Assembly (NCBI RefSeq): GCF_026738875.1
Contig: NZ_JAPQFJ010000021.1
Span: 1 to 55,351, forward strand
Source of the DNA: Clostridium brassicae
GTDB taxonomy: Bacteria > Bacillota > Clostridia > Clostridiales > Clostridiaceae
Reading direction: 5' to 3'
DNA: 55,351 nucleotides
The position numbers and the translations under genes were made by a program. The notes under the pieces were generated by a model. The model worked only from the letters and a program-made list of their open reading frames with translations, did not search any database and had not been told where the DNA came from. This document shows, piece after piece, positions 1 through 55,351 of this stretch; positions within the stretch are counted from its first letter, which is position 1, and every line of letters starts with the position of its first letter.

Positions 1-183
1 CCTTTCTTAATTTTTCTGTAGCAAGAAAATTATACTTCAAGGCTTGGTATTATCCACTATTTATTTTTTGGAAACTATAATATGGAAACTAATAAAGTTT
101 TGTTTGTACAAAACTTAGGTAATTACATAATTTTCTTAACTATTACATAAATCCAATACTTTCTTAAAGCATATTGCCCACAT

Positions 184-220
184 AAAAAGTGAGCTAAACA
201 TTAATTTAGCTCACTTTTTT
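184..220. terminator. Bidirectional terminator hairpin at the 3' end of the GNAT gene
   Basis: A 15-bp perfect stem (184-198 with 205-219) has an A-run on one side and a T-run on the other, so it can act in either direction. Its arm overlaps the last codons and stop codon (206-208) of the minus-strand acetyltransferase gene. Confidence 0.75.
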
Positions 221-781
221 CATTTTATTAACTCTTCCCAATATCAATCTGTCTTCATAATTAGAAGTTCTAAGATTTAATTCACATTCTTTTTTTACCC
301 CTTCTATCTTAAAGCCCATCCTTTCCGCTAAAGTTATAGAAGCTATATTTGCAGGATGTATCACCGCCTCTAGTCTATGAAGATTTAATTGATTGAATGC
401 ATAATTAATAACTAAAGATAAATTACTTCCCATAATACCCTTACCCCAGTATTTTTTATTAAGAATATATCCAACTTCAGCCTTTGCATTTAAATAGTCA
501 AAATGCTGGAGAGAAATTAATCCTAATAGCTTATCATCTTCTTTATCACTTATGCACCAACGAACAAACATTTTTTTATTATATCCATCATTAATGAAAT
601 CAATGTAGCTTTTAGCTTTATCAATAGATTCAATAGGATTCATTCCCTCATATTTTACTGCATCGTTATCAGAGTATATATCAAATATATCTTTGCAATC
701 GGTTTTTTTAACTTGTCTTAAGTTGTATACGTTTCCATCCAATATTGGGAAATCCTCAAATACTTGGATAATAACAATCAT
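206..781 (-). CDS. GNAT family N-acetyltransferase (RimJ/RimL-like)
   Basis: A 191-residue protein that reads as a single GNAT fold of the ribosomal-protein-alanine acetyltransferase type. It opens with a strand of the form LRQVKKTDCKDIFDIYSD and carries the GYILNKKYWGKGIMGSNL segment that fits the acetyl-CoA pyrophosphate-binding loop, followed by the typical LHRLEAVIHPANIASITLAE motif and a RMGF-K-EG ending. The length is normal for the family. It probably transfers acetyl from acetyl-CoA to an amine; the acceptor cannot be told. The annotated ATG (781) sits directly against an AAGGGG sequence with almost no spacer, so the real start may be a little downstream. It stands alone and ends inside a terminator hairpin. 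Confidence 0.85.
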   Translation of the reverse strand: MIVIIQVFEDFPILDGNVYNLRQVKKTDCKDIFDIYSDNDAVKYEGMNPIESIDKAKSYIDFINDGYNKKMFVRWCISDKEDDKLLGLISLQHFDYLNAKAEVGYILNKKYWGKGIMGSNLSLVINYAFNQLNLHRLEAVIHPANIASITLAERMGFKIEGVKKECELNLRTSNYEDRLILGRVNKMKKVS

Positions 782-1166
782 CCCCTTTAATTAAGTTATA
801 TTTTATATCCCCTTACAATGATATTTAATATCCTTTAATAAATTATACCACACTGCTGTTATAAGTTAAAGATTAACTTATTTGAATTTAATACTTATTA
901 TTTTGCCTTATATTATTATATATATTTACCATATCTAAAAAATCCTCCTAAAATTATAAATATTATTTTATTATTAATTATATATTTTAATAAAATATAC
1001 TATAAATTATTCAACGCCTAAATAAAAAAAGTTAAACTTGTAATCTTAATACAAGCTTAACCTTTTTATTTATAACTCACTATTTTAATTAAATATTACT
1101 TCTTTGCATTCTTTTAAAGCTTCTCATAACAACTCTAATTTCAGCTTATATTTTAAATTATCGAAC
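782..1166. other. AT-rich intergenic stretch
   Basis: No convincing coding sequence. The only clear structure is a hairpin at 1031-1061 with A and T runs flanking it, listed separately. Confidence 0.5.
1024..1067. terminator. Bidirectional terminator downstream of comB
   Basis: Stem GTTAAACTTGT (1031-1041) pairs with ACAAGCTTAAC (1051-1061) with one mismatch. It is flanked by an A-run before and a T-run after, and lies about 100 bases past the end of the minus-strand comB gene. Confidence 0.65.
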
Positions 1167-1874
1167 TCATATAATAATTTTTCCATTAATAAACTCTGGT
1201 ACTATATTTATAATATCTTTTCTGCAACAATATTCTAAGTCCTTCTGAAGCCCTAATTCTAGTAATATATTATAATGCTTTGCATTTTTTATAAATGTTA
1301 TTAAATCTTCATTTTGCTTATACATATAATTAGCAGTAATAGCTATATCTGACATATCTACTTTTATTTCTTTAAGTATACACTCTATAATATATCCACT
1401 ACATAAAAAGTCATCTATAGAAAATTCTCCATTGGTTCCTGAGTTTATTATAACAACATCATTCCCTACTTCCACAACTTTTTTTGCAACAGATGATGCA
1501 TTTATCATAGCTCCTATTAACATTCGTTCTGCACTAATAGATCTATTAATAGCTTTAGTTCCGTTGCTAGTAGTCATAACTAATATTTTACCCTTAGCAG
1601 AACCATCTAAATACTCCAAAGGAGAATTTGAAAAATCAAACCCTTCTATTTTTAAAGCTTTTCTTTCTCCTCCTAAAACGTATTTTTCTCTTTCATTTTT
1701 TACTACGTCTCTTGCTTCTTCTATATCTATTACAGGGATTACCTCTTTACATCCATTATATAGAGCAGTTACAATTACAGAAGTGGCTCTTAACATATCA
1801 ATTATAACTATTGTTTTCCCTTTTATTTTTTCTTCTTTTATATCTTCACTAGAAATAATTATATCTATATTCAT
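1167..1874 (-). CDS. comB: 2-phosphosulfolactate phosphatase family protein (ComB)
   Basis: A 235-residue ComB-family protein. ComB hydrolyses 2-phospho-3-sulfolactate to sulfolactate in the coenzyme M pathway of methanogens; bacterial homologues are common and their substrate is usually not known. Visible family signatures are VIIDMLRATS near residue 25, the GGERKALKIEGFDFSNSPLEY segment, the MTTSNGTKAI motif, and NSGTNGEFSIDD with its acidic pair. The length is as expected. It starts at an ATG preceded by AAGGAG and is transcribed from the minus strand downstream of the aminopeptidase gene with 103 bases between them, so the two could share a transcript, although a 25-bp palindrome sits in that gap. 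No other coenzyme M genes are nearby, so the physiological role is uncertain. Confidence 0.85.
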   Translation of the reverse strand: MNIDIIISSEDIKEEKIKGKTIVIIDMLRATSVIVTALYNGCKEVIPVIDIEEARDVVKNEREKYVLGGERKALKIEGFDFSNSPLEYLDGSAKGKILVMTTSNGTKAINRSISAERMLIGAMINASSVAKKVVEVGNDVVIINSGTNGEFSIDDFLCSGYIIECILKEIKVDMSDIAITANYMYKQNEDLITFIKNAKHYNILLELGLQKDLEYCCRKDIINIVPEFINGKIII

Positions 1875-1932
1875 AGTAATAGCTCCTTAGTTATTGTTTA
1901 ACACTTTGAAACATTAAAATTTCAATTCACTA

Positions 1933-1957
1933 TTTAAAATTCAAATTGAATTTTAAA
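1933..1957. terminator. Perfect AT-only palindrome between aminopeptidase gene and comB
   Basis: TTTAAAATTCAA and its reverse complement flank one base, forming a perfect palindrome just downstream of the aminopeptidase stop codon. It lacks a strong T-run and could be a weak terminator or an operator for comB. Confidence 0.35.
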
Positions 1958-1977
1958 TCCCATCTAAAGTCAAGATC

Positions 1978-3276
1978 TTATTTGTAAAATTCTTCAAAGC
2001 ATTGGATGCAATAATAATGATCCATAACTCCACAAAATTCTCTTACTGAATGCATTGCTAGCATTGGAATTCCAATATCAACAGAACGTATATTTATATG
2101 GGTGGATGAAATAGGTCCTATTGTACTTCCTCCTCTTTCATCTGATCTGTTTACAAACTTTTGTACAGGTACTCCTGCTTTTTTACAAATACATTCAAAT
2201 ACAGCTGATGAATTTCCATCTGAAGTATAACTCTGGCTAGCTGCAATTTTTATTGCTGGCCCCTTATTTATAACTGGTCTATTGGTTGGATCACATTTCT
2301 CACCTTTATTTGGATGAACCGCATGAGCTGCATCACAAGATATAATAAATGATTTAGCTAAAGCTCTAAAATAGTCTTCTCTATTTCCTTCTTGGGCTAA
2401 AACTATTCTTTCTAAAATATTTGAAAGCATTTCTGAATCTGCACCTTGTTTTGTTGAACTACCTACTTCCTCATTATCAAAACATACTAAGACATTAGTA
2501 GCTTCTGATGCCTCTGTATTTATAATAGCTTTAACCCCAGCATGAACAGCTTCTAAATCATCTAATCTTCCGCAAGATATAAACTCTTCATTAAGTCCTA
2601 TAATACTTCCTTTTTCATATTCATAAAGAAATAGATCAAAATCTAGTATTTCATCACAATCTATATTTAATTCCTTCGCTATAGTGTTTAAAAGATAATT
2701 CTCTTTTTCAAATTGATCATTAATTAGAGATACTAAAGGAAGTGTGTCTATTTGCCTATTTAACTCAATTCCTTTATTTACTTCTCTATTCATATGAATA
2801 GCAAGATTAGGAATTATCATTATAGGTTTATTTATATTTACAAGCCTCTCTTCTGGAAATAAGATATTTTTTCCCTTTAATATAACTCTACCCGCAATAG
2901 ATAGTGGTCTATCTAGCCATGTGTTTACTATAGGTCCCCCGTAAACTTCCGTATTAATTTTAAAATAAGCCTCTTCTGATGTCATTTCGCAATTTGGCTT
3001 AACTCTAAAACATGGTGAATCTGTATGTGCCCCTAATATTTTAAATCCATTATCTGCGACTTCACCTTTTCCTACTACAAATGCAATTAAAGCCGAATTG
3101 TTCTTAGTTACAAAATATTTTCCTTTGTTTTTTATATGCCATTTATCTTCTTCTTTCAATTCTTTAAAACCATTTCCTAATAACTCTTCTTTTACATTTT
3201 CCACGGCATGAAAAGCTGTTGGGCTCTCATATATAAAATCTATAAGTTCTTGTGCAATTTTTAATTCTTTACTCAT
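1978..3276 (-). CDS. M18 family zinc aminopeptidase
   Basis: A 432-residue cytosolic metallo-aminopeptidase of the M18 (aspartyl aminopeptidase) family. The zinc and catalytic positions are all recognisable: LGAHTDSPCF with His84, the VCFDNEEVGS acidic motif, SCDAAHAVHPN, and the C-terminal MLAMHSVREFCGVMDHYY segment with the last His ligand. Length and order of motifs are normal, so the enzyme should be active on N-terminal acidic or neutral residues. The ATG follows GGAGG with good spacing. A short hairpin, GTGTAG-N6-CTACAC, lies just upstream near 3300. The gene is probably monocistronic or leads into comB. Confidence 0.93.
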   Translation of the reverse strand: MSKELKIAQELIDFIYESPTAFHAVENVKEELLGNGFKELKEEDKWHIKNKGKYFVTKNNSALIAFVVGKGEVADNGFKILGAHTDSPCFRVKPNCEMTSEEAYFKINTEVYGGPIVNTWLDRPLSIAGRVILKGKNILFPEERLVNINKPIMIIPNLAIHMNREVNKGIELNRQIDTLPLVSLINDQFEKENYLLNTIAKELNIDCDEILDFDLFLYEYEKGSIIGLNEEFISCGRLDDLEAVHAGVKAIINTEASEATNVLVCFDNEEVGSSTKQGADSEMLSNILERIVLAQEGNREDYFRALAKSFIISCDAAHAVHPNKGEKCDPTNRPVINKGPAIKIAASQSYTSDGNSSAVFECICKKAGVPVQKFVNRSDERGGSTIGPISSTHINIRSVDIGIPMLAMHSVREFCGVMDHYYCIQCFEEFYK

Positions 3277-3450
3277 TTTATTACCTCCATAGCATATCTA
3301 GTGTAGATAGCCCTACACCGACTGATTTTATTATATTTTATATTATACCTCATTTTTCCAAATACTGTTTAGCTATTTTATTCCTGCATCAAATCTATTG
3401 TAGTATTCCAGATTTGTGTTTACAATACCTTTGGTTTAGTTATTATAAAA

Positions 3451-3470
3451 AGCTACAAACTAACTTGTAG
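3451..3470 (-). terminator. Terminator of the sigma-54 activator gene
   Basis: CTACAA at 3453-3458 pairs with TTGTAG at 3465-3470. On the minus strand the stem is followed by CTTTTTAT, placing a terminator directly after the activator stop codon at 3482. Confidence 0.55.
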
Positions 3471-3481
3471 TTTTTCACATT

Positions 3482-4867
3482 TTAAATATCCTTTATATTC
3501 AATTCATTTATCTTTCTATATAATGTATTTCTAGGTATTTTTAAAAGTTTTGCAGCCTGACTTTTATTATAATTACACTGGCTTAGCGCACTTTTTATTG
3601 TCTCTGCTTCAACAGCATTTATGACTTCATTCAGTCCCATACCGCTTAAATTTATATTCTGTTTTATTGAATCTTGTAAAAAAAATTCAGGTAAATCATT
3701 TATCCCTACATTTACATCATCTGCGCTAACACATATTTTATTTATTACATTTTTTAATTCTCTAATATTTCCAGGCCACAAATACTCATTAAGAATATCC
3801 ATTATATTATCAGGAATTTTTCTTAATATCCCCAATTCTTTATGGAAATTAGATAAAAACTCCTCTACTAAAAATTTCATATCTTCTTTTCTCTCTCTTA
3901 ATGGTGGTACTTCTATACTTAAAACATTAATTCTGTAGTATAAGTCCTCCCTGAATTTTCCATCAATAACCATTTTTTCTAAGTTTCTATTTGTAGCACT
4001 TATTACCCTTATATCTAATGGAATAACTTTTTTTCCACCAATTCTTATAATCTCTTTTTCCTGCAAAACCCTTAAAAGTTTTGCTTGCATATGGTATGGC
4101 ATTTCTCCAATCTCATCTAAAAAAATAGTGCCTCCATTTGCTAGCTCAAATTTACCTATACTTCCGCCTTTTTTCGTTCCAGTAAATGAACCTTCTTCAT
4201 ATCCAAAAAACTCTGATTCTAATAGACTTTCTGGAATTGACGAACAATCTATCCTAACAAAAGGCATATTATGTCTCTCACTCTCTGCATGTATTGCATG
4301 AGCAAAAAGTTCCTTTCCTACCCCACTTTCACCTTTAATAAGCACATCAAATTTTACTTTAGCAAATTTTTTCACATCATTTTTGCACTTAATAATGCTG
4401 CTAGATTTTCCAATTATATTATCCAAACTATATGTAGTCTTATTAAATTTAGCAATTTCATTTTTATATAACTTCAATTCTTTATTGAGTAATTCATATT
4501 TATCCAATATATCTTTCATATTCTGAATTTCTTCAAATAAAATCATACCTAATCCACCTACTAAATTACCTCTATCATCAATTATGGGTATTCTATGACA
4601 TATCGCTTCCTTTCCATTAGGGAACTTATGAGGAGTGGCTATATCTGCTCTTTTATTTTTCAAAGATTTCATAAATTTAGATGTAGGATTTATATCTGTC
4701 ACTATTCTACCAATCATATTTTCAATAGGTATTTGAAGAAAATCAGAAAAAGATTTGTTTATATATATCATTTTTCCATCTTTGTCTAAAAAGTCAATTG
4801 CAATAGGTATATTGTCAAAAGCACTATGACAAAACTCTAAAAATTCCTTTGTGTTCAAATTAATCAT
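3482..4867 (-). CDS. PAS-containing sigma-54-dependent transcriptional activator
   Basis: A 461-residue enhancer-binding protein. It has an N-terminal PAS sensor (about residues 10-120), a central AAA+ domain (about 145-375) and a C-terminal Fis-type helix-turn-helix ending in AAKLLKIPRNTLYRKINEL. The AAA+ part contains the Walker A GESGVGKE, the sigma-54 contact loop in the form GSFTGT, and the Walker B region GGTIFLDEIGEMP. It therefore should hydrolyse ATP to open promoters held by RNA polymerase-sigma-54. It lacks a receiver domain, so activation is probably by a small molecule bound at the PAS domain. Two candidate sigma-54 promoters at 7240-7255 and 13058-13073 precede the neighbouring operons and are its likely targets. 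A separate promoter region with a 10-bp inverted repeat (4884-4913) lies upstream. Confidence 0.92.
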   Translation of the reverse strand: MINLNTKEFLEFCHSAFDNIPIAIDFLDKDGKMIYINKSFSDFLQIPIENMIGRIVTDINPTSKFMKSLKNKRADIATPHKFPNGKEAICHRIPIIDDRGNLVGGLGMILFEEIQNMKDILDKYELLNKELKLYKNEIAKFNKTTYSLDNIIGKSSSIIKCKNDVKKFAKVKFDVLIKGESGVGKELFAHAIHAESERHNMPFVRIDCSSIPESLLESEFFGYEEGSFTGTKKGGSIGKFELANGGTIFLDEIGEMPYHMQAKLLRVLQEKEIIRIGGKKVIPLDIRVISATNRNLEKMVIDGKFREDLYYRINVLSIEVPPLRERKEDMKFLVEEFLSNFHKELGILRKIPDNIMDILNEYLWPGNIRELKNVINKICVSADDVNVGINDLPEFFLQDSIKQNINLSGMGLNEVINAVEAETIKSALSQCNYNKSQAAKLLKIPRNTLYRKINELNIKDI

Positions 4868-4883
4868 TACTATATCCCCCCTA

Positions 4884-4913
4884 CAACTTATATATTAATT
4901 ATAATATAAGTTG
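4884..4913. promoter_or_regulatory. Inverted repeat over the activator gene promoter
   Basis: CAACTTATAT at 4884-4893 is repeated inverted at 4904-4913. On the minus strand the centre holds a TATAAT sequence that could be a -10 box for the activator gene, so a protein bound here would cover the promoter. Autoregulation is an inference. Confidence 0.45.
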
Positions 4914-4949
4914 CATAACTAGTATAATTAATTTATTGAATTTATATGT

Positions 4950-4983
4950 AAAAAAGGAGGTATCTGGGTTACCTCCTCTTTTA
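4950..4983 (-). terminator. Terminator of the MFS-hydrolase operon
   Basis: GGAGGTA (4956-4962) pairs with TACCTCC (4970-4976) and is followed on the minus strand by six T residues. It separates the hydrolase gene from the activator gene, so the two are transcribed separately. Confidence 0.8.
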
Positions 4984-5000
4984 AGTTAACTTATTAATAA

Positions 5001-5816
5001 TTATTTTAATATCTCAATTACAGGTATAGCAGATTCTGTCTCATATGCTATTAAAAATTCAGCTAAAGCCAAGTTGTATGCTGGTGCATTATCCATTTTT
5101 GATAAATGGGATGCATCTGGTATAATTTGCATTTTTGACCCAATAATATTTTCGTTTAGATATTGCGCATAAACAATTGGGGTTACAGGATCAAATTGTC
5201 CTACAGATATGAATGTTGGAATATTCATATCTTCATGATATTCTCTATAATCAGCCTTTAAAGTAGAATACGTAGCCTGTCTATATGGTTTTACTCTATT
5301 TAATTGGAACATTTGTATAGCTTCCTTTAAAATACTTTCTTCAACATTTATCTTGCAAGCTGCTTTAGCAATCAACTCACCTAATTCTTCCATGGGCATT
5401 CTATCGATTCTCTCCAATCTTTCATCAAGTCCAGTTGTACACATAGGTTCTGGATAATACCCCGCAGCATCACTTAGAGTCATAGTGAGCATACGGTTTT
5501 GATTTTTTATTGCAATCTCTTGACAAATTAGTCCTCCCATGGATAAACCAACAAAATGAGCTTTATCTATCCCTAGATAATCTAATAATGCTAATACATC
5601 TTTTGCAAACAATTCCATAGTAATGAATTCATCTCCATCGCCACTACGATAATGTCCGCGTAAATCCATAACAATAGTTCTAAAACTTTTGCTAAAAACA
5701 TCAATTTGGTATTTCCACGATTCTGCATTTTCACCTAATCCATGAATAAATACCAAAGCAGGTCCTTGACCCTTATCTTCATAATACAAATCGATTCCAT
5801 TTATTTTTGCTATCAT
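5001..5816 (-). CDS. Alpha/beta-fold hydrolase (enol-lactonase/esterase-like)
   Basis: A 271-residue cytosolic alpha/beta hydrolase. The oxyanion-hole segment FIHGLGENAESW, the nucleophile elbow GLSMGG and a late DASHLSKMD that provides the catalytic His are visible, with the acid likely in the VGQFDPVTP loop. The overall look is that of 3-oxoadipate enol-lactone hydrolases and related carboxylesterases; the substrate is unknown. It lies 34 bases downstream of the MFS transporter gene on the same strand and ends before a strong terminator, so the two form an operon behind the candidate sigma-54 promoter at 7240-7255. The ATG follows TAGGAGG. A second hydrolase of the same superfamily lies in the adjacent operon. 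Confidence 0.88.
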   Translation of the reverse strand: MIAKINGIDLYYEDKGQGPALVFIHGLGENAESWKYQIDVFSKSFRTIVMDLRGHYRSGDGDEFITMELFAKDVLALLDYLGIDKAHFVGLSMGGLICQEIAIKNQNRMLTMTLSDAAGYYPEPMCTTGLDERLERIDRMPMEELGELIAKAACKINVEESILKEAIQMFQLNRVKPYRQATYSTLKADYREYHEDMNIPTFISVGQFDPVTPIVYAQYLNENIIGSKMQIIPDASHLSKMDNAPAYNLALAEFLIAYETESAIPVIEILK

Positions 5817-5850
5817 AAAAAAACCTCCTAATAATTTTTATAAAATATTT

Positions 5851-7128
5851 TTATTTACCACCATTCACAATCATATTGCTACTTTTATCTGTAGCCGTGG
5901 ATTTGATAAGAAAAATAGTGAAAAGCGTTGCTAAAACTAATCCTCCTATACATATTGACCATAAAATTGTGTATGATTTTGTAACATCATAAATATATCC
6001 TCCAAAATAAATTGCTACAGCAGATCCAATTGAGGCACTAGTAGCCATTACTCCATTAAGTGTTCCAAGACTTTTTCTTCCAAACAAGTCTGCTGTTAAA
6101 GATGAAAATAATCCAAATGCTCCCATGTACGATAGTCCCATTATGAACACAAATACGTATGCCATTACTGGCGTGTTAGCATTCATAAGAACTATAGTTC
6201 CAATTATTTGTAATATTAATGAAATACATAGTGCCTTCTTTCTATCAATAAAATCTGAGATTGTTGGCCAAATTAACATAGAAAACATAGATAAAAACAT
6301 ATTCATTGCCAAAGCATCAGTAGCCTGTGTCTCTGTTAATCCATTATTAATAAGATGTGGCACTTGATGTATTTGTTGAGCAAGACCATTTCCTCCAAAT
6401 AAGAAGTATGCAAGAATTAATGCCCATGCTTTTGGAGAACAAAAGATTTTTTTATATGTCCATTCCTCATCATCAATACTACAGCTATTTGTATTTTGAT
6501 TTACTTTTATTTTGATTTCTCCATCCGGCAATAACCCTATATCTTCTGGTTTATTTTTCATTAATAATAGTGATGGTATAATTACTAAAATCCATGAAGT
6601 TATAGCCATTATTTTAAATGTTCCTCTCCATCCTATTGATTCTAGCCATCCCTTTGCAAACATTGTAAATATAGCTGCTCCTAAAGGTGATGCTACTAAT
6701 GTTATCGCCATAGCTCTTCCTCTTTTCTTAACAAACCATCTACCTACAGCTGTTGGGCCTGGTACCATTCCCATACAACTGCCTGCAACACCTAATAACA
6801 ATCCATAGCATAAGTAAAATTGAGTAGGAGTTTTAATTACTGTCATTAAATAATAAGCCAGTCCTGTTAATACACCACCTATTGCTAAAATATTTTTGAC
6901 TCCAACTTTATCCATTATTTTACCAACAAATAAAACCACAATAGCATATACAAACATATTTGCAGAAAAGGCCCCTGCCACTTGTGTTCTTGACCATCCT
7001 AAGTCATTTAACATAGAAAGTTGAATTACACCATAAGCTCCTTTTGTCCCATAAGTTATACCTACTGACAAAAATGCTACTAAAACTACAATCCAACCAT
7101 AAAAAAATTTTGATTGTTTTTTCTCCAT
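5851..7128 (-). CDS. MFS transporter, oxalate/formate antiporter-like (monocarboxylate type)
   Basis: A 425-residue membrane protein with about 12 hydrophobic segments. The opening FFYGWIVVLVAFLSVGITYG, the GKIMDKVGVKN loop and the WFVKKRGRAMA segment between membrane helices 4 and 5 are typical of the OxlT/MCT-like branch of the major facilitator superfamily, which moves carboxylates. A hydrophilic loop of roughly 40 residues separates the two six-helix halves. It is the first gene of a two-gene operon with an alpha/beta hydrolase, behind a long (about 100-base) leader from the candidate sigma-54 promoter. Beside a CoA-transferase operon, the simplest reading is import of an organic acid or ester; the substrate is not known. 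Confidence 0.88.
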   Translation of the reverse strand: MEKKQSKFFYGWIVVLVAFLSVGITYGTKGAYGVIQLSMLNDLGWSRTQVAGAFSANMFVYAIVVLFVGKIMDKVGVKNILAIGGVLTGLAYYLMTVIKTPTQFYLCYGLLLGVAGSCMGMVPGPTAVGRWFVKKRGRAMAITLVASPLGAAIFTMFAKGWLESIGWRGTFKIMAITSWILVIIPSLLLMKNKPEDIGLLPDGEIKIKVNQNTNSCSIDDEEWTYKKIFCSPKAWALILAYFLFGGNGLAQQIHQVPHLINNGLTETQATDALAMNMFLSMFSMLIWPTISDFIDRKKALCISLILQIIGTIVLMNANTPVMAYVFVFIMGLSYMGAFGLFSSLTADLFGRKSLGTLNGVMATSASIGSAVAIYFGGYIYDVTKSYTILWSICIGGLVLATLFTIFLIKSTATDKSSNMIVNGGK

Positions 7129-7239
7129 ATAACTATCCCTCCATTAAATATTGTTAGTTAAACCTTTTCTTCGTCTCAATTAAACTTATACTTATTCCCC
7201 CTTCTATCTTTATAACACCCACTTCATATATTGTTTTAT

Positions 7240-7255
7240 AGCAATACATATGCCA
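7240..7255 (-). promoter_or_regulatory. Candidate sigma-54 (-24/-12) promoter for the MFS-hydrolase operon
   Basis: On the minus strand the sequence reads TGGCATATGTATTGCT. It has the GG and GC elements exactly ten bases apart and matches the TGGCAC-N5-TTGCW consensus at all but one defined position. It lies 112 bases upstream of the MFS start codon and beside a gene for a sigma-54 activator. Confidence 0.85.
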
Positions 7256-7324
7256 CTTTATGTGCTAAATACAAATTTTTTAAATTGACGGATTCTATCT
7301 CCCTATAAATGGCTTCTCATAGCA

Positions 7325-7362
7325 AAAAAAATTTATCTTTTCTAACAAAAGATAAATTTTTT
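7325..7362 (-). terminator. Terminator after the NHL-repeat operon
   Basis: A 16-bp stem of AAAAAATTTATCTTTT and its complement around a 5-base loop. It ends in a run of T residues on either strand and lies 150 bases past the NHL gene, separating the two operons of the island. Confidence 0.7.
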
Positions 7363-7394
7363 CTGTAAATAATAAATTTAATTTATAATATTAT

Positions 7395-7411
7395 TGTAAC
7401 AAAATGTTACA
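7395..7411. promoter_or_regulatory. Candidate upstream activator (enhancer) site
   Basis: TGTAACAAAATGTTACA is a perfect 6-5-6 inverted repeat centred about 150 bases upstream of the -24 element of the MFS promoter. That is a typical distance for a sigma-54 activator site. A related 17-base element lies at 13167-13183 ahead of the second candidate sigma-54 promoter. Confidence 0.6.
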
Positions 7412-7511
7412 TGTGTAATATTCTATTTGCAACATAACTATATAGAACTTAATAATTTCTAATATCTATATAGTTAATCATATTATTTAAATTCTATTTG
7501 TCTTAAGAATA

Positions 7512-9371
7512 TCAAGGAACAAACTTTGTAACTTTGTTAAGTAGTCCATCTGCTACATAGATTTCTCCATTTGCTCCACATGCAATACCTTGAGGTGAAA
7601 AGAAATTCCCACTACTGCTACTAAAATTCCCCCATTTTTCAATAAAAATTCCATTTGAAGTAAATTTTTGCACCCTATTATTAGAACTGTCAGTAACATA
7701 AACATTATCGCTTTCATCAATAGTAATCCCTATGGGTAAAAATAAATCTCCGTCACCAATACCCCAATTTTCTAAAGGATCAGTCACAGGGACCCCTCCT
7801 TTAGTTCCCCACTTTGTAATAAAATTACCGTTCTTATCGAATTTTTGAATACGGCTATTAGATCTATCTACTACATAGATATTATCTTTAGAGTCACTAG
7901 CAAGAAAAAATGGTTGTCTAAACTGTCCATTTTCCATTCCTTCTCTACCCCAACTCTTTACAAACTGTCCTAAAGAATTAAATTTTACAATTCTATTACC
8001 TCCTGTATCCGCAACATATATGGAACCATCACTAGTAGTACATACTCCTACAGGTAAGGTTAAATGACCATACCCAAAGTTCATTAACCAAGTTCCATTC
8101 TTTGAGAATACTTGAATTCTAGAATTACCTGTATCTGCAATCACTATATTATCATATTTTTTATTGTAGCAAATCTGTTTAGGTGTAGTAAATTGCCAAT
8201 AGTATATACCATAAGCTCCTGGTCCTCCATTACCGCTATTTCCACCCCATTTACCTAATAATTTTCCAGAGCTATCAAATTTTTTTATGCGGTGATTTAA
8301 ACTATCTGTAACATAAACATTACCTGAAGGGTCTACAGCTACTCCCGTACTTCCTGAGAATACTTTATCACCTGTCCTTAACTTTCCTATATTCAAATCT
8401 GGTGAAGCATAAGTTGAATATCCATTAAATCTAATTAATTGGCTATTTCCTGTATCTGAAACAATAAATTTCCCATTTCCTATAGGTAAAACTTGACAAG
8501 GGAATACTGGTTCTAAATTAGCAATACCTAAACTTGTAGAATATTTATAGACATGATTACTATTAAATTTTTTAATCTTGTGATTAAAAGTATCTGCTAT
8601 ATATACATCGCCATTAGAGTCTATATTCACTCCTCTAGGATATAAAAACTTATTAGAGCTATCCCCTGGTTCTCCCGTTCCTAATTGCTCAATATAATTT
8701 CCTTTAACATCTAAAACTTGAACTCTGTTATTGAAAGTATCGCATATATAAACTTTGTCGCCTAGTGGATCTTGCTTTATAGCAATCCCTTGAGGTAATC
8801 TAAACTTACCATTACCTGTACCTCTTCCTCCATAATGATATAAAAATTTTCCATTTTCATCAAAAACCTGAATGCGATCATGAAATTCATCACAAACATG
8901 ATATCTATTTTGACTATCTATGCCTATTTCCCTAGGTAAGCCAAATTGACTTGTCCCATCGCCAAAAGAACCCCAAGCGGTTATAAAATTCCAATTTGAA
9001 TCAAACTTTTGAATACGATAATTTGCTGTATCTGCAACTAGTATATTACCTTTATTATCAATAGCTACACCAAAAGGAGTATCAAATTGTCCATTACCAG
9101 AACCTCGCGCACCAAATTTCTTAAGAACATTTCCATTTTCATCAATCTTTACAATTCTGTTATTACTCATATCTGCAACATATATATTTCCTTTAGCATC
9201 TTTAGACATTGCCACCGGAGAATTAAAAAATACTTCTGAAAATTTTTCATTTGCTATGCCCCAAACATCTTCAACATTCAATTGAGCAGTTCTAGCACTA
9301 GCAGGCAAATTGAATAATGCGAAAATTATGAATGTTATAATTAGATTTCTGAATAATTTAGTTTTTTTCAT
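7512..9371 (-). CDS. Secreted NHL-repeat beta-propeller protein
   Basis: A 619-residue protein with an N-terminal signal peptide (hydrophobic core about residues 9-22, cleavage probably after ASA) and then about a dozen NHL repeats running to the end. Repeat units read like IYVADTGGNRIVKF followed by GxFxxPxGI. No LPxTG anchor, membrane segment or lipobox is seen, so release outside the cell is likely. NHL propellers bind proteins, RNA or sugars, and some are lyases or esterases; no catalytic signature can be assigned here. It is the last gene of the CoA-transferase operon, 47 bases after a hydrolase gene, with its own GGAGG site. A secreted propeller co-transcribed with cytosolic acyl-CoA enzymes is unusual and hints that the substrate is met or captured outside the cell. 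Confidence 0.88.
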   Translation of the reverse strand: MKKTKLFRNLIITFIIFALFNLPASARTAQLNVEDVWGIANEKFSEVFFNSPVAMSKDAKGNIYVADMSNNRIVKIDENGNVLKKFGARGSGNGQFDTPFGVAIDNKGNILVADTANYRIQKFDSNWNFITAWGSFGDGTSQFGLPREIGIDSQNRYHVCDEFHDRIQVFDENGKFLYHYGGRGTGNGKFRLPQGIAIKQDPLGDKVYICDTFNNRVQVLDVKGNYIEQLGTGEPGDSSNKFLYPRGVNIDSNGDVYIADTFNHKIKKFNSNHVYKYSTSLGIANLEPVFPCQVLPIGNGKFIVSDTGNSQLIRFNGYSTYASPDLNIGKLRTGDKVFSGSTGVAVDPSGNVYVTDSLNHRIKKFDSSGKLLGKWGGNSGNGGPGAYGIYYWQFTTPKQICYNKKYDNIVIADTGNSRIQVFSKNGTWLMNFGYGHLTLPVGVCTTSDGSIYVADTGGNRIVKFNSLGQFVKSWGREGMENGQFRQPFFLASDSKDNIYVVDRSNSRIQKFDKNGNFITKWGTKGGVPVTDPLENWGIGDGDLFLPIGITIDESDNVYVTDSSNNRVQKFTSNGIFIEKWGNFSSSSGNFFSPQGIACGANGEIYVADGLLNKVTKFVP

Positions 9372-9418
9372 AATCTTATTAACCTCCTTTTGTCTAAATG
9401 TTCTTTGAATATAATTTC

Positions 9419-10294
9419 TTAATCTTCACTTATACATCTAACCAATACTTCTTGAGCATCCACCATAGGTGAATGTCCACACTCTTTCACTATTACAAGT
9501 TCTGCATTATCTCCTATACTTTCTTTCATCTCTTTTGCCTCATCTACAGTAATTAATAAATCACTATCTCCTTGCAGTATTATCGTAGGTACATTTATTC
9601 TATCAACCTCACCTGTTCCCATAGACAACCCATTGTAATAATTAGATATATTAAATTTTGTCAATCCATAGTATACATCCATTAAGTTTCTTTGAAGCAA
9701 ACTTTCTTCTAATTGCGCTTCAAAAACCTCAGGCTTTGGCTTATTTTTATTGTATATTGCAGTATCCCATATATTTCTGTAGTACTCTTTATCATTACGC
9801 TCTAATGCCTCTAATAGTTCAATTTTAGTCTTGTCTTCCTGAATCTCTTTTCTAGATTTTAATAAAATTTTCTTACCTTTATCATCTACTGCATAAGAGT
9901 GATATCCTGAAATACCCGCTGAGTCTATTAAGAATAATCTGTTTACCATATATTCATAATTTGAACAAAATAACATGCTTACAGCTCCACCTGTAGACCA
10001 TCCTAATAAATCGAATTTTTTTAATTTTAATTGATCAACAAATAATTTTAAATCTCCAGCAAAATCTCTTAAAGTATCTATTGGTCTATTATAAGTCGAC
10101 CTTCCAAACCCTCTCATATCAATAGCATAAGCAGTATATTCTTCTGGTAGCTCTTGTATAAGCTCATCATAAAACTTGGAGCTGGCTAAATTTCCATGAA
10201 CTAAAACTATAACTTTTTCACCTCCTATATATTGTCTATAACTATACATTTCATTATTAGGTAATTCTATTTGGTTTAATTGAATATTCTTCAT
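9419..10294 (-). CDS. Alpha/beta-fold hydrolase
   Basis: A 291-residue cytosolic alpha/beta hydrolase. It shows VLVHGNLASSKFY (oxyanion hole), the nucleophile elbow GWSTGG with the Ser, an acid in the LQGDSDLLI loop, and ECGHSPM with the catalytic His. I place the start at the ATG at 10294 because GGAGAGGG stands just upstream; an earlier in-frame ATG at 10339 has no ribosome-binding site. It lies between the acyl-CoA dehydrogenase-like gene and the NHL gene on the same strand and is part of the same operon. It could hydrolyse an ester, lactone or CoA thioester of the pathway. Confidence 0.87.
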   Translation of the reverse strand: MKNIQLNQIELPNNEMYSYRQYIGGEKVIVLVHGNLASSKFYDELIQELPEEYTAYAIDMRGFGRSTYNRPIDTLRDFAGDLKLFVDQLKLKKFDLLGWSTGGAVSMLFCSNYEYMVNRLFLIDSAGISGYHSYAVDDKGKKILLKSRKEIQEDKTKIELLEALERNDKEYYRNIWDTAIYNKNKPKPEVFEAQLEESLLQRNLMDVYYGLTKFNISNYYNGLSMGTGEVDRINVPTIILQGDSDLLITVDEAKEMKESIGDNAELVIVKECGHSPMVDAQEVLVRCISED

Positions 10295-10386
10295 CTTAAT
10301 CCCTCTCCTATTATCTATTTTAAAATAAATTAATCTCATTTCTCTTTATCTCAACTATACACTCTAAGTGCATTTTCATAGATTTT

Positions 10387-11520
10387 TCACTTTAAATTCT
10401 TCAGTACATTAAGTCCAATTATCATATTTAAAACTTCTACCGTTCCAACACCTATATCTATTAATCTTGCATCCCTTGCAAATCTTTCTACATCATTATT
10501 TCTTATATAACCGTGTCCCCCCATAATTTGTATAGCTTCATAACATATATCATTTACTGCTTTAGCTGTAGCTACCTTAGCAACAGATGCTTCTAAAGAA
10601 TAATCTTCTCCTCTATCTCTTACTTCACAAGCTTTGCGAAAAAGTGCCTTTACCCCTGCTAATTTTATATACATATTAGCTATTTTTTCTTGAATAGAGA
10701 AAAGTGCTGCAATAGGTTTACCAAAAGCACTACGATTATTTGAAAATTTAACAGCTTACTCTAAAGCCACTTCTCCAATTCCTATCCCAATGGCTGACAT
10801 TCCAAGTCTACCTCCTACCAGTCCATCTAAAACAATTTCAAATCCTTTGTCTTCTTTTCCTAGTAAATTGTCTTCAGAAACTATACAATCTTTTAATACT
10901 AAATTAGTAGTTGCAGAACTTCTAAACCCCATTTTTTCAGCATAATAGGTTACATCTAATCCATAAGTTTCTTTGTCAACTATAAATAAACTTATTCCCT
11001 TTGCACCTTTATTAGGACTTGTCTTACACATAACAAAATATAAATCTGCTATACCTCCATTCGTCACAAAATACTTTGTTCCATTAATCTTCCATCCATT
11101 CTCAACCTTTTCTGCGACTGTTTTAATACCTGCAGCATCTGATCCAGCTGTTGCCTCACTTATTGAGTAAGCAGCTATCTTCTTTCCCTCTACTAAATCT
11201 TTCAGATATTTTTTCTTTTGTGATTCGGTACCATATTTTAAGAGAACATCTGTAGCCATCCAGTGCACTACATAAAGTAAACTTATTCCTGCACTTCCTT
11301 TAGCTATTTCCTTTAATATATAAAAAGCACTTTTATAATCCATATCATATCCACCATATTCTAAGGGATACTGAGCTCTAAAGAATCCTAATTTTCTCAT
11401 AGGATCAAATAACTCTTTTGGGCAGCGATTACTCTCATCTAATTCTTTGGCTATAGGCTTTATATTTTCTTTAGTAAAATTCTTAGCTTTTAAAATTAAT
11501 TCTTCACTACTAATATTCAT
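10387..11520 (-). pseudogene. Acyl-CoA dehydrogenase family gene interrupted by an in-frame stop
   Basis: The frame encodes an acyl-CoA dehydrogenase of normal length (377 sense codons) but codon 255 is TAA (10756-10758). The reading frame is unchanged on both sides: GIGEVALE, stop, AVKFSNNRSAFGKPIAALF. One base change from a sense codon such as AAA would explain it. The FAD and substrate motifs ISEATAGSDAAGI and YFVTNGGIADLYF are present. Both positions known to carry the catalytic Glu lack it: the usual YEGT near the C terminus is GVGT, and the isovaleryl-CoA-type position in helix G is Gly (GLVGGRLGM). If read through, the product might not be a normal dehydrogenase. It sits 37 bases after the CoA-transferase B gene. 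A sequencing error at the stop is possible. Confidence 0.85.
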
Positions 11521-11557
11521 TTACACTTCTCATCTCCATTTTTCATTTATATGTCTT

Positions 11558-12217
11558 TTATAATTCCATATCTTTCAAATCTTCACCTACAATAAAATCT
11601 GCCTCTGTTATAGCTTTTATATCCTCCAAAGATAATCCCGGATAAATTTCTCTTAAAATTAACATATCTTCTCCAACATCAAAAACTGCTTTCTCTGTAA
11701 TTATTGTTTTTACACACCTCTTCCCTGTTAAAGGTAATTCACATTTTTTCTTTATTTTAGAATTTCCATTCTTATCCGTATGTTGTAATGTAGCTATTAT
11801 TTTCTTTGTTCCATAAGTTAACTCCATAGCTCCACCTATTCCTGGCCACCATAATCCATCCCTCTTTACGGCCCAATTTGCTATATTACCAAATTGATCA
11901 ACTTCTAAAGCTCCTAATATAGTCACATCAATATATCCATTTCTCATAGCTCCTAAAGATGTAGCAAGTGACATACACGCTGCCCCTGGTAACAATGTAA
12001 CTGGCTCTGAACCTGCATTTGAAACGTCAGAATCCGCATCATTACAATTTGGTTTCCCACCAAAACCAAAAGCCCCATTTTCTGTATGCATAATTAGCTT
12101 TATACCTTTTGGCAAATAGTTGACTGCCTGTGTAGGCATACCAAAGCCTAAATTTGCAACTTCTCCATCATTTAATTCCTTAGCTGCTCTTCTGGCAATA
12201 ATCTCTCTAACCTCCAT
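11558..12217 (-). CDS. 3-oxoacid CoA-transferase family, subunit B
   Basis: A 219-residue beta subunit of a family I CoA-transferase (AtoA/ScoB/CtfB type). The catalytic Glu46 is in the MHTENGAFGFG motif, which is the residue that forms the glutamyl-CoA intermediate. GAACMSLATSLGAMRNGYIDVTILGALEVD and GIGGAMEL follow in the usual order. It should move CoA from a donor such as acetyl-CoA or succinyl-CoA to a short-chain carboxylate. The length is standard. The gene begins 53 bases after the A subunit behind AAAGGAGG and precedes the interrupted dehydrogenase gene. The exact acid used is unknown; acetoacetate, butyrate and beta-ketoadipate enzymes all look like this. Confidence 0.92.
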   Translation of the reverse strand: MEVREIIARRAAKELNDGEVANLGFGMPTQAVNYLPKGIKLIMHTENGAFGFGGKPNCNDADSDVSNAGSEPVTLLPGAACMSLATSLGAMRNGYIDVTILGALEVDQFGNIANWAVKRDGLWWPGIGGAMELTYGTKKIIATLQHTDKNGNSKIKKKCELPLTGKRCVKTIITEKAVFDVGEDMLILREIYPGLSLEDIKAITEADFIVGEDLKDMEL

Positions 12218-12270
12218 TGTTATTCCTCCTTTTATTATCTTGAATAAGCTTAAAATTTCTTACAAACAAT

Positions 12271-13020
12271 TTATTCTTCCTTATTTAATTTACCTTTTTT
12301 AATCCATACTTCACGATATATATCATTCTGCTCTTTTAATGTATAGCCTTGAACTACCGCATCAACAAAAACTCCTGGACATCCAACTCTTTCTGGGTCT
12401 ATAGTTCCAACAGGTACAATTTCATTTACCTCTGCAATAGTGTATTTTCCAGCCATAGCTATATCTGCATTATCGTTTAAGCTGGTCCCTCTAAATTCTA
12501 GGTTCCCAAGTTCATCTGCCCTCCAAGCCTTAACTATTGATACCTCTGATGTTAGCGCTGGCTCAATAAAACAATCTAAGCCATTTACATTTATTACTTT
12601 TTTAGGCTCATCTAAATTTTCAAATAATCCTGGCTCATCTAAAATACCTACTCCTACTGGTACTAGTACTCCACCTAGCCCCATAGCACCAGCGCGTACT
12701 TTTTCCATCCAAGTTCCCATAGGAAAAAATTCTTTTACGCATAAATCTCCAGCTAGATATTCTTCTGTAGACTCAACTGAAGTGCCTACATGACTTGAAA
12801 TAAGTTCTTTTACTTGCTTGTTCTTGTAAAGCATTGATTTACCAAATCCAGACATTCCTGGAGTTACTGCAATAAGAATTAAATCTTTCGTCCCTTTTTG
12901 AACAATCTTTTCAATAGACTTAATTGGAGAACCTACATCAATAAATCCTCCAATCATTAATCTTGTTCCATCTTTTATTACATTAAGAGCTTTATCAATA
13001 GAAATCACCTTAGATATCAT
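12271..13020 (-). CDS. 3-oxoacid CoA-transferase family, subunit A
   Basis: A 249-residue alpha subunit of the same family I CoA-transferase. It begins with the expected MISKVISIDKALNVIKDGTRLMIGGF and has the AGAMGLGGVLVPVG and EPALTSEVSIVKAWRADELGNLEFRGT segments. It is some 30 residues longer than typical clostridial CtfA, the excess being near the C terminus. It is the first gene of a five-gene operon (both subunits, dehydrogenase-like, hydrolase, NHL protein) and starts 38 bases downstream of the candidate sigma-54 -12 element, behind AAAGGAGG. Together with subunit B it would activate a carboxylate to its CoA thioester. Confidence 0.92.
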   Translation of the reverse strand: MISKVISIDKALNVIKDGTRLMIGGFIDVGSPIKSIEKIVQKGTKDLILIAVTPGMSGFGKSMLYKNKQVKELISSHVGTSVESTEEYLAGDLCVKEFFPMGTWMEKVRAGAMGLGGVLVPVGVGILDEPGLFENLDEPKKVINVNGLDCFIEPALTSEVSIVKAWRADELGNLEFRGTSLNDNADIAMAGKYTIAEVNEIVPVGTIDPERVGCPGVFVDAVVQGYTLKEQNDIYREVWIKKGKLNKEE

Positions 13021-13057
13021 TACATTACCTCCTTTGTTTTATTTGCTATAAATTTAC

Positions 13058-13073
13058 AGCAATATTCATACCA
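13058..13073 (-). promoter_or_regulatory. Candidate sigma-54 (-24/-12) promoter for the CoA-transferase operon
   Basis: The minus strand reads TGGTATGAATATTGCT, with GG and GC ten bases apart and a perfect TTGCT -12 element. It lies about 40 bases upstream of the CoA-transferase A start codon. Confidence 0.78.
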
Positions 13074-13166
13074 AAAAAATATAGATTGATATAGTAGCGT
13101 TTATTATGGAATTTATAATTATTTATGTATATTTGTCCCATTTAAGATACAGCACCAATCAAAAAC

Positions 13167-13183
13167 TGTTCAAAAAAGTTACA
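13167..13183. promoter_or_regulatory. Second candidate activator site
   Basis: TGTTCAAAAAAGTTACA matches the palindrome at 7395-7411 at 13 of 17 positions, with TGT and GTTACA ends kept. It is centred about 100 bases upstream of the second candidate -24 element. The left half-site is imperfect. Confidence 0.45.
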
Positions 13184-13255
13184 CTGCAGTAAAACTCAAA
13201 GATATTGGATTTTTTATTTTACTAAAAAACATCGCCTAACAACATTTTTCAGTTG

Positions 13256-13264
13256 TGCTATAAT
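13256..13264 (+). promoter_or_regulatory. Extended -10 promoter of the CDF transporter gene
   Basis: TGCTATAAT is a perfect -10 box with the TG extension, 33 bases upstream of the transporter ATG. No good -35 box is seen, which fits an extended -10 promoter. Confidence 0.6.
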
Positions 13265-13296
13265 ATGAAGAGTAAATTTATGTTAGAGGTGATAAA

Positions 13297-14475
13297 ATGC
13301 TTTCAAAATTACTAGTTATTAAATTTGTAAAAGGCTATGAAAATACAAATGATCATAAAGTTAGAGACTCCTATGGATATCTAGGTGGAATAGTAGGCAT
13401 AATAGTTAACCTTATTCTTTTCTTAATAAAATTATCTATTGGATTATTTGTTAAAAGTATTGCTGTAACAGCAGATGCCTTCAACAACTTATCAGACGTT
13501 TTATCTTCAGTCATAACTATTGCAGGCTTTAAATTAGCTTCTAAGCCTGCCGATGAAGAACATCCTTTTGGTCATGGAAGAATAGAATATATTTCTGGAT
13601 TAATTGTAGCTTTTATGGTACTTATGGTTGGAGTAGAATTTACTAAGTCTTCTTTTAATAAAATAATGAATCCTGAAAAAATAAATTTTCAATTAATACC
13701 TTTTATTTTATTATTAATTTCTGTTGGTGCTAAGATATGGCTAAGTAAGTTCAACAAGTACATAGGAGAAAAAATAAATTCTTCTGCTCTTCAAGCTTCT
13801 TCTTTAGACGCCCTAACTGATGTTATCTCTTCAAGCACTGTAGCATTTTCATTACTACTTTCTAAGTGGATTTCTTTCCCTATTGATGGATATGTGGGAA
13901 TAGTAATATCATTATTTATTTTATATTCTGGATACTCTTTAATAAAAGACACAATTAACCCACTATTAGGAGAAGCTCCAGATCCTGAGCTTGTCGAAGA
14001 GTTAAAAAATGAAGTGTTAAAATACGAAAATATTATAGGAGTTCACGATTTAATAATACACAACTATGGTCCTGGAAGAAGGATGGCTTCCATACATGCA
14101 GAAGTTCCTTATGATATCTCTATTGTTAAAATCCATGAAATAATAGATAAAGCAGAAAATGAAATTTCTAAGAACTTAGACTTGTTTCTAGTTATACATA
14201 TGGATCCTATAAATACAGACGATGAAGAAATAAATAAAGCTAGAATAGAAGTAGGAACGGTTTTAGGCAAATTTCCCCAAGTCAAATCTTTTCACGATTT
14301 TAGAATGGTTGGCGATGGAGAATATAAAAATTTAATTTTTGATATTGTAATTGACTTTAGTTCAAAACTAACTTTAAAGGATGAAGAAAATCTTAAAACT
14401 AATATAGACAAAGAACTAAAGAAAATTCATCCTCTTTATAATTCCCTTATTACAATAGATAAAGCTTATAGTTAG
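13297..14475 (+). CDS. Cation diffusion facilitator family metal transporter
   Basis: A 392-residue CDF protein. The metal-site signature of this family is visible twice: ADAFNNLSD in the second membrane helix and SSLDALTD in the fifth, both giving D-x3-D pairs, with HPFGHGRIEY between helices 2 and 3. Five to six hydrophobic segments precede a cytosolic C-terminal part (about 210-392) that appears extended, with two related halves (VHDLIIHNYGPGRRMASIHAEV and KSFHDFRMVGDG). It would export zinc, manganese or iron by exchange with protons. The gene is alone, divergent from the CoA-transferase operon, with a GAGGTG ribosome site, and ends at a strong terminator. Confidence 0.92.
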   Translation: MLSKLLVIKFVKGYENTNDHKVRDSYGYLGGIVGIIVNLILFLIKLSIGLFVKSIAVTADAFNNLSDVLSSVITIAGFKLASKPADEEHPFGHGRIEYISGLIVAFMVLMVGVEFTKSSFNKIMNPEKINFQLIPFILLLISVGAKIWLSKFNKYIGEKINSSALQASSLDALTDVISSSTVAFSLLLSKWISFPIDGYVGIVISLFILYSGYSLIKDTINPLLGEAPDPELVEELKNEVLKYENIIGVHDLIIHNYGPGRRMASIHAEVPYDISIVKIHEIIDKAENEISKNLDLFLVIHMDPINTDDEEINKARIEVGTVLGKFPQVKSFHDFRMVGDGEYKNLIFDIVIDFSSKLTLKDEENLKTNIDKELKKIHPLYNSLITIDKAYS

Positions 14476-14516
14476 ATAATAATTTATTTAAAAATAATAT
14501 GTATCTATTTAATATA

Positions 14517-14558
14517 AAAAACGTGTAATAAAAAAATTATTTTTTCATTACACGTTTT
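14517..14558. terminator. Bidirectional terminator between CDF transporter and lipoprotein genes
   Basis: AAAACGTGTAAT (from 14517) pairs with ATTACACGTTTT (14547-14558), with further A/T pairing inside. Two convergent genes share it. Confidence 0.75.
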
Positions 14559-14597
14559 AAATTATCATTGTAGATATTATCCAATTTTGCTTTTAAA

Positions 14598-15593
14598 TTA
14601 TTTCTGACTTATCCACTTCATTTTCATAGGTCTATTAGAATAATCATAGTAAATCTCATTTCCAATAATATTTATTTTATAGGCTAAATCTTCTACTACT
14701 TTTGTTTTACTTTTTCCATCTTTACTAAGTTTATATATACACCCATCATTTATGTCACTAAAAAAAATATATTCTCCCTTAATGTTTCCCCACGATGCTG
14801 ATCCACTATATAACTGCTCTTTTAATGTACCGTCTTTTTTTATTCTAAACAATCCAACATCATTTAAATAATACATCCACTGTTGATCCACATCTATTAT
14901 GGTAAAAACATTGCTATTATCTTGTAAAATAGATGTTTTTGCTGACCCATCTTTCTTGATTTTGGTAATTCCTTTATTATTATAGTATATAAACTCTTTA
15001 TCTATTACAATACCGCCTGTTTCTATAATATCATCACTTAATTTAACCTTTTCCTTATTGTCAATTTTAAGCTTGTATATTTTTCCGTCCTCAGCATTTA
15101 CATAATAAATAAATTTTCCCTCTACATAAACATCTTGTACAACATCATTAGAAATTTTTTCTCTTCCTGTACCATCTGTTTTTATCCTATAAATATGATT
15201 GTTATCATCAGCATTATTATAATAAATATAGTTTCCTACTACATTTATATAAAAGCCATAATCATCACATAATTTTGTATTTGAAGAGCCATCTATTTTC
15301 TTTTTGTATATATATCCTTTATCATCTTTTTCATATAGGTAATAAATCCATCCTTTTTTTTCTACAGCAAGCCCGAAGTTGTTTAGATTTCCATTAGTAT
15401 TTCCATTTTCATTTTCATTTACTTCTTCTTTAGAAGCTACAACCACATTCTCTTTCTCATGGACTATCTGTTGTTTGTTTGCATCACATGAAGGAGTATC
15501 GTTACTGGTAAAGTCTTTATCTTTACATCCTACAAAAATAATACTAATAAATATAATAATAGCAACAATTAACAAGTGCCTTCCTCTTGACAT
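14598..15593 (-). CDS. DUF5050-type beta-propeller lipoprotein
   Basis: A 331-residue lipoprotein. A hydrophobic signal (about residues 7-20) ends in the lipobox IFVGC with Cys23, so it should be lipid-anchored outside the membrane. A Ser/Asn/Glu-rich linker (about 25-70) follows, then repeated units of the form IYYxNxxDxxxIYRIKTDGTGREKIS through to the end, typical of DUF5050 domains that are predicted to form beta-propellers. The binding partner is unknown. It is a single gene with GGAGG and converges with the CDF gene. It is the second propeller-type surface protein in this window but is unrelated in sequence to the NHL protein. Confidence 0.85.
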   Translation of the reverse strand: MSRGRHLLIVAIIIFISIIFVGCKDKDFTSNDTPSCDANKQQIVHEKENVVVASKEEVNENENGNTNGNLNNFGLAVEKKGWIYYLYEKDDKGYIYKKKIDGSSNTKLCDDYGFYINVVGNYIYYNNADDNNHIYRIKTDGTGREKISNDVVQDVYVEGKFIYYVNAEDGKIYKLKIDNKEKVKLSDDIIETGGIVIDKEFIYYNNKGITKIKKDGSAKTSILQDNSNVFTIIDVDQQWMYYLNDVGLFRIKKDGTLKEQLYSGSASWGNIKGEYIFFSDINDGCIYKLSKDGKSKTKVVEDLAYKINIIGNEIYYDYSNRPMKMKWISQK

Positions 15594-15976
15594 TTATTCT
15601 CCTTCCTCCACTTTCATATAAACTTTCTTCTTTATTTGAAATTGTTGACTTAATTATACTGAAATTTCAAACTGTAAATCATATCGGATCAACAATTACT
15701 TAAAAGATACTCAAATTTTTAAATAGATTACACTTATATTATACAATTTATTTATTAATTAATTGTTACAAATTAATTCCAAAACAGTAAACAACACTAT
15801 CTTATCTTAAATTTTTAAATATTAATTTCACCTTATTTATTGTAACAATTCCACACAAAAAATCAATAAATAAATTCATTAAATAAATACATTTTTATTG
15901 TACTTATAAAAATTTTTGTAAACTTTTGTTTTTCTTTTAATATAATGTACTGATATGAAAATAGGAGTGTGATTTT
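15594..15976. other. AT-rich divergent promoter region
   Basis: This region separates the lipoprotein gene (minus) from the two-P-loop ATPase gene (plus). A TATAAT sequence lies near 15940 ahead of the ATPase gene. No gene or structured element is otherwise visible. Confidence 0.45.
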
Positions 15977-17077
15977 ATGAAAGGTAATTTTAAGCATTTC
16001 TTCCCTGGTGGTAATACTTCTAAAGGATTTTATTCTTTCTATAGATATATCATGCCTCAAGAAAATGCAAGAAGAATAATATGCCTTAAAGGTGGTCCTG
16101 GTACAGGAAAGTCCACCCTTATGAAAAAAGTAGGACAATATTTTAATGAAAAAGGTTATGACATAGAATATCATCATTGTTCTTCTGATAACAATTCTTT
16201 AGATGGTGTAGTTATAAAAGAATTAAATGTAGCAATACTTGATGGAACATCCCCACATGTAGTTGATCCTATAAATCCTGGTGCTGTAGATGAAATTCTA
16301 AATATGGGGGAATGTTGGATAGAAAATAATTTTAAAGACTATAGAAATTCTATTATATCTATTAATAAACAAATAGGAAAAACCTTTAAACATGCATATA
16401 GATATATAGGTGCCGCTAAGATAATTCATGATGACTGGAACTATTATAATTTAGACGCTTTAAATTTTTCAAAGATAAATGTTTTTATAGAAGATTTAAA
16501 AAATATACTATTTAGGAATACCACAGTTTCGGTTGCTGCAAATAATAGACATTTATTTGCCACTGCATTTACTCCTAATGGTATCGTAAGCTATATAGAC
16601 TCTATATATAAAGATTATAAACAAATATATGTTTTAAATGGCGAACCTGGAACTTATAAAACTTCAGTTATGCGATATATCTATGAGGAGGCCTTAAAGA
16701 GAGGACTTTTTGTTGAGGTTTACCATGATCCTTTGATTCCTGAAAGAATAGAGCATATATGTATACCAAATATAAATACTGCTATTTTAACTTCTAATGA
16801 AATAAACAAAAAAACTTTTGAAGGAATTCAAATAAATATGTCAGATTATCAAAATAAACTTCTCCTTGAAAGAAGTAAAGCTGAAATAGATGCTTCAAAA
16901 CAAACTTTTTATATGCTTTTAAATAAAGGTTTGTCTATTATCTCTCAAGCAAAAATTCTACACGATGAACTTGAAAAATTATATGTACCTAATATGAACT
17001 TTGATAAAGTTGAAAAAATAACTAATGATGTAATAACCAAAATTTTAAAATATGAAAAAGAATATAAAAATCTTTAA
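15977..17077 (+). CDS. Conserved ATPase with two tandem P-loop motifs
   Basis: A 366-residue protein that I recognise only as a conserved clostridial/bacillar ATPase family without a known role. It appears to be an internal duplication: both halves hold a nucleotide-binding-type motif after a hydrophobic strand. The first, GGPGTGKST (residues 39-47), is a perfect Walker A. The second, GEPGTYKTS (222-230), has Tyr227 where the invariant second Gly should be, so it may not bind ATP well. A matching HCSSDNNSLDGVVI/YHDPLIPERIEHICI strand follows each motif, supporting the duplication. No membrane segment or signal peptide is present. RBS TAGGAG precedes the ATG, and the gene ends at a perfect terminator. 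Confidence 0.75.
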   Translation: MKGNFKHFFPGGNTSKGFYSFYRYIMPQENARRIICLKGGPGTGKSTLMKKVGQYFNEKGYDIEYHHCSSDNNSLDGVVIKELNVAILDGTSPHVVDPINPGAVDEILNMGECWIENNFKDYRNSIISINKQIGKTFKHAYRYIGAAKIIHDDWNYYNLDALNFSKINVFIEDLKNILFRNTTVSVAANNRHLFATAFTPNGIVSYIDSIYKDYKQIYVLNGEPGTYKTSVMRYIYEEALKRGLFVEVYHDPLIPERIEHICIPNINTAILTSNEINKKTFEGIQINMSDYQNKLLLERSKAEIDASKQTFYMLLNKGLSIISQAKILHDELEKLYVPNMNFDKVEKITNDVITKILKYEKEYKNL

Positions 17078-17085
17078 ACTATAAA

Positions 17086-17122
17086 AAACATGGATTCAAT
17101 TCTAGAATTGAATCCATGTTTT
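17086..17122. terminator. Perfect bidirectional terminator
   Basis: A 16-bp perfect stem centred at TCTAGA, flanked by A-run and T-run, lies between the convergent ATPase and helicase genes. Confidence 0.9.
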
Positions 17123-17128
17123 TATTAC

Positions 17129-19258
17129 TTATTTGAACTTAATATTGTAAACATAAAGCTTGTGCAAAGCTCTTGTTGCCATAACATACATTAACTTATC
17201 TTCTTTAATCATTTGGTTATTTTCACAATTTATAATAATAGCAGCATCAAATTCTAAACCTTTTGCATAATAAGCTGGTATAACTACCCCACCTTTATTA
17301 TAAATTATTTCTTCACTATCTATTAGTTTTATTCCAATTTTTCTGTTTACAAGAGAATATACTTTTTTTGCTTGTTCCTTATTTTTGCATATTAAAGCTA
17401 TACTTTCAAACCCTTCACTATTCAATTTACCAAGGACATTCTCAATTTCTTTTATAAACTCTTCTTTTGAATTTATATATTTATCAATAACTAAATCTCC
17501 ACTTCTAACTAATGGAACTATTTTATCATCGTCAAGATACTTATTTGCATATTCCATAATTTCCTTAGTTGATCTATAGCTCTTGTTTAAATTAAAATAC
17601 TCTACATTTTCTAATATGCCATTAAGATTTAGCATAGGTATTTCTCCTAATACAGGAATTAGTCGTTGGTTTTTATCACCTACAATAGTAAAAGCCTTAC
17701 ACTTCGTTAACTCTTTAATAACTATAAGTTGAAGCAAACTATAATCTTGGGCCTCATCTATCACAACATGTTTTATTTCCTCATTTAGTTTTAATCCTTC
17801 TAACTTTAGCTTTAAATATAAAATTGGTGCTAAATCATCTATAGTAAGTATCTTATTACTATTTAAGTTATTATATAAATCTATAACTTTCTCATTATCT
17901 AACCATTGAAGAGATTTCTTTGCAATCATAGCATTTTTTATAACTTTTCTAATTTTAAGCTTTCTCTTAAATATTAGCTCAGATCCTTCTAAATTTTTCT
18001 TCTCTTCATCCATTTTAGCTAAAGATTCTTTGTACCATTTTTCAATTTCTCTTACCTTCTCATCTCTTTTATCTCTTATCTTAGCAAAAAGTATTCTCTT
18101 TATTTTTTTACTTCTTCTAAACAACGGCATATTTTCATAATAATCAAATAAATCCTTTATTGCCTCTTTAGGAACTATTACATTATTCTCAAAAACAAGA
18201 TCCTGTATTATAAAATAGCTTTTATTTAAAACTTCAATAAACTTATCTAACTCTTTCATATATCCTTCAGATGTTTTAAAAAGAACTTCTTTTATAAATT
18301 CTTCATCTTTATTTATTATTTTTTCCATATACTCTCTAAATTCCATAATAGTCTTTAAATCTAAAATTTCCATTGCAAAGTCTCTAAAAGTTTGCTGCCT
18401 AACCCCTATTTCACCTAAACTAGGAAGAACAGTTGATATGTATTCCATAAATATACTGTTAGGTCCTAGTATAAGCACCTTATCTTGTAGAATGTTTCTA
18501 TAATTATAAAGTAAATATGCTACTCTATGAAGAGCTATTGTTGTCTTTCCGCTCCCTGCTATTCCGTCTACAACTATAGTTTTATCTTTTGGTTGTCTTA
18601 TCAAATCATCTTGCTCTTGCTGAATTGTCATTATTATATCTTTTAACTTGTCCTCTGCATTTTTACTTAAAACCATTTGAAGTATCTCATCTTTTACATC
18701 TATTTCAGAATCAAACATACCAATAAGATTTTCTTTTTTTATTATAAATTGTCTTTTGCCATTTACATCTACTTTAATTTTTCCTAGAGGAGCATTATAT
18801 TCTACCTCACCTAATTTACCAGCATAAAATAAAGATGATATAGGAGCTCTCCAATCCACGACTACAGGCTCGTAAGCTTCCTCTGGAGTAACACCAAATC
18901 TACCTACATATATAGAATCTTCTCCTTGAATCTCCTTTTCTTCAAAAGTCACTTTTCCAAAGTAAGGTGATGGTTGCAATATTGTATATTCTTTTAGCTT
19001 CCTATCTATAGACTTAAAACTTTCTTCTCTTACAAATCTCTCATGATCAAAATATTCTATTAACTTATCTTCGTCATCTCTATATTCTTCTACAGCATTC
19101 TTTCTAGTATCTATTAAATGCTGTGTAATATTTTTCCTCTTTTCAATACAGTTTATTATCTCTTCTTTTATTATATTAATAGTGTCATTTAATCTATTTT
19201 TTTCAAACTCTAATTGTATTTCTTTTTGTATTTCTTTTTCAAAATCATTATTTTTCAT
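17129..19258 (-). CDS. helD: HelD-like UvrD/Rep superfamily ATPase
   Basis: A 709-residue superfamily 1 helicase-like ATPase of the HelD type. It has an N-terminal coiled coil (about residues 1-95), then VVVDWRAPISSLFY typical of HelD, Walker A DGIAGSGKTT (232-239 core), a long helical insertion (about 290-450), Walker B VVIDEAQDYSLLQL, and the C-terminal YATRAL-type motif (MYVMATRALHKLYVY). HelD binds RNA polymerase and frees it from stalled or inactive complexes using ATP. The length is at the short end for the family but all motifs are present. It starts 95 bases after ftsH on the same strand; an inverted repeat in between has no T-run. Confidence 0.88.
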   Translation of the reverse strand: MKNNDFEKEIQKEIQLEFEKNRLNDTINIIKEEIINCIEKRKNITQHLIDTRKNAVEEYRDDEDKLIEYFDHERFVREESFKSIDRKLKEYTILQPSPYFGKVTFEEKEIQGEDSIYVGRFGVTPEEAYEPVVVDWRAPISSLFYAGKLGEVEYNAPLGKIKVDVNGKRQFIIKKENLIGMFDSEIDVKDEILQMVLSKNAEDKLKDIIMTIQQEQDDLIRQPKDKTIVVDGIAGSGKTTIALHRVAYLLYNYRNILQDKVLILGPNSIFMEYISTVLPSLGEIGVRQQTFRDFAMEILDLKTIMEFREYMEKIINKDEEFIKEVLFKTSEGYMKELDKFIEVLNKSYFIIQDLVFENNVIVPKEAIKDLFDYYENMPLFRRSKKIKRILFAKIRDKRDEKVREIEKWYKESLAKMDEEKKNLEGSELIFKRKLKIRKVIKNAMIAKKSLQWLDNEKVIDLYNNLNSNKILTIDDLAPILYLKLKLEGLKLNEEIKHVVIDEAQDYSLLQLIVIKELTKCKAFTIVGDKNQRLIPVLGEIPMLNLNGILENVEYFNLNKSYRSTKEIMEYANKYLDDDKIVPLVRSGDLVIDKYINSKEEFIKEIENVLGKLNSEGFESIALICKNKEQAKKVYSLVNRKIGIKLIDSEEIIYNKGGVVIPAYYAKGLEFDAAIIINCENNQMIKEDKLMYVMATRALHKLYVYNIKFK

Positions 19259-19302
19259 TCAATCATCTCTTTCTAAAAAAATTTAATACAATACATATAA
19301 TT

Positions 19303-19335
19303 ATAGTACAATACATTGTGCATTGTACTATAGTT
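19303..19335. repeat. Inverted repeat between ftsH and helD
   Basis: ATAGTACAAT and ATTGTACTAT flank a short AT/GC loop. There is no T-run on either side, so it is more likely an RNA-stability structure or operator than a terminator. Confidence 0.45.
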
Positions 19336-19353
19336 ATATGGATATTATGTTTT

Positions 19354-21384
19354 TTATTCTTTAATTTTCTTGTCATCTTCTTGACTTTTATTATTAATTT
19401 CTTCCTTAATTTCTTCCTTAATTTCTTTATTATCTTCCTCTTTTTTCTCATCATTATCATCTTTTTTAATTTGTGGATAGTATTCTTCTTTAATTTTTTC
19501 TTTATTTTCCTCAATATATTCATTCTTGATTTCACTATTATTATCTTTTTTCTCTTTTTTTGATGGTATCTCAGGATATACTTCTCTAACCATATCCATG
19601 AATTCATCTCCCATTAAGGTTTCTTTTTCAATAAGTCTTTCAGTAATATTAGTTAATAATTCTCTATTGTCTTCTAATATTTTAATAGCTTTGTTATGAG
19701 ATTCTTTTATTATTCTTAACATTTCTTCATCTATAAAAGCTGCTGTTTGAGCACTACAATTTCTAATAGGTCTACCATCTAAATATCTGTTAGAAACAGA
19801 CTCTAAGGCCATCATATCAAATCTTTCAGTCATACCATATATAGTAACCATATTTCTTGCAGTTTGAGTTGCTTTTTCTATATCATTTGAAGCACCCGTA
19901 GATATTGTGTTAAATTCTACTTCCTCTGCAGCTCTACCTCCAAGCATTACAGTTATCTTATCCATCATTTCTTCTTTACTTACAAGATATTTTTCTTCTT
20001 CTGGAAGTTGCATAGTATAACCTAATGCTCCCATTGTTCTTGGTATAATAGTTATCTTATGAACAGGATCTGTATGTTTTAATAAAGCAGCAACTAATGC
20101 ATGACCAACTTCATGAAAAGCAACCGTTCTTTTTTCTTTAGTGGACATTATCCTATCTTTTTTCTCTTTACCAGCGATAATTATTTCAACGGCTTCCTCT
20201 AAATCTTCTTGTATAACTTCTTTTCTGCCTTTTTTAACTGCTAAAAGAGCTGCTTCATTTACTATATTAGCAAGGTCTGCCCCTACTGCTCCTGGCGTTG
20301 ATCTTGCAACAGATTCTAAATTAACCTCATTAGACATTTTTACTTCTTTTGCATGAACTTTAAGTATAGCTTCTCTACCTTTTAAATCCGGTGTATCAAC
20401 AATAACTCTTCTATCGAATCTACCTGGTCTTAGCAAAGCTTTATCCAAAATCTCTGGTCTATTTGTTGCTGCTAGAATTACAACCCCTTTAGAAGCATCG
20501 AACCCATCCATTTGAGCAAGAAGCTGATTTAATGTTTGTTCCCTTTCATCATTTCCTCCGCCTACTCCATTGTCTCTACTTTTTCCTATAGCATCTATTT
20601 CGTCAATGAATACTATACAAGGAGCCTTTTCTTCTGCTTGCTTAAATAAATCTCTAACTCTAGCGGCACCCATTCCTACAAACATTTCGACAAAGCTAGA
20701 TCCGGATATAGAGAAAAACGGTACCTTAGCTTCTCCTGCAACTGCTTTTGCAAGAAGTGTTTTACCTGTTCCTGGAGGTCCTACTAAAAGAGCTCCTTTA
20801 GGAAGTTTTGCTCCTATTTCCGTATACCTTTCTGGCCTATGTAAAAAGTCCACAATTTCTACTAACGATTCCTTAGCTTCATCTTGACCTGCTACATCTT
20901 CAAAAGTTTTTCCTGTTTCACTTTCAGCATAAATTTTTGCGTTATTCTTTCCAAAAGACATAACACCATTACCCATTCTTTTTTCCATACTTCCAAATAT
21001 TATTCTACCTATAACCATAAATACTAGTAATGGCAATACCCATTCCAAGAAAAAGTTCATGAAAGGATTTTGGTTTTTTACAGGCCCATCGTATTTTACT
21101 CCTGCTGCCTTTAATTTCACTAGTAAATCAGATGCATTAAGCTTTTCAATATTTGCAGTATAAAGTATCTTTTTATTTTCTACTCCTGGCTTAGGAACAA
21201 CTATAAGCTGATTATCTGTTATTTGGACTTCTTCAATTTTTTTCTGTGAAAGCATTTGTTCAAATTCACTATATTTTATATGTTCTGTTCCAAAGCTCCT
21301 CATTACAGAGTTTAATATTATAAGTAAAATTAAAACACCTGTAACATAGTAAATTAAGTATTTCAGTTTTTTGTTGTTAAACAT
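19354..21384 (-). CDS. ftsH: ATP-dependent zinc metalloprotease FtsH
   Basis: A 676-residue membrane-anchored AAA+ protease. Two membrane helices (about residues 8-26 and 108-128) flank an extracellular segment. The AAA+ domain has Walker A GPPGTGKT (202-209), Walker B IVFIDEID (257-264) and the second region of homology ([20 protein letters not shown]). The zinc site HEVGH (424-428) marks the M41 peptidase. From about residue 600 the protein ends in a long, almost purely Lys/Glu/Asp/Asn tail, longer than in most FtsH proteins. FtsH degrades misfolded membrane proteins and short-lived regulators. Start ATG behind AGGAGG. Confidence 0.97.
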
Positions 21385-21835
21385 CCTACATCCTCCTATA
21401 AAAATAACTAAAAATCTAAATTAGCGTTTATTACTATAATCTACATAAAATCATGTCATATTTTACAAAACAAATAATACACATATTTAATATCACTTTT
21501 TACCTACTACATCTAACTATATATTATCTATTATTGACATAATTTCTTATAAATTATCAACATCTAATTTATAAAATTTAGATATTTTAGCAAACTGTAA
21601 AACTAATATTCATTTAAAACTTTCTATAATTAATTTAAACATTTTTCTACAATAAATTAATTAATATAGTTATTATACATTTAATATTGACTAGCTACAA
21701 GTATTAACATTTAGCCCTTATGTCTCATATAAAAAAAACAAACAAAATAAATTTGATATATATCAATAAACATACTATTTTTATGAAATTCATTAATATA
21801 TTAATATATTAATATAAATAATGCTAATACTTTTA
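21385..21835. other. Very AT-rich upstream region of ftsH
   Basis: No gene is visible. The stretch presumably holds the ftsH promoter; many TATAAT-like words make the choice impossible by eye. Confidence 0.4.
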
Positions 21836-21864
21836 TTGACATTGAAATAAACAAATAATACAAT
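21836..21864 (+). promoter_or_regulatory. Strong vegetative promoter ahead of a short untranslated transcript
   Basis: TTGACA (21836-21841), exactly 17 bases, then TACAAT (21859-21864). It is one of the best sigma-A-type promoters in the window. Confidence 0.7.
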
Positions 21865-21870
21865 ATAAAG

Positions 21871-22016
21871 TATAGGTAAAGATTTTAAATTGTACTACTA
21901 ATAAACAAGAAATTTCTATATATTTTAAATCGTAAGTTCGTAACAAAACATAAGTCATACATGGATCCAGAAATCTTGTATTTCCCTCCCACATCCATGT
22001 ATGGCGTTTTTTATTT
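21871..22016 (+). ncRNA. Candidate small RNA or terminated leader
   Basis: Between the promoter above and a factor-independent terminator there are about 145 bases with no reasonable reading frame. The terminator is a stem of 21956-21966 with 21993-22003, followed by GCGTTTTTTATTTT. Its large loop contains a CCCTCCC run that is the complement of a ribosome-binding site. It could be a free small RNA or an attenuated leader for the dehydratase-type operon that starts at 22117. It resembles no RNA family I know. Confidence 0.45.
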
Positions 22017-22055
22017 TAATTTATATGAAATCTGGAATTATTTCTCATCTGTTCT

Positions 22056-22063
22056 GCTATAAT
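22056..22063 (+). promoter_or_regulatory. Extended -10 promoter of the dehydratase-type operon
   Basis: TGCTATAAT (TG at 22055-22056, TATAAT at 22058-22063) lies about 55 bases upstream of the GTG start and downstream of the terminator at 22003, so the operon can be transcribed independently of the upstream RNA. Confidence 0.5.
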
Positions 22064-22116
22064 AAATTATGAATCAAGCTATTAATAATTTATTATTATA
22101 TTAAGGAAGTGTTTAT

Positions 22117-23394
22117 GTGGATATTGTTAAAAGATATGGAAATTTAATTAAAAAATCTATGTATAATCCCCAAACTGCTTTAAACTTAATAAAAACTGGT
22201 CTATCTCTTGAAAAACTAAGGGTTTCTAAATTTAGAGATAAACATTTACCTCCTTCTCTTCAATATCTCAATAAAATATGTATTCAATATATATTAGAAC
22301 CACTCCGAAATCCTAATAATTGTGGCTTAGTCAATCTTTTTGCTCCAACTGAAATACTTCATGCTATGGGTATTTATCCTTTATTTATTGAAGCATTTTC
22401 TTCATTTTTATCTGGTTTTACATGCGAAGATTATTTTATAGATTATGCCTCAAATTGTGGATTTTCAGAAACTCTGTGCTCATATCATAAGGCTTTCTTA
22501 GGAGCTATAGATTCAGGACTTATATCTAAACCGTCTTTTGCAGTTACTTCTTCTATGATCTGTGATGCTAATATAAATACCTTTAGACATTGCTCACACA
22601 ACTATAATATACCTTTTTACATTATAGATATACCTTATGAATATAACAAAGATACTGAATCATATGTTGCAAATCAAATAAAAGAAATGGTATGTATGAT
22701 AGAAGACGCCATGAGCAAAAGTTTAGATGTAAACAAGTTGAAAGAAATTTTAATATTAGAAAACTCTACTTTATATTATAGGAAATTATTCTATAATAAA
22801 CTTAAAACAAAGTATTTTCCAAATACACTTACTTTAGAAATGTATAAACTTTTCACTTCTCATGTTGCCCTTGGTAGAAAAGAAACTTATAAATTTTACA
22901 AAATGCAATCAGAAGATATCCAATACTTTAATAGAACATCATGTAAAAAAATTTTATGGGTACATCTTCTGCCTTTTTATCATAAAACATTAAAAGATTA
23001 CTTTAACTTAAGTCGAGAGTATCAGCTTTTAACTTGTGATTTTAGTTTTGATTATATGGAGGAATTAGACTATAATAATCCATTTAATGCCTTAGCAAAA
23101 AAAATGCTTTTAAATCAATACAATGGTAGCTTTGAAAAAAAAGCTAAAAACATACTAAAAACTGCTAAAGTACTTGATGCAGATGCTGTAATAAACTTCT
23201 GTCATTGGGGGTGTAAGCAATCTACTGGTGGAACTATGATCCTAAAAGATTTATTAAAAGAAAATAATATTCCATTCTTATCTATTGATGGAGATGGAGT
23301 GGACAGACGTAATACTCAAGACGGTCAGATAAAAACTAGGGTAGAAGCTTTTCTAGAAATAATAGACACAACCCAAAGAAAGAAGGTTATATAA
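22117..23394 (+). CDS. 2-hydroxyacyl-CoA dehydratase/double-cubane cluster protein family (HgdB-like)
   Basis: A 425-residue member of the 2-hydroxyacyl-CoA dehydratase D-component superfamily (HgdB/BcrC/YjiM). Candidate iron-sulfur ligands are Cys69 (NNCG), Cys114 and Cys121 in NCGFSETLCSYHK, and the FCHWGCKQSTGG segment near residue 360. NCGFSETLC resembles double-cubane cluster proteins rather than classical 2-hydroxyglutaryl-CoA dehydratase, but I cannot settle the subfamily. Such proteins receive low-potential electrons from an ATP-driven activator, which here is the fused next gene. It starts with GTG behind AAGGAAG. The downstream gene's ATG directly follows its stop codon. No acyl-CoA pathway genes flank it, arguing for a stand-alone reductase with small substrate. 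Confidence 0.78.
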   Translation: MDIVKRYGNLIKKSMYNPQTALNLIKTGLSLEKLRVSKFRDKHLPPSLQYLNKICIQYILEPLRNPNNCGLVNLFAPTEILHAMGIYPLFIEAFSSFLSGFTCEDYFIDYASNCGFSETLCSYHKAFLGAIDSGLISKPSFAVTSSMICDANINTFRHCSHNYNIPFYIIDIPYEYNKDTESYVANQIKEMVCMIEDAMSKSLDVNKLKEILILENSTLYYRKLFYNKLKTKYFPNTLTLEMYKLFTSHVALGRKETYKFYKMQSEDIQYFNRTSCKKILWVHLLPFYHKTLKDYFNLSREYQLLTCDFSFDYMEELDYNNPFNALAKKMLLNQYNGSFEKKAKNILKTAKVLDADAVINFCHWGCKQSTGGTMILKDLLKENNIPFLSIDGDGVDRRNTQDGQIKTRVEAFLEIIDTTQRKKVI

Positions 23395-25068
23395 ATGATA
23401 GGTTATGTATGTAAATATACTCCTATAGAGATTTTAGAGAGCTTTGGGGAAGAAGTAATAAAAATAGACCCTTACATAACAAATTTTCATAATTCCGATA
23501 CATTAATGCACCCAAATATGTGTTTTTATTGTAAGTCTGTTTTAGAGTTTTGCTTAAAAAAACAAATAAAAGAATTAGTGCTTGTAAATTGCTGTGATAG
23601 TATAAGACGTTTATATGATGTACTAAAGTTTCAAAATAACTTTAACTTTATCCACATAATTGACATTCCTAAGAAGAATTCTTGTTGCTCCATAGAATTA
23701 TTTAAAAAAGAAATATTTAAATTAATTAACCACTACGAGCATTACAGTAAAAAAATATTTAATGAAAAAGAATTTAAAAAAATTGTAAATAATAAAAACA
23801 ATGATATAAATAATAGAACTAGCACTTCTCTTAAGCTTGCTATTATGGGAGCTAGATGTAAAAATTCTTTAATAGAATATATTGAAAAACTCAGCAATGC
23901 ACAAGTCTATAATTTTACATGTACCTCTAACTATGGGCTTTACAATAACATCTATAATGATGTAGATATTCTAACTCAATATGCTAAAAATATATTAAAT
24001 TACTTCCCTTGTCTTAGAATGGCCGACATAGATAAACGTAATTCTATTTTAAAAGAAAATTTTTCAGGTATAATTTATCACACAATTAAATTTTGCGATT
24101 TTTACTCCTATGAATATTCAAATTTAAAAAATAACATAGATGTTCCTATGATTAAAATAGAAACAGATTATAGTGAACAAAGTGAAGGTCAAATTAGGAC
24201 GAGAATAGAAGCTTTTATAGAATCCTTAAATAAGTTTTCCACATCTGTTGAAAAAAATTATTCATCACCTGTTAATAAAGTGCACAAAAATAAATTTGCT
24301 CTTGGAATTGATAGTGGTTCAACTTCTACTAATGCTGTAATTATAGATGAAAATAAGTCAATAGTTTCTTTTTCTATTGTAAAAACAAGTTCTAAAAGCT
24401 CCATAGGCGTAGAAAAAGCCCTTAATGAAGTTCTAAAAAAATCAGAACTATGTATAGAAGATTTATGCTATATAGTATCTACAGGATATGGAAGAGTGAG
24501 TATACCTTTTGCAGATCAAACAGTAACAGAAATAACTTGTCATGCTAAAGGAGCTAACTTTTTAAATTCAAATATTAGAACTATAATAGACATTGGTGGA
24601 CAAGATAGCAAAGCTATTAAAATAGATAGTGAGGGTAATGTTAAAGATTTTGCTATGAATGACAAATGTGCTGCTGGCACAGGTAGATTTTTAGAAATGA
24701 TGTCTAGAACTCTTGAAGTATCTATAGATACAATGGGCTCTCTTTCATTAAAACACAAAGAAAATATAGATATAACAAGTATGTGCAGTGTTTTTGCAGA
24801 ATCTGAAGTAATCTCTCTCATAGCTGAAAACAAAGAAAAAAGTGATATAATATATGGTATTTGTAATTCTATTGCAAATAGGACCCTTTCTTTAATAGAT
24901 AGGGTTAAACGTGAAGAAGGTTTTATGATGACTGGTGGAGTAGCTAAAAATATAGGAGTTGTTCAGTGCTTAGAAAAAAAACTCAATCATAAAATATTTA
25001 TTCCTAAAGAACCTGAAATCATTGGTGCCTTAGGTGCAGCACTTATAGCATTAGAAAAATCCTCTTAG
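23395..25068 (+). CDS. Fusion of an HgdB-like domain with a BadF/HgdC-type activator ATPase
   Basis: A 557-residue two-part protein. The N-terminal 285 residues resemble a shortened dehydratase-family domain: VCKYTPIEILESFG, then HPNMCFYCKS with Cys43 and Cys46, and a final EGQIRTRIEAFIESL like the end of the preceding gene product. From about residue 300 it is a complete ASKHA activator ATPase: LGIDSGSTSTNAVI, DIGGQDSKAIK, NDKCAAGTGRF and CSVFAESEV, the last two supplying one Cys each for a [4Fe-4S] cluster bridged between two subunits. It closes with MMTGGVAKN and GALGAALIALE. It should use ATP hydrolysis to inject an electron into the HgdB-like partner. The gene is translationally adjacent to 22117-23394. 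Confidence 0.85.
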   Translation: MIGYVCKYTPIEILESFGEEVIKIDPYITNFHNSDTLMHPNMCFYCKSVLEFCLKKQIKELVLVNCCDSIRRLYDVLKFQNNFNFIHIIDIPKKNSCCSIELFKKEIFKLINHYEHYSKKIFNEKEFKKIVNNKNNDINNRTSTSLKLAIMGARCKNSLIEYIEKLSNAQVYNFTCTSNYGLYNNIYNDVDILTQYAKNILNYFPCLRMADIDKRNSILKENFSGIIYHTIKFCDFYSYEYSNLKNNIDVPMIKIETDYSEQSEGQIRTRIEAFIESLNKFSTSVEKNYSSPVNKVHKNKFALGIDSGSTSTNAVIIDENKSIVSFSIVKTSSKSSIGVEKALNEVLKKSELCIEDLCYIVSTGYGRVSIPFADQTVTEITCHAKGANFLNSNIRTIIDIGGQDSKAIKIDSEGNVKDFAMNDKCAAGTGRFLEMMSRTLEVSIDTMGSLSLKHKENIDITSMCSVFAESEVISLIAENKEKSDIIYGICNSIANRTLSLIDRVKREEGFMMTGGVAKNIGVVQCLEKKLNHKIFIPKEPEIIGALGAALIALEKSS

Positions 25069-25221
25069 ATTCTATACAGTTATAATTTATTGTAAAATTT
25101 CAATAAATTTCAATCAAAATAAATTTTGCTCTTTTTATTATAATAAAAAATATGTATAATAATTATATAGTACTGTATATACTTTTACCTTACAAGAAAT
25201 TTTATTAAATTAACTTTACTA

Positions 25222-25268
25222 AGGCTCAGATGAAGTTTTATTCTAACAAATCTATATCATCTGAGCCT
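25222..25268. repeat. 12-bp stem hairpin between dehydratase operon and glpP
   Basis: AGGCTCAGATGA pairs perfectly with TCATCTGAGCCT across a 23-base loop. Neither side has a T-run. It could end or stabilise the upstream mRNA, or be part of the glpP leader. Confidence 0.45.
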
Positions 25269-25350
25269 AAAAAAATATTTAATAGTATATTTAAAACTAC
25301 ATTTTTTAAATCAAATTTGAGAACAAGATTAGATGAAGGGAGTGGGCTAT

Positions 25351-25917
25351 TTGAAAAAAGCTTTTTTTGACAGAATACAAATTAATCCTATAATAGCAGC
25401 AGTTAAAGATATTAGTAAGTTAGACAAGGCAATTGCATCACCCTGTGAAATAGTTTTTCTACTTACAGGAGATATATTTAATTTAAAAGAAATCGTTAGC
25501 AAAGTTAAAAGTAAAGGTAAATGTATATTTATACACATAGATTTAATAGACGGTTTTTCTAGAAATGTTACTGCCTTAAAATATATTCATGAAAATATAA
25601 AACCTGATGGAATAATATCTACAAAATCAACCTTAATAAAAGCTGCAAAAGACATGAATATGTTTGCAATTCAAAGGTTTTTTATAATCGATTCTCTTTC
25701 TTTAAATAATGCTATCGAATCACTAAAAACTATTCGCCCAGATGCAGCAGAAATTTTGCCCGGGATCATGGGTAAAATAACCTATACTATAAATAAACAA
25801 ACTAACAGACCTGTAATAGCAGGTGGTCTAATAAAAGATAAGGAAGACGTAATTCAAAGTATTAAAGCTGGTGCTATTGGAATCTCAACAACGGATGAGA
25901 AAATTTGGGAAATGTAA
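25351..25917 (+). CDS. glpP: Glycerol-3-phosphate responsive antiterminator GlpP
   Basis: A 188-residue GlpP protein, the RNA-binding antiterminator that, with glycerol 3-phosphate, lets RNA polymerase pass leader terminators of glp genes. Typical segments are NPIIAAVKDISKLDKAIASPCEIVFLLTGDI, FIHIDLIDGFSRN, GIISTKSTLIKAAK, AEILPGIMGK and PVIAGGLIKDKEDV near the C terminus, a TIM-barrel-like layout. I place the start at the TTG at 25351, eight bases after GGGAG; the in-frame ATG at 25333 lacks a ribosome site. It converges with the glycerol-3-phosphate oxidation operon, whose leader and that of glpF both contain the shared GAGAAT(G)AGAGAGCC element. Confidence 0.93.
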   Translation: MKKAFFDRIQINPIIAAVKDISKLDKAIASPCEIVFLLTGDIFNLKEIVSKVKSKGKCIFIHIDLIDGFSRNVTALKYIHENIKPDGIISTKSTLIKAAKDMNMFAIQRFFIIDSLSLNNAIESLKTIRPDAAEILPGIMGKITYTINKQTNRPVIAGGLIKDKEDVIQSIKAGAIGISTTDEKIWEM

Positions 25918-25919
25918 TA

Positions 25920-25957
25920 AAGTCCTCAATGAAAAATTAATTTTTCATTGAGGACTT
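25920..25957. terminator. Terminator of glpP
   Basis: A perfect stem of AAGTCCTCAATGAAAAA and its complement. It overlaps the glpP stop region. Confidence 0.85.
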
Positions 25958-26060
25958 ATTCTTTTATTCAAATGTTTTATGACATAAGAAAGAAATTTCT
26001 CATTCATTAGAAACTGACAACTGTAAGCTGTTAGTTGAATAATATTGCATTTCAGCATTA

Positions 26061-26426
26061 TTATACTGCAACAACCTTTTTAGTAGATATAATATTTACT
26101 CCAGTATCAGCTACATTTTCTACAATTATATCACCTATATTTACAGGGGCACTTACCTTTACTCCCTTTAAAGCTTTTACGCATTGAAAAATCTTATCTT
26201 TTGGTACATCATGTTCTGTCTTTACAGAAAGAACTTCCATATCTCCACCCTCAACCAATACAGATGAAGTTACTATTCTAGTAGGATTTGTACATTCTTT
26301 TTCTGCATAAGACTTACCTCTTGGACATACATTTCCTTTAACACTTTTAACCTCATTACCTTCCATTTCAACTTCAAGTTGGCATCCCATAGGACAGCCT
26401 ATACATATTAGTTCCCTTATAGACAT
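26061..26426 (-). CDS. DUF1667 protein of the glycerol-3-phosphate oxidation operon
   Basis: A 121-residue protein with an N-terminal CIGCPMGCQ and a second CPRGKSYAEKEC motif; the five Cys are arranged as if to bind an iron-sulfur cluster. The rest is a small mixed alpha/beta domain. It matches the DUF1667 family, which is regularly found next to GlpA-like and FAD oxidoreductase genes, as here: only two bases separate it from the preceding gene. A role as electron-transfer subunit, in place of GlpC, is a reasonable inference. No signal peptide. Confidence 0.85.
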   Translation of the reverse strand: MSIRELICIGCPMGCQLEVEMEGNEVKSVKGNVCPRGKSYAEKECTNPTRIVTSSVLVEGGDMEVLSVKTEHDVPKDKIFQCVKALKGVKVSAPVNIGDIIVENVADTGVNIISTKKVVAV

Positions 26427-26428
26427 CT

Positions 26429-27685
26429 TTACTCACCTTCCACTTTAATAGTTATACTCTTGCAGTTAGGATATTTTTCAAAAATACTCTTAGTTATCTT
26501 AACTGTTTCCATTTCACCTGGAGCTAAAACTTTCTTCTTTCTGTGTATTTCTCTTTTATCATCAAAATACACAGATATATAACTATCCGTAAATACATTT
26601 CTAACTCTAAATCTTACATCTACATTATCATCAACATTATTTCTATGAATTACTTTTGGAACTGTATAGCCAACTCCATCTTTTGCTATAAGCTCAATAA
26701 TTTCTCCTTCTGCTCTTTTACCTTTAATATAATCAGCAGCATTTTTACCAGCCTTATAACTTTCCTCTGTAACAAAGTCAACCAAATCATGAACATGAAG
26801 CACGTTACCACAAGCAAATATTCCTTCTATATTAGTATGCATTCTTTCATCAACTTCCGGACCACCTGTTACCCCTAGCTTAACTTCTGCACTTTTTGAA
26901 AGTTCATTTTCAGGAAGTAATCCTACTGATAAAAGTAAGGTATCACACTTGATGTATTCTTCTGTTCCAGATATAGGTTTTAAATTTTCATCAACTTTTG
27001 CTATTGTAACTCCTGTTATTCTGTCTTTACCTTCTATATTAGTTATAGTATGAGATAATTTTAGTGGTATTCCATAGTCATCTAAACACTGAACAATATT
27101 TCTCTTAAGTCCACCTGAATAAGGCATAAGTTCTACTACTGCTTTAACTTTTGCCCCTTCAAAAGTCATTCTTCTTGCCATTATAAGTCCTATATCTCCA
27201 GAACCTAATATTACAACTTCTTTTCCTGGCATTTCACCTTCTATATTTACAAATTTCTGAGCAGTTCCTGCTGAAAATACTCCTGCACATCTGCTTCCTG
27301 GTATATTGATAGCTCCTCTTGGTCTTTCTCTACATCCCATAGCAAGAATTATCGCATGAGCATGTATCTCTATAATTCCATCTTCTTGATTAACTGCTGT
27401 TATAACTCTATCTCTAGTTATATCAAGTACCATTGTATTTAGTTTGTAAGGAATCTTCATTTCCTCAACTTTATCTATAAATCTTTGAGAATATTCCGGT
27501 CCAGTAAGCTCTTCCTTAAATGTATGAAGCCCAAAACCATTGTGGATACATTGATTTAGTATTCCTCCTAATCTCGAATCTCTTTCTAAAATCAATATAT
27601 TTTCCATTCCTTCTTCTTTTGCCTTTATAGCAGCAGCAAGTCCTGCAGGACCTCCTCCAATTATAACTATATCGTATTCTTGCAT
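26429..27685 (-). CDS. FAD/NAD(P)-dependent oxidoreductase (GlpB-position subunit)
   Basis: A 418-residue flavoprotein of the pyridine nucleotide-disulphide oxidoreductase type. It opens with the FAD-binding fingerprint IVIIGGGPAGLAAAI, has a second dinucleotide site VVILGSGDIGLIMARRM (about residues 165-181), and a C-terminal TNIEGIFACGNVLHVHDLVD motif for FAD. No redox disulphide CxxxxC is present, so it differs from thioredoxin reductase-like enzymes. A further C-terminal domain of about 90 residues is present. It is the second gene of the three-gene operon with a GlpA-like protein and the DUF1667 protein, and probably carries electrons from glycerol 3-phosphate oxidation to NAD or to a membrane carrier. 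Confidence 0.88.
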   Translation of the reverse strand: MQEYDIVIIGGGPAGLAAAIKAKEEGMENILILERDSRLGGILNQCIHNGFGLHTFKEELTGPEYSQRFIDKVEEMKIPYKLNTMVLDITRDRVITAVNQEDGIIEIHAHAIILAMGCRERPRGAINIPGSRCAGVFSAGTAQKFVNIEGEMPGKEVVILGSGDIGLIMARRMTFEGAKVKAVVELMPYSGGLKRNIVQCLDDYGIPLKLSHTITNIEGKDRITGVTIAKVDENLKPISGTEEYIKCDTLLLSVGLLPENELSKSAEVKLGVTGGPEVDERMHTNIEGIFACGNVLHVHDLVDFVTEESYKAGKNAADYIKGKRAEGEIIELIAKDGVGYTVPKVIHRNNVDDNVDVRFRVRNVFTDSYISVYFDDKREIHRKKKVLAPGEMETVKITKSIFEKYPNCKSITIKVEGE

Positions 27686-27705
27686 ATCAAGACCTCCAAT
27701 GTGTT

Positions 27706-29148
27706 TTATTGAATACTATCCTTAATATTTTCCACTAAAAGATTAGATTTTCTTCCAAATTTAGTTACTTCTTCACGTGAAATGTTTAATTCTTCAGCTA
27801 AAATATCTACTATTCTATTTGAACAGAAACCAGATTGACATCTTCCCATTCCAGCTCTTGTTCTCCTTTTAACCCCATCTAAAGTTTTAGCTCCGATAGG
27901 TCTTCTAATAGCTTCTCTTATTTCCCCTTCAGTAACAGTTTCACATCTGCATACTATTTTGCCATAGCCCTTATCTTTTTTTATAATCTCTCTTCTTTCA
28001 TCATTATTCATTTCTCTGAACTTAGGTATACTCTTTCTTATAGGATTAAAGTTCTCATTTTTTTCAGGAGATAATTTTTCTACAATAATATCTCTAACCA
28101 TCTCTCCAATTGCAGGAGCACTTGTAAGCCCTGGTGATTCAATACCTATTACATTTATAAAGTTTTTTGCATCTTCTGCTTCTCCTATTATAAAATCACC
28201 ATCAACTTCATGAGCTCTAAGGCCTGCAAAAGATGTGATAATCTGTCTCATAGGAACTTCTTTTATACTCATTTTAGATTTCTCTAATATTGATTCCATT
28301 ATTTCTCTTGTTGTACTAACATCTTCCTTGTTTTCCATATTATTAGCACTTGGTCCAATAATTAAATTACCATCAACAGTTGGCGTTACCAAAACACCTT
28401 TTCCCATTTTAGTTGGAAGCTGGAATAAAGTTCTTGAAACAGTATTTCCTACTGATTTATCAAATAAACAATACTCTCCTCTTCTTGGTATTATGTGATA
28501 TTTCTTTTCACTTACCATATTATTTAAATCGTCTCCAAAAACTCCAGCTGCATTTATAACTATTTTAGTTTCTATATCACCTTTACTAGTCTGTAAAACA
28601 TATCTATCTTCTCTTTTTTCAATTCCATTTACTTGTGTTTCTAATTTAAATTCTACACCATTAGTACTCGCATTTTCTGCCAAAGCAATAGTAAGCTCGT
28701 AAGGACAAACTATTCCACCAGTAGGAAGTGTTAACGCTCCTACTACATGCTCTGATATATTAGGTTCTATTTTTAAAACTTCTTCTCTATTTATTACCCT
28801 CATAGTGTCAGGAACACCATTATTTATTCCTCTTTCTCTAAGCTCTTCTAATTCACCCATTTTATCTTTATCAAAACATAGAACTAAGGAACCATTTCTT
28901 TTGAAAGGAAATTCTAGTTCTTCTTGAAGCTTATCAAACATTTGATTTCCTCTTACATTTAATTTAGCTTTAAGTGTACCTGGCATTGGATCTTCTCCAG
29001 CATGTACAATTCCACTATTAGCCTTACTTGTTCCTGAAGCCACATCAATTTCTTTTTCAATAACACATGTTTTAAGATTATATTTTGATAATTCTCTTGC
29101 TATTGCACAGCCTGTAACCCCTGCCCCAATAATAGTAATATCAAACAT
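27706..29148 (-). CDS. glpA: Anaerobic glycerol-3-phosphate dehydrogenase-like FAD oxidoreductase (GlpA type)
   Basis: A 480-residue flavoprotein that oxidises glycerol 3-phosphate to dihydroxyacetone phosphate. The start MFDITIIGAGVTGCAIAREL contains the FAD-binding motif; the ATG at 29148 has AAGGAGG in front, so I prefer it to an earlier ATG at 29172 that lies inside the leader terminator. A DAO-type domain covers about residues 1-365. The C-terminal part has the BFD-type [2Fe-2S] cysteines CRCETV and GMGRCQSGFC. It heads an operon with two further subunits. A sigma-A-type promoter (29262-29290) and an attenuator (29170-29237) lie upstream, so expression should need GlpP. The gene name glpA is by family; many clostridial annotations leave it unnamed. 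Confidence 0.88.
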   Translation of the reverse strand: MFDITIIGAGVTGCAIARELSKYNLKTCVIEKEIDVASGTSKANSGIVHAGEDPMPGTLKAKLNVRGNQMFDKLQEELEFPFKRNGSLVLCFDKDKMGELEELRERGINNGVPDTMRVINREEVLKIEPNISEHVVGALTLPTGGIVCPYELTIALAENASTNGVEFKLETQVNGIEKREDRYVLQTSKGDIETKIVINAAGVFGDDLNNMVSEKKYHIIPRRGEYCLFDKSVGNTVSRTLFQLPTKMGKGVLVTPTVDGNLIIGPSANNMENKEDVSTTREIMESILEKSKMSIKEVPMRQIITSFAGLRAHEVDGDFIIGEAEDAKNFINVIGIESPGLTSAPAIGEMVRDIIVEKLSPEKNENFNPIRKSIPKFREMNNDERREIIKKDKGYGKIVCRCETVTEGEIREAIRRPIGAKTLDGVKRRTRAGMGRCQSGFCSNRIVDILAEELNISREEVTKFGRKSNLLVENIKDSIQ

Positions 29149-29169
29149 ATTATTCCTCCTTAATATCAA

Positions 29170-29237
29170 CAAAAAAGAGAACCTTAATTTAAAGTGGATA
29201 TATGTATCCCCTCTAAAATTAAGGCTCTCTCATTCTC
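29170..29237 (-). promoter_or_regulatory. GlpP-type attenuator in the glpA leader
   Basis: On the minus strand GAGAATGAGAGAGCC (29223-29237) runs into a 15-bp terminator stem formed by 29216-29230 and 29176-29190, followed by six T residues. The 5' motif overlaps the terminator stem, so a protein bound to it would prevent termination. The same motif, one base shorter, precedes glpF. Confidence 0.75.
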
Positions 29238-29261
29238 AGCCAATTTATTATTTATATTAAA

Positions 29262-29290
29262 ATTTTATCACAACATCTAAGCCTTTTCAA
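29262..29290 (-). promoter_or_regulatory. Promoter of the glpA operon
   Basis: The minus strand reads TTGAAA, 17 bases, TAAAAT. Transcription would start near 29255, just upstream of the attenuator. Confidence 0.65.
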
Positions 29291-29318
29291 CAATTTTAGA
29301 GAATATTTTCATTTTTAA

Positions 29319-30818
<1,500 letters not shown>

Positions 30819-30962
30819 TTACTCCCCCTATCACTTTCTTTTAGTATTAAAATATACTTAATAAAATTTTTAATTATGCTTTAATCTGTTGTGCATCATT
30901 CTTTTCTCGTAAAGTAAACCATGCTAATGTGTTATTAATTCAAAAATATTAAAAATAATTCC

Positions 30963-31667
30963 TTAAAATACTAAATTAAATATAATAGCTCCTAATATAC
31001 CTCCTAAAACAGGTCCAATTACTGGTATCCATGAATATTCCCAATCTGAACCTCCCTTTCCTGCTATAGGTAGAATAGCATGTGCTATACGTGGTCCTAA
31101 ATCTCTAGCTGGGTTTATTGCATAACCTGTTGGTCCGCCTAAAGAAAGTCCAATAACTACTATTAATAATCCTGCGGCAAATGCTCCAAATCCTGCAACC
31201 ATCTCCGCTTGTCCGAGTCCAAGTAAGCCAAAAACTAATAAAGCAGTTGCTAAAACTTCAGTTAAAAAGTTTGCTTTAAAATCTCTTATTGCTGGTGCTG
31301 TACAGAATACACCTAATTTTGCAGCTTTATCTTCTGTTTCTTTCCAATGAGGTAAATAAGTTAACCAAACTAATAAACCACCTACAATACCACCTAACAT
31401 CTGTGCTATTATATAACCTGCCACTTGATTCCATGCAAATTTACCTATAAATGCATTTCCAATAGTAACTGCTGGATTTAAATGTGCCCCACTGATTCCA
31501 CCAAAAATGTATGCAGGAATAGCAACTGCAAGTCCCCAGGCTACTGTTACAACTATCCATCCACCATCTTTACCTTTACTTTTGTTAAGTGCTACAGATG
31601 CTACAACTCCATCTCCTAGCCAAATAAGAATCATTGTTCCTAAAAATTCTGCCATATAAGTAGTCAT
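30963..31667 (-). CDS. glpF: Glycerol uptake facilitator (MIP/aquaglyceroporin)
   Basis: A 234-residue membrane channel with six helices and two half-helices. Both pore NPA motifs are intact (AHLNPAVTIGN and [11 protein letters not shown]), and the Asp after the second NPA, together with the WVTYLPHW region, marks glycerol-type rather than water-only channels. It allows glycerol to diffuse into the cell for GlpK. The start ATG follows AAAGGAGG. The leader carries a promoter (31879-31907), a GlpP-type attenuator (31742-31847) and a cre-like site (31720-31733). A decayed duplicate of this gene's end and leader lies just upstream at 32083-32600. Confidence 0.96.
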   Translation of the reverse strand: MTTYMAEFLGTMILIWLGDGVVASVALNKSKGKDGGWIVVTVAWGLAVAIPAYIFGGISGAHLNPAVTIGNAFIGKFAWNQVAGYIIAQMLGGIVGGLLVWLTYLPHWKETEDKAAKLGVFCTAPAIRDFKANFLTEVLATALLVFGLLGLGQAEMVAGFGAFAAGLLIVVIGLSLGGPTGYAINPARDLGPRIAHAILPIAGKGGSDWEYSWIPVIGPVLGGILGAIIFNLVF

Positions 31668-31719
31668 TTTTACTCCTCCTTTTTATTTTTCTTTTATATT
31701 AATAAAAAATCTAGCATTT

Positions 31720-31733
31720 TGTAAACGTTTGTA
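31720..31733. promoter_or_regulatory. cre-like site in the glpF leader
   Basis: TGTAAACGTTTGTA agrees with the CcpA consensus TGWAANCGNTNWCA at 12 of 14 positions and has a symmetric AAACGTTT core. It lies between the attenuator and the ribosome site, where CcpA could act as a roadblock. The same 14 bases are kept in the duplicate at 32356-32369. Confidence 0.6.
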
Positions 31734-31741
31734 GCAAGCAC

Positions 31742-31847
31742 AAAAAAATAAGCCCTTTTAAAATTCGAATTAAACCCCACCTAGATTTTTAGAAATAAAA
31801 TCCTAATAAGGTTGATTCCTAATATTTAAAAACGGCTCTCTATTCTC
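31742..31847 (-). promoter_or_regulatory. GlpP-type attenuator in the glpF leader
   Basis: The minus strand holds GAGAATAGAGAGCC at 31834-31847. Its AGCC end and the following T/A-rich bases (31825-31837) can pair with 31751-31763, giving a stem closed by AGCC/GGCT and followed by TATTTTTTT. The arrangement mirrors the glpA leader. Confidence 0.65.
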
Positions 31848-31878
31848 TGCCTAAAATTATTTGGTTTTCTTATATATT

Positions 31879-31907
31879 ATATTACATTAGTTTTTATTAT
31901 TTTTCAA
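31879..31907 (-). promoter_or_regulatory. Promoter of glpF
   Basis: The minus strand reads TTGAAA, 17 bases, TAATAT, with a TG just before the -10 box. Confidence 0.55.
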
Positions 31908-32082
31908 GTATTTTTTTATTATTTTTTTGTATTTTTTTTATGTTTTTACTATTAATACATAAAATGGTATTGAATACTTTATAAGGGAAATACTCATTCT
32001 CACAAGTGTCCTAAATTTTATATGCCATTATTCTCTTATTTTAAACTAGTCAAATCTATGTGAAATTTCAAATTATAGTTTA

Positions 32083-32600
32083 ATCTATTGTACATCATTC
32101 TTTTCTCGTAAAGTAAGCCAGACTAATTTGTTACGAATTTAAAGATATTTAGAATAGCTTTTTAAAACACCAAATTAAACATAATAGCTCCTAATATGCC
32201 TTCTAAAATAGGTCAAATTACTGGTATCCATGAATATTCACAATCTGAATCTCCTTTACCTGCTATACGTGATCCTAAATCTCTAGCTGGGTTTATTGCA
32301 TAACCTGTTGGTCCACTTTATTTTTGTTTTATATTAATAAAAAATCCAGCATTTTTGTAAACGTTTGTAGTGAGCACAAAAAATAAACCCTTTTTAAATT
32401 CGAATTAAACCCCACCTAGATTTTTAGAAATAAAATCCTAATAAGGTTGATTCCTAATATTTAAAAACGGCTCTCTATTCTCTGCCTGAGACTATTTAGT
32501 TTTCTTATTTATTATATTATATTAGTTTTTATTATTTTTCAAGTATTTTTTAATATTTTTTTATATCTTTTTACTAATAATGTACAAAATGGTATTTAAT
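32083..32600 (-). pseudogene. Decayed tandem copy of the glpF 3' end and glpF leader
   Basis: 32083-32317 repeats the glpK-glpF spacer and the last part of glpF (compare 30875-31140) with many substitutions. It then jumps, at 32318, to the leader sequence of glpF (compare 31685-31985). The middle and 5' part of glpF are missing, so no protein can be made. The leader half is better preserved and still holds the promoter, the GAGAATAGAGAGCC element (32469-32482) and the cre-like site (32356-32369), but the distal arm of the terminator is altered. Sequence at about 31985-32075 also resembles the end of lepB, so the original duplication included that too. Confidence 0.85.
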
Positions 32601-32611
32601 ACTTCATAAAG

Positions 32612-32641
32612 AAAAGACTTGTTTATTTTCACAAGTCTTTT
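32612..32641 (-). terminator. Terminator of lepB
   Basis: AAAAGACTTGT pairs with ACAAGTCTTTT around a short loop, 15 bases after the lepB stop codon. Confidence 0.75.
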
Positions 32642-32656
32642 CAATTTTATATAACA

Positions 32657-33178
32657 TTATTCTTCTATTTTAAAATTACCGAATCTATTAAATGGGAAAA
32701 TTATAAAACGCGCTTTACCTTTTATCTTACTTCCTTCTATATAATGCTCATTCCAATACCTACTATCCCATGAGTTAGCTCTATTATCTCCCATAAAAAA
32801 ATATTTTCCTTCTGGAACCTTAAAAGTTCCACTCATCCCACCATTATATACAACATAAGGTTGATCTATTTTTTTCCCATTAACATACACTAAACCTTCT
32901 TCATCTATCTTAACTTCATCACCTGGAAGTCCTATAAGCCTTTTTATCAAAGTTTCATTCAATTCATCTGAACGAAAAACTATAATGTCTCCTGTTTTTA
33001 GTGATTTTTTGTCATAAATCCTTGTAACAATAATCCTATCTTTGGGCTTGATAGTAGGATACATGGACTTAGTTGGAACAGATACTTGAAAAAATAAAAA
33101 TTGATTTATTAAAACAGCTAATATTATGGCTGCTCCTATAGGCAATATCCATTCTTTTAAAAATTTCTTAGCTCCCAT
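32657..33178 (-). CDS. lepB: Type I signal peptidase
   Basis: A 173-residue signal peptidase I that removes signal peptides from exported proteins at the outer face of the membrane. One membrane helix (about residues 11-31) is followed by the catalytic Ser in PTKSMYPTI (about residue 38) and the general-base Lys in IKRLIGLPGD (about residue 79). The MGDNRANSWDSRYW box is also present. The length is that of short Gram-positive enzymes. It is a single gene with AAAAGGAGATG in front. A part of its 3' end is duplicated near 32000. Confidence 0.95.
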   Translation of the reverse strand: MGAKKFLKEWILPIGAAIILAVLINQFLFFQVSVPTKSMYPTIKPKDRIIVTRIYDKKSLKTGDIIVFRSDELNETLIKRLIGLPGDEVKIDEEGLVYVNGKKIDQPYVVYNGGMSGTFKVPEGKYFFMGDNRANSWDSRYWNEHYIEGSKIKGKARFIIFPFNRFGNFKIEE

Positions 33179-33384
33179 TGAATTTCATCTCCTTTTACCA
33201 AAACATAGCTTTATTTTATCATAAAAAAAGTAATATACAAATTTATTTTAATTTAATACTCATCCTTTGTTAACTATACACTATAGAATAATGTTGCATA
33301 GCAACATTATTTTAGAGAATAGTGAATAGTAAAGTAGGATTTCCCTCCTAGTGTCAGAAAATCTTTGAATTAAATAAAAGAATA
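33179..33384. other. Upstream region of lepB with a small palindrome
   Basis: The only clear structure is AATAATGTTGC-ATA-GCAACATTATT at about 33290-33314, a perfect 11-bp stem without a T-run, embedded in a nearly symmetric ACACTATAGAATA / AGAATAGTGAATA setting. It looks like a small dispersed palindromic repeat. Confidence 0.4.
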
Positions 33385-33428
33385 AGCTCATAATGAAAAT
33401 TTAATTTTTCATTATGAGCTTTGTTTTT
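33385..33428. terminator. Strong bidirectional terminator
   Basis: A 15-bp perfect stem (33385-33399 with 33406-33420) is followed on the plus strand by TTTGTTTTT and on the minus strand by a T-rich tract. It probably stops transcripts coming from the hemolysin III gene. Confidence 0.8.
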
Positions 33429-33435
33429 GACTTAA

Positions 33436-33597
33436 ACAAAAGAGCTGGTAAGCTCTTAAAAGCGATAGCTTATGGGAGGCATCTCTTAACTTAAGATTAA
33501 AAGATAGTTGCTATAAAATAATGGACTCCTGAAGCCGAACTGCGTCATGGACGTCCCATAGGGAGGGTAGCATTTTTAGAAGGCTACCCTTTTAGTG
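33436..33597 (+). ncRNA. Candidate structured noncoding RNA
   Basis: This stretch contains a 7-bp perfect hairpin AAGAGCT-GGTA-AGCTCTT (33440-33457), a GATAGCTTATGGGAGGC segment, and from 33523 a run of about 50 bases that is far richer in G and C than its surroundings. It ends in a plus-strand terminator: GGGTAGC (33565-33571) with GCTACCC (33583-33589) followed by TTTTAG. CTCC (about 33526) can pair with GGAG (33562-33565). A possible extended -10, TGCTATAAA, lies at 33508-33516, so the RNA could also be only about 70 bases long. No reading frame fits. I do not recognise the RNA family. Confidence 0.5.
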
Positions 33598-33684
33598 CTT
33601 CTTTGCATACTGAAGATTTAATGAATAACTACATATATTTAGAAAACCTATTTCTCTGCCGTTATCCATTAAGTCGTAATATTA

Positions 33685-34341
33685 TTATATTACATACTTA
33701 AATATACACATATAATGACTAAAACTTCCTAAAAGTATGAATATATGAAATATTTCATGAAATCCCATAAACTTCAAATTTAAATCGGGCCATTTCAATG
33801 CATACATTATACCTCCTAAAGTATAAAAAACACCTCCTAAAACAAGCCACACTACTCCTGCCATACTAATACTTTGTGAAACAGGATTTATAAATAAAAC
33901 TACAAACCATCCCATCAATATATAAAACATTGTAGACAACCATCTAGGCATATTAAACCATATCATTTTAAATAATACTCCAGCTAATGCCATTAACCAT
34001 ACAGCTATAAATATACTCCAACGTAATTTACCTTGCAACACAACTAAACATATTGGTGTATAAGTACCTGCAATAAGTATAAATATCATTGAATGATCCA
34101 GTCTTCTTAACAACTTAATTACCTTGTCCGTAGAATTTACTAAATGATACACTGAACTAGCTGTGTATAAAAATATAAGACTTACGCCAAATATAATAAC
34201 AGAAGTTATCTTTAAATTACTTGAAGGGTATGAAATCAATGCTTTTATTATAAGAACTATTAGCCCTACTAAAGAAACTATTGCCCCAAATAAATGAGTA
34301 AATCCATTAATAGGCTCTCTAAAAATTTTGTTCTTAGTCAT
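33685..34341 (-). CDS. Hemolysin III family membrane protein (PAQR/YqfA type)
   Basis: A 218-residue protein with seven hydrophobic segments. It begins with the typical EPINGFTHLFGAIVSLVGL and contains the family signatures SSVYHLVNSTDKVIKLLRRLDHSMIFILIAGTYTP and, at the end, MGFHEIFHIFILLGSFSHYM. The His and Asp residues in these stretches (H67, D77 and the last HxxxH region by rough count) are the proposed zinc-binding residues of the PAQR fold. Despite the name, few members are proven toxins; a role in membrane energetics is more often suggested. It is a single gene with AAGGAGG. Confidence 0.93.
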   Translation of the reverse strand: MTKNKIFREPINGFTHLFGAIVSLVGLIVLIIKALISYPSSNLKITSVIIFGVSLIFLYTASSVYHLVNSTDKVIKLLRRLDHSMIFILIAGTYTPICLVVLQGKLRWSIFIAVWLMALAGVLFKMIWFNMPRWLSTMFYILMGWFVVLFINPVSQSISMAGVVWLVLGGVFYTLGGIMYALKWPDLNLKFMGFHEIFHIFILLGSFSHYMCIFKYVI

Positions 34342-34684
34342 TTTTATTCCTCCTTACTGTTTCCTTTTAACAAAGTAATTTTAAATTTCGTAGAATTGTT
34401 TAACTCTATTATGTGTAATCTTTTAAAATATATTAATATAACTATACCTAGTTTTTAAAACTACTTCATATCATACTTATATTATATAGTATTTTCACAA
34501 AAATTCAATTAATTTTTAGTTAAAATGTAAAAATTATATAACTTTTTTATAAACTCCTTGAATTTATTTTGCTATACCATTAAAATTATAGATATATATT
34601 ACATGACATAGTTTTAATAACTACATTTCACTATGTTTATATCAAGCGGCAGACCAGTTATTTTTTAAGAAAGGAGCTGTAAAT
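34342..34684. other. Divergent promoter region
   Basis: This region lies between the hemolysin III gene (minus) and the DUF1836 gene (plus). It is AT-rich; nothing is seen besides likely promoters and the AAAGGAG ribosome site at about 34671-34677. Confidence 0.4.
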
Positions 34685-35263
34685 ATGAGTAATTATAAAG
34701 AAGACATACTTAATACCATAAATAATTTAAATTTAAAAGAAGAGATTGAACTTATTGATATTCCAAAATTAGATTTATATATGGACCAAGTTATAACTTT
34801 ATTCGAGACCGGTTTAAATGGAAGTAAGCGTAATGAAGATGATAAAATTTTAACGAAAACTATGATAAATAACTATACAAAAGATAAAATATTAATGCCT
34901 GCTAAAAATAAAAAATATTCAAGAAATCACATAATAATGATGATATTAATTTACAATTTAAAACAAAGTTTAGCAATTACTGATATAAAAACCTTGTTAA
35001 GTCAAATAGTAGAAAACTTTAATATAGATGAAGAAGGATTAGAATTAGATAAATTATATGAAATATTCTTAAATATTAAAAATATTGAAAGTGATAATTT
35101 TAATAATCAAATAGGAGAAAAACTTGATTTAATACTTAATGAAGTTTCTAATTTAAACCAAAATAGTGATTATTATAAAATACTTCTCACAGTTCTTATG
35201 CTTATCAATAAATCTAACATGTATAAAAAACTAGCTGAAAATATTATTGATAATTATTTATAA
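34685..35263 (+). CDS. DUF1836 domain protein (predicted DNA-binding)
   Basis: A 192-residue protein of the DUF1836 family. The N-terminal part has the typical LIDIPKLDLYMDQVITLFE and TKTMINNYTKDKILMPAKNKKYSRNHIIMMILI, which looks like a MerR-type winged helix with the tyrosine/lysine wing. The rest is helical. Members are widespread in Firmicutes and are thought to be regulators, but targets are not known. It stands alone, with no similarity to its neighbours, and is followed by a T-box-controlled transporter gene. Confidence 0.85.
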   Translation: MSNYKEDILNTINNLNLKEEIELIDIPKLDLYMDQVITLFETGLNGSKRNEDDKILTKTMINNYTKDKILMPAKNKKYSRNHIIMMILIYNLKQSLAITDIKTLLSQIVENFNIDEEGLELDKLYEIFLNIKNIESDNFNNQIGEKLDLILNEVSNLNQNSDYYKILLTVLMLINKSNMYKKLAENIIDNYL

Positions 35264-35303
35264 ATTTTACTTAAAATACGAAATTTCCATAAATAAAAAA
35301 CAT

Positions 35304-35332
35304 TTGACATATTATATATATTATGATATAAA
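35304..35332 (+). promoter_or_regulatory. Promoter of the T-box/brnQ transcript
   Basis: TTGACA (35304-35309), 17 bases, TATAAA (35327-35332). Confidence 0.8.
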
Positions 35333-35338
35333 ATATTT

Positions 35339-35637
35339 AAATTAAAAATTAAATTCTATGACGAGAACAAGTAAGTTATAAAAACTGTTCTACAGAGAGT
35401 TGGCATTATGCTGAAAGCCAATGTTCAGAGTATAACTGAAAATCATCTCAGAGAAGTAAGACCGAAGCTTTCATTAGTAAGCCTTACCGGATGTCCACCG
35501 TTAAAAGGAACGCGTATCATGTTGTACGTAGAATAAGTGCAATAAAATCTCCTTTGTATTTGTTTAGATTTTATTGAATTAGGGTGGTAACGCGAGTATA
35601 GCTCGTCCCTTTTCGGGGACGTGCTTTTTTTATTTTA
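35339..35637 (+). promoter_or_regulatory. T-box leader, isoleucine type, controlling brnQ
   Basis: The leader shows the usual T-box order: GAGAACAAGTA near the start of stem I, AGAGAGTTGG for the apical part, the specifier region CTGAAAATCATCTC, and the T-box sequence AGGGTGGTAACGCG (35581-35594). The terminator is formed by 35600-35609 with 35615-35624 and a long T-run. The codon in the specifier position, after GAA, is most easily read as ATC (35442-35444), isoleucine. Uncharged tRNA-Ile would then open transcription of the branched-chain amino acid transporter 200 bases downstream. Confidence 0.92.
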
Positions 35638-35833
35638 AAATTTTTCAATTAATATTTGGATATGTTTTAAATTGTTAACTTTGACATAATCAATAATTAA
35701 AATTCTAGATCATGTTAAAATAACAACTTCTTGACATACCCTATCATAACTAGTAAGGATGTGATTAATGTGGATTCTGAGATAGATATTATCCTTTATT
35801 GACAAAACATTTAAAATTTTAGGGGGCATAAAA

Positions 35834-37165
35834 ATGAAAAATTTATCAAAAAAAGATTTAATGTTTATAAGTTTAATGACTTTTTCCTTATTCTTTGGGG
35901 CAGGAAATTTAATATTCCCACCATTTTTAGGTAAACTAGCCGGTAATTCTACTTGGATTGCTTTGGGAGGATTTCTTATATCTGCAGTGGGATTTCCTAT
36001 ATTAGCTATTGTAACTATATCAAAAGCTGGTGGACTTCATGCTTTAGCCAGCCGTGTACATGTATACTTTGCAATTATATTTACAATTATAATATATTTA
36101 GCAATTGGACCTTTTCTAGGCATACCTCGTGCAGGAAGTTTGGCTTTTGAAATGGGAGTAGCTCCATTTTTACCATCTTCCATTAGTTCAAGTAACTTAG
36201 CTCTTTTTATATATACACTATGTTATTTTTTAATAGCATTTTGGCTTTGTTTAACACCATCAAAGTTAGTAGATCGTTTTGGTAAAATTTTAACTCCAAT
36301 ATTATTAACCCTTATATCAACTATTTTCATATGTAGTTTGTTTAAACCTATAGGCTCTTTTGCTCAAGCACAGGGAAATTATGTAGAATTTCCTGCTTTT
36401 AAAGGATTCTTAGATGGATATATGACAATGGATGCTATAGCAGCGCTAAACTTTGGAATTGTAATTTCAATAGCTCTTAAAGCAAAAGGTATACAAGATG
36501 AAAAATCTATAACATCTAACTCTATAAAAGCTGGATTAATAGCAGGTTTATTTTTGACAATTATATATGGTATGTTGGCATATTTAGGTGCTTCTAGCCA
36601 AGTAAGATTTCCTAATACTCAAAACGGAGCAGAAATACTAACTAATATAGTACTCTACTTATTTGGTAAACCTGGTGCTGTATTATTAGGAATAATATTT
36701 TCACTAGCTTGTTTAACTACATCTGTTGGTCTTATAACATCATGTAGTCAATACTTTACAAGATTAATACCTAAAGTTTCATATAAAACTTGGGTTAAAA
36801 TATTATGTTCTTCTAGTATGGTTTTTGCAAATATGGGATTAACTAAAATTCTTTCAATATCTGTACCAGTTTTAACTGCTATATATCCAGTTGCTCTTAC
36901 CCTTATAGTACTCTCTCTAGCCAATGACTTTTTTGGAGGTAGTTCTAGTGTTTATAGATGGAGTCTACTGTTTGTATCTTTTGTAAGCATTGTAGATTCT
37001 CTCAAAGAGTTTGGTTTAAAACTGGATTCATTAATAAGTTTATTTAATTATTTGCCACTTTACTCAAAAGGTCTTGGTTGGCTTGTACCTGCAGTAATTG
37101 GTGCATTAGTTGGTTTTATCGTATCACTACCTAAAAAATCTTTAGTTAATATTGAATCTAATTAA
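35834..37165 (+). CDS. brnQ: Branched-chain amino acid transport system carrier protein
   Basis: A 443-residue integral membrane protein with about 12 helices. It begins with LMFISLMTFSLFFGAGNLIFPPFLG, the diagnostic BrnQ/LivII segment, and includes GSLAFEMGVAPFLP and the middle YMTMDAIAALNFGIVI helix. BrnQ proteins import leucine, isoleucine and valine with sodium. The gene lies downstream of an Ile-type T-box, which agrees with the role. The ATG follows TTAGGGGG. A hairpin at 37189-37236 ends the transcript. Confidence 0.95.
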   Translation: MKNLSKKDLMFISLMTFSLFFGAGNLIFPPFLGKLAGNSTWIALGGFLISAVGFPILAIVTISKAGGLHALASRVHVYFAIIFTIIIYLAIGPFLGIPRAGSLAFEMGVAPFLPSSISSSNLALFIYTLCYFLIAFWLCLTPSKLVDRFGKILTPILLTLISTIFICSLFKPIGSFAQAQGNYVEFPAFKGFLDGYMTMDAIAALNFGIVISIALKAKGIQDEKSITSNSIKAGLIAGLFLTIIYGMLAYLGASSQVRFPNTQNGAEILTNIVLYLFGKPGAVLLGIIFSLACLTTSVGLITSCSQYFTRLIPKVSYKTWVKILCSSSMVFANMGLTKILSISVPVLTAIYPVALTLIVLSLANDFFGGSSSVYRWSLLFVSFVSIVDSLKEFGLKLDSLISLFNYLPLYSKGLGWLVPAVIGALVGFIVSLPKKSLVNIESN

Positions 37166-37188
37166 ACTAAAAATAATTAATTAAATAA

Positions 37189-37236
37189 AAAAGGTGGATA
37201 TATACAGCAATATAAACTATAAATAATCCACCTTTT
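37189..37236. terminator. Terminator between brnQ and the ArsC-like gene
   Basis: AAAAGGTGGAT pairs with ATCCACCTTTT over a 26-base loop. The minus strand has the better T-run, so it may serve both convergent genes. Confidence 0.6.
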
Positions 37237-37346
37237 AAATATAGATTAAGTTAATTACTTAATTTATTTTAGTTCATCAAAATATTGTTCAACTCATTAA
37301 ACACACTATTTTAAAATTACATCTCCAGTATCTTAATTAATAAAAA

Positions 37347-37922
37347 TTACTCATTTATTGAATAGTAACATCTCTTAGGAGAACTAATTTTTTCTTCTGA
37401 TTTTAATTTTTTGATAGCCTTATCTACCTCTTTCTTATCAATTCCAGTTGCTTCAGCTATTTCACCTGATTTCATTGGTTCTTTTGAATTTTTTAAAGCA
37501 TTTAATACGATTTCTATATTATCCATTATTATTCCTCCTTCAATATTTTTCTTATATTTTTTATCTTCTAATAACTTATTCCTCCACTCATCTTCTTTAA
37601 AACCAACTAAAACAAATTTATCCATTATAACTAATGGACGTTTAACTAACATTCCATTAGTTGACAATATATCAATTAACTGATCTTTTTCTGCCGTTTT
37701 AACTCTCTCTTTTAAATTCATTTCTCTATATAAAACTCCACTTGTATTGAAAAACTTACTTACTGGAAGTCCGCTTTTTTCAATCCATTCAGTTAGCTCC
37801 TTCTTTGTCGGATTTTTCTCAACAATATGTCTATCTTCAAATATAATATTATTTTCTTCTAGCCACTTCTTAGCTTTTTTACAAGTACTACATTTAGGAT
37901 ATTCTAAAAATAAATATTTCAT
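37347..37922 (-). CDS. ArsC/Spx-family thioredoxin-fold protein fused to a winged-helix domain
   Basis: A 191-residue protein in two parts. Residues 1-120 are an ArsC/Spx/YffB-type thioredoxin fold: [17 protein letters not shown] with Cys11 and Cys14, then the [15 protein letters not shown] strand that follows the cis-Pro. Residues 133-191 form a small winged-helix domain ([24 protein letters not shown]). The join is telling: codons 127-133 spell out a full ribosome-binding site, AAGGAGGAATAATAATG, in frame, and Met133 (37526) would be an ordinary start codon. The gene therefore looks like two former neighbours now read through without a stop, and the winged-helix part may still be made separately. 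Spx-type RNA polymerase binding is not shown. Confidence 0.85.
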
Positions 37923-38241
37923 ACATTCTCACCCTTTACTCATTTACTATTATTTTTAATATTTATTATTTGTTAATATCTATTATTAATAATATACTAT
38001 TTTTTATAGAAAGATACAAGTACTATTTTATATTTTCATTTTAAAATAGGTTAATTTTAGTCGTTTTAAAATCTTATTTAGTGCTCTTAGTATAATGTTT
38101 TAACTAAAACAATAATTAATTCTGTTCCTATAAAAATCAAAAGACTAGCAAAAGTAGAATTTTTATCAATTCCTTTTACTAGTCTCTATATATTAATCTA
38201 TATTTTAAATGAATCTTGCCCTATGCATTCATCTAAAAATT
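37923..38241. other. Intergenic region with terminator
   Basis: This region is AT-rich. It contains the terminator at 38142-38185 for the secreted protein gene and otherwise nothing I can assign beyond a likely promoter of the ArsC-like gene. Confidence 0.4.
38142..38185 (-). terminator. Terminator of the secreted repeat protein gene
   Basis: AGACTAG...AAAAG pairs with CTTTT...CTAGTCT and is followed by TTTTGATTTTTAT on the minus strand. Confidence 0.7.
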
Positions 38242-40131
38242 TTAACGTGGCTTGTACATAAAATACTGAAATTTATCAAACAATTCTGTGCTACGGATAA
38301 TTGTTCTTTTATGAAGAGGTTCACCATTAAATCTTGAACGTTGATTATCAACTATGTTAGCCCATACATAATCGCCTTCTTTTACCCAGCTTACAAAAGT
38401 ATAAACATGTGTAGGATATCCTGTGCCCCCATTTATACTGAAACATAAATCTCCTGGTAAAAGTTTAGTGTAATCCGTACATTTCGCCCATCCATAGCTA
38501 GTTAATTTTGTACTAAGTTGACGAGTATTACATACATATGTAGGTAAATTTTTCAATCCAGCTCTTCTTAATGCCTCACTTGTAAAATATACACAAGTAT
38601 TACTCTCGTCCCCATCATGAAGTTCTATTGCTCTCTTCATAACCGAATCCCTATTACTTTTACTAGCTAGTAAATAATTAACTAGATTCGTTTGTAATTG
38701 AGATTGTTTTCTTGACTGTGTATGTGCACCAGAATCCACAAATATATCTTCAAATTTTACAGCTTCATAAGCCGCTTTACTTTTACTATCTCTTACATGT
38801 ACAGATACTTCAAATCTTCCTTTTGATGTTGGTACCCATGTTATAGTATTAGTTGCACTATAATCCTTAAGAATTTGCCACTTTCCTGTATCTAAATTTC
38901 CTACCCAAAATCTATATTGAGGATTATTAGTACTTAAAGCATCAGCTGTTACTTTATATCTATTTGCTACTATATATTTTGGATCTCCATCTAAGTTATC
39001 TATAGAAAATTTTTTTACAGTTGTTTTTATAGGCGACTTAATATCTGTATCTTTACCTGGTTTAGTATTATCATCTGTATTTCCTTGTGAAGTAGATATA
39101 ATATCTATATCCTCAAATTTCACAGCTTCATAAGCAGCTTTGCTTTTACTATCTCTTACATGCACAGATACCTCAAATCTCCCTTTTTGTGTAGGTGTCC
39201 ATGTTATAGTGTTAGTTGAACTATAATCCTTAAGTATTTTCCATTTTCCTGTTTTTAAATCTCCTAACCAAAATCTATACTGAGGACTATTAACACTTAC
39301 CGCATTAGCTGTTACTTTATGTTTATTTCCCACTGTATATTTAGCTTTTCCATTTAAAGCTTCTACAGAAAAGTTTTTTACAGCCGTTTTTACAGTAGGT
39401 TTTGTTGTACCTTCTTCAGTAGAAACAACTTCTATATCTTTATAATTTATACATTCATAATCTAATTTACTTCTCTTATCCCTTACATATACAACTATTT
39501 CAAACTTGCCCTTACTTGTAGGCGTCCATGTTATACTACTATTTTCACTATAATCTCTAAGAAGTTTTCTATCTCCTTTTTTTAAATCGGATACCCAAAA
39601 TTTATATTCAGGTCCATTAGTACTTACGGCATTTGCATTTATTTTGCATTTATTTCCTACTATGTACTTATAATTTCCATTTAAATCTTCTATAGATAAA
39701 TTTTGTATAGTAGTTTTTATGCTTGTCCCAGGTTTTGAAGCAGATGATAAAACATCCATATCCTGAAATTTTACAGCTTCATATGCTACTTTGCTTTTTT
39801 TATCTCTTACATGAACAGAAACTTCGAATCTCCCCGCTTGTGCAGGTGTCCATGTTATAGTATTACTTGTACTATAATCTTTTAGGATTTTCCACTTCCC
39901 TGTTTTTAAATTTCCCACCCAAAATCTATATTCTGGATTATTTGTACTTGTGGCTTTTGCTGTAACCTTATATTGCTTCCCTACTACATAATCCGAAGTC
40001 TTCGATACTGGCGTTATATTGAAAGACTGTATTTGAGTAGATGAAACTTTAGCAAAAGCTTCAATATTAGTGAATAGTATACATATGCTTAATGTAAACA
40101 ATAAAAGCATAGTATTTTTTAACTTCCTCAT
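38242..40131 (-). CDS. Secreted protein with four Y_Y_Y-type repeats and a C-terminal Cys-His domain
   Basis: A 629-residue exported protein. A signal peptide (residues 1-27, ending AFA) is followed by four near-identical units of about 90-100 residues, each with a core like YRFWVGNLKTGKWKIL, TITWTP and GRFEVSVHVRDSKSKAAYE. This is the triple-tyrosine (Y_Y_Y-like) beta-sandwich seen in clostridial surface proteins. The last 150 residues form a different domain: Cys513 (NTCVYFTSEALRRAG), PGDLCFSI, His575 (YPTHVYTF) and Asp595 (IVDNQ) are laid out as in NlpC/P60 or CHAP-type cell-wall hydrolases. I infer an enzyme acting on peptidoglycan or amide bonds, but the catalytic assignment is by layout only. 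A single gene, with AAGGAGG. Confidence 0.75.
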   Translation of the reverse strand: MRKLKNTMLLLFTLSICILFTNIEAFAKVSSTQIQSFNITPVSKTSDYVVGKQYKVTAKATSTNNPEYRFWVGNLKTGKWKILKDYSTSNTITWTPAQAGRFEVSVHVRDKKSKVAYEAVKFQDMDVLSSASKPGTSIKTTIQNLSIEDLNGNYKYIVGNKCKINANAVSTNGPEYKFWVSDLKKGDRKLLRDYSENSSITWTPTSKGKFEIVVYVRDKRSKLDYECINYKDIEVVSTEEGTTKPTVKTAVKNFSVEALNGKAKYTVGNKHKVTANAVSVNSPQYRFWLGDLKTGKWKILKDYSSTNTITWTPTQKGRFEVSVHVRDSKSKAAYEAVKFEDIDIISTSQGNTDDNTKPGKDTDIKSPIKTTVKKFSIDNLDGDPKYIVANRYKVTADALSTNNPQYRFWVGNLDTGKWQILKDYSATNTITWVPTSKGRFEVSVHVRDSKSKAAYEAVKFEDIFVDSGAHTQSRKQSQLQTNLVNYLLASKSNRDSVMKRAIELHDGDESNTCVYFTSEALRRAGLKNLPTYVCNTRQLSTKLTSYGWAKCTDYTKLLPGDLCFSINGGTGYPTHVYTFVSWVKEGDYVWANIVDNQRSRFNGEPLHKRTIIRSTELFDKFQYFMYKPR

Positions 40132-40502
40132 ATGTTCCTCCTTTACTCCACAAGTTTATTATAATTTTCCAAATAATATTATATCAGAAAAATTTGGACT
40201 TTATTAGTTTTAAAATTACCATAATTTAAGTATATATATTTTTATCGAGTTTTTATAAGATTTCTATAGTATATAAAAAAACAATTACTTACTCTAACCA
40301 AAATTATAAATATTAAATAAAATATAACTACTACTTTAATTTGCATTTATACATCAATGTTCTCATTTACATTTAAGTTTACATATAACTTGTTTCAAAC
40401 TTGTATTAAATTTGTATCTATCTCGCAACATATTTCCCCATAACAAATAAGATCCTAATATAATTGTAATAAAACAACCTATTAGGATCTTACTATTTAT
40501 TT
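40132..40502. other. AT-rich intergenic region
   Basis: The region holds a terminator (40449-40491) for the upstream secreted protein gene and probably the promoter of the repeat protein gene. No other structure is evident. Confidence 0.4.
40449..40491 (-). terminator. Terminator of the 462-residue secreted protein gene
   Basis: AAGATCCTAAT pairs with ATTAGGATCTT over a 21-base loop, 12 bases after the stop codon. Confidence 0.65.
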
Positions 40503-41891
40503 TTATTTATTTGAATTTTGTTTTGCCATATTCATTACAAATTCCATATAGTCTATAGAATTTTTTTCATTTACTTCTGGCATAGGATTAGTTTTTATAT
40601 CTTCATTTATTTTACTTATATTTGAATCAAAATTAAATAATAGTGTATAAATTGAATTTGTATTTACTACGTCTTTTTTAGCTTTTATATCTCCAGACAT
40701 CTTTGATATTTCGCCTACATTAACTGTGAACTTTACATTGCCTTTATTGTATGAAACATATCCACTCTTATCTACACCAACATCAATACTTATATCTATT
40801 TGAACTGCATCTTTCATCTTATCTAATATCATTATAGTTTGATTTAAAGCTGCTGATAATTGTTCATCTGTAACTTTAGTTCCACTATAATTAGGATCAA
40901 GAGCCATTATATCATTTATATAATCCTTTACTAATCCAGTCATTTTTTTGTCTTTTAGAGCATATTTTATTACATTTATTAATTTTTCATTATTCAAATC
41001 AATCTTATAAGCTTTAACTGAATTATTACCTAATTTAGATGCATCACCCTTTGAAACAATATCATATTTTGCATCTGCTATTTTTATAAAGTTTGCAAAG
41101 CTTTCATTGAAACTAACACCAAAATTATTAGCTGAATTTATTAATTTTTGAAAATCTATCATCTTAGTAGCTTCTACTGTTTGTGAATTTGAAAGTATTT
41201 TGCTAATATCATAAACAAAATATTTTTTATCTTTATACTCTGCTGGCATAATTACTTTTAGTGCTTCTGGAATTTCTATTATAGATTTTATTTTTGGATT
41301 ACTTCCAGTTGTATCTACATCTGACCAAACTTTCATATCCATAGTAACTCCATTGACACTAACTTTAACATTTCCCTCTGCAACAGCCTTTTTATTTTCG
41401 TCCCTTGATACTGTTTTGATATCTGTTTTTACATTTAATGAGTTTATTATTGAAAGTATTTGCGCTAAATTTTTTTCCTCTTCTTTTGATAAATTTTTTC
41501 CATCTAATTTTATTCCTAAATTTTGTTCAACTTCACATGAAGTAATTTTTTTATTCATTTTATATGCATTAACTAATTCGTCTATAGAAGATACATTTTT
41601 ATCTATATTGTTATTAATATATAAATTTAAAAGATAAGAACATGTTGCTCTATATGAATGATTGTCTATATCTTCTATTACTCTTCTAGCCTCTTTAATG
41701 TCTTTTTCATTAGGATTAACTTTAATTTTATTTAATAGCTTGTACACCTTACTTTGAAGTTCTTTTTGTGTACTTACTTTAGCTTGCACCTTATTTTCTG
41801 TTGCTGCAAAAGCTTTAATTGGTGAAACTCCAACTCCTCCAATAAATATTCCTGCCGCTAAAGTTATTGCCATGATTTTTTTTGATTTCAT
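40503..41891 (-). CDS. Secreted protein of unknown function
   Basis: A 462-residue exported protein I do not recognise. A signal peptide occupies residues 1-30, probably cut after AFA. Residues 35-125 are helical and Lys-rich; two Cys (about 78 and 110) may form a disulphide. From about residue 150 it alternates strands and helices, with VKTDIKTVSRDENKKAVAEGNVKVSVNGVTMDMKVWSDVD and later IDISIDVGVDKSGYVSYNKGNVKFTVNVG. That pattern resembles lipoprotein-type lipid or solute-binding domains (LolA/LppX-like), but no lipobox is present. It is a single gene with AAGGGGG before the ATG. No clue to its function comes from neighbours. Confidence 0.7.
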   Translation of the reverse strand: MKSKKIMAITLAAGIFIGGVGVSPIKAFAATENKVQAKVSTQKELQSKVYKLLNKIKVNPNEKDIKEARRVIEDIDNHSYRATCSYLLNLYINNNIDKNVSSIDELVNAYKMNKKITSCEVEQNLGIKLDGKNLSKEEEKNLAQILSIINSLNVKTDIKTVSRDENKKAVAEGNVKVSVNGVTMDMKVWSDVDTTGSNPKIKSIIEIPEALKVIMPAEYKDKKYFVYDISKILSNSQTVEATKMIDFQKLINSANNFGVSFNESFANFIKIADAKYDIVSKGDASKLGNNSVKAYKIDLNNEKLINVIKYALKDKKMTGLVKDYINDIMALDPNYSGTKVTDEQLSAALNQTIMILDKMKDAVQIDISIDVGVDKSGYVSYNKGNVKFTVNVGEISKMSGDIKAKKDVVNTNSIYTLLFNFDSNISKINEDIKTNPMPEVNEKNSIDYMEFVMNMAKQNSNK

Positions 41892-42054
41892 TACTTTTCC
41901 CCCTTCTTATCTTGCAATTTTATTACTTATTATACCTCTATAATCATATGCTACCCTATGATAATTTAATTGTCAATTAATCATATATATGGGCTAAGTT
42001 TTTCACTATTAATATTTTATTAAAAGAGTCTTTCTATTTTTTATCCATTTCAAC

Positions 42055-42987
42055 CTAATGTGCTCCAATGTTACAACATATTCCCAAATCTTCTACTATA
42101 GTTTTAAATTTAACCATTACATCATTACTTGGAGTATTAATTTTTTTTCTCATACCATACTCTTTTCCTATACATTCATACTTATTTACTCCATATTTAT
42201 GATATGGTAAGAGATGTACCTCATTTACTTTATTTAAACCCTTAGCAAATTTAGCTATGTCTTCTATACTTTTCTTATCTGCATTAAATTCTGGGATGAC
42301 AGGAACTCTAATAATAGTTTCTATACCGAATTGTATAATTTTTTTTGCATTTTCTAATATAATCTCATTATTTACTCCAATATATTCAAAATGCTTATTT
42401 GTATCCAATGTTTTAATATCTAAAAGTACTAAATCAACCCAAGGTAATATATCTTTTATCACTTTTTCACTACAATAAGCTGTAGTTTCTATAGTAGTAT
42501 GCCATCCCATACTTTTACAAGCCTTTAATAATTCCAAAGTGAATTTAGATTGCATTAATGGTTCTCCTCCAGAAAGAGTAACCCCTCCTTTTGAACGCCT
42601 AAACTGTATTGATTCTTTTTTTAACTCATCTATAACCTGTTGCACTGTCATTTCTTCCCCAGACATAGTAAGAGCTCCTGAGTAACAATTTTCTATACAT
42701 TCACCACAATTGACACATTTATTCCTATCTATTCTATAATTAAACTTAAAATCAATAGCTCCCATTTTGCAGACTTCTTCACATTGGTGACAATCAATAC
42801 AGTTCTTAATATTAAACATTACTTGTCTATGCTTATTTTGCGATTCTGGATTACTACACCAACGACAAGATAAAGGGCAGCCTTTTAAAAACACTATAGT
42901 TCTCAAACCCGGTCCATCATTTACAGAAAATCTTTGTATGTTAAAAACTATCCCTTTTTCTTCATAATTAACTTCATTTTTTAGCAT
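42055..42987 (-). CDS. Glycyl-radical enzyme activating protein (diol dehydratase activase)
   Basis: A 310-residue radical SAM enzyme. CPLSCRWC (about residues 37-44) is the CxxxCxxC site for the SAM-cleaving [4Fe-4S] cluster, and GGVTLSGGEPLMQ is the SAM-binding GGE motif. Between them lie two ferredoxin-like clusters, CIDCHQCEEVCK and CVNCGECIENCY, which mark activases of the glycerol/propanediol dehydratase and related classes rather than the short pyruvate formate-lyase activase. It makes the glycyl radical on the upstream enzyme. It follows that gene by 83 bases, with a hairpin in the gap. Confidence 0.93.
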   Translation of the reverse strand: MLKNEVNYEEKGIVFNIQRFSVNDGPGLRTIVFLKGCPLSCRWCSNPESQNKHRQVMFNIKNCIDCHQCEEVCKMGAIDFKFNYRIDRNKCVNCGECIENCYSGALTMSGEEMTVQQVIDELKKESIQFRRSKGGVTLSGGEPLMQSKFTLELLKACKSMGWHTTIETTAYCSEKVIKDILPWVDLVLLDIKTLDTNKHFEYIGVNNEIILENAKKIIQFGIETIIRVPVIPEFNADKKSIEDIAKFAKGLNKVNEVHLLPYHKYGVNKYECIGKEYGMRKKINTPSNDVMVKFKTIVEDLGICCNIGAH

Positions 42988-43020
42988 AGCCTTATCTTCC
43001 CCTTTTAAAATTAATTAAAT

Positions 43021-43051
43021 TTTAAGGCTTGAAAAATACTCAAGCCTTAAA
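43021..43051 (-). promoter_or_regulatory. Intercistronic hairpin in the dehydratase operon
   Basis: TTTAAGGCTTGA pairs perfectly with TCAAGCCTTAAA. On the minus strand it is followed by a broken T-rich tract, so it may stop only part of the transcripts or protect the 3' end of the enzyme mRNA, giving less activase than enzyme. Confidence 0.55.
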
Positions 43052-43070
43052 TCCAATTTAAAATATATTT

Positions 43071-45482
43071 TTAAAAATTTTGTTCCGTTCTTTTAATAAT
43101 ATCGTCTTGAATTCCTTTATCCAAACAAACAAATTGAGCACTATACCCTGCAACACGTACTATTAAATCCCTATATTTTTCTGGATGTTTTTGCGCATCT
43201 ATAAGAATATTTTTATCAACTACATTAAATTGTATATGCATACCTTTTTGATCAAAATAACTACGTATTAATGATCCTAAATTTTTCAATCCATTACCTC
43301 CCTGTAAAGAATTCGGATTAAATTTTTGATTAAATAATGTTCCACTTGGTGCAATAAAATGCTCCAATTTTGCTACAGAATTCGCTGCAGCGGTTGGTCC
43401 CTTAATATCAGCTCCTCTAGTAGGAGATACCCCGTCTGCTAATGGTTCAAATGCTTTTCTTCCATCTGGAGTTGCTCCTACTAAACTTCCTAAATGTACA
43501 TTGTTAGAAACAGGATATAATCCTGGTATAAATTTTCCTCCTCGTTGGTTTGTATGTTTTTCTACTTCTTTGCAATAAATAAGTGCTCCTTCACGAGTAA
43601 ATTCATCAACCTCATCTATGTCATTGCCAAATTTAGGAGACCTATGAAGAAGCATTTGTTGAACCTGTTCCAATACTCTTTTCTTTAATGTATCAGTTTC
43701 AGATTCACCAAAGTTTGTGTCAATAGCTTCCTTTAACTTGTCTAAAGTAAGCTTATTCTCATCAAATACAAGCTTTTTAATAGCCATAAACGAATCTCCT
43801 ACATTTGCAATTCCAACTCCTAAAGGTCCTGAAAAACGATAATGCCCTCCTCCTTCTTGTATTGATTTTCCTTTACTAATGCAATCATCAAGCATACATG
43901 ATAAAAATGGAAGAGGCGCTCTTTCTGAATGTGCAATATCAACACAATTATCCGCAGCAACCATATGTGTTACAAAATACTCTGTTTGTTTTTTATACGC
44001 CCCTATTAATTCATCTATATTAGTAAAAGACGTAACCTCACCAGTTTTAGGTCCAACTTGTTTTCCATCAATCTTCCCATTATTTATACTTAACTCTAAA
44101 ACTTTTGCTAAATTAAAAAATGCTGCATCATACCATCCATCTGTTTTTCCTGGCTTTTGAGGTTCAACACATCCTACAATAGCATAATCCCTAGCATCTT
44201 CTAATGTTAATCCTTGATTAATTAATGTAGGAATAATAACTTCATCATTATAATAAGCTGGCAGACCTGTTCCCAAACGTGTTAATTCACAAGTTCTTAT
44301 TAAAAATTCTTCTGGAGTTTTACTCCATATCCTAACTGAAAGTGAAGGCTGTGGTAATTTTAAACTTCCTGTAGCATCAAGGCACATATAAGATAATTCA
44401 TTAGTAGCATCTTTTCCTTCAGGCGTTTGTCCTCCTACGATTAAATTTTGGAACATTGAATACCCACTAAAAGCTTTAGTTGTAGTTTCATCACGCACTT
44501 TAGTAATATCATTAAATTTTACCCACAAACAATGAAGTATTTCTTCAATAGCTTGTTCAGTTACGTTATTAGAATCTATATCTTTTTTAAAATATGGATA
44601 CATATATTGATCAAAACGCGCTGGAGATATTGCATGCCCATTAGATTCTAAACTTATAATTGCTTGTACAAACCAGAAAGACTGACATGCTTCATAAAAC
44701 GTATTTGCAGGATTTTCTGGAACATTAGCACATATTCTGCTAATATTCAAAAGCTCATTTTTTCTTGTAATATCTGATGTACTTTCAGCTAATTCTCTAG
44801 CTAATTGTGCATATCTCTTAGCATAATTTATTGCTGCTCTGCAAGTGATAATTACCGCATCCCAAAACTTTCTCTTTTTCACATATTGAGGATCATTTTT
44901 ATCTGCATTATTAATAGCTTCTTCAACTTCATCAATAATCCCCTTAAAACCTTTTTCTAATACTTTCTTATAATCTACAGAAATATGTCCTAACCCATTA
45001 AAATGATAGTTTGCTACTGTAAAGATCTTTGATTCCATTGCATTAGTAGTTTCCTCTGACATATAAGATGTAGCTAATTCACTTACAGTTTTTCCTTCCC
45101 AATATTTAAATATCTCTTTAAGTTGTGATTTTGTTTCTTCTGAAATTTGAAATGAGTCAGATGTTCTCTTATCAAGCTTATCAAATTCGTCTACTAACCA
45201 TTGATTTGAAAATTCAGGGAAAACCTGTGATGATCTAGGATTTTTTGTTAAACTGCCTACTATAAGTTCTCCATCTCTAATTATTATAGGTATTTCACTT
45301 AAAATCTTTTCAAGTGCTTTAGCTTTACGAATAATAATAGGTTGATCTTCTGTTTCTTTAAATGATTCAGTTATCAATATAGCCCTATCTACCTCAATAC
45401 AAGGAACTGCTGACAGTATCTGTTCTTTTAACTTTTCTACTCTCTGTGTTGGTTTACTAAATCCTTTTTCTAAGATATTCAT
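43071..45482 (-). CDS. B12-independent glycerol/diol dehydratase (glycyl-radical enzyme)
   Basis: An 803-residue glycyl-radical enzyme. The radical site is Gly779 in VRVAGYSAQF, the thiyl Cys438 and base Glu440 are in GCVEPQKPGKTDGW, and Asp452 and His166 (GLGHISVD) are kept. A single active-site Cys excludes pyruvate formate-lyase. It resembles, from memory, Clostridium butyricum DhaB1 over its whole length. Compared with it, the Ser after the conserved His in the SNGHS motif is Ala284 here (SNGHAIS), and the His before Asp452 is Tyr451. Glycerol contacts may therefore differ, and 1,2-propanediol is a possible substrate. The product would be 3-hydroxypropanal or propanal; no alcohol dehydrogenase or microcompartment gene is in the window. 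Confidence 0.88.
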   Translation of the reverse strand: MNILEKGFSKPTQRVEKLKEQILSAVPCIEVDRAILITESFKETEDQPIIIRKAKALEKILSEIPIIIRDGELIVGSLTKNPRSSQVFPEFSNQWLVDEFDKLDKRTSDSFQISEETKSQLKEIFKYWEGKTVSELATSYMSEETTNAMESKIFTVANYHFNGLGHISVDYKKVLEKGFKGIIDEVEEAINNADKNDPQYVKKRKFWDAVIITCRAAINYAKRYAQLARELAESTSDITRKNELLNISRICANVPENPANTFYEACQSFWFVQAIISLESNGHAISPARFDQYMYPYFKKDIDSNNVTEQAIEEILHCLWVKFNDITKVRDETTTKAFSGYSMFQNLIVGGQTPEGKDATNELSYMCLDATGSLKLPQPSLSVRIWSKTPEEFLIRTCELTRLGTGLPAYYNDEVIIPTLINQGLTLEDARDYAIVGCVEPQKPGKTDGWYDAAFFNLAKVLELSINNGKIDGKQVGPKTGEVTSFTNIDELIGAYKKQTEYFVTHMVAADNCVDIAHSERAPLPFLSCMLDDCISKGKSIQEGGGHYRFSGPLGVGIANVGDSFMAIKKLVFDENKLTLDKLKEAIDTNFGESETDTLKKRVLEQVQQMLLHRSPKFGNDIDEVDEFTREGALIYCKEVEKHTNQRGGKFIPGLYPVSNNVHLGSLVGATPDGRKAFEPLADGVSPTRGADIKGPTAAANSVAKLEHFIAPSGTLFNQKFNPNSLQGGNGLKNLGSLIRSYFDQKGMHIQFNVVDKNILIDAQKHPEKYRDLIVRVAGYSAQFVCLDKGIQDDIIKRTEQNF

Positions 45483-45588
45483 CTTTTATCCCCCTAATTT
45501 CTTAATATATTTTTGTATAAAGCTTCTTTTAAAAGAATATTGTTTTTTACATTTTTTAAAACTTTCTTTAGTAATACTAATACTATTA

Positions 45589-45602
45589 TTTAAACGTTTT
45601 CA
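45589..45602. promoter_or_regulatory. cre-like CcpA site upstream of the dehydratase gene
   Basis: Read on the minus strand, TGAAAACGTTTAAA agrees with TGWAANCGNTNWCA at 13 of 14 positions. It is 107 bases before the dehydratase start codon. Confidence 0.65.
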
Positions 45603-45630
45603 AATAATTTAAACTATTCTGTACATTGAA

Positions 45631-45673
45631 AATAGCTTGATGGTATTTATATATATAATACAATCAAGCTATT
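45631..45673 (-). terminator. Terminator of the response regulator gene
   Basis: AATAGCTTGAT (45631-45641) pairs with ATCAAGCTATT (45663-45673), with an inner GGTATT/AATAC stem. Confidence 0.65.
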
Positions 45674-45831
45674 AATTTCTTTAATATTTATTTATCTACT
45701 TTCTGCATTTTTTTGCTCAAATAAAATTTAAAACCTATCCATTTTTTCGTTTCTATGACATTTTTTTATTCTTAACTATACTTTTATGTTATTTAGAAAA
45801 ACCATCTAATTAGAAATTTAAAATATATTAT

Positions 45832-46551
45832 TTATATAAGAGAGGTTTTTCTTCTTCTACATCTGTATTCTGAAGGTGTTACACCTTCTAACTTTTTAAA
45901 TACTTTACAAAAATAATTAGGTTCATTATAACCCACATCAAACGCTATATCATTTATACTAATGTTTGTGCTTTCTAACATTTTCTTAGCCTCTTCTATC
46001 CTTTTTTGAGTTAAGTATTTATTAAAATTAGTTCCCATATCTTTTTTAAAACGTTTACTTAAATAAGTAGTACTAAACTTCATATAATTAGCCACATCTT
46101 TTAGCATTATATTATCTCTGAAATTGTTTTCTATATAATTTAAAGCACACTTTAATTCATCTGTATAAAATAAGTTTTTATTATCAATGTTCATAAGACT
46201 CTTTAAAACTTTTACTATTTTTTCTGGCCTTATAGGTTTTAATAAATAATCATCAACCTTTATTCTCAAAGCTTTTTGAACAAGTTCAAAATCATCATAA
46301 GCACTTATTAAAATAATTTTCTTATTTTTATCTTTTTTCTTTATTAACTCAGCTACTTCAAGTCCATTCATACCAGGCATTACAATATCCATAACAATAA
46401 TATCAGGGTTTAAGTCATCATTCATCTGAATAACTTCCTCTCCATTATGTGCTTCCCCAACAACACTAGCCATTTTTACCTTTTTATCTATAATTATTTT
46501 TAGTGCCTCAATTTCTAAATGTTCATCATCGGCAAGTATTATTTTACACAT
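45832..46551 (-). CDS. Response regulator with AraC-type DNA-binding domain
   Basis: A 239-residue two-domain regulator. Residues 1-120 are a receiver: ADDEH acidic pocket, phospho-acceptor Asp in PDIIVMDIVMPGMNG (about residue 55), and Lys in YLLKPIRPEK. Residues 135-235 hold two helix-turn-helix motifs of the AraC family (LKDVANYMKFSTTYLSKRFKK and INDIAFDVGYNEPNYFCKVFKK). Its partner is the PocR-domain sensor kinase gene 103 bases upstream. The target is most likely the dehydratase operon that follows; a similar pair, DhaS/DhaA, is reported beside the same enzyme in C. butyricum. Confidence 0.92.
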   Translation of the reverse strand: MCKIILADDEHLEIEALKIIIDKKVKMASVVGEAHNGEEVIQMNDDLNPDIIVMDIVMPGMNGLEVAELIKKKDKNKKIILISAYDDFELVQKALRIKVDDYLLKPIRPEKIVKVLKSLMNIDNKNLFYTDELKCALNYIENNFRDNIMLKDVANYMKFSTTYLSKRFKKDMGTNFNKYLTQKRIEEAKKMLESTNISINDIAFDVGYNEPNYFCKVFKKLEGVTPSEYRCRRRKTSLI

Positions 46552-46654
46552 ATTAACTCCTCCCTCATAAATTTAATCATACACAAACTCACCTTAATAT
46601 TTAATCATCCATTTACATAAGTATATATTTATTGTCTATTAAATAATATATTCT

Positions 46655-47872
46655 CTATTGAATTAAAGGAATTTTTAATTTTACTGTAGTCCCTATATTG
46701 ACTTCACTCTCTATTTTCGCTGTATATTCATTACCATAATAACTAGCTAATATTTCATTTGCGTTATATATGCCTATTCCATTAAATTGTTTTTTATATT
46801 TTTTATTTAGTATTAAAAATAATTTATCTTCTGAAATCCCTATTCCGTCATCCTTAATTGTAATAATAACATTATTTTCACAAAAATATCCTTTAATATT
46901 AATTGTTCCCCCTTCTCTTTTAGGACACAATCCATGTATTATAGAATTTTCTACAAAACACTGTAAAATCATTGATGGTATCTTAATCTTATTTATCTTT
47001 TCATCTATATCAATATTATAATTTATTCTCTTGCCAAACCTAATAGATTGAATCTCTAAATATCTTATAACATTTTCTAATTCTTCTTTAAAAACAACTT
47101 TCTGTTCTATATTTTTTAAAGTATGTCTAAATAATTCTGACAAAGAATAAATAACCTCTTGAGTTTTAGGCGCATCTTCAATCAGTGCTAGCCTTGCTAT
47201 AGTATTTAATATATTAAATATAAAATGATAATTTACTTGTGATTGTAGTAATTTCAATTCATAAGTTTTTAGTTGATTTTCTAATTTAACTCTCTCTTCT
47301 CTTTCTTTCATAAATCTAATGTTATTAAAATTCAATTCTTCCTGCATTAAATCTAAAACAGATTTTTCGATTAATTGATTTACTATAATCTCCACTAAAG
47401 AAGATATAGCCTCTATTTTATAATAATCAACATATACAGTATTCTGATAATCTTTTTCTAGTTCTGGATTTTTTTTATATATTTTAGAGTAATATCCTGA
47501 TTCTTTTATTGGCACAAGTTTATCATTGTTTGTTCTAACTTGTCCAAAAAACACAGCTCCAAGGTAGTTATTATTAACAATAATAGGTGTAGCAACATCT
47601 ACTAAGCCTGCAGGACATTTAAAAATATATGGTTTTTGCCTTATAGCAGCCTCTAAACCAGCATGTGCATTTGCATCACAACATGTTTTCATTCCTTCTG
47701 TAGTACTTCTCATTTTTTTGCAAAACTTAGAAAAATTAGAATAATTATTGATAGGATTTCCTTTAAAATCTACTATATTATAAGCAAGCCCTGTAATTTC
47801 AGCAAGCCTATCTTGTATATTTTGTAACATATCAATATCTATTATGTCCTTTAAACTTTTACTACTTAACAC
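46655..47872 (-). CDS. PocR-domain sensor histidine kinase (LytS/YesM type)
   Basis: A 405-residue cytosolic sensor kinase with no membrane segment. The N-terminal 175 residues form a PocR ligand-binding domain (LAEITGLAYNIVDFKGNPI, three conserved Cys in KFCKKMRSTTEGMKTCCDANAHAG, then FKCPAGLVDVATPII). PocR domains are linked to propanediol sensing. A coiled coil leads to the His-kinase part: NYHFIFNILNTIARLAL with the phospho-accepting His, and an ATP-binding domain with ENSIIHGL and KDDGIGI. I place the start at the GTG at 47872 because AGGAGG lies nine bases before it; an earlier GTG at 47896 would itself encode this site. It precedes the response regulator gene. Confidence 0.9.
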   Translation of the reverse strand: MLSSKSLKDIIDIDMLQNIQDRLAEITGLAYNIVDFKGNPINNYSNFSKFCKKMRSTTEGMKTCCDANAHAGLEAAIRQKPYIFKCPAGLVDVATPIIVNNNYLGAVFFGQVRTNNDKLVPIKESGYYSKIYKKNPELEKDYQNTVYVDYYKIEAISSLVEIIVNQLIEKSVLDLMQEELNFNNIRFMKEREERVKLENQLKTYELKLLQSQVNYHFIFNILNTIARLALIEDAPKTQEVIYSLSELFRHTLKNIEQKVVFKEELENVIRYLEIQSIRFGKRINYNIDIDEKINKIKIPSMILQCFVENSIIHGLCPKREGGTINIKGYFCENNVIITIKDDGIGISEDKLFLILNKKYKKQFNGIGIYNANEILASYYGNEYTAKIESEVNIGTTVKLKIPLIQ

Positions 47873-48336
47873 AAAAAATTGCCTCCTATATAACACATTA
47901 GCATATTTTAGTAATTTTAAACTCTATAATAACATTATCTTCAAAGGATCAATTGTGTCAAGATACTTGTTTTCAAAATACATAAAAAGCATAAGATACT
48001 TTTCAATATTCCTATGCTTTCTGTATTAAAATATTTGTTATTTTTATACTACTATTCTATAATATATATCTAAAATTAATTACTCCTCTACTCCAGTATC
48101 TTTAATATTTGATTTTGTCCGTTTTACATTAATTATATTTTTCAAAATCGTTATATTTATATTAGTATTGCTTAATTTAATCTCTTCAGTTTCACAATCT
48201 TTATTTTTCTCAGATTTAATACTATCACTTTCTTTGCCTTATTCATCAATTATATATTGAAACAATTTCTAATACATCCTTTAATTCATCACTATACATA
48301 ATATACTCTACTAAAAAATATGTTGCTATATTAATT
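47873..48336. other. Intergenic region with a possible gene remnant
   Basis: Between about 48080 and 48310 the minus strand has two short open frames in different registers, IATYFLVEYIMYSDELKDVLE and then a Lys/Glu/Asn-rich frame ending NIKDTGVEE, separated by stops. They read like the pieces of a decayed short gene. No ribosome site fits. The rest is AT-rich. Confidence 0.3.
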
Positions 48337-48702
48337 CTATTTATTTTTAGTAACCTGTATTTTCTTGGCAACCGTTTGAGGAGGAATAGACTTTGTCATA
48401 GCTGAATTTAATGTAACAAAAACCTTATCCCCCTTTTTAAACTCAACATTATTTACTTCTTCTTTGCATCCTTTCATTATCTTAGTATCTTCGTTAATAA
48501 TTATAACCAATTTTTCTTTATATACTTCACATTCCTTTATATACCCTTCCACTAATAATCTATTATTTTCTCCTTTATTACCTTTTTGCACCTCTAATAT
48601 TTCCCCTAAAAAAATTGGTGATTTAACTGGTTTTGCAAATGCGCTCATGTTTACTGTTAATATACAAATCAAAAGTGTTAAAATAATTTTTTTAATCTTC
48701 AT
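48337..48702 (-). CDS. Small secreted protein (DUF3221-like)
   Basis: A 121-residue exported protein with a signal peptide (residues 1-23, ending AFA). The mature part is about 98 residues, mostly beta: GEILEVQKG, NNRLLVEGYIK, KLVIIINEDTKIM and GDKVFVTLNS, which suggests a small barrel like that of DUF3221/YobA proteins. The assignment is weak. It starts after TAGGAGG and appears monocistronic. Confidence 0.6.
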   Translation of the reverse strand: MKIKKIILTLLICILTVNMSAFAKPVKSPIFLGEILEVQKGNKGENNRLLVEGYIKECEVYKEKLVIIINEDTKIMKGCKEEVNNVEFKKGDKVFVTLNSAMTKSIPPQTVAKKIQVTKNK

Positions 48703-48860
48703 TATAATCTTCCTCCTAATATAGTTTATATATGTTTTCTCACATAATACTATTTCCTAAAGTGAAACAATTATTATATTCTTAAAAATTAATTCATTAA
48801 AACACTAATATATTTAAACACTTTCAATTATTGTAATTATAAAAATTTAAAATTTGCACA

Positions 48861-48901
48861 AAAAAATGTAAGTAGCCTTGTTTTTACACAACTCTACTTA
48901 C
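48861..48901 (-). terminator. Terminator of the DAACS symporter gene
   Basis: GTAAGTAG pairs with CTACTTAC and is followed by ATTTTTTT on the minus strand. A longer version of the same stem occurs at 53185-53225. Confidence 0.7.
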
Positions 48902-48937
48902 ACTACTATATTAAGAAAACCTTTTAGTATTTAATAT

Positions 48938-50179
48938 TTACTCTACAATTTTATTTTTCAACCAATTTTTTCCTTCTAAGATTCTAGTTACCATCATAGA
49001 CGTTACTGCATCACCTGTTGCATTTATCATCGTTGCTGGTGGATCTACTAAGAAACCTATTGTAGCGATAATAGGGAACGCTTCTGGTGGAAAGCCAAAT
49101 AGGTTAACAATTAACATTTCACCAATTAATCCCCCCCCTGGTACACCTGACATAACAACCCCACCTAAAACTGCAACTAAAATAGAGGTTAAATATATAC
49201 CAGTTCCTGAAAAATCCTTTCCAAACACTCCAAACAAGAAGGCTATTTTTAATATAGAAGAAAGACAAGTTCCATCCATATGCATAGTGGCACCAATTGG
49301 CAATATAATTTCTCTTATGTCCTTAGGCACACCCATTCTATAAGTAGCTTCCAAGTTTACAGGAAGAGTTGCAATAGAACTCTGAGTAGCAAGCGATGTA
49401 GCTGTTGGAGGTAAAATATTTTTAAAGAAAATTTTCACTCCATTCTTACCTCCTGCAAAATATGAATAAGCTGTAAAAGCTACAATAAAGTAACCAACAC
49501 ACAATGGATAGTAGACAGCTATTACCTTTGCATATGATCCTAATAATTCCGGTCCAAATTCTCCAATTAATGATGCAAAATAGGCTCCTAATCCAATTGG
49601 TGCATAGTACATTATTATATTAATAAATTTCATCAACACCTTAGAAAGAGCATCTAACCCCTTTGCCACTACGTTATCTTCATCTGAAGTTAAACTTACA
49701 CAAATTCCAAAAATAATAGAGAAAATAATCAATGGGAGCATATTAGCTTTTGATAATAATCCAGTAAAATCATCAACTGTTATTGTTTTTACAATTTGTT
49801 GTCCTAAATTTACCGCTTCAGTAGCTTTTCCTGGTTCCAACTTGAAACCTATTCCTGCTGTAGGAGGGAAAACTTTTACTGTTACAATAATAAAAACAGA
49901 TGCAATAGCTCCTGTTGTTATAAATACCATTAACATACTTCCTAAAATTTTTCCTAATCGTTTCATGTTTATCATATTACCAACTGCACTGGTGATTGTG
50001 ACAAATACCAATGGTACAACGGCTGTAAACATAAGGTTTAAAAATATGTCACCAAATGGTTTTAAAATAACTGCCTTTTTTCCCATAACTATTCCTATAA
50101 TACTACCCAATATAATTGAACTAATCAAAATGATGGGGAATCTATAATTCTTCCATATACTTACTTTTTTATTTTCCAT
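48938..50179 (-). CDS. Dicarboxylate/amino acid:cation symporter (DAACS family)
   Basis: A 413-residue membrane protein of the GltP/GltPh fold, with eight helices and two re-entrant loops. The Ser-rich loop TSLATQSSIATLPVN, the helix-7 motif in the form MHMDGTCLSS (Asn of NMDGT is His), and the second hairpin MSGVPGGGLIGEM followed by VDPPATMINATGDAV are visible. The family moves glutamate, aspartate, C4-dicarboxylates, serine/threonine or cystine with sodium or protons. The Arg that binds the side-chain carboxylate of aspartate in GltPh is not seen at the expected DAV site, so an acidic amino acid is less likely. It is divergent from a cysteine desulfidase-family gene. Confidence 0.9.
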   Translation of the reverse strand: MENKKVSIWKNYRFPIILISSIILGSIIGIVMGKKAVILKPFGDIFLNLMFTAVVPLVFVTITSAVGNMINMKRLGKILGSMLMVFITTGAIASVFIIVTVKVFPPTAGIGFKLEPGKATEAVNLGQQIVKTITVDDFTGLLSKANMLPLIIFSIIFGICVSLTSDEDNVVAKGLDALSKVLMKFINIIMYYAPIGLGAYFASLIGEFGPELLGSYAKVIAVYYPLCVGYFIVAFTAYSYFAGGKNGVKIFFKNILPPTATSLATQSSIATLPVNLEATYRMGVPKDIREIILPIGATMHMDGTCLSSILKIAFLFGVFGKDFSGTGIYLTSILVAVLGGVVMSGVPGGGLIGEMLIVNLFGFPPEAFPIIATIGFLVDPPATMINATGDAVTSMMVTRILEGKNWLKNKIVE

Positions 50180-50677
50180 ATTATATTCCTTTCTTTTATA
50201 AACATTTAAAATTGAATTTTTTCTACTGTTTTTATTGCAGCCTATTAACTACTTTCCATTAATCCACTAATTTCTCTCCTTTTTTCGTAAACCTTTTCAT
50301 GAAAATTGTAATTCATCTCTTATCACCTTCCTCTTATTAGTAAATTGCTACAATCATTATTGATATAAACTTTATCAGCAATAATCAAGCCAACTTGATA
50401 TTTTCTGTATTTTAAACTATATGTTTCATTATAAGTGAAATATTTCTTATTATTCAAAATAATAGGTTTAATTGGCTGATAAATCAACCAATTAAACCTA
50501 TTAAATCTTTATTTGTATGGGATTATTAAAATTTATATTTGTAATTTTGTCTTTTATAAGTTGGTATATTTTTTGCTTCATTAATAAAATAGATTATAAA
50601 GAAGCCTCCTAATTTTTTAATATATAAAAAGTTTCTTTAATAATTATTACAATAACTGCGGCATATAAAAATGTAAA
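50180..50677. other. Divergent regulatory region between symporter and desulfidase genes
   Basis: A region of about 500 bases. It holds a strong hairpin at 50461-50502 and otherwise AT-rich promoter-like sequence. No gene is evident. Confidence 0.5.
50461..50502. repeat. 15-bp perfect hairpin in the divergent region
   Basis: AATAGGTTTAATTGG pairs exactly with CCAATTAAACCTATT over a 12-base loop. The plus side has only a weak T-rich tail. It could be an attenuator in a long desulfidase leader or the end of a short RNA. Confidence 0.55.
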
Positions 50678-50695
50678 ATGAGAAAGGTGAAAATT

Positions 50696-51982
50696 ATGAT
50701 TACAAAAGAAAATATTTTAGAACTATTAAATCAAGAAGTTGTTCCAGCACTTGGTTGTACTGAACCAGTGTGCGTGGCATTAGCTACTGCAGATGCTTAC
50801 CATGCAATTTTAGGACAAATTGTTTCTATTAAAGTTGAAGTAAATGCCAATATATTTAAAAATGGTATGTCTGTGGGAATCCCAGGATGTAGCCATGTTG
50901 GATTAAACTATGCTGCTGCACTTGGTGCATGTCTTGGTAATCCAGAAAAAAGACTTGAATTACTAGAAGATATTACTGATTCAATTAATTCTTTTGCTGA
51001 TACAATAGTGAAAAATAATAAAGTAAAGATAAGTATTAATGAAGAAGAGACCGATCTCTACGTACAAGCAGAAGTTATTACTACTAACGGAATTGGTATA
51101 TCTATAATCAGAAACAGTCATGCAAATATAGTATTTACAAAAGCAAATGATACTGTACTTGTTTCTAAAAAAGTTTCCAAAAATACAGAAAATTCTCTGT
51201 ATGAAAAACTTTGCTCCACTACCATAGCTGAATTACGCTCACTTATTGATTCAATAGATCCTAGTCAGCTTCTATTTATGTTAGAAGGTGCTAAAACAAA
51301 TGAAGGTATTGCTGATTTCGGCCTTTCAAATCATACTGGCATTGGAATTGGAGATACACTTAATAATCTTACACAAAACCAATTTTTCGGTAATAATCTT
51401 CAAAGTCGTATTATGATGAGAACGGCAGCTTGCGCAGAATCAAGAATGTCTGGATGTCCTTACGCTGTCATGAGTAGCGCTGGTAGTGGTAATCATGGTA
51501 TTACTGCCATAATCCCTGTAGTAGAATTAGCTAATGAAAATGGTAATACAGAAGAAGAATTGGCTAAAGCACTTGCATTTTCTCATATGGTAACTTTATA
51601 TATTAAGCAACATACAGGTCGTTTATCTCCTATCTGTGGGTGTGGTATGTCAGCTGCTTCTGGAGCTTCTGCTGCTATGACTTGGTTATTAGGAGGAAAT
51701 GATGAACAGATTTCTGGTTCTATAATAAATATGACTGCTAACCTAACAGGCATTATATGTGATGGCGGAAAAATTGGATGTGCATTAAAATTAGCCTCTG
51801 CTGCTAGCGCCGCTCTAATGAGTGCTTGTCTTGCTATTAATAATGTAGTTATTTCTAAAACAGATGGTATCACTGGTGCCACTGCAGAAGAAGCTATTAA
51901 AAACATGGGACTAATTAGCAATCCGGGTATGCTACAAACTGATAAAATGATTCTTGATATTATGTTAGAAAAACAAAACTAG
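50696..51982 (+). CDS. cyuA: L-cysteine desulfidase family protein (CyuA/YhaM, UPF0597)
   Basis: A 428-residue protein of the UPF0597 family, whose proven members break L-cysteine into pyruvate, ammonia and sulfide using a [4Fe-4S] cluster. Cys in ALGCTEPVC near the N terminus, CGCGMSA in the middle and [12 protein letters not shown] toward the end match the conserved ligand positions of this family and of serine dehydratases. I choose the ATG at 50696, seven bases after AAAGGTG; the earlier ATG at 50678 lacks a site. The divergent DAACS symporter may supply its substrate. The length is as expected. Confidence 0.88.
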
Positions 51983-51993
51983 AATCACTATAA

Positions 51994-52043
51994 ATCAAGG
52001 GAAAAATGAGATAATAAAATTACTATCTCATTTTTCCCTTGAT
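51994..52043. terminator. Long bidirectional terminator overlapping the cyclase gene end
   Basis: A 20-bp perfect stem (51994-52013 with 52024-52043) lies between the convergent desulfidase and diguanylate cyclase genes; its right arm contains the last codons of the cyclase. Confidence 0.85.
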
Positions 52044-52822
52044 TCATCATTATGGCATTCTTTAATTAAAATATTTTTTCTACGTTCTTTATCATTATAC
52101 ATTCTTTCATCTGCAACTTTTATTAAATCTTGAAGAGTATCTCCATCATTAGGAAATAACGAATACCCTAAACTTATTCCTGTGTCTTTTCGAGGAAAAA
52201 TTTCATAAACTGACTGTTTTATTTCAAATACAATTCGCTCAACTTCTTGTATATCTTGATATTCTAAAATTATAACAAATTCATCTCCACCGATTCTTCC
52301 TACATATCCTTTTTCTCCTGTTGTATCTAAAATAATTTTGGAAGCTCCTACAATGTACTTATCTCCTTCTAGATGGCCATATTCATCATTAATTTTCTTC
52401 ACCCTATCCAGATCACAAACAACAAGATAAAAAGGAGTCTTTTCTTTTAAAAACACTTTATACACTTTCTCCATTCCTTTTCTGTTGAATACACCTGTCA
52501 TAGGATCCTTTACAGCTAGTTCTTCAAACTTCTTAATGACCTTTTTCGTATAATTACTCCATAATATTATACCTACTATGTAAACAACTGCTCCTAATGT
52601 AAAACATATCTTTATGGATACATGTACAATTTTAGTGTTAATTATAGGCAATATCATATCAAAAAATGTAGCAATTGCAATTAATAAAACTCCCATAAAT
52701 AAAATCTTAAATGTATGTGTTTCTAATCCCCATTCTCTTTTTGTAAAAAATGATAATCTTATCATATAAAAAAGAAGTATTGCAACAAATAAAAATACAA
52801 TTATTTTTTCAACCTCATACAT
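52028..52822 (-). CDS. Membrane-anchored diguanylate cyclase (GGDEF)
   Basis: A 264-residue protein. Three hydrophobic helices occupy about residues 5-95, and a GGDEF domain fills 100-255. The signature is intact, RIGGDEFVIIL, with DPMTGVFNRKGMEKV at the start of the domain and the metal-binding Asp in VVCDLDRVKKINDEYGHLEGD. It should make cyclic di-GMP from two GTP. A canonical inhibitory RxxD site five residues before GGDEF is not seen. There is no sensory domain apart from the membrane part. The ATG follows CGGAGGTG. Confidence 0.93.
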   Translation of the reverse strand: MYEVEKIIVFLFVAILLFYMIRLSFFTKREWGLETHTFKILFMGVLLIAIATFFDMILPIINTKIVHVSIKICFTLGAVVYIVGIILWSNYTKKVIKKFEELAVKDPMTGVFNRKGMEKVYKVFLKEKTPFYLVVCDLDRVKKINDEYGHLEGDKYIVGASKIILDTTGEKGYVGRIGGDEFVIILEYQDIQEVERIVFEIKQSVYEIFPRKDTGISLGYSLFPNDGDTLQDLIKVADERMYNDKERRKNILIKECHNDESREK

Positions 52823-53264
52823 AAAAACACCTCCGTATGTATATTCACATATTTACCTTAGTTATTTTTCACCATTGAATGAATAACATACTGTTATAGC
52901 TTTCTTCTTAGATTGTTTTCCATTGTTATAAATATTTAATATTATATATATTTAACAAAAACATATTCTACAAAATACCAAATTTTCCTTCTTATTTTTA
53001 TAAATATAACAATATTTATTTATATTCATCATAATTCTACAAAGATTAATGGTGATTTTTTATATAAAATTAATAATGTTTTTTATTCTTAGTATACATT
53101 ATTTTAGAGGCATAATCTTATATATAATACTTTTTTAAAATTTCCTTCATAATTTACTCTTACCAGTATTTTTTATTTATAAAAGAGTGTAAGTAGCTTT
53201 ATATAAAACAAACCTACTTACACTCTTTGATTTAGAAAATATTAACATTTACCCCATTTTACTT
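52823..53264. other. AT-rich intergenic region
   Basis: Apart from the cyclase gene promoter region and the terminator at 53185-53225, nothing can be assigned. Confidence 0.4.
53185..53225 (-). terminator. Terminator of the TetR/nitroreductase-like operon
   Basis: GAGTGTAAGTAG pairs perfectly with CTACTTACACTC, followed on the minus strand by TTTTATAAATAAAAAA. It shares its stem core with the terminator at 48868-48901. Confidence 0.75.
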
Positions 53265-54458
53265 TTAATCAAGTCTAACTAGCTCCATAACATCGCTTCT
53301 CATACTTTGAGGAAATTTCTGTTTTGGTTTTCCAATTCTAATAAATAACTGTATAGTACTACCTTTTGGAGCATATTGCTCATGGATTTTATTATATTGC
53401 TTTTCCATCTCACTGTATTCTTCTAACACTTGACTAACTGGTTGTACAACAATCCCTTCTGAATGTGCTGCTAATATTAATCTACTATAAAGCATACCAC
53501 TTTTAACTTGTTGTACTCTATTATTATTGTTAGAAATAATCATTACATAAGCTGAAGTATTTTCTACTACATTTTCAGTAGATTTTATAAACATATTAGC
53601 AGATTGCTTCTCACTATTAATGGATGGAACCAATGTTATAATCCCTTGCATTATATGTTTCATTATTCCACTTGTGCCCTGTCCTTCAACTGAATATCCA
53701 TATCTGTATTTATTTTTCTCATATTCATTAGAACGAAAAATATTTTTAGTCTCTTCATTGATTCTGTGAATACCCGCTTCAATTTTAGCTCCTTCTATAG
53801 CATAATTTCCCATAATATTTATATTAGCTTCATCTTGAAATAACTTCACCACTAAATCTGACTTAGTATTTATAGCTAATAACTTCTTTACTTGAGTTTC
53901 ATTTAATTTTGTTTTTTCATACGGTCCTCTATTAGTATCTGGTAAAAAAATGTAATCATATAGTACACTTTCTTTAGGTTGAGTTTTTCTAATAGTTATT
54001 TTAGCTACTGGCTTTTCCTTCATACTCTCAACAAGATTTTGCTCATCATATTCCCCATGTGGAAATAAATCTATTTTAGTTTTATATCCTAACTTTTCTC
54101 CTGCTATTTTTACATTTTCAAGAAAAGTTCCTTGAGTAATCATAATTTGTCTTGCATAAGGGTCCACCTCTTTTGTTAACCGTTCACTATCTACAAATAA
54201 ATAGAAAACATCTTTGTTATTGTCTAATTTAATTTTCCATGGTTGCATATTATGACTATTTGAAGCCAATATTCCATGTGCAGTTAACTTTAACCTTGGG
54301 TCATCAAATTTTTGTGAATATCCTTTATCCCAAGGTTTTAAATATTCCTGTTTTGAAAAAATACCACTTGCTACAAATATAACAATTAAGCACAAGAGTA
54401 TTATGGAAACAATACCTGAAAGAAAATATATCATGATTTTTTTCACCTTCCTATTCAT
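53265..54458 (-). CDS. Membrane-anchored nitroreductase-like protein (Acg family)
   Basis: A 397-residue protein with one N-terminal membrane helix (about residues 9-31), so most of it probably lies outside the cell. ASNSHNMQPWKIKL (65-78) is the diagnostic motif of the Acg branch of nitroreductases, and the C-terminal SRLILAAHSEGIVVQPVSQVLEE fits the second half of that fold. Between the halves the FMN-binding residues are not clear; Acg proteins of mycobacteria are thought to sequester flavin rather than reduce nitro compounds. Its ATG overlaps the TGA of the TetR gene by four bases (ATGA), so the two are translationally coupled. Confidence 0.78.
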   Translation of the reverse strand: MNRKVKKIMIYFLSGIVSIILLCLIVIFVASGIFSKQEYLKPWDKGYSQKFDDPRLKLTAHGILASNSHNMQPWKIKLDNNKDVFYLFVDSERLTKEVDPYARQIMITQGTFLENVKIAGEKLGYKTKIDLFPHGEYDEQNLVESMKEKPVAKITIRKTQPKESVLYDYIFLPDTNRGPYEKTKLNETQVKKLLAINTKSDLVVKLFQDEANINIMGNYAIEGAKIEAGIHRINEETKNIFRSNEYEKNKYRYGYSVEGQGTSGIMKHIMQGIITLVPSINSEKQSANMFIKSTENVVENTSAYVMIISNNNNRVQQVKSGMLYSRLILAAHSEGIVVQPVSQVLEEYSEMEKQYNKIHEQYAPKGSTIQLFIRIGKPKQKFPQSMRSDVMELVRLD

Positions 54459-55117
54459 TTAGCTATTCCTCCATTTTCTATGGATCTTATTAACATATCG
54501 AAAGCATTTAATAATAGTTCATTTGATTCTCTGTTATGATAGTTCATAATATAATTTCTTTTTCTATGTAATGTAGTAAAAATACCAACAATACATGACC
54601 ATAATATTATTGCTGTATTTACAATATCTAATTCATATCTAATGCTTCCCTCTTCAACACCACTCTTAAGCGCTGAAGTTAGGTAAGTAAATATTTTTTC
54701 ACCAAGTGCATAACATTCCTGTCTTGATTTATCAGATATTCCATTTGCAAAATCTAACTCCCCATTTTCATACTCAATAATAGTCATAAAGTAATACATG
54801 TACTCTTGGCTAAATTTATAAAGAACTTTACCCATTTGTTTAATTTTATCTAATGCATTTTTACCATTGGTATACTGTATCTCAGTTTCCATCATTTCAA
54901 TTAGTATCTTATATCCTCTTACCATTATTTCAAAATATATTTGATCTTTACTATTAAAATATACATATATTGTCCTTTTACTGAATTCAGCCTCTCTTGC
55001 TACATCATCCATTGTAGTGGCATCGAATCCTTTTGAAAAAAACACTTTTTCGGCAGCATCAATAATATCGTTTCTTCTAATCTCTTTTTCTTTCTCCTTA
55101 CGTTGAGCTGTTCCCAA
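54455..55117 (-). CDS. TetR/AcrR family transcriptional regulator
   Basis: A 220-residue repressor. Residues 15-65 form the TetR DNA-binding domain (IIDAAEKVFFSKGFDATTMDDVAREAEFSKRTIYVYFNSKDQIYFEI), and the remainder is the helical ligand-binding part. I place the start at the TTG at 55117: AAGGAAGG lies six bases before it and would be inside the coding frame if translation began at the GTG at 55135. It is the first gene of a two-gene operon with the nitroreductase-like protein. A 23-base perfect palindrome (55147-55169) just upstream is its probable operator, so it should repress itself and its partner. Confidence 0.92.
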   Translation of the reverse strand: MGTAQRKEKEKEIRRNDIIDAAEKVFFSKGFDATTMDDVAREAEFSKRTIYVYFNSKDQIYFEIMVRGYKILIEMMETEIQYTNGKNALDKIKQMGKVLYKFSQEYMYYFMTIIEYENGELDFANGISDKSRQECYALGEKIFTYLTSALKSGVEEGSIRYELDIVNTAIILWSCIVGIFTTLHRKRNYIMNYHNRESNELLLNAFDMLIRSIENGGIAK

Positions 55118-55146
55118 TGCAATCCTTCCTTTCACTTAATTGTTAC

Positions 55147-55169
55147 AAAGTAAACTTATAGTTTACTTT
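55147..55169. promoter_or_regulatory. Candidate TetR operator
   Basis: AAAGTAAAC and GTTTACTTT flank five bases, a perfect 9-5-9 inverted repeat 30 bases before the proposed TTG start codon of the TetR gene. Confidence 0.7.
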
Positions 55170-55351
55170 ATTTTAATGCTATATATATTTTATGTCAATA
55201 AATTTTAAACTTATTGCTTTTTTATCTGATTGATATATGATAATGTCTTAATATAACACATGTGATTATGTCCCAAATATAAATTTTAGTATACAATAAA
55301 CCTCATAACTTGAAATGAGGTGGACATACTGAGAAAGGTTGCTTTAAGAAT
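55170..55351. other. Window end, no gene assigned
   Basis: AT-rich sequence. AAGAGG/GAAATGAGGTGG near 55313-55324 could be a ribosome-binding site for a plus-strand gene starting beyond the window, but this cannot be confirmed. Confidence 0.25.

What the first reader, a model, noticed from the sequence alone, without database searches (positions are those of the whole stretch)
3482..13183. A sigma-54-controlled catabolic island for an unknown organic acid or ester
Two operons around a PAS-type sigma-54 activator each have a sequence fitting the -24/-12 promoter with exact GG-N10-GC spacing (7240-7255 and 13058-13073), and each has a related TGT-N11-ACA element 100-150 bp upstream. Together they encode an OxlT-like MFS carrier, two alpha/beta hydrolases, a CoA-transferase, an acyl-CoA dehydrogenase-like protein and a secreted NHL propeller. 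I know of no described pathway with this set.
Basis: partly seen in the sequence, partly recalled or inferred. Interest (0 to 1): 0.75.

Follow-up and report, generated by a model that had tools for sequence, protein, structure and literature searches.

The report
Sigma-54 operons for short-chain acid esters
Two neighbouring bacterial operons, apparently switched on by a specialised sigma-54 activator, look made to take up and break down a small organic acid or its ester (possibly 3-hydroxybutyrate oligomers); the control circuit is a known clostridial kind, the gene set is a new combination, and one of its enzyme genes is interrupted in this genome.

Summary
The sigma-54 reading holds. Both -24/-12 sites are where stated, rpoN is present, and all 18 loci found with a relative of the activator have such a site before a neighbouring gene. 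In 21 related loci there are 37 strong sites against 0 for the reversed pattern. The 7395-7411 element is the window's best motif match; 13167-13183 is weak and rests mainly on position.

The circuit is not new in kind: by gene content it resembles published clostridial activator groups AhcR, CrbR and XcgR (PMC6615313).

New points: hydrolase 2 (9419-10294) passes the model for intracellular scl-PHA depolymerase. CtfA-CtfB-ACD is a unit in 5 of 225 order genomes, each with a sigma-54 site. Its dehydrogenase lacks the canonical catalytic glutamate in 5 of 5 copies. In the window it is cut by an in-frame TAA and the activator's GAFTGA motif reads GSFTGT, so this copy may be decaying.

Best explanation: uptake, ester hydrolysis and CoA activation of a short-chain acid, 3-hydroxybutyrate oligomers favoured, not shown. 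New variant of a known kind.

The parts
13167..13183 (.). candidate activator-binding element (TGT-N11-ACA) of operon 1
   Evidence: exact match; rank 5 of 55,335 with a matrix made without the window, 1.15 expected by chance; supported mainly by its place
13058..13073 (-). sigma-54 -24/-12 promoter of operon 1
   Evidence: sites before the same gene in 4 of 4 other triad loci
12271..13020 (-). CoA-transferase subunit A (3-oxoacid/acetate type)
   Evidence: TIGR02429 146 bits, cut-off 128.5; PDB relatives
11558..12217 (-). CoA-transferase subunit B (3-oxoacid type)
   Evidence: TIGR02428 249.3 bits, cut-off 243.55; best PDB match butyrate-acetoacetate CoA-transferase B 8k9h, ENG motif aligned
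10756..11520 (-). acyl-CoA-dehydrogenase-like gene, N-terminal piece, ends at an in-frame TAA
   Evidence: Pfam Acyl-CoA_dh_N and _M; TAA
10387..10674 (-). acyl-CoA-dehydrogenase-like gene, C-terminal piece, same frame, no ribosome site seen; IGVG in place of IYEG
   Evidence: Pfam Acyl-CoA_dh_1
9419..10294 (-). hydrolase 2, intracellular scl-PHA depolymerase family
   Evidence: NF050089 367.7 bits, cut-off 300; Ser/Asp/His aligned with PHB depolymerase 8ynv; start chosen after AGGAGAGGG
7512..9371 (-). NHL propeller protein with hydrophobic N-terminus (probably secreted, not tested)
   Evidence: NHL PF01436; two-propeller-like model, pLDDT 69
7395..7411 (.). activator-binding element (TGTAACAAAATGTTACA) of operon 2
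   Evidence: rank 1 of 55,335; the only perfect TGTAAC-N5-GTTACA in the 4.1 Mb genome
7323..7365 (.). A/T-rich hairpin between the element and the promoter, possibly the end of operon 1
   Evidence: 19-nt arms, 95% complementary
7240..7255 (-). sigma-54 -24/-12 promoter of operon 2
5851..7128 (-). MFS monocarboxylate-type carrier
   Evidence: MFS_1 160.9 bits; L-lactate carrier model below cut-off; relatives at 62% and 67% beside the activator in G138 and G149
5001..5816 (-). hydrolase 1, esterase-like alpha/beta hydrolase
   Evidence: Abhydrolase_1; best PDB match Est1 6eb3
3482..4867 (-). sigma-54 activator: borderline PAS, AAA+, Fis-type HTH; loop motif GSFTGT

Best explanation
A one-component sigma-54 regulon for a short-chain carboxylic acid or its ester. 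The activator senses a small ligand through its N-terminal PAS-like domain (inferred), binds TGT-N11-ACA elements about 100-150 bases upstream (inferred from conservation) and starts two operons at -24/-12 promoters (sites shown, transcription not). Operon 2 makes a monocarboxylate-type carrier and an esterase-like hydrolase. Operon 1 makes a 3-oxoacid-type CoA-transferase, an acyl-CoA-dehydrogenase-like protein (interrupted in this genome), a hydrolase of the intracellular PHA depolymerase family and a propeller protein that is probably secreted. The acid or oligoester is taken up, hydrolysed to monomers and loaded with CoA from an acyl-CoA donor; it then enters the cell's crotonyl/acetoacetyl/butyryl-CoA reactions (all inferred from family membership). 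Favoured substrate: 3-hydroxybutyrate oligomers or a like short hydroxyalkanoate ester (about 0.35 for this substrate alone; about 0.85 for sigma-54 control). The confidence below is for the whole outline with the substrate left as 'short-chain acid or ester'.
For: Sigma-54 sites at all 18 activator loci, 37 against 0 in a reversed-pattern control; elements upstream of 20 of 31 promoters, 1.7 in shuffles; rpoN present. CoA-transferase genes beside the activator in 14 of 18 loci, hbd with thl or bcd-etf in the other 4 (names partly by eye, representatives scanned). Hydrolase 2 over the family cut-off and with the catalytic triad, also over the cut-off in sister locus L036; it co-occurs with the activator in 8 genomes out of 14 and 15 among 225, p 1.1e-7, kinship ignored. 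MaoC, AtoE and SSS carriers in sister loci are short-chain-acid genes.
Against: No transcription, binding or enzyme data. No PHA synthase of the class III model in the genome (weak control: 1 of 14 control genomes rang, none over the cut-off), so a granule role is unlikely and oligomers would have to come from outside. Hydrolase 2 relatives also stand alone, and in G004 a tandem pair lies beside glycerol genes, so glycerides or other esters are possible; 6 of 14 genomes with it lack the activator at the threshold. The propeller protein has no close relative in the other 224 genomes. The dehydrogenase is interrupted here.
Confidence: 0.55

Rival explanations
1. A control branch of butyrate or butanol metabolism: the CoA-transferase re-uses acetate, butyrate or acetoacetate and the activator answers to the acid or acyl-CoA pool, as proposed for AhcR, CrbR and XcgR; the hydrolases are side activities.
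For: Gene content of those groups in PMC6615313 Table 1; 4 of 18 activator loci sit beside hbd with thl or bcd-etf, among them the host's own closest paralog L040; CoA-transferase B's best PDB match is butyrate-acetoacetate CoA-transferase.
Against: Carriers and hydrolases recur beside the activator (hydrolase-1-like in 11 of 18 loci, window included), which points to uptake of something from outside. The window has no thl, hbd or etf in these operons. Orthology to the published groups was not testable: their supplement was not readable.
Confidence: 0.2
2. An electron sink: the CoA-transferase loads a 2-enoate (acrylate, crotonate or the like) and the dehydrogenase-like protein reduces it, as in acrylate or caffeate reduction.
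For: The dehydrogenase pieces and the intact relative L062 score best against acryloyl-CoA reductase AcrC in NCBIfam for the N-terminal piece and L062 (226.8 and 353.5 bits); caffeyl-CoA reductase is among PDB matches.
Against: Both scores are far below the AcrC cut-off of 640; no Etf genes in the window's operons or right beside the triad in L062 and L080; the canonical Glu is missing in 5 of 5 copies; it would not explain two hydrolases.
Confidence: 0.15
3. In this genome the island is decaying: dehydrogenase cut by a stop, activator loop motif altered, so the pathway no longer works as a whole. Not exclusive of the other readings.
For: In-frame TAA, downstream piece without a visible ribosome site; 4 of 4 other triad copies are open. 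GSFTGT in the window against GAFTGA, GSFTGA or GAFTGG in the 21 others compared.
Against: The other frames are open; both promoters and the 7395 palindrome are intact. PMC6615313 says loop variants (its examples do not include GSFTGT) still allow activation. A sequencing error cannot be excluded: one assembly only.
Confidence: 0.35

Closest known systems
Clostridial sigma-54 activator regulons AhcR, CrbR and XcgR (PMC6615313; abstract, passages and Results parts 1-2 of 3 read)
   Same: PAS-type one-component activators are the common kind there; promoter consensus TTGGCATN5TTGCT; TGT-N10-12-ACA elements for these groups, mostly 100-250 bp upstream; target genes include cotX/cotY (which I take to be CoA-transferases), hbd, thl, maoC, bcd-etf and carriers.
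   Different: The listed operons show no alpha/beta hydrolase, PHA-depolymerase-family gene or NHL protein, and the paper's main text has no 'hydroxybutyr' or 'hydrolase'. Orthology by sequence could not be tested.
   Same: CtfA 72%, CtfB 72%, dehydrogenase 58% to the N-terminal piece, MFS 62%, activator 62%, sigma-54 site before CtfA.
   Different: Dehydrogenase open; one extra butyryl-CoA:acetate-type CoA-transferase; no hydrolase 2 or NHL gene in the stretch read; one run of genes with one sigma-54 site found.
Intracellular PHB depolymerase of solved structures 8ynv and 8ynw
   Same: Hydrolase 2 aligns over 283 residues, E 1.3e-76, with Ser (GWS), Asp (GDSD/GDRD) and His (CGHSP) in place.
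   Different: No PHA synthase of the class III model found in the genome; activity unknown.
Butyryl-CoA dehydrogenase (5ol2_C, and Bcd of L067, L069, L078)
   Same: Same fold family; the intact relative L062 matches 5ol2_C with E 1e-88.
   Different: Catalytic Glu is Val and the preceding Tyr is Gly in 5 of 5 triad copies; 3 of 3 Bcd in the same alignment have YE.

Membership tests
Sigma-54-dependent promoter/activator system | -24/-12 promoter with GG-N10-GC | tested here: met
Sigma-54-dependent promoter/activator system | rpoN gene in the genome | tested here: met
   PF04963 192.7 bits, one place
Sigma-54-dependent promoter/activator system | activator with sigma-54 AAA+ domain and HTH | tested here: met
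   PF00158 233 bits, PF02954 46.8 bits
Sigma-54-dependent promoter/activator system | GAFTGA loop motif | tested here: inconclusive
   GSFTGT; GAFTGA, GSFTGA or GAFTGG in 21 others; variants can work (PMC6615313)
Sigma-54-dependent promoter/activator system | rpoN- and activator-dependent transcription | not testable with these tools
   needs expression data
AhcR, CrbR or XcgR regulon (PMC6615313) | orthology of the activator to a published group | not testable with these tools
   sequences are in a supplement that could not be read; resemblance is by gene content and motif type only
PrdR (NF041552) | curated cut-off 795 bits | tested here: not met
   467.6 bits
Intracellular scl-PHA depolymerase (NF050089) | curated cut-off 300 bits | tested here: met
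   367.7 bits
Intracellular scl-PHA depolymerase (NF050089) | Ser-Asp-His triad with GWSxG box | tested here: met
   alignment to 8ynv/8ynw; the roles of the residues are recalled, Ser backed by Ala in 8ynw
Intracellular scl-PHA depolymerase (NF050089) | hydrolysis of PHA or oligomers | not testable with these tools
   needs an assay
3-oxoacid CoA-transferase (TIGR02428, TIGR02429) | curated cut-offs of both subunits | tested here: met
   249.3 (243.55) and 146 (128.5) bits
Acyl-CoA dehydrogenase, canonical | catalytic Glu in the YEGT stretch, or a Glu in helix G as in isovaleryl-CoA dehydrogenase | tested here: not met
   Val at the first place in 5 of 5 triad copies; GLxGGR in the helix G stretch, no Glu (placing of the helix G residue is recalled)
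Acyl-CoA dehydrogenase, canonical | one open reading frame in the window | tested here: not met
   in-frame TAA
Acryloyl-CoA reductase AcrC (NF042972) | curated cut-off 640 bits | tested here: not met
   pieces 226.8 and 61.4; intact L062 353.5
Oxalate/formate antiporter (TIGR00890, TIGR04259) | curated cut-offs 374.85 and 335 bits | tested here: not met
   109.3 and 82.5 bits
3-oxoadipate enol-lactonase PcaD (TIGR02427) | curated cut-off 255.85 bits | tested here: not met
   134.4 bits for hydrolase 1

The most novel reading that the evidence does not exclude
The CtfA-CtfB-ACD triad is an unrecognised sigma-54-controlled CoA module. Its flavoprotein has lost the canonical catalytic glutamate in every copy seen (5 of 5) while keeping clade-wide changes of its own, such as an Asp and an HWMA stretch ahead of the FAD motif. 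It would carry out a CoA-ester reaction other than ordinary alpha,beta-dehydrogenation, on a hydroxy or otherwise polar short-chain acyl-CoA released from oligoesters.
Probability: 0.25. Interest if true: 0.6.

Novelty: new variant of a known kind. Interest (0 to 1): 0.4.

Why it matters
If right, it extends the clostridial sigma-54 network from butyrate/alcohol synthesis and Stickland reactions to ester or hydroxyalkanoate scavenging in anaerobes, names a testable link between an activator group and intracellular PHA-depolymerase-like hydrolases, and points to an acyl-CoA-dehydrogenase clade with a rebuilt active site.

Tried and rejected
Considered and set aside: PrdR, oxalate/formate antiporter, PcaD and AcrC identities (below curated cut-offs); 3-sulfinopropionyl-CoA desulfinase for the dehydrogenase (135.5 of 600 bits for the N-terminal piece, 251 for L062; the structure paper is not held); TGT-N11-ACA alone as proof; a sigma-70 promoter and terminator scan (66 promoters found, 58.3 in shuffles; 4 terminators, 3.0 in shuffles), not informative; further targets of the activator in the genome (7395 is the only perfect palindrome; with one mismatch 6 places in all against 11 for the reversed control, so the rest is noise).

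The propeller protein was modelled without an alignment (pLDDT 69) and resembles NHL domains such as Thin and TRIM2, which gives no function. The genome-contig scan with hydrolase 2 found one weak locus only (25% identity), so no relative could be named; the relatives used are unnamed G genomes. I looked for sigma-54 control of PHB genes in Bacillus thuringiensis and did not find it (passages of PMC4908106 and PMC4428206). PMC6510779 and PMC2941729 were seen in passages only. A search for CrbR gave 3 papers, of which I opened only PMC6615313. No paper with this gene set came up in the listings (open-licence library only; top rows seen).

In the element test I used 31 promoters from the list. 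I left out the two window sites and three sites judged not to be operon heads (L037 3385, L039 17146, L061 1276); the triad loci L078-L080 came later and are not in it. Near-identical loci (L036, L037, L039) are not independent. The tree is a quick one with 22 rows. The co-occurrence p-values ignore kinship.
Full report
What is there. The nine frames of 3482-13020 all run on the minus strand. Read in the direction of transcription, operon 1 is CoA-transferase A (12271-13020), CoA-transferase B (11558-12217), an acyl-CoA-dehydrogenase-like gene in two pieces (10756-11520 and 10387-10674), hydrolase 2 (9419-10294) and an NHL propeller protein (7512-9371). Operon 2 is an MFS carrier (5851-7128) and hydrolase 1 (5001-5816). 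The activator (3482-4867) follows. Gaps between genes inside the operons are 34-92 bases; between the operons the gap is 383 (with the hydrolase 2 start at 10294). A 95% complementary A/T-rich hairpin lies at 7323-7365.

Sigma-54 control. The two -24/-12 sites are as reported. The genome has one rpoN-type gene and 67 near-consensus sites against 5 for the reversed pattern. I searched the order for the activator at E 1e-145 or better (300 genomes asked for, 225 searched): 15 genomes, 18 loci, the host's own two included. I read the flanks of all 18. Each has a sigma-54 site of at least 10 of 12 consensus letters before a neighbouring gene; in three (L040, L064, L065) one such site overlaps the mechanical start of a frame that is probably called too long. 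Over the 21 loci with activator or triad relatives (387 kb; L039 with a broken activator frame included) there are 37 sites of at least 11 letters, against 0 for the reversed pattern. TGT-N11-ACA stands 45-260 bases upstream of 20 of 31 such promoters; shuffles give 1.7 on average and 5 at most. A matrix from those elements, made without the window, puts 7395-7411 first in the window and 13167-13183 fifth. So the promoter claim and the 7395 element are firm; the 13167 element is supported by place rather than by sequence. The published clostridial consensus, element type and spacing are the same (PMC6615313, Results parts 1-2 of 3).

What the activator group goes with. Of the 18 loci, 14 have a CoA-transferase gene beside the activator (in L061 it seems broken) and 4 (L040, L067, L069, L070) have hbd with thl or bcd-etf; many of these names were read by eye from the frames, and representatives were scanned. 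Carriers vary: MFS (window, L061, L062), SSS, Liv-type ABC or AtoE. A hydrolase-1-like gene stands in 11 of 18 (window included; the others only 24-27% identical to it) and a hydrolase-2 relative in 5 of 18 (window, L036, L037, L038, L064), with one further weak match in L072. The closest locus is L062 (G138): CtfA 72%, CtfB 72%, an open dehydrogenase frame 58% identical to the N-terminal piece, an extra CoA-transferase, MFS 62% and activator 62%. In a quick tree the window activator groups with those of L060, L061 and L062 (SH-aLRT 99). The genome itself holds 17 strong matches to the activator, itself included; the nearest paralog (56%) is beside hbd and thl.

The triad. Relatives of CoA-transferase A at E 1e-70 or better occur in 5 of 225 genomes. 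In all five the order CtfA-CtfB-ACD is kept with a sigma-54 site before CtfA. In two (L078, L079) the triad follows hbd-thl-maoC-bcd-etf and an activator about 40% identical to this one. The dehydrogenase-like proteins of all five read IGVG(T/A/S) where the three Bcd proteins in the same alignment read IYEGT, so the canonical base Glu is Val; the helix G stretch reads GLxGGR, without the Glu that takes over in isovaleryl-CoA dehydrogenase (solved Bcd aligned). Passages of two papers say that this Glu is kept in most of the family, with isovaleryl-, long-chain and benzylmalonyl-CoA dehydrogenase as exceptions (PMC11659651; PMC5798300). A clade-wide Asp replaces Gly or Ser ahead of the FAD motif (column 102). 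What reaction this allows is not known; a base elsewhere is possible.

Interruption and drift in this copy. The window's dehydrogenase has one in-frame TAA, and I see no ribosome site before the downstream piece; the other four copies are open. The activator's loop motif is GSFTGT, which none of the 21 other activators compared has. Either may be harmless or an assembly error, but together they warn that this strain's pathway may be broken.

The hydrolases and the propeller. Hydrolase 2 passes the NCBIfam model for intracellular scl-PHA depolymerase (367.7 bits, cut-off 300) and matches PDB 8ynv over 283 residues with the three triad residues aligned; 8ynw has Ala at the same Ser. At E 1e-45 or better it occurs in 14 of 225 genomes; 8 of these are among the 15 with the activator, 6 are not (p 1.1e-7, kinship ignored). 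In 5 of the 8 the two genes lie within 8 kb. Against a strict PHB role: no class III PHA synthase match in the genome (weak control), and a tandem pair in G004 sits beside glycerol genes. Hydrolase 1 is esterase-like without a family assignment. The propeller protein has no relative at E 1e-80 in the other 224 genomes and looks like a binding scaffold.

Reading. The parts fit a regulon that imports a short-chain acid or small ester, hydrolyses it and passes it to CoA. 3-hydroxybutyrate oligomers fit hydrolase 2, the 3-oxoacid-type CoA-transferase and the MaoC, hbd and thl genes of sister loci; fermentation of 3-hydroxybutyrate to acetate and butyrate is known in Ilyobacter polytropus (PMC3035301, passages). 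This substrate is an inference with about one chance in three. Nothing here shows transcription, binding or enzyme activity.

Verdict. A real, well-supported sigma-54 island; a known kind of circuit; a new combination of genes; one interrupted enzyme; and one clade with an unusual active site that deserves an assay.

Noticed in passing
window 50377-50393 (-) and 50561-50577 (+): Two more sigma-54 sites of 11 of 12 letters face apart between a sodium:dicarboxylate symporter (48938-50179) and a gene with a serine dehydratase alpha domain (50678-51982). Sigma-54 control of cysteine catabolism is described in clostridia (PMC6615313); whether this gene is such an enzyme was not tested.
   Followed up: partly
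window 22117-25068 (+): A gene of the 2-hydroxyglutaryl-CoA dehydratase D-component family followed by a fusion of the same family with a BcrAD/BadFG ATPase; it could be a dehydratase or another ATP-driven iron-sulfur reductase.
   Followed up: partly
window 42055-47896 (-): A glycyl radical enzyme (43071-45482), a radical SAM protein that may be its activase, an AraC-type response regulator and a PocR-domain histidine kinase; the substrate is open.
   Followed up: partly
L033 2085-10423 (G004): Two tandem hydrolase-2 relatives (41% and 40%) directly beside glycerol genes with the GlpP-type antiterminator, which hints at glyceride or other ester substrates for part of this family.
   Followed up: partly
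L061 11862-13009 (G149): The CoA-transferase beside the activator appears as two separate frames (106 and 253 aa), so it seems broken or misassembled; together with the window's dehydrogenase it is a second damaged gene in such loci.
   Followed up: no
L036 7352-8380 and relatives in L037, L038, L064-L066, L068, L071, L072: A KAS III-like protein (L036 copy over the cut-off of NF005308; the others named by eye) stands between the activator and a butyryl-CoA:acetate-type CoA-transferase; its role in such operons is unclear.
   Followed up: partly
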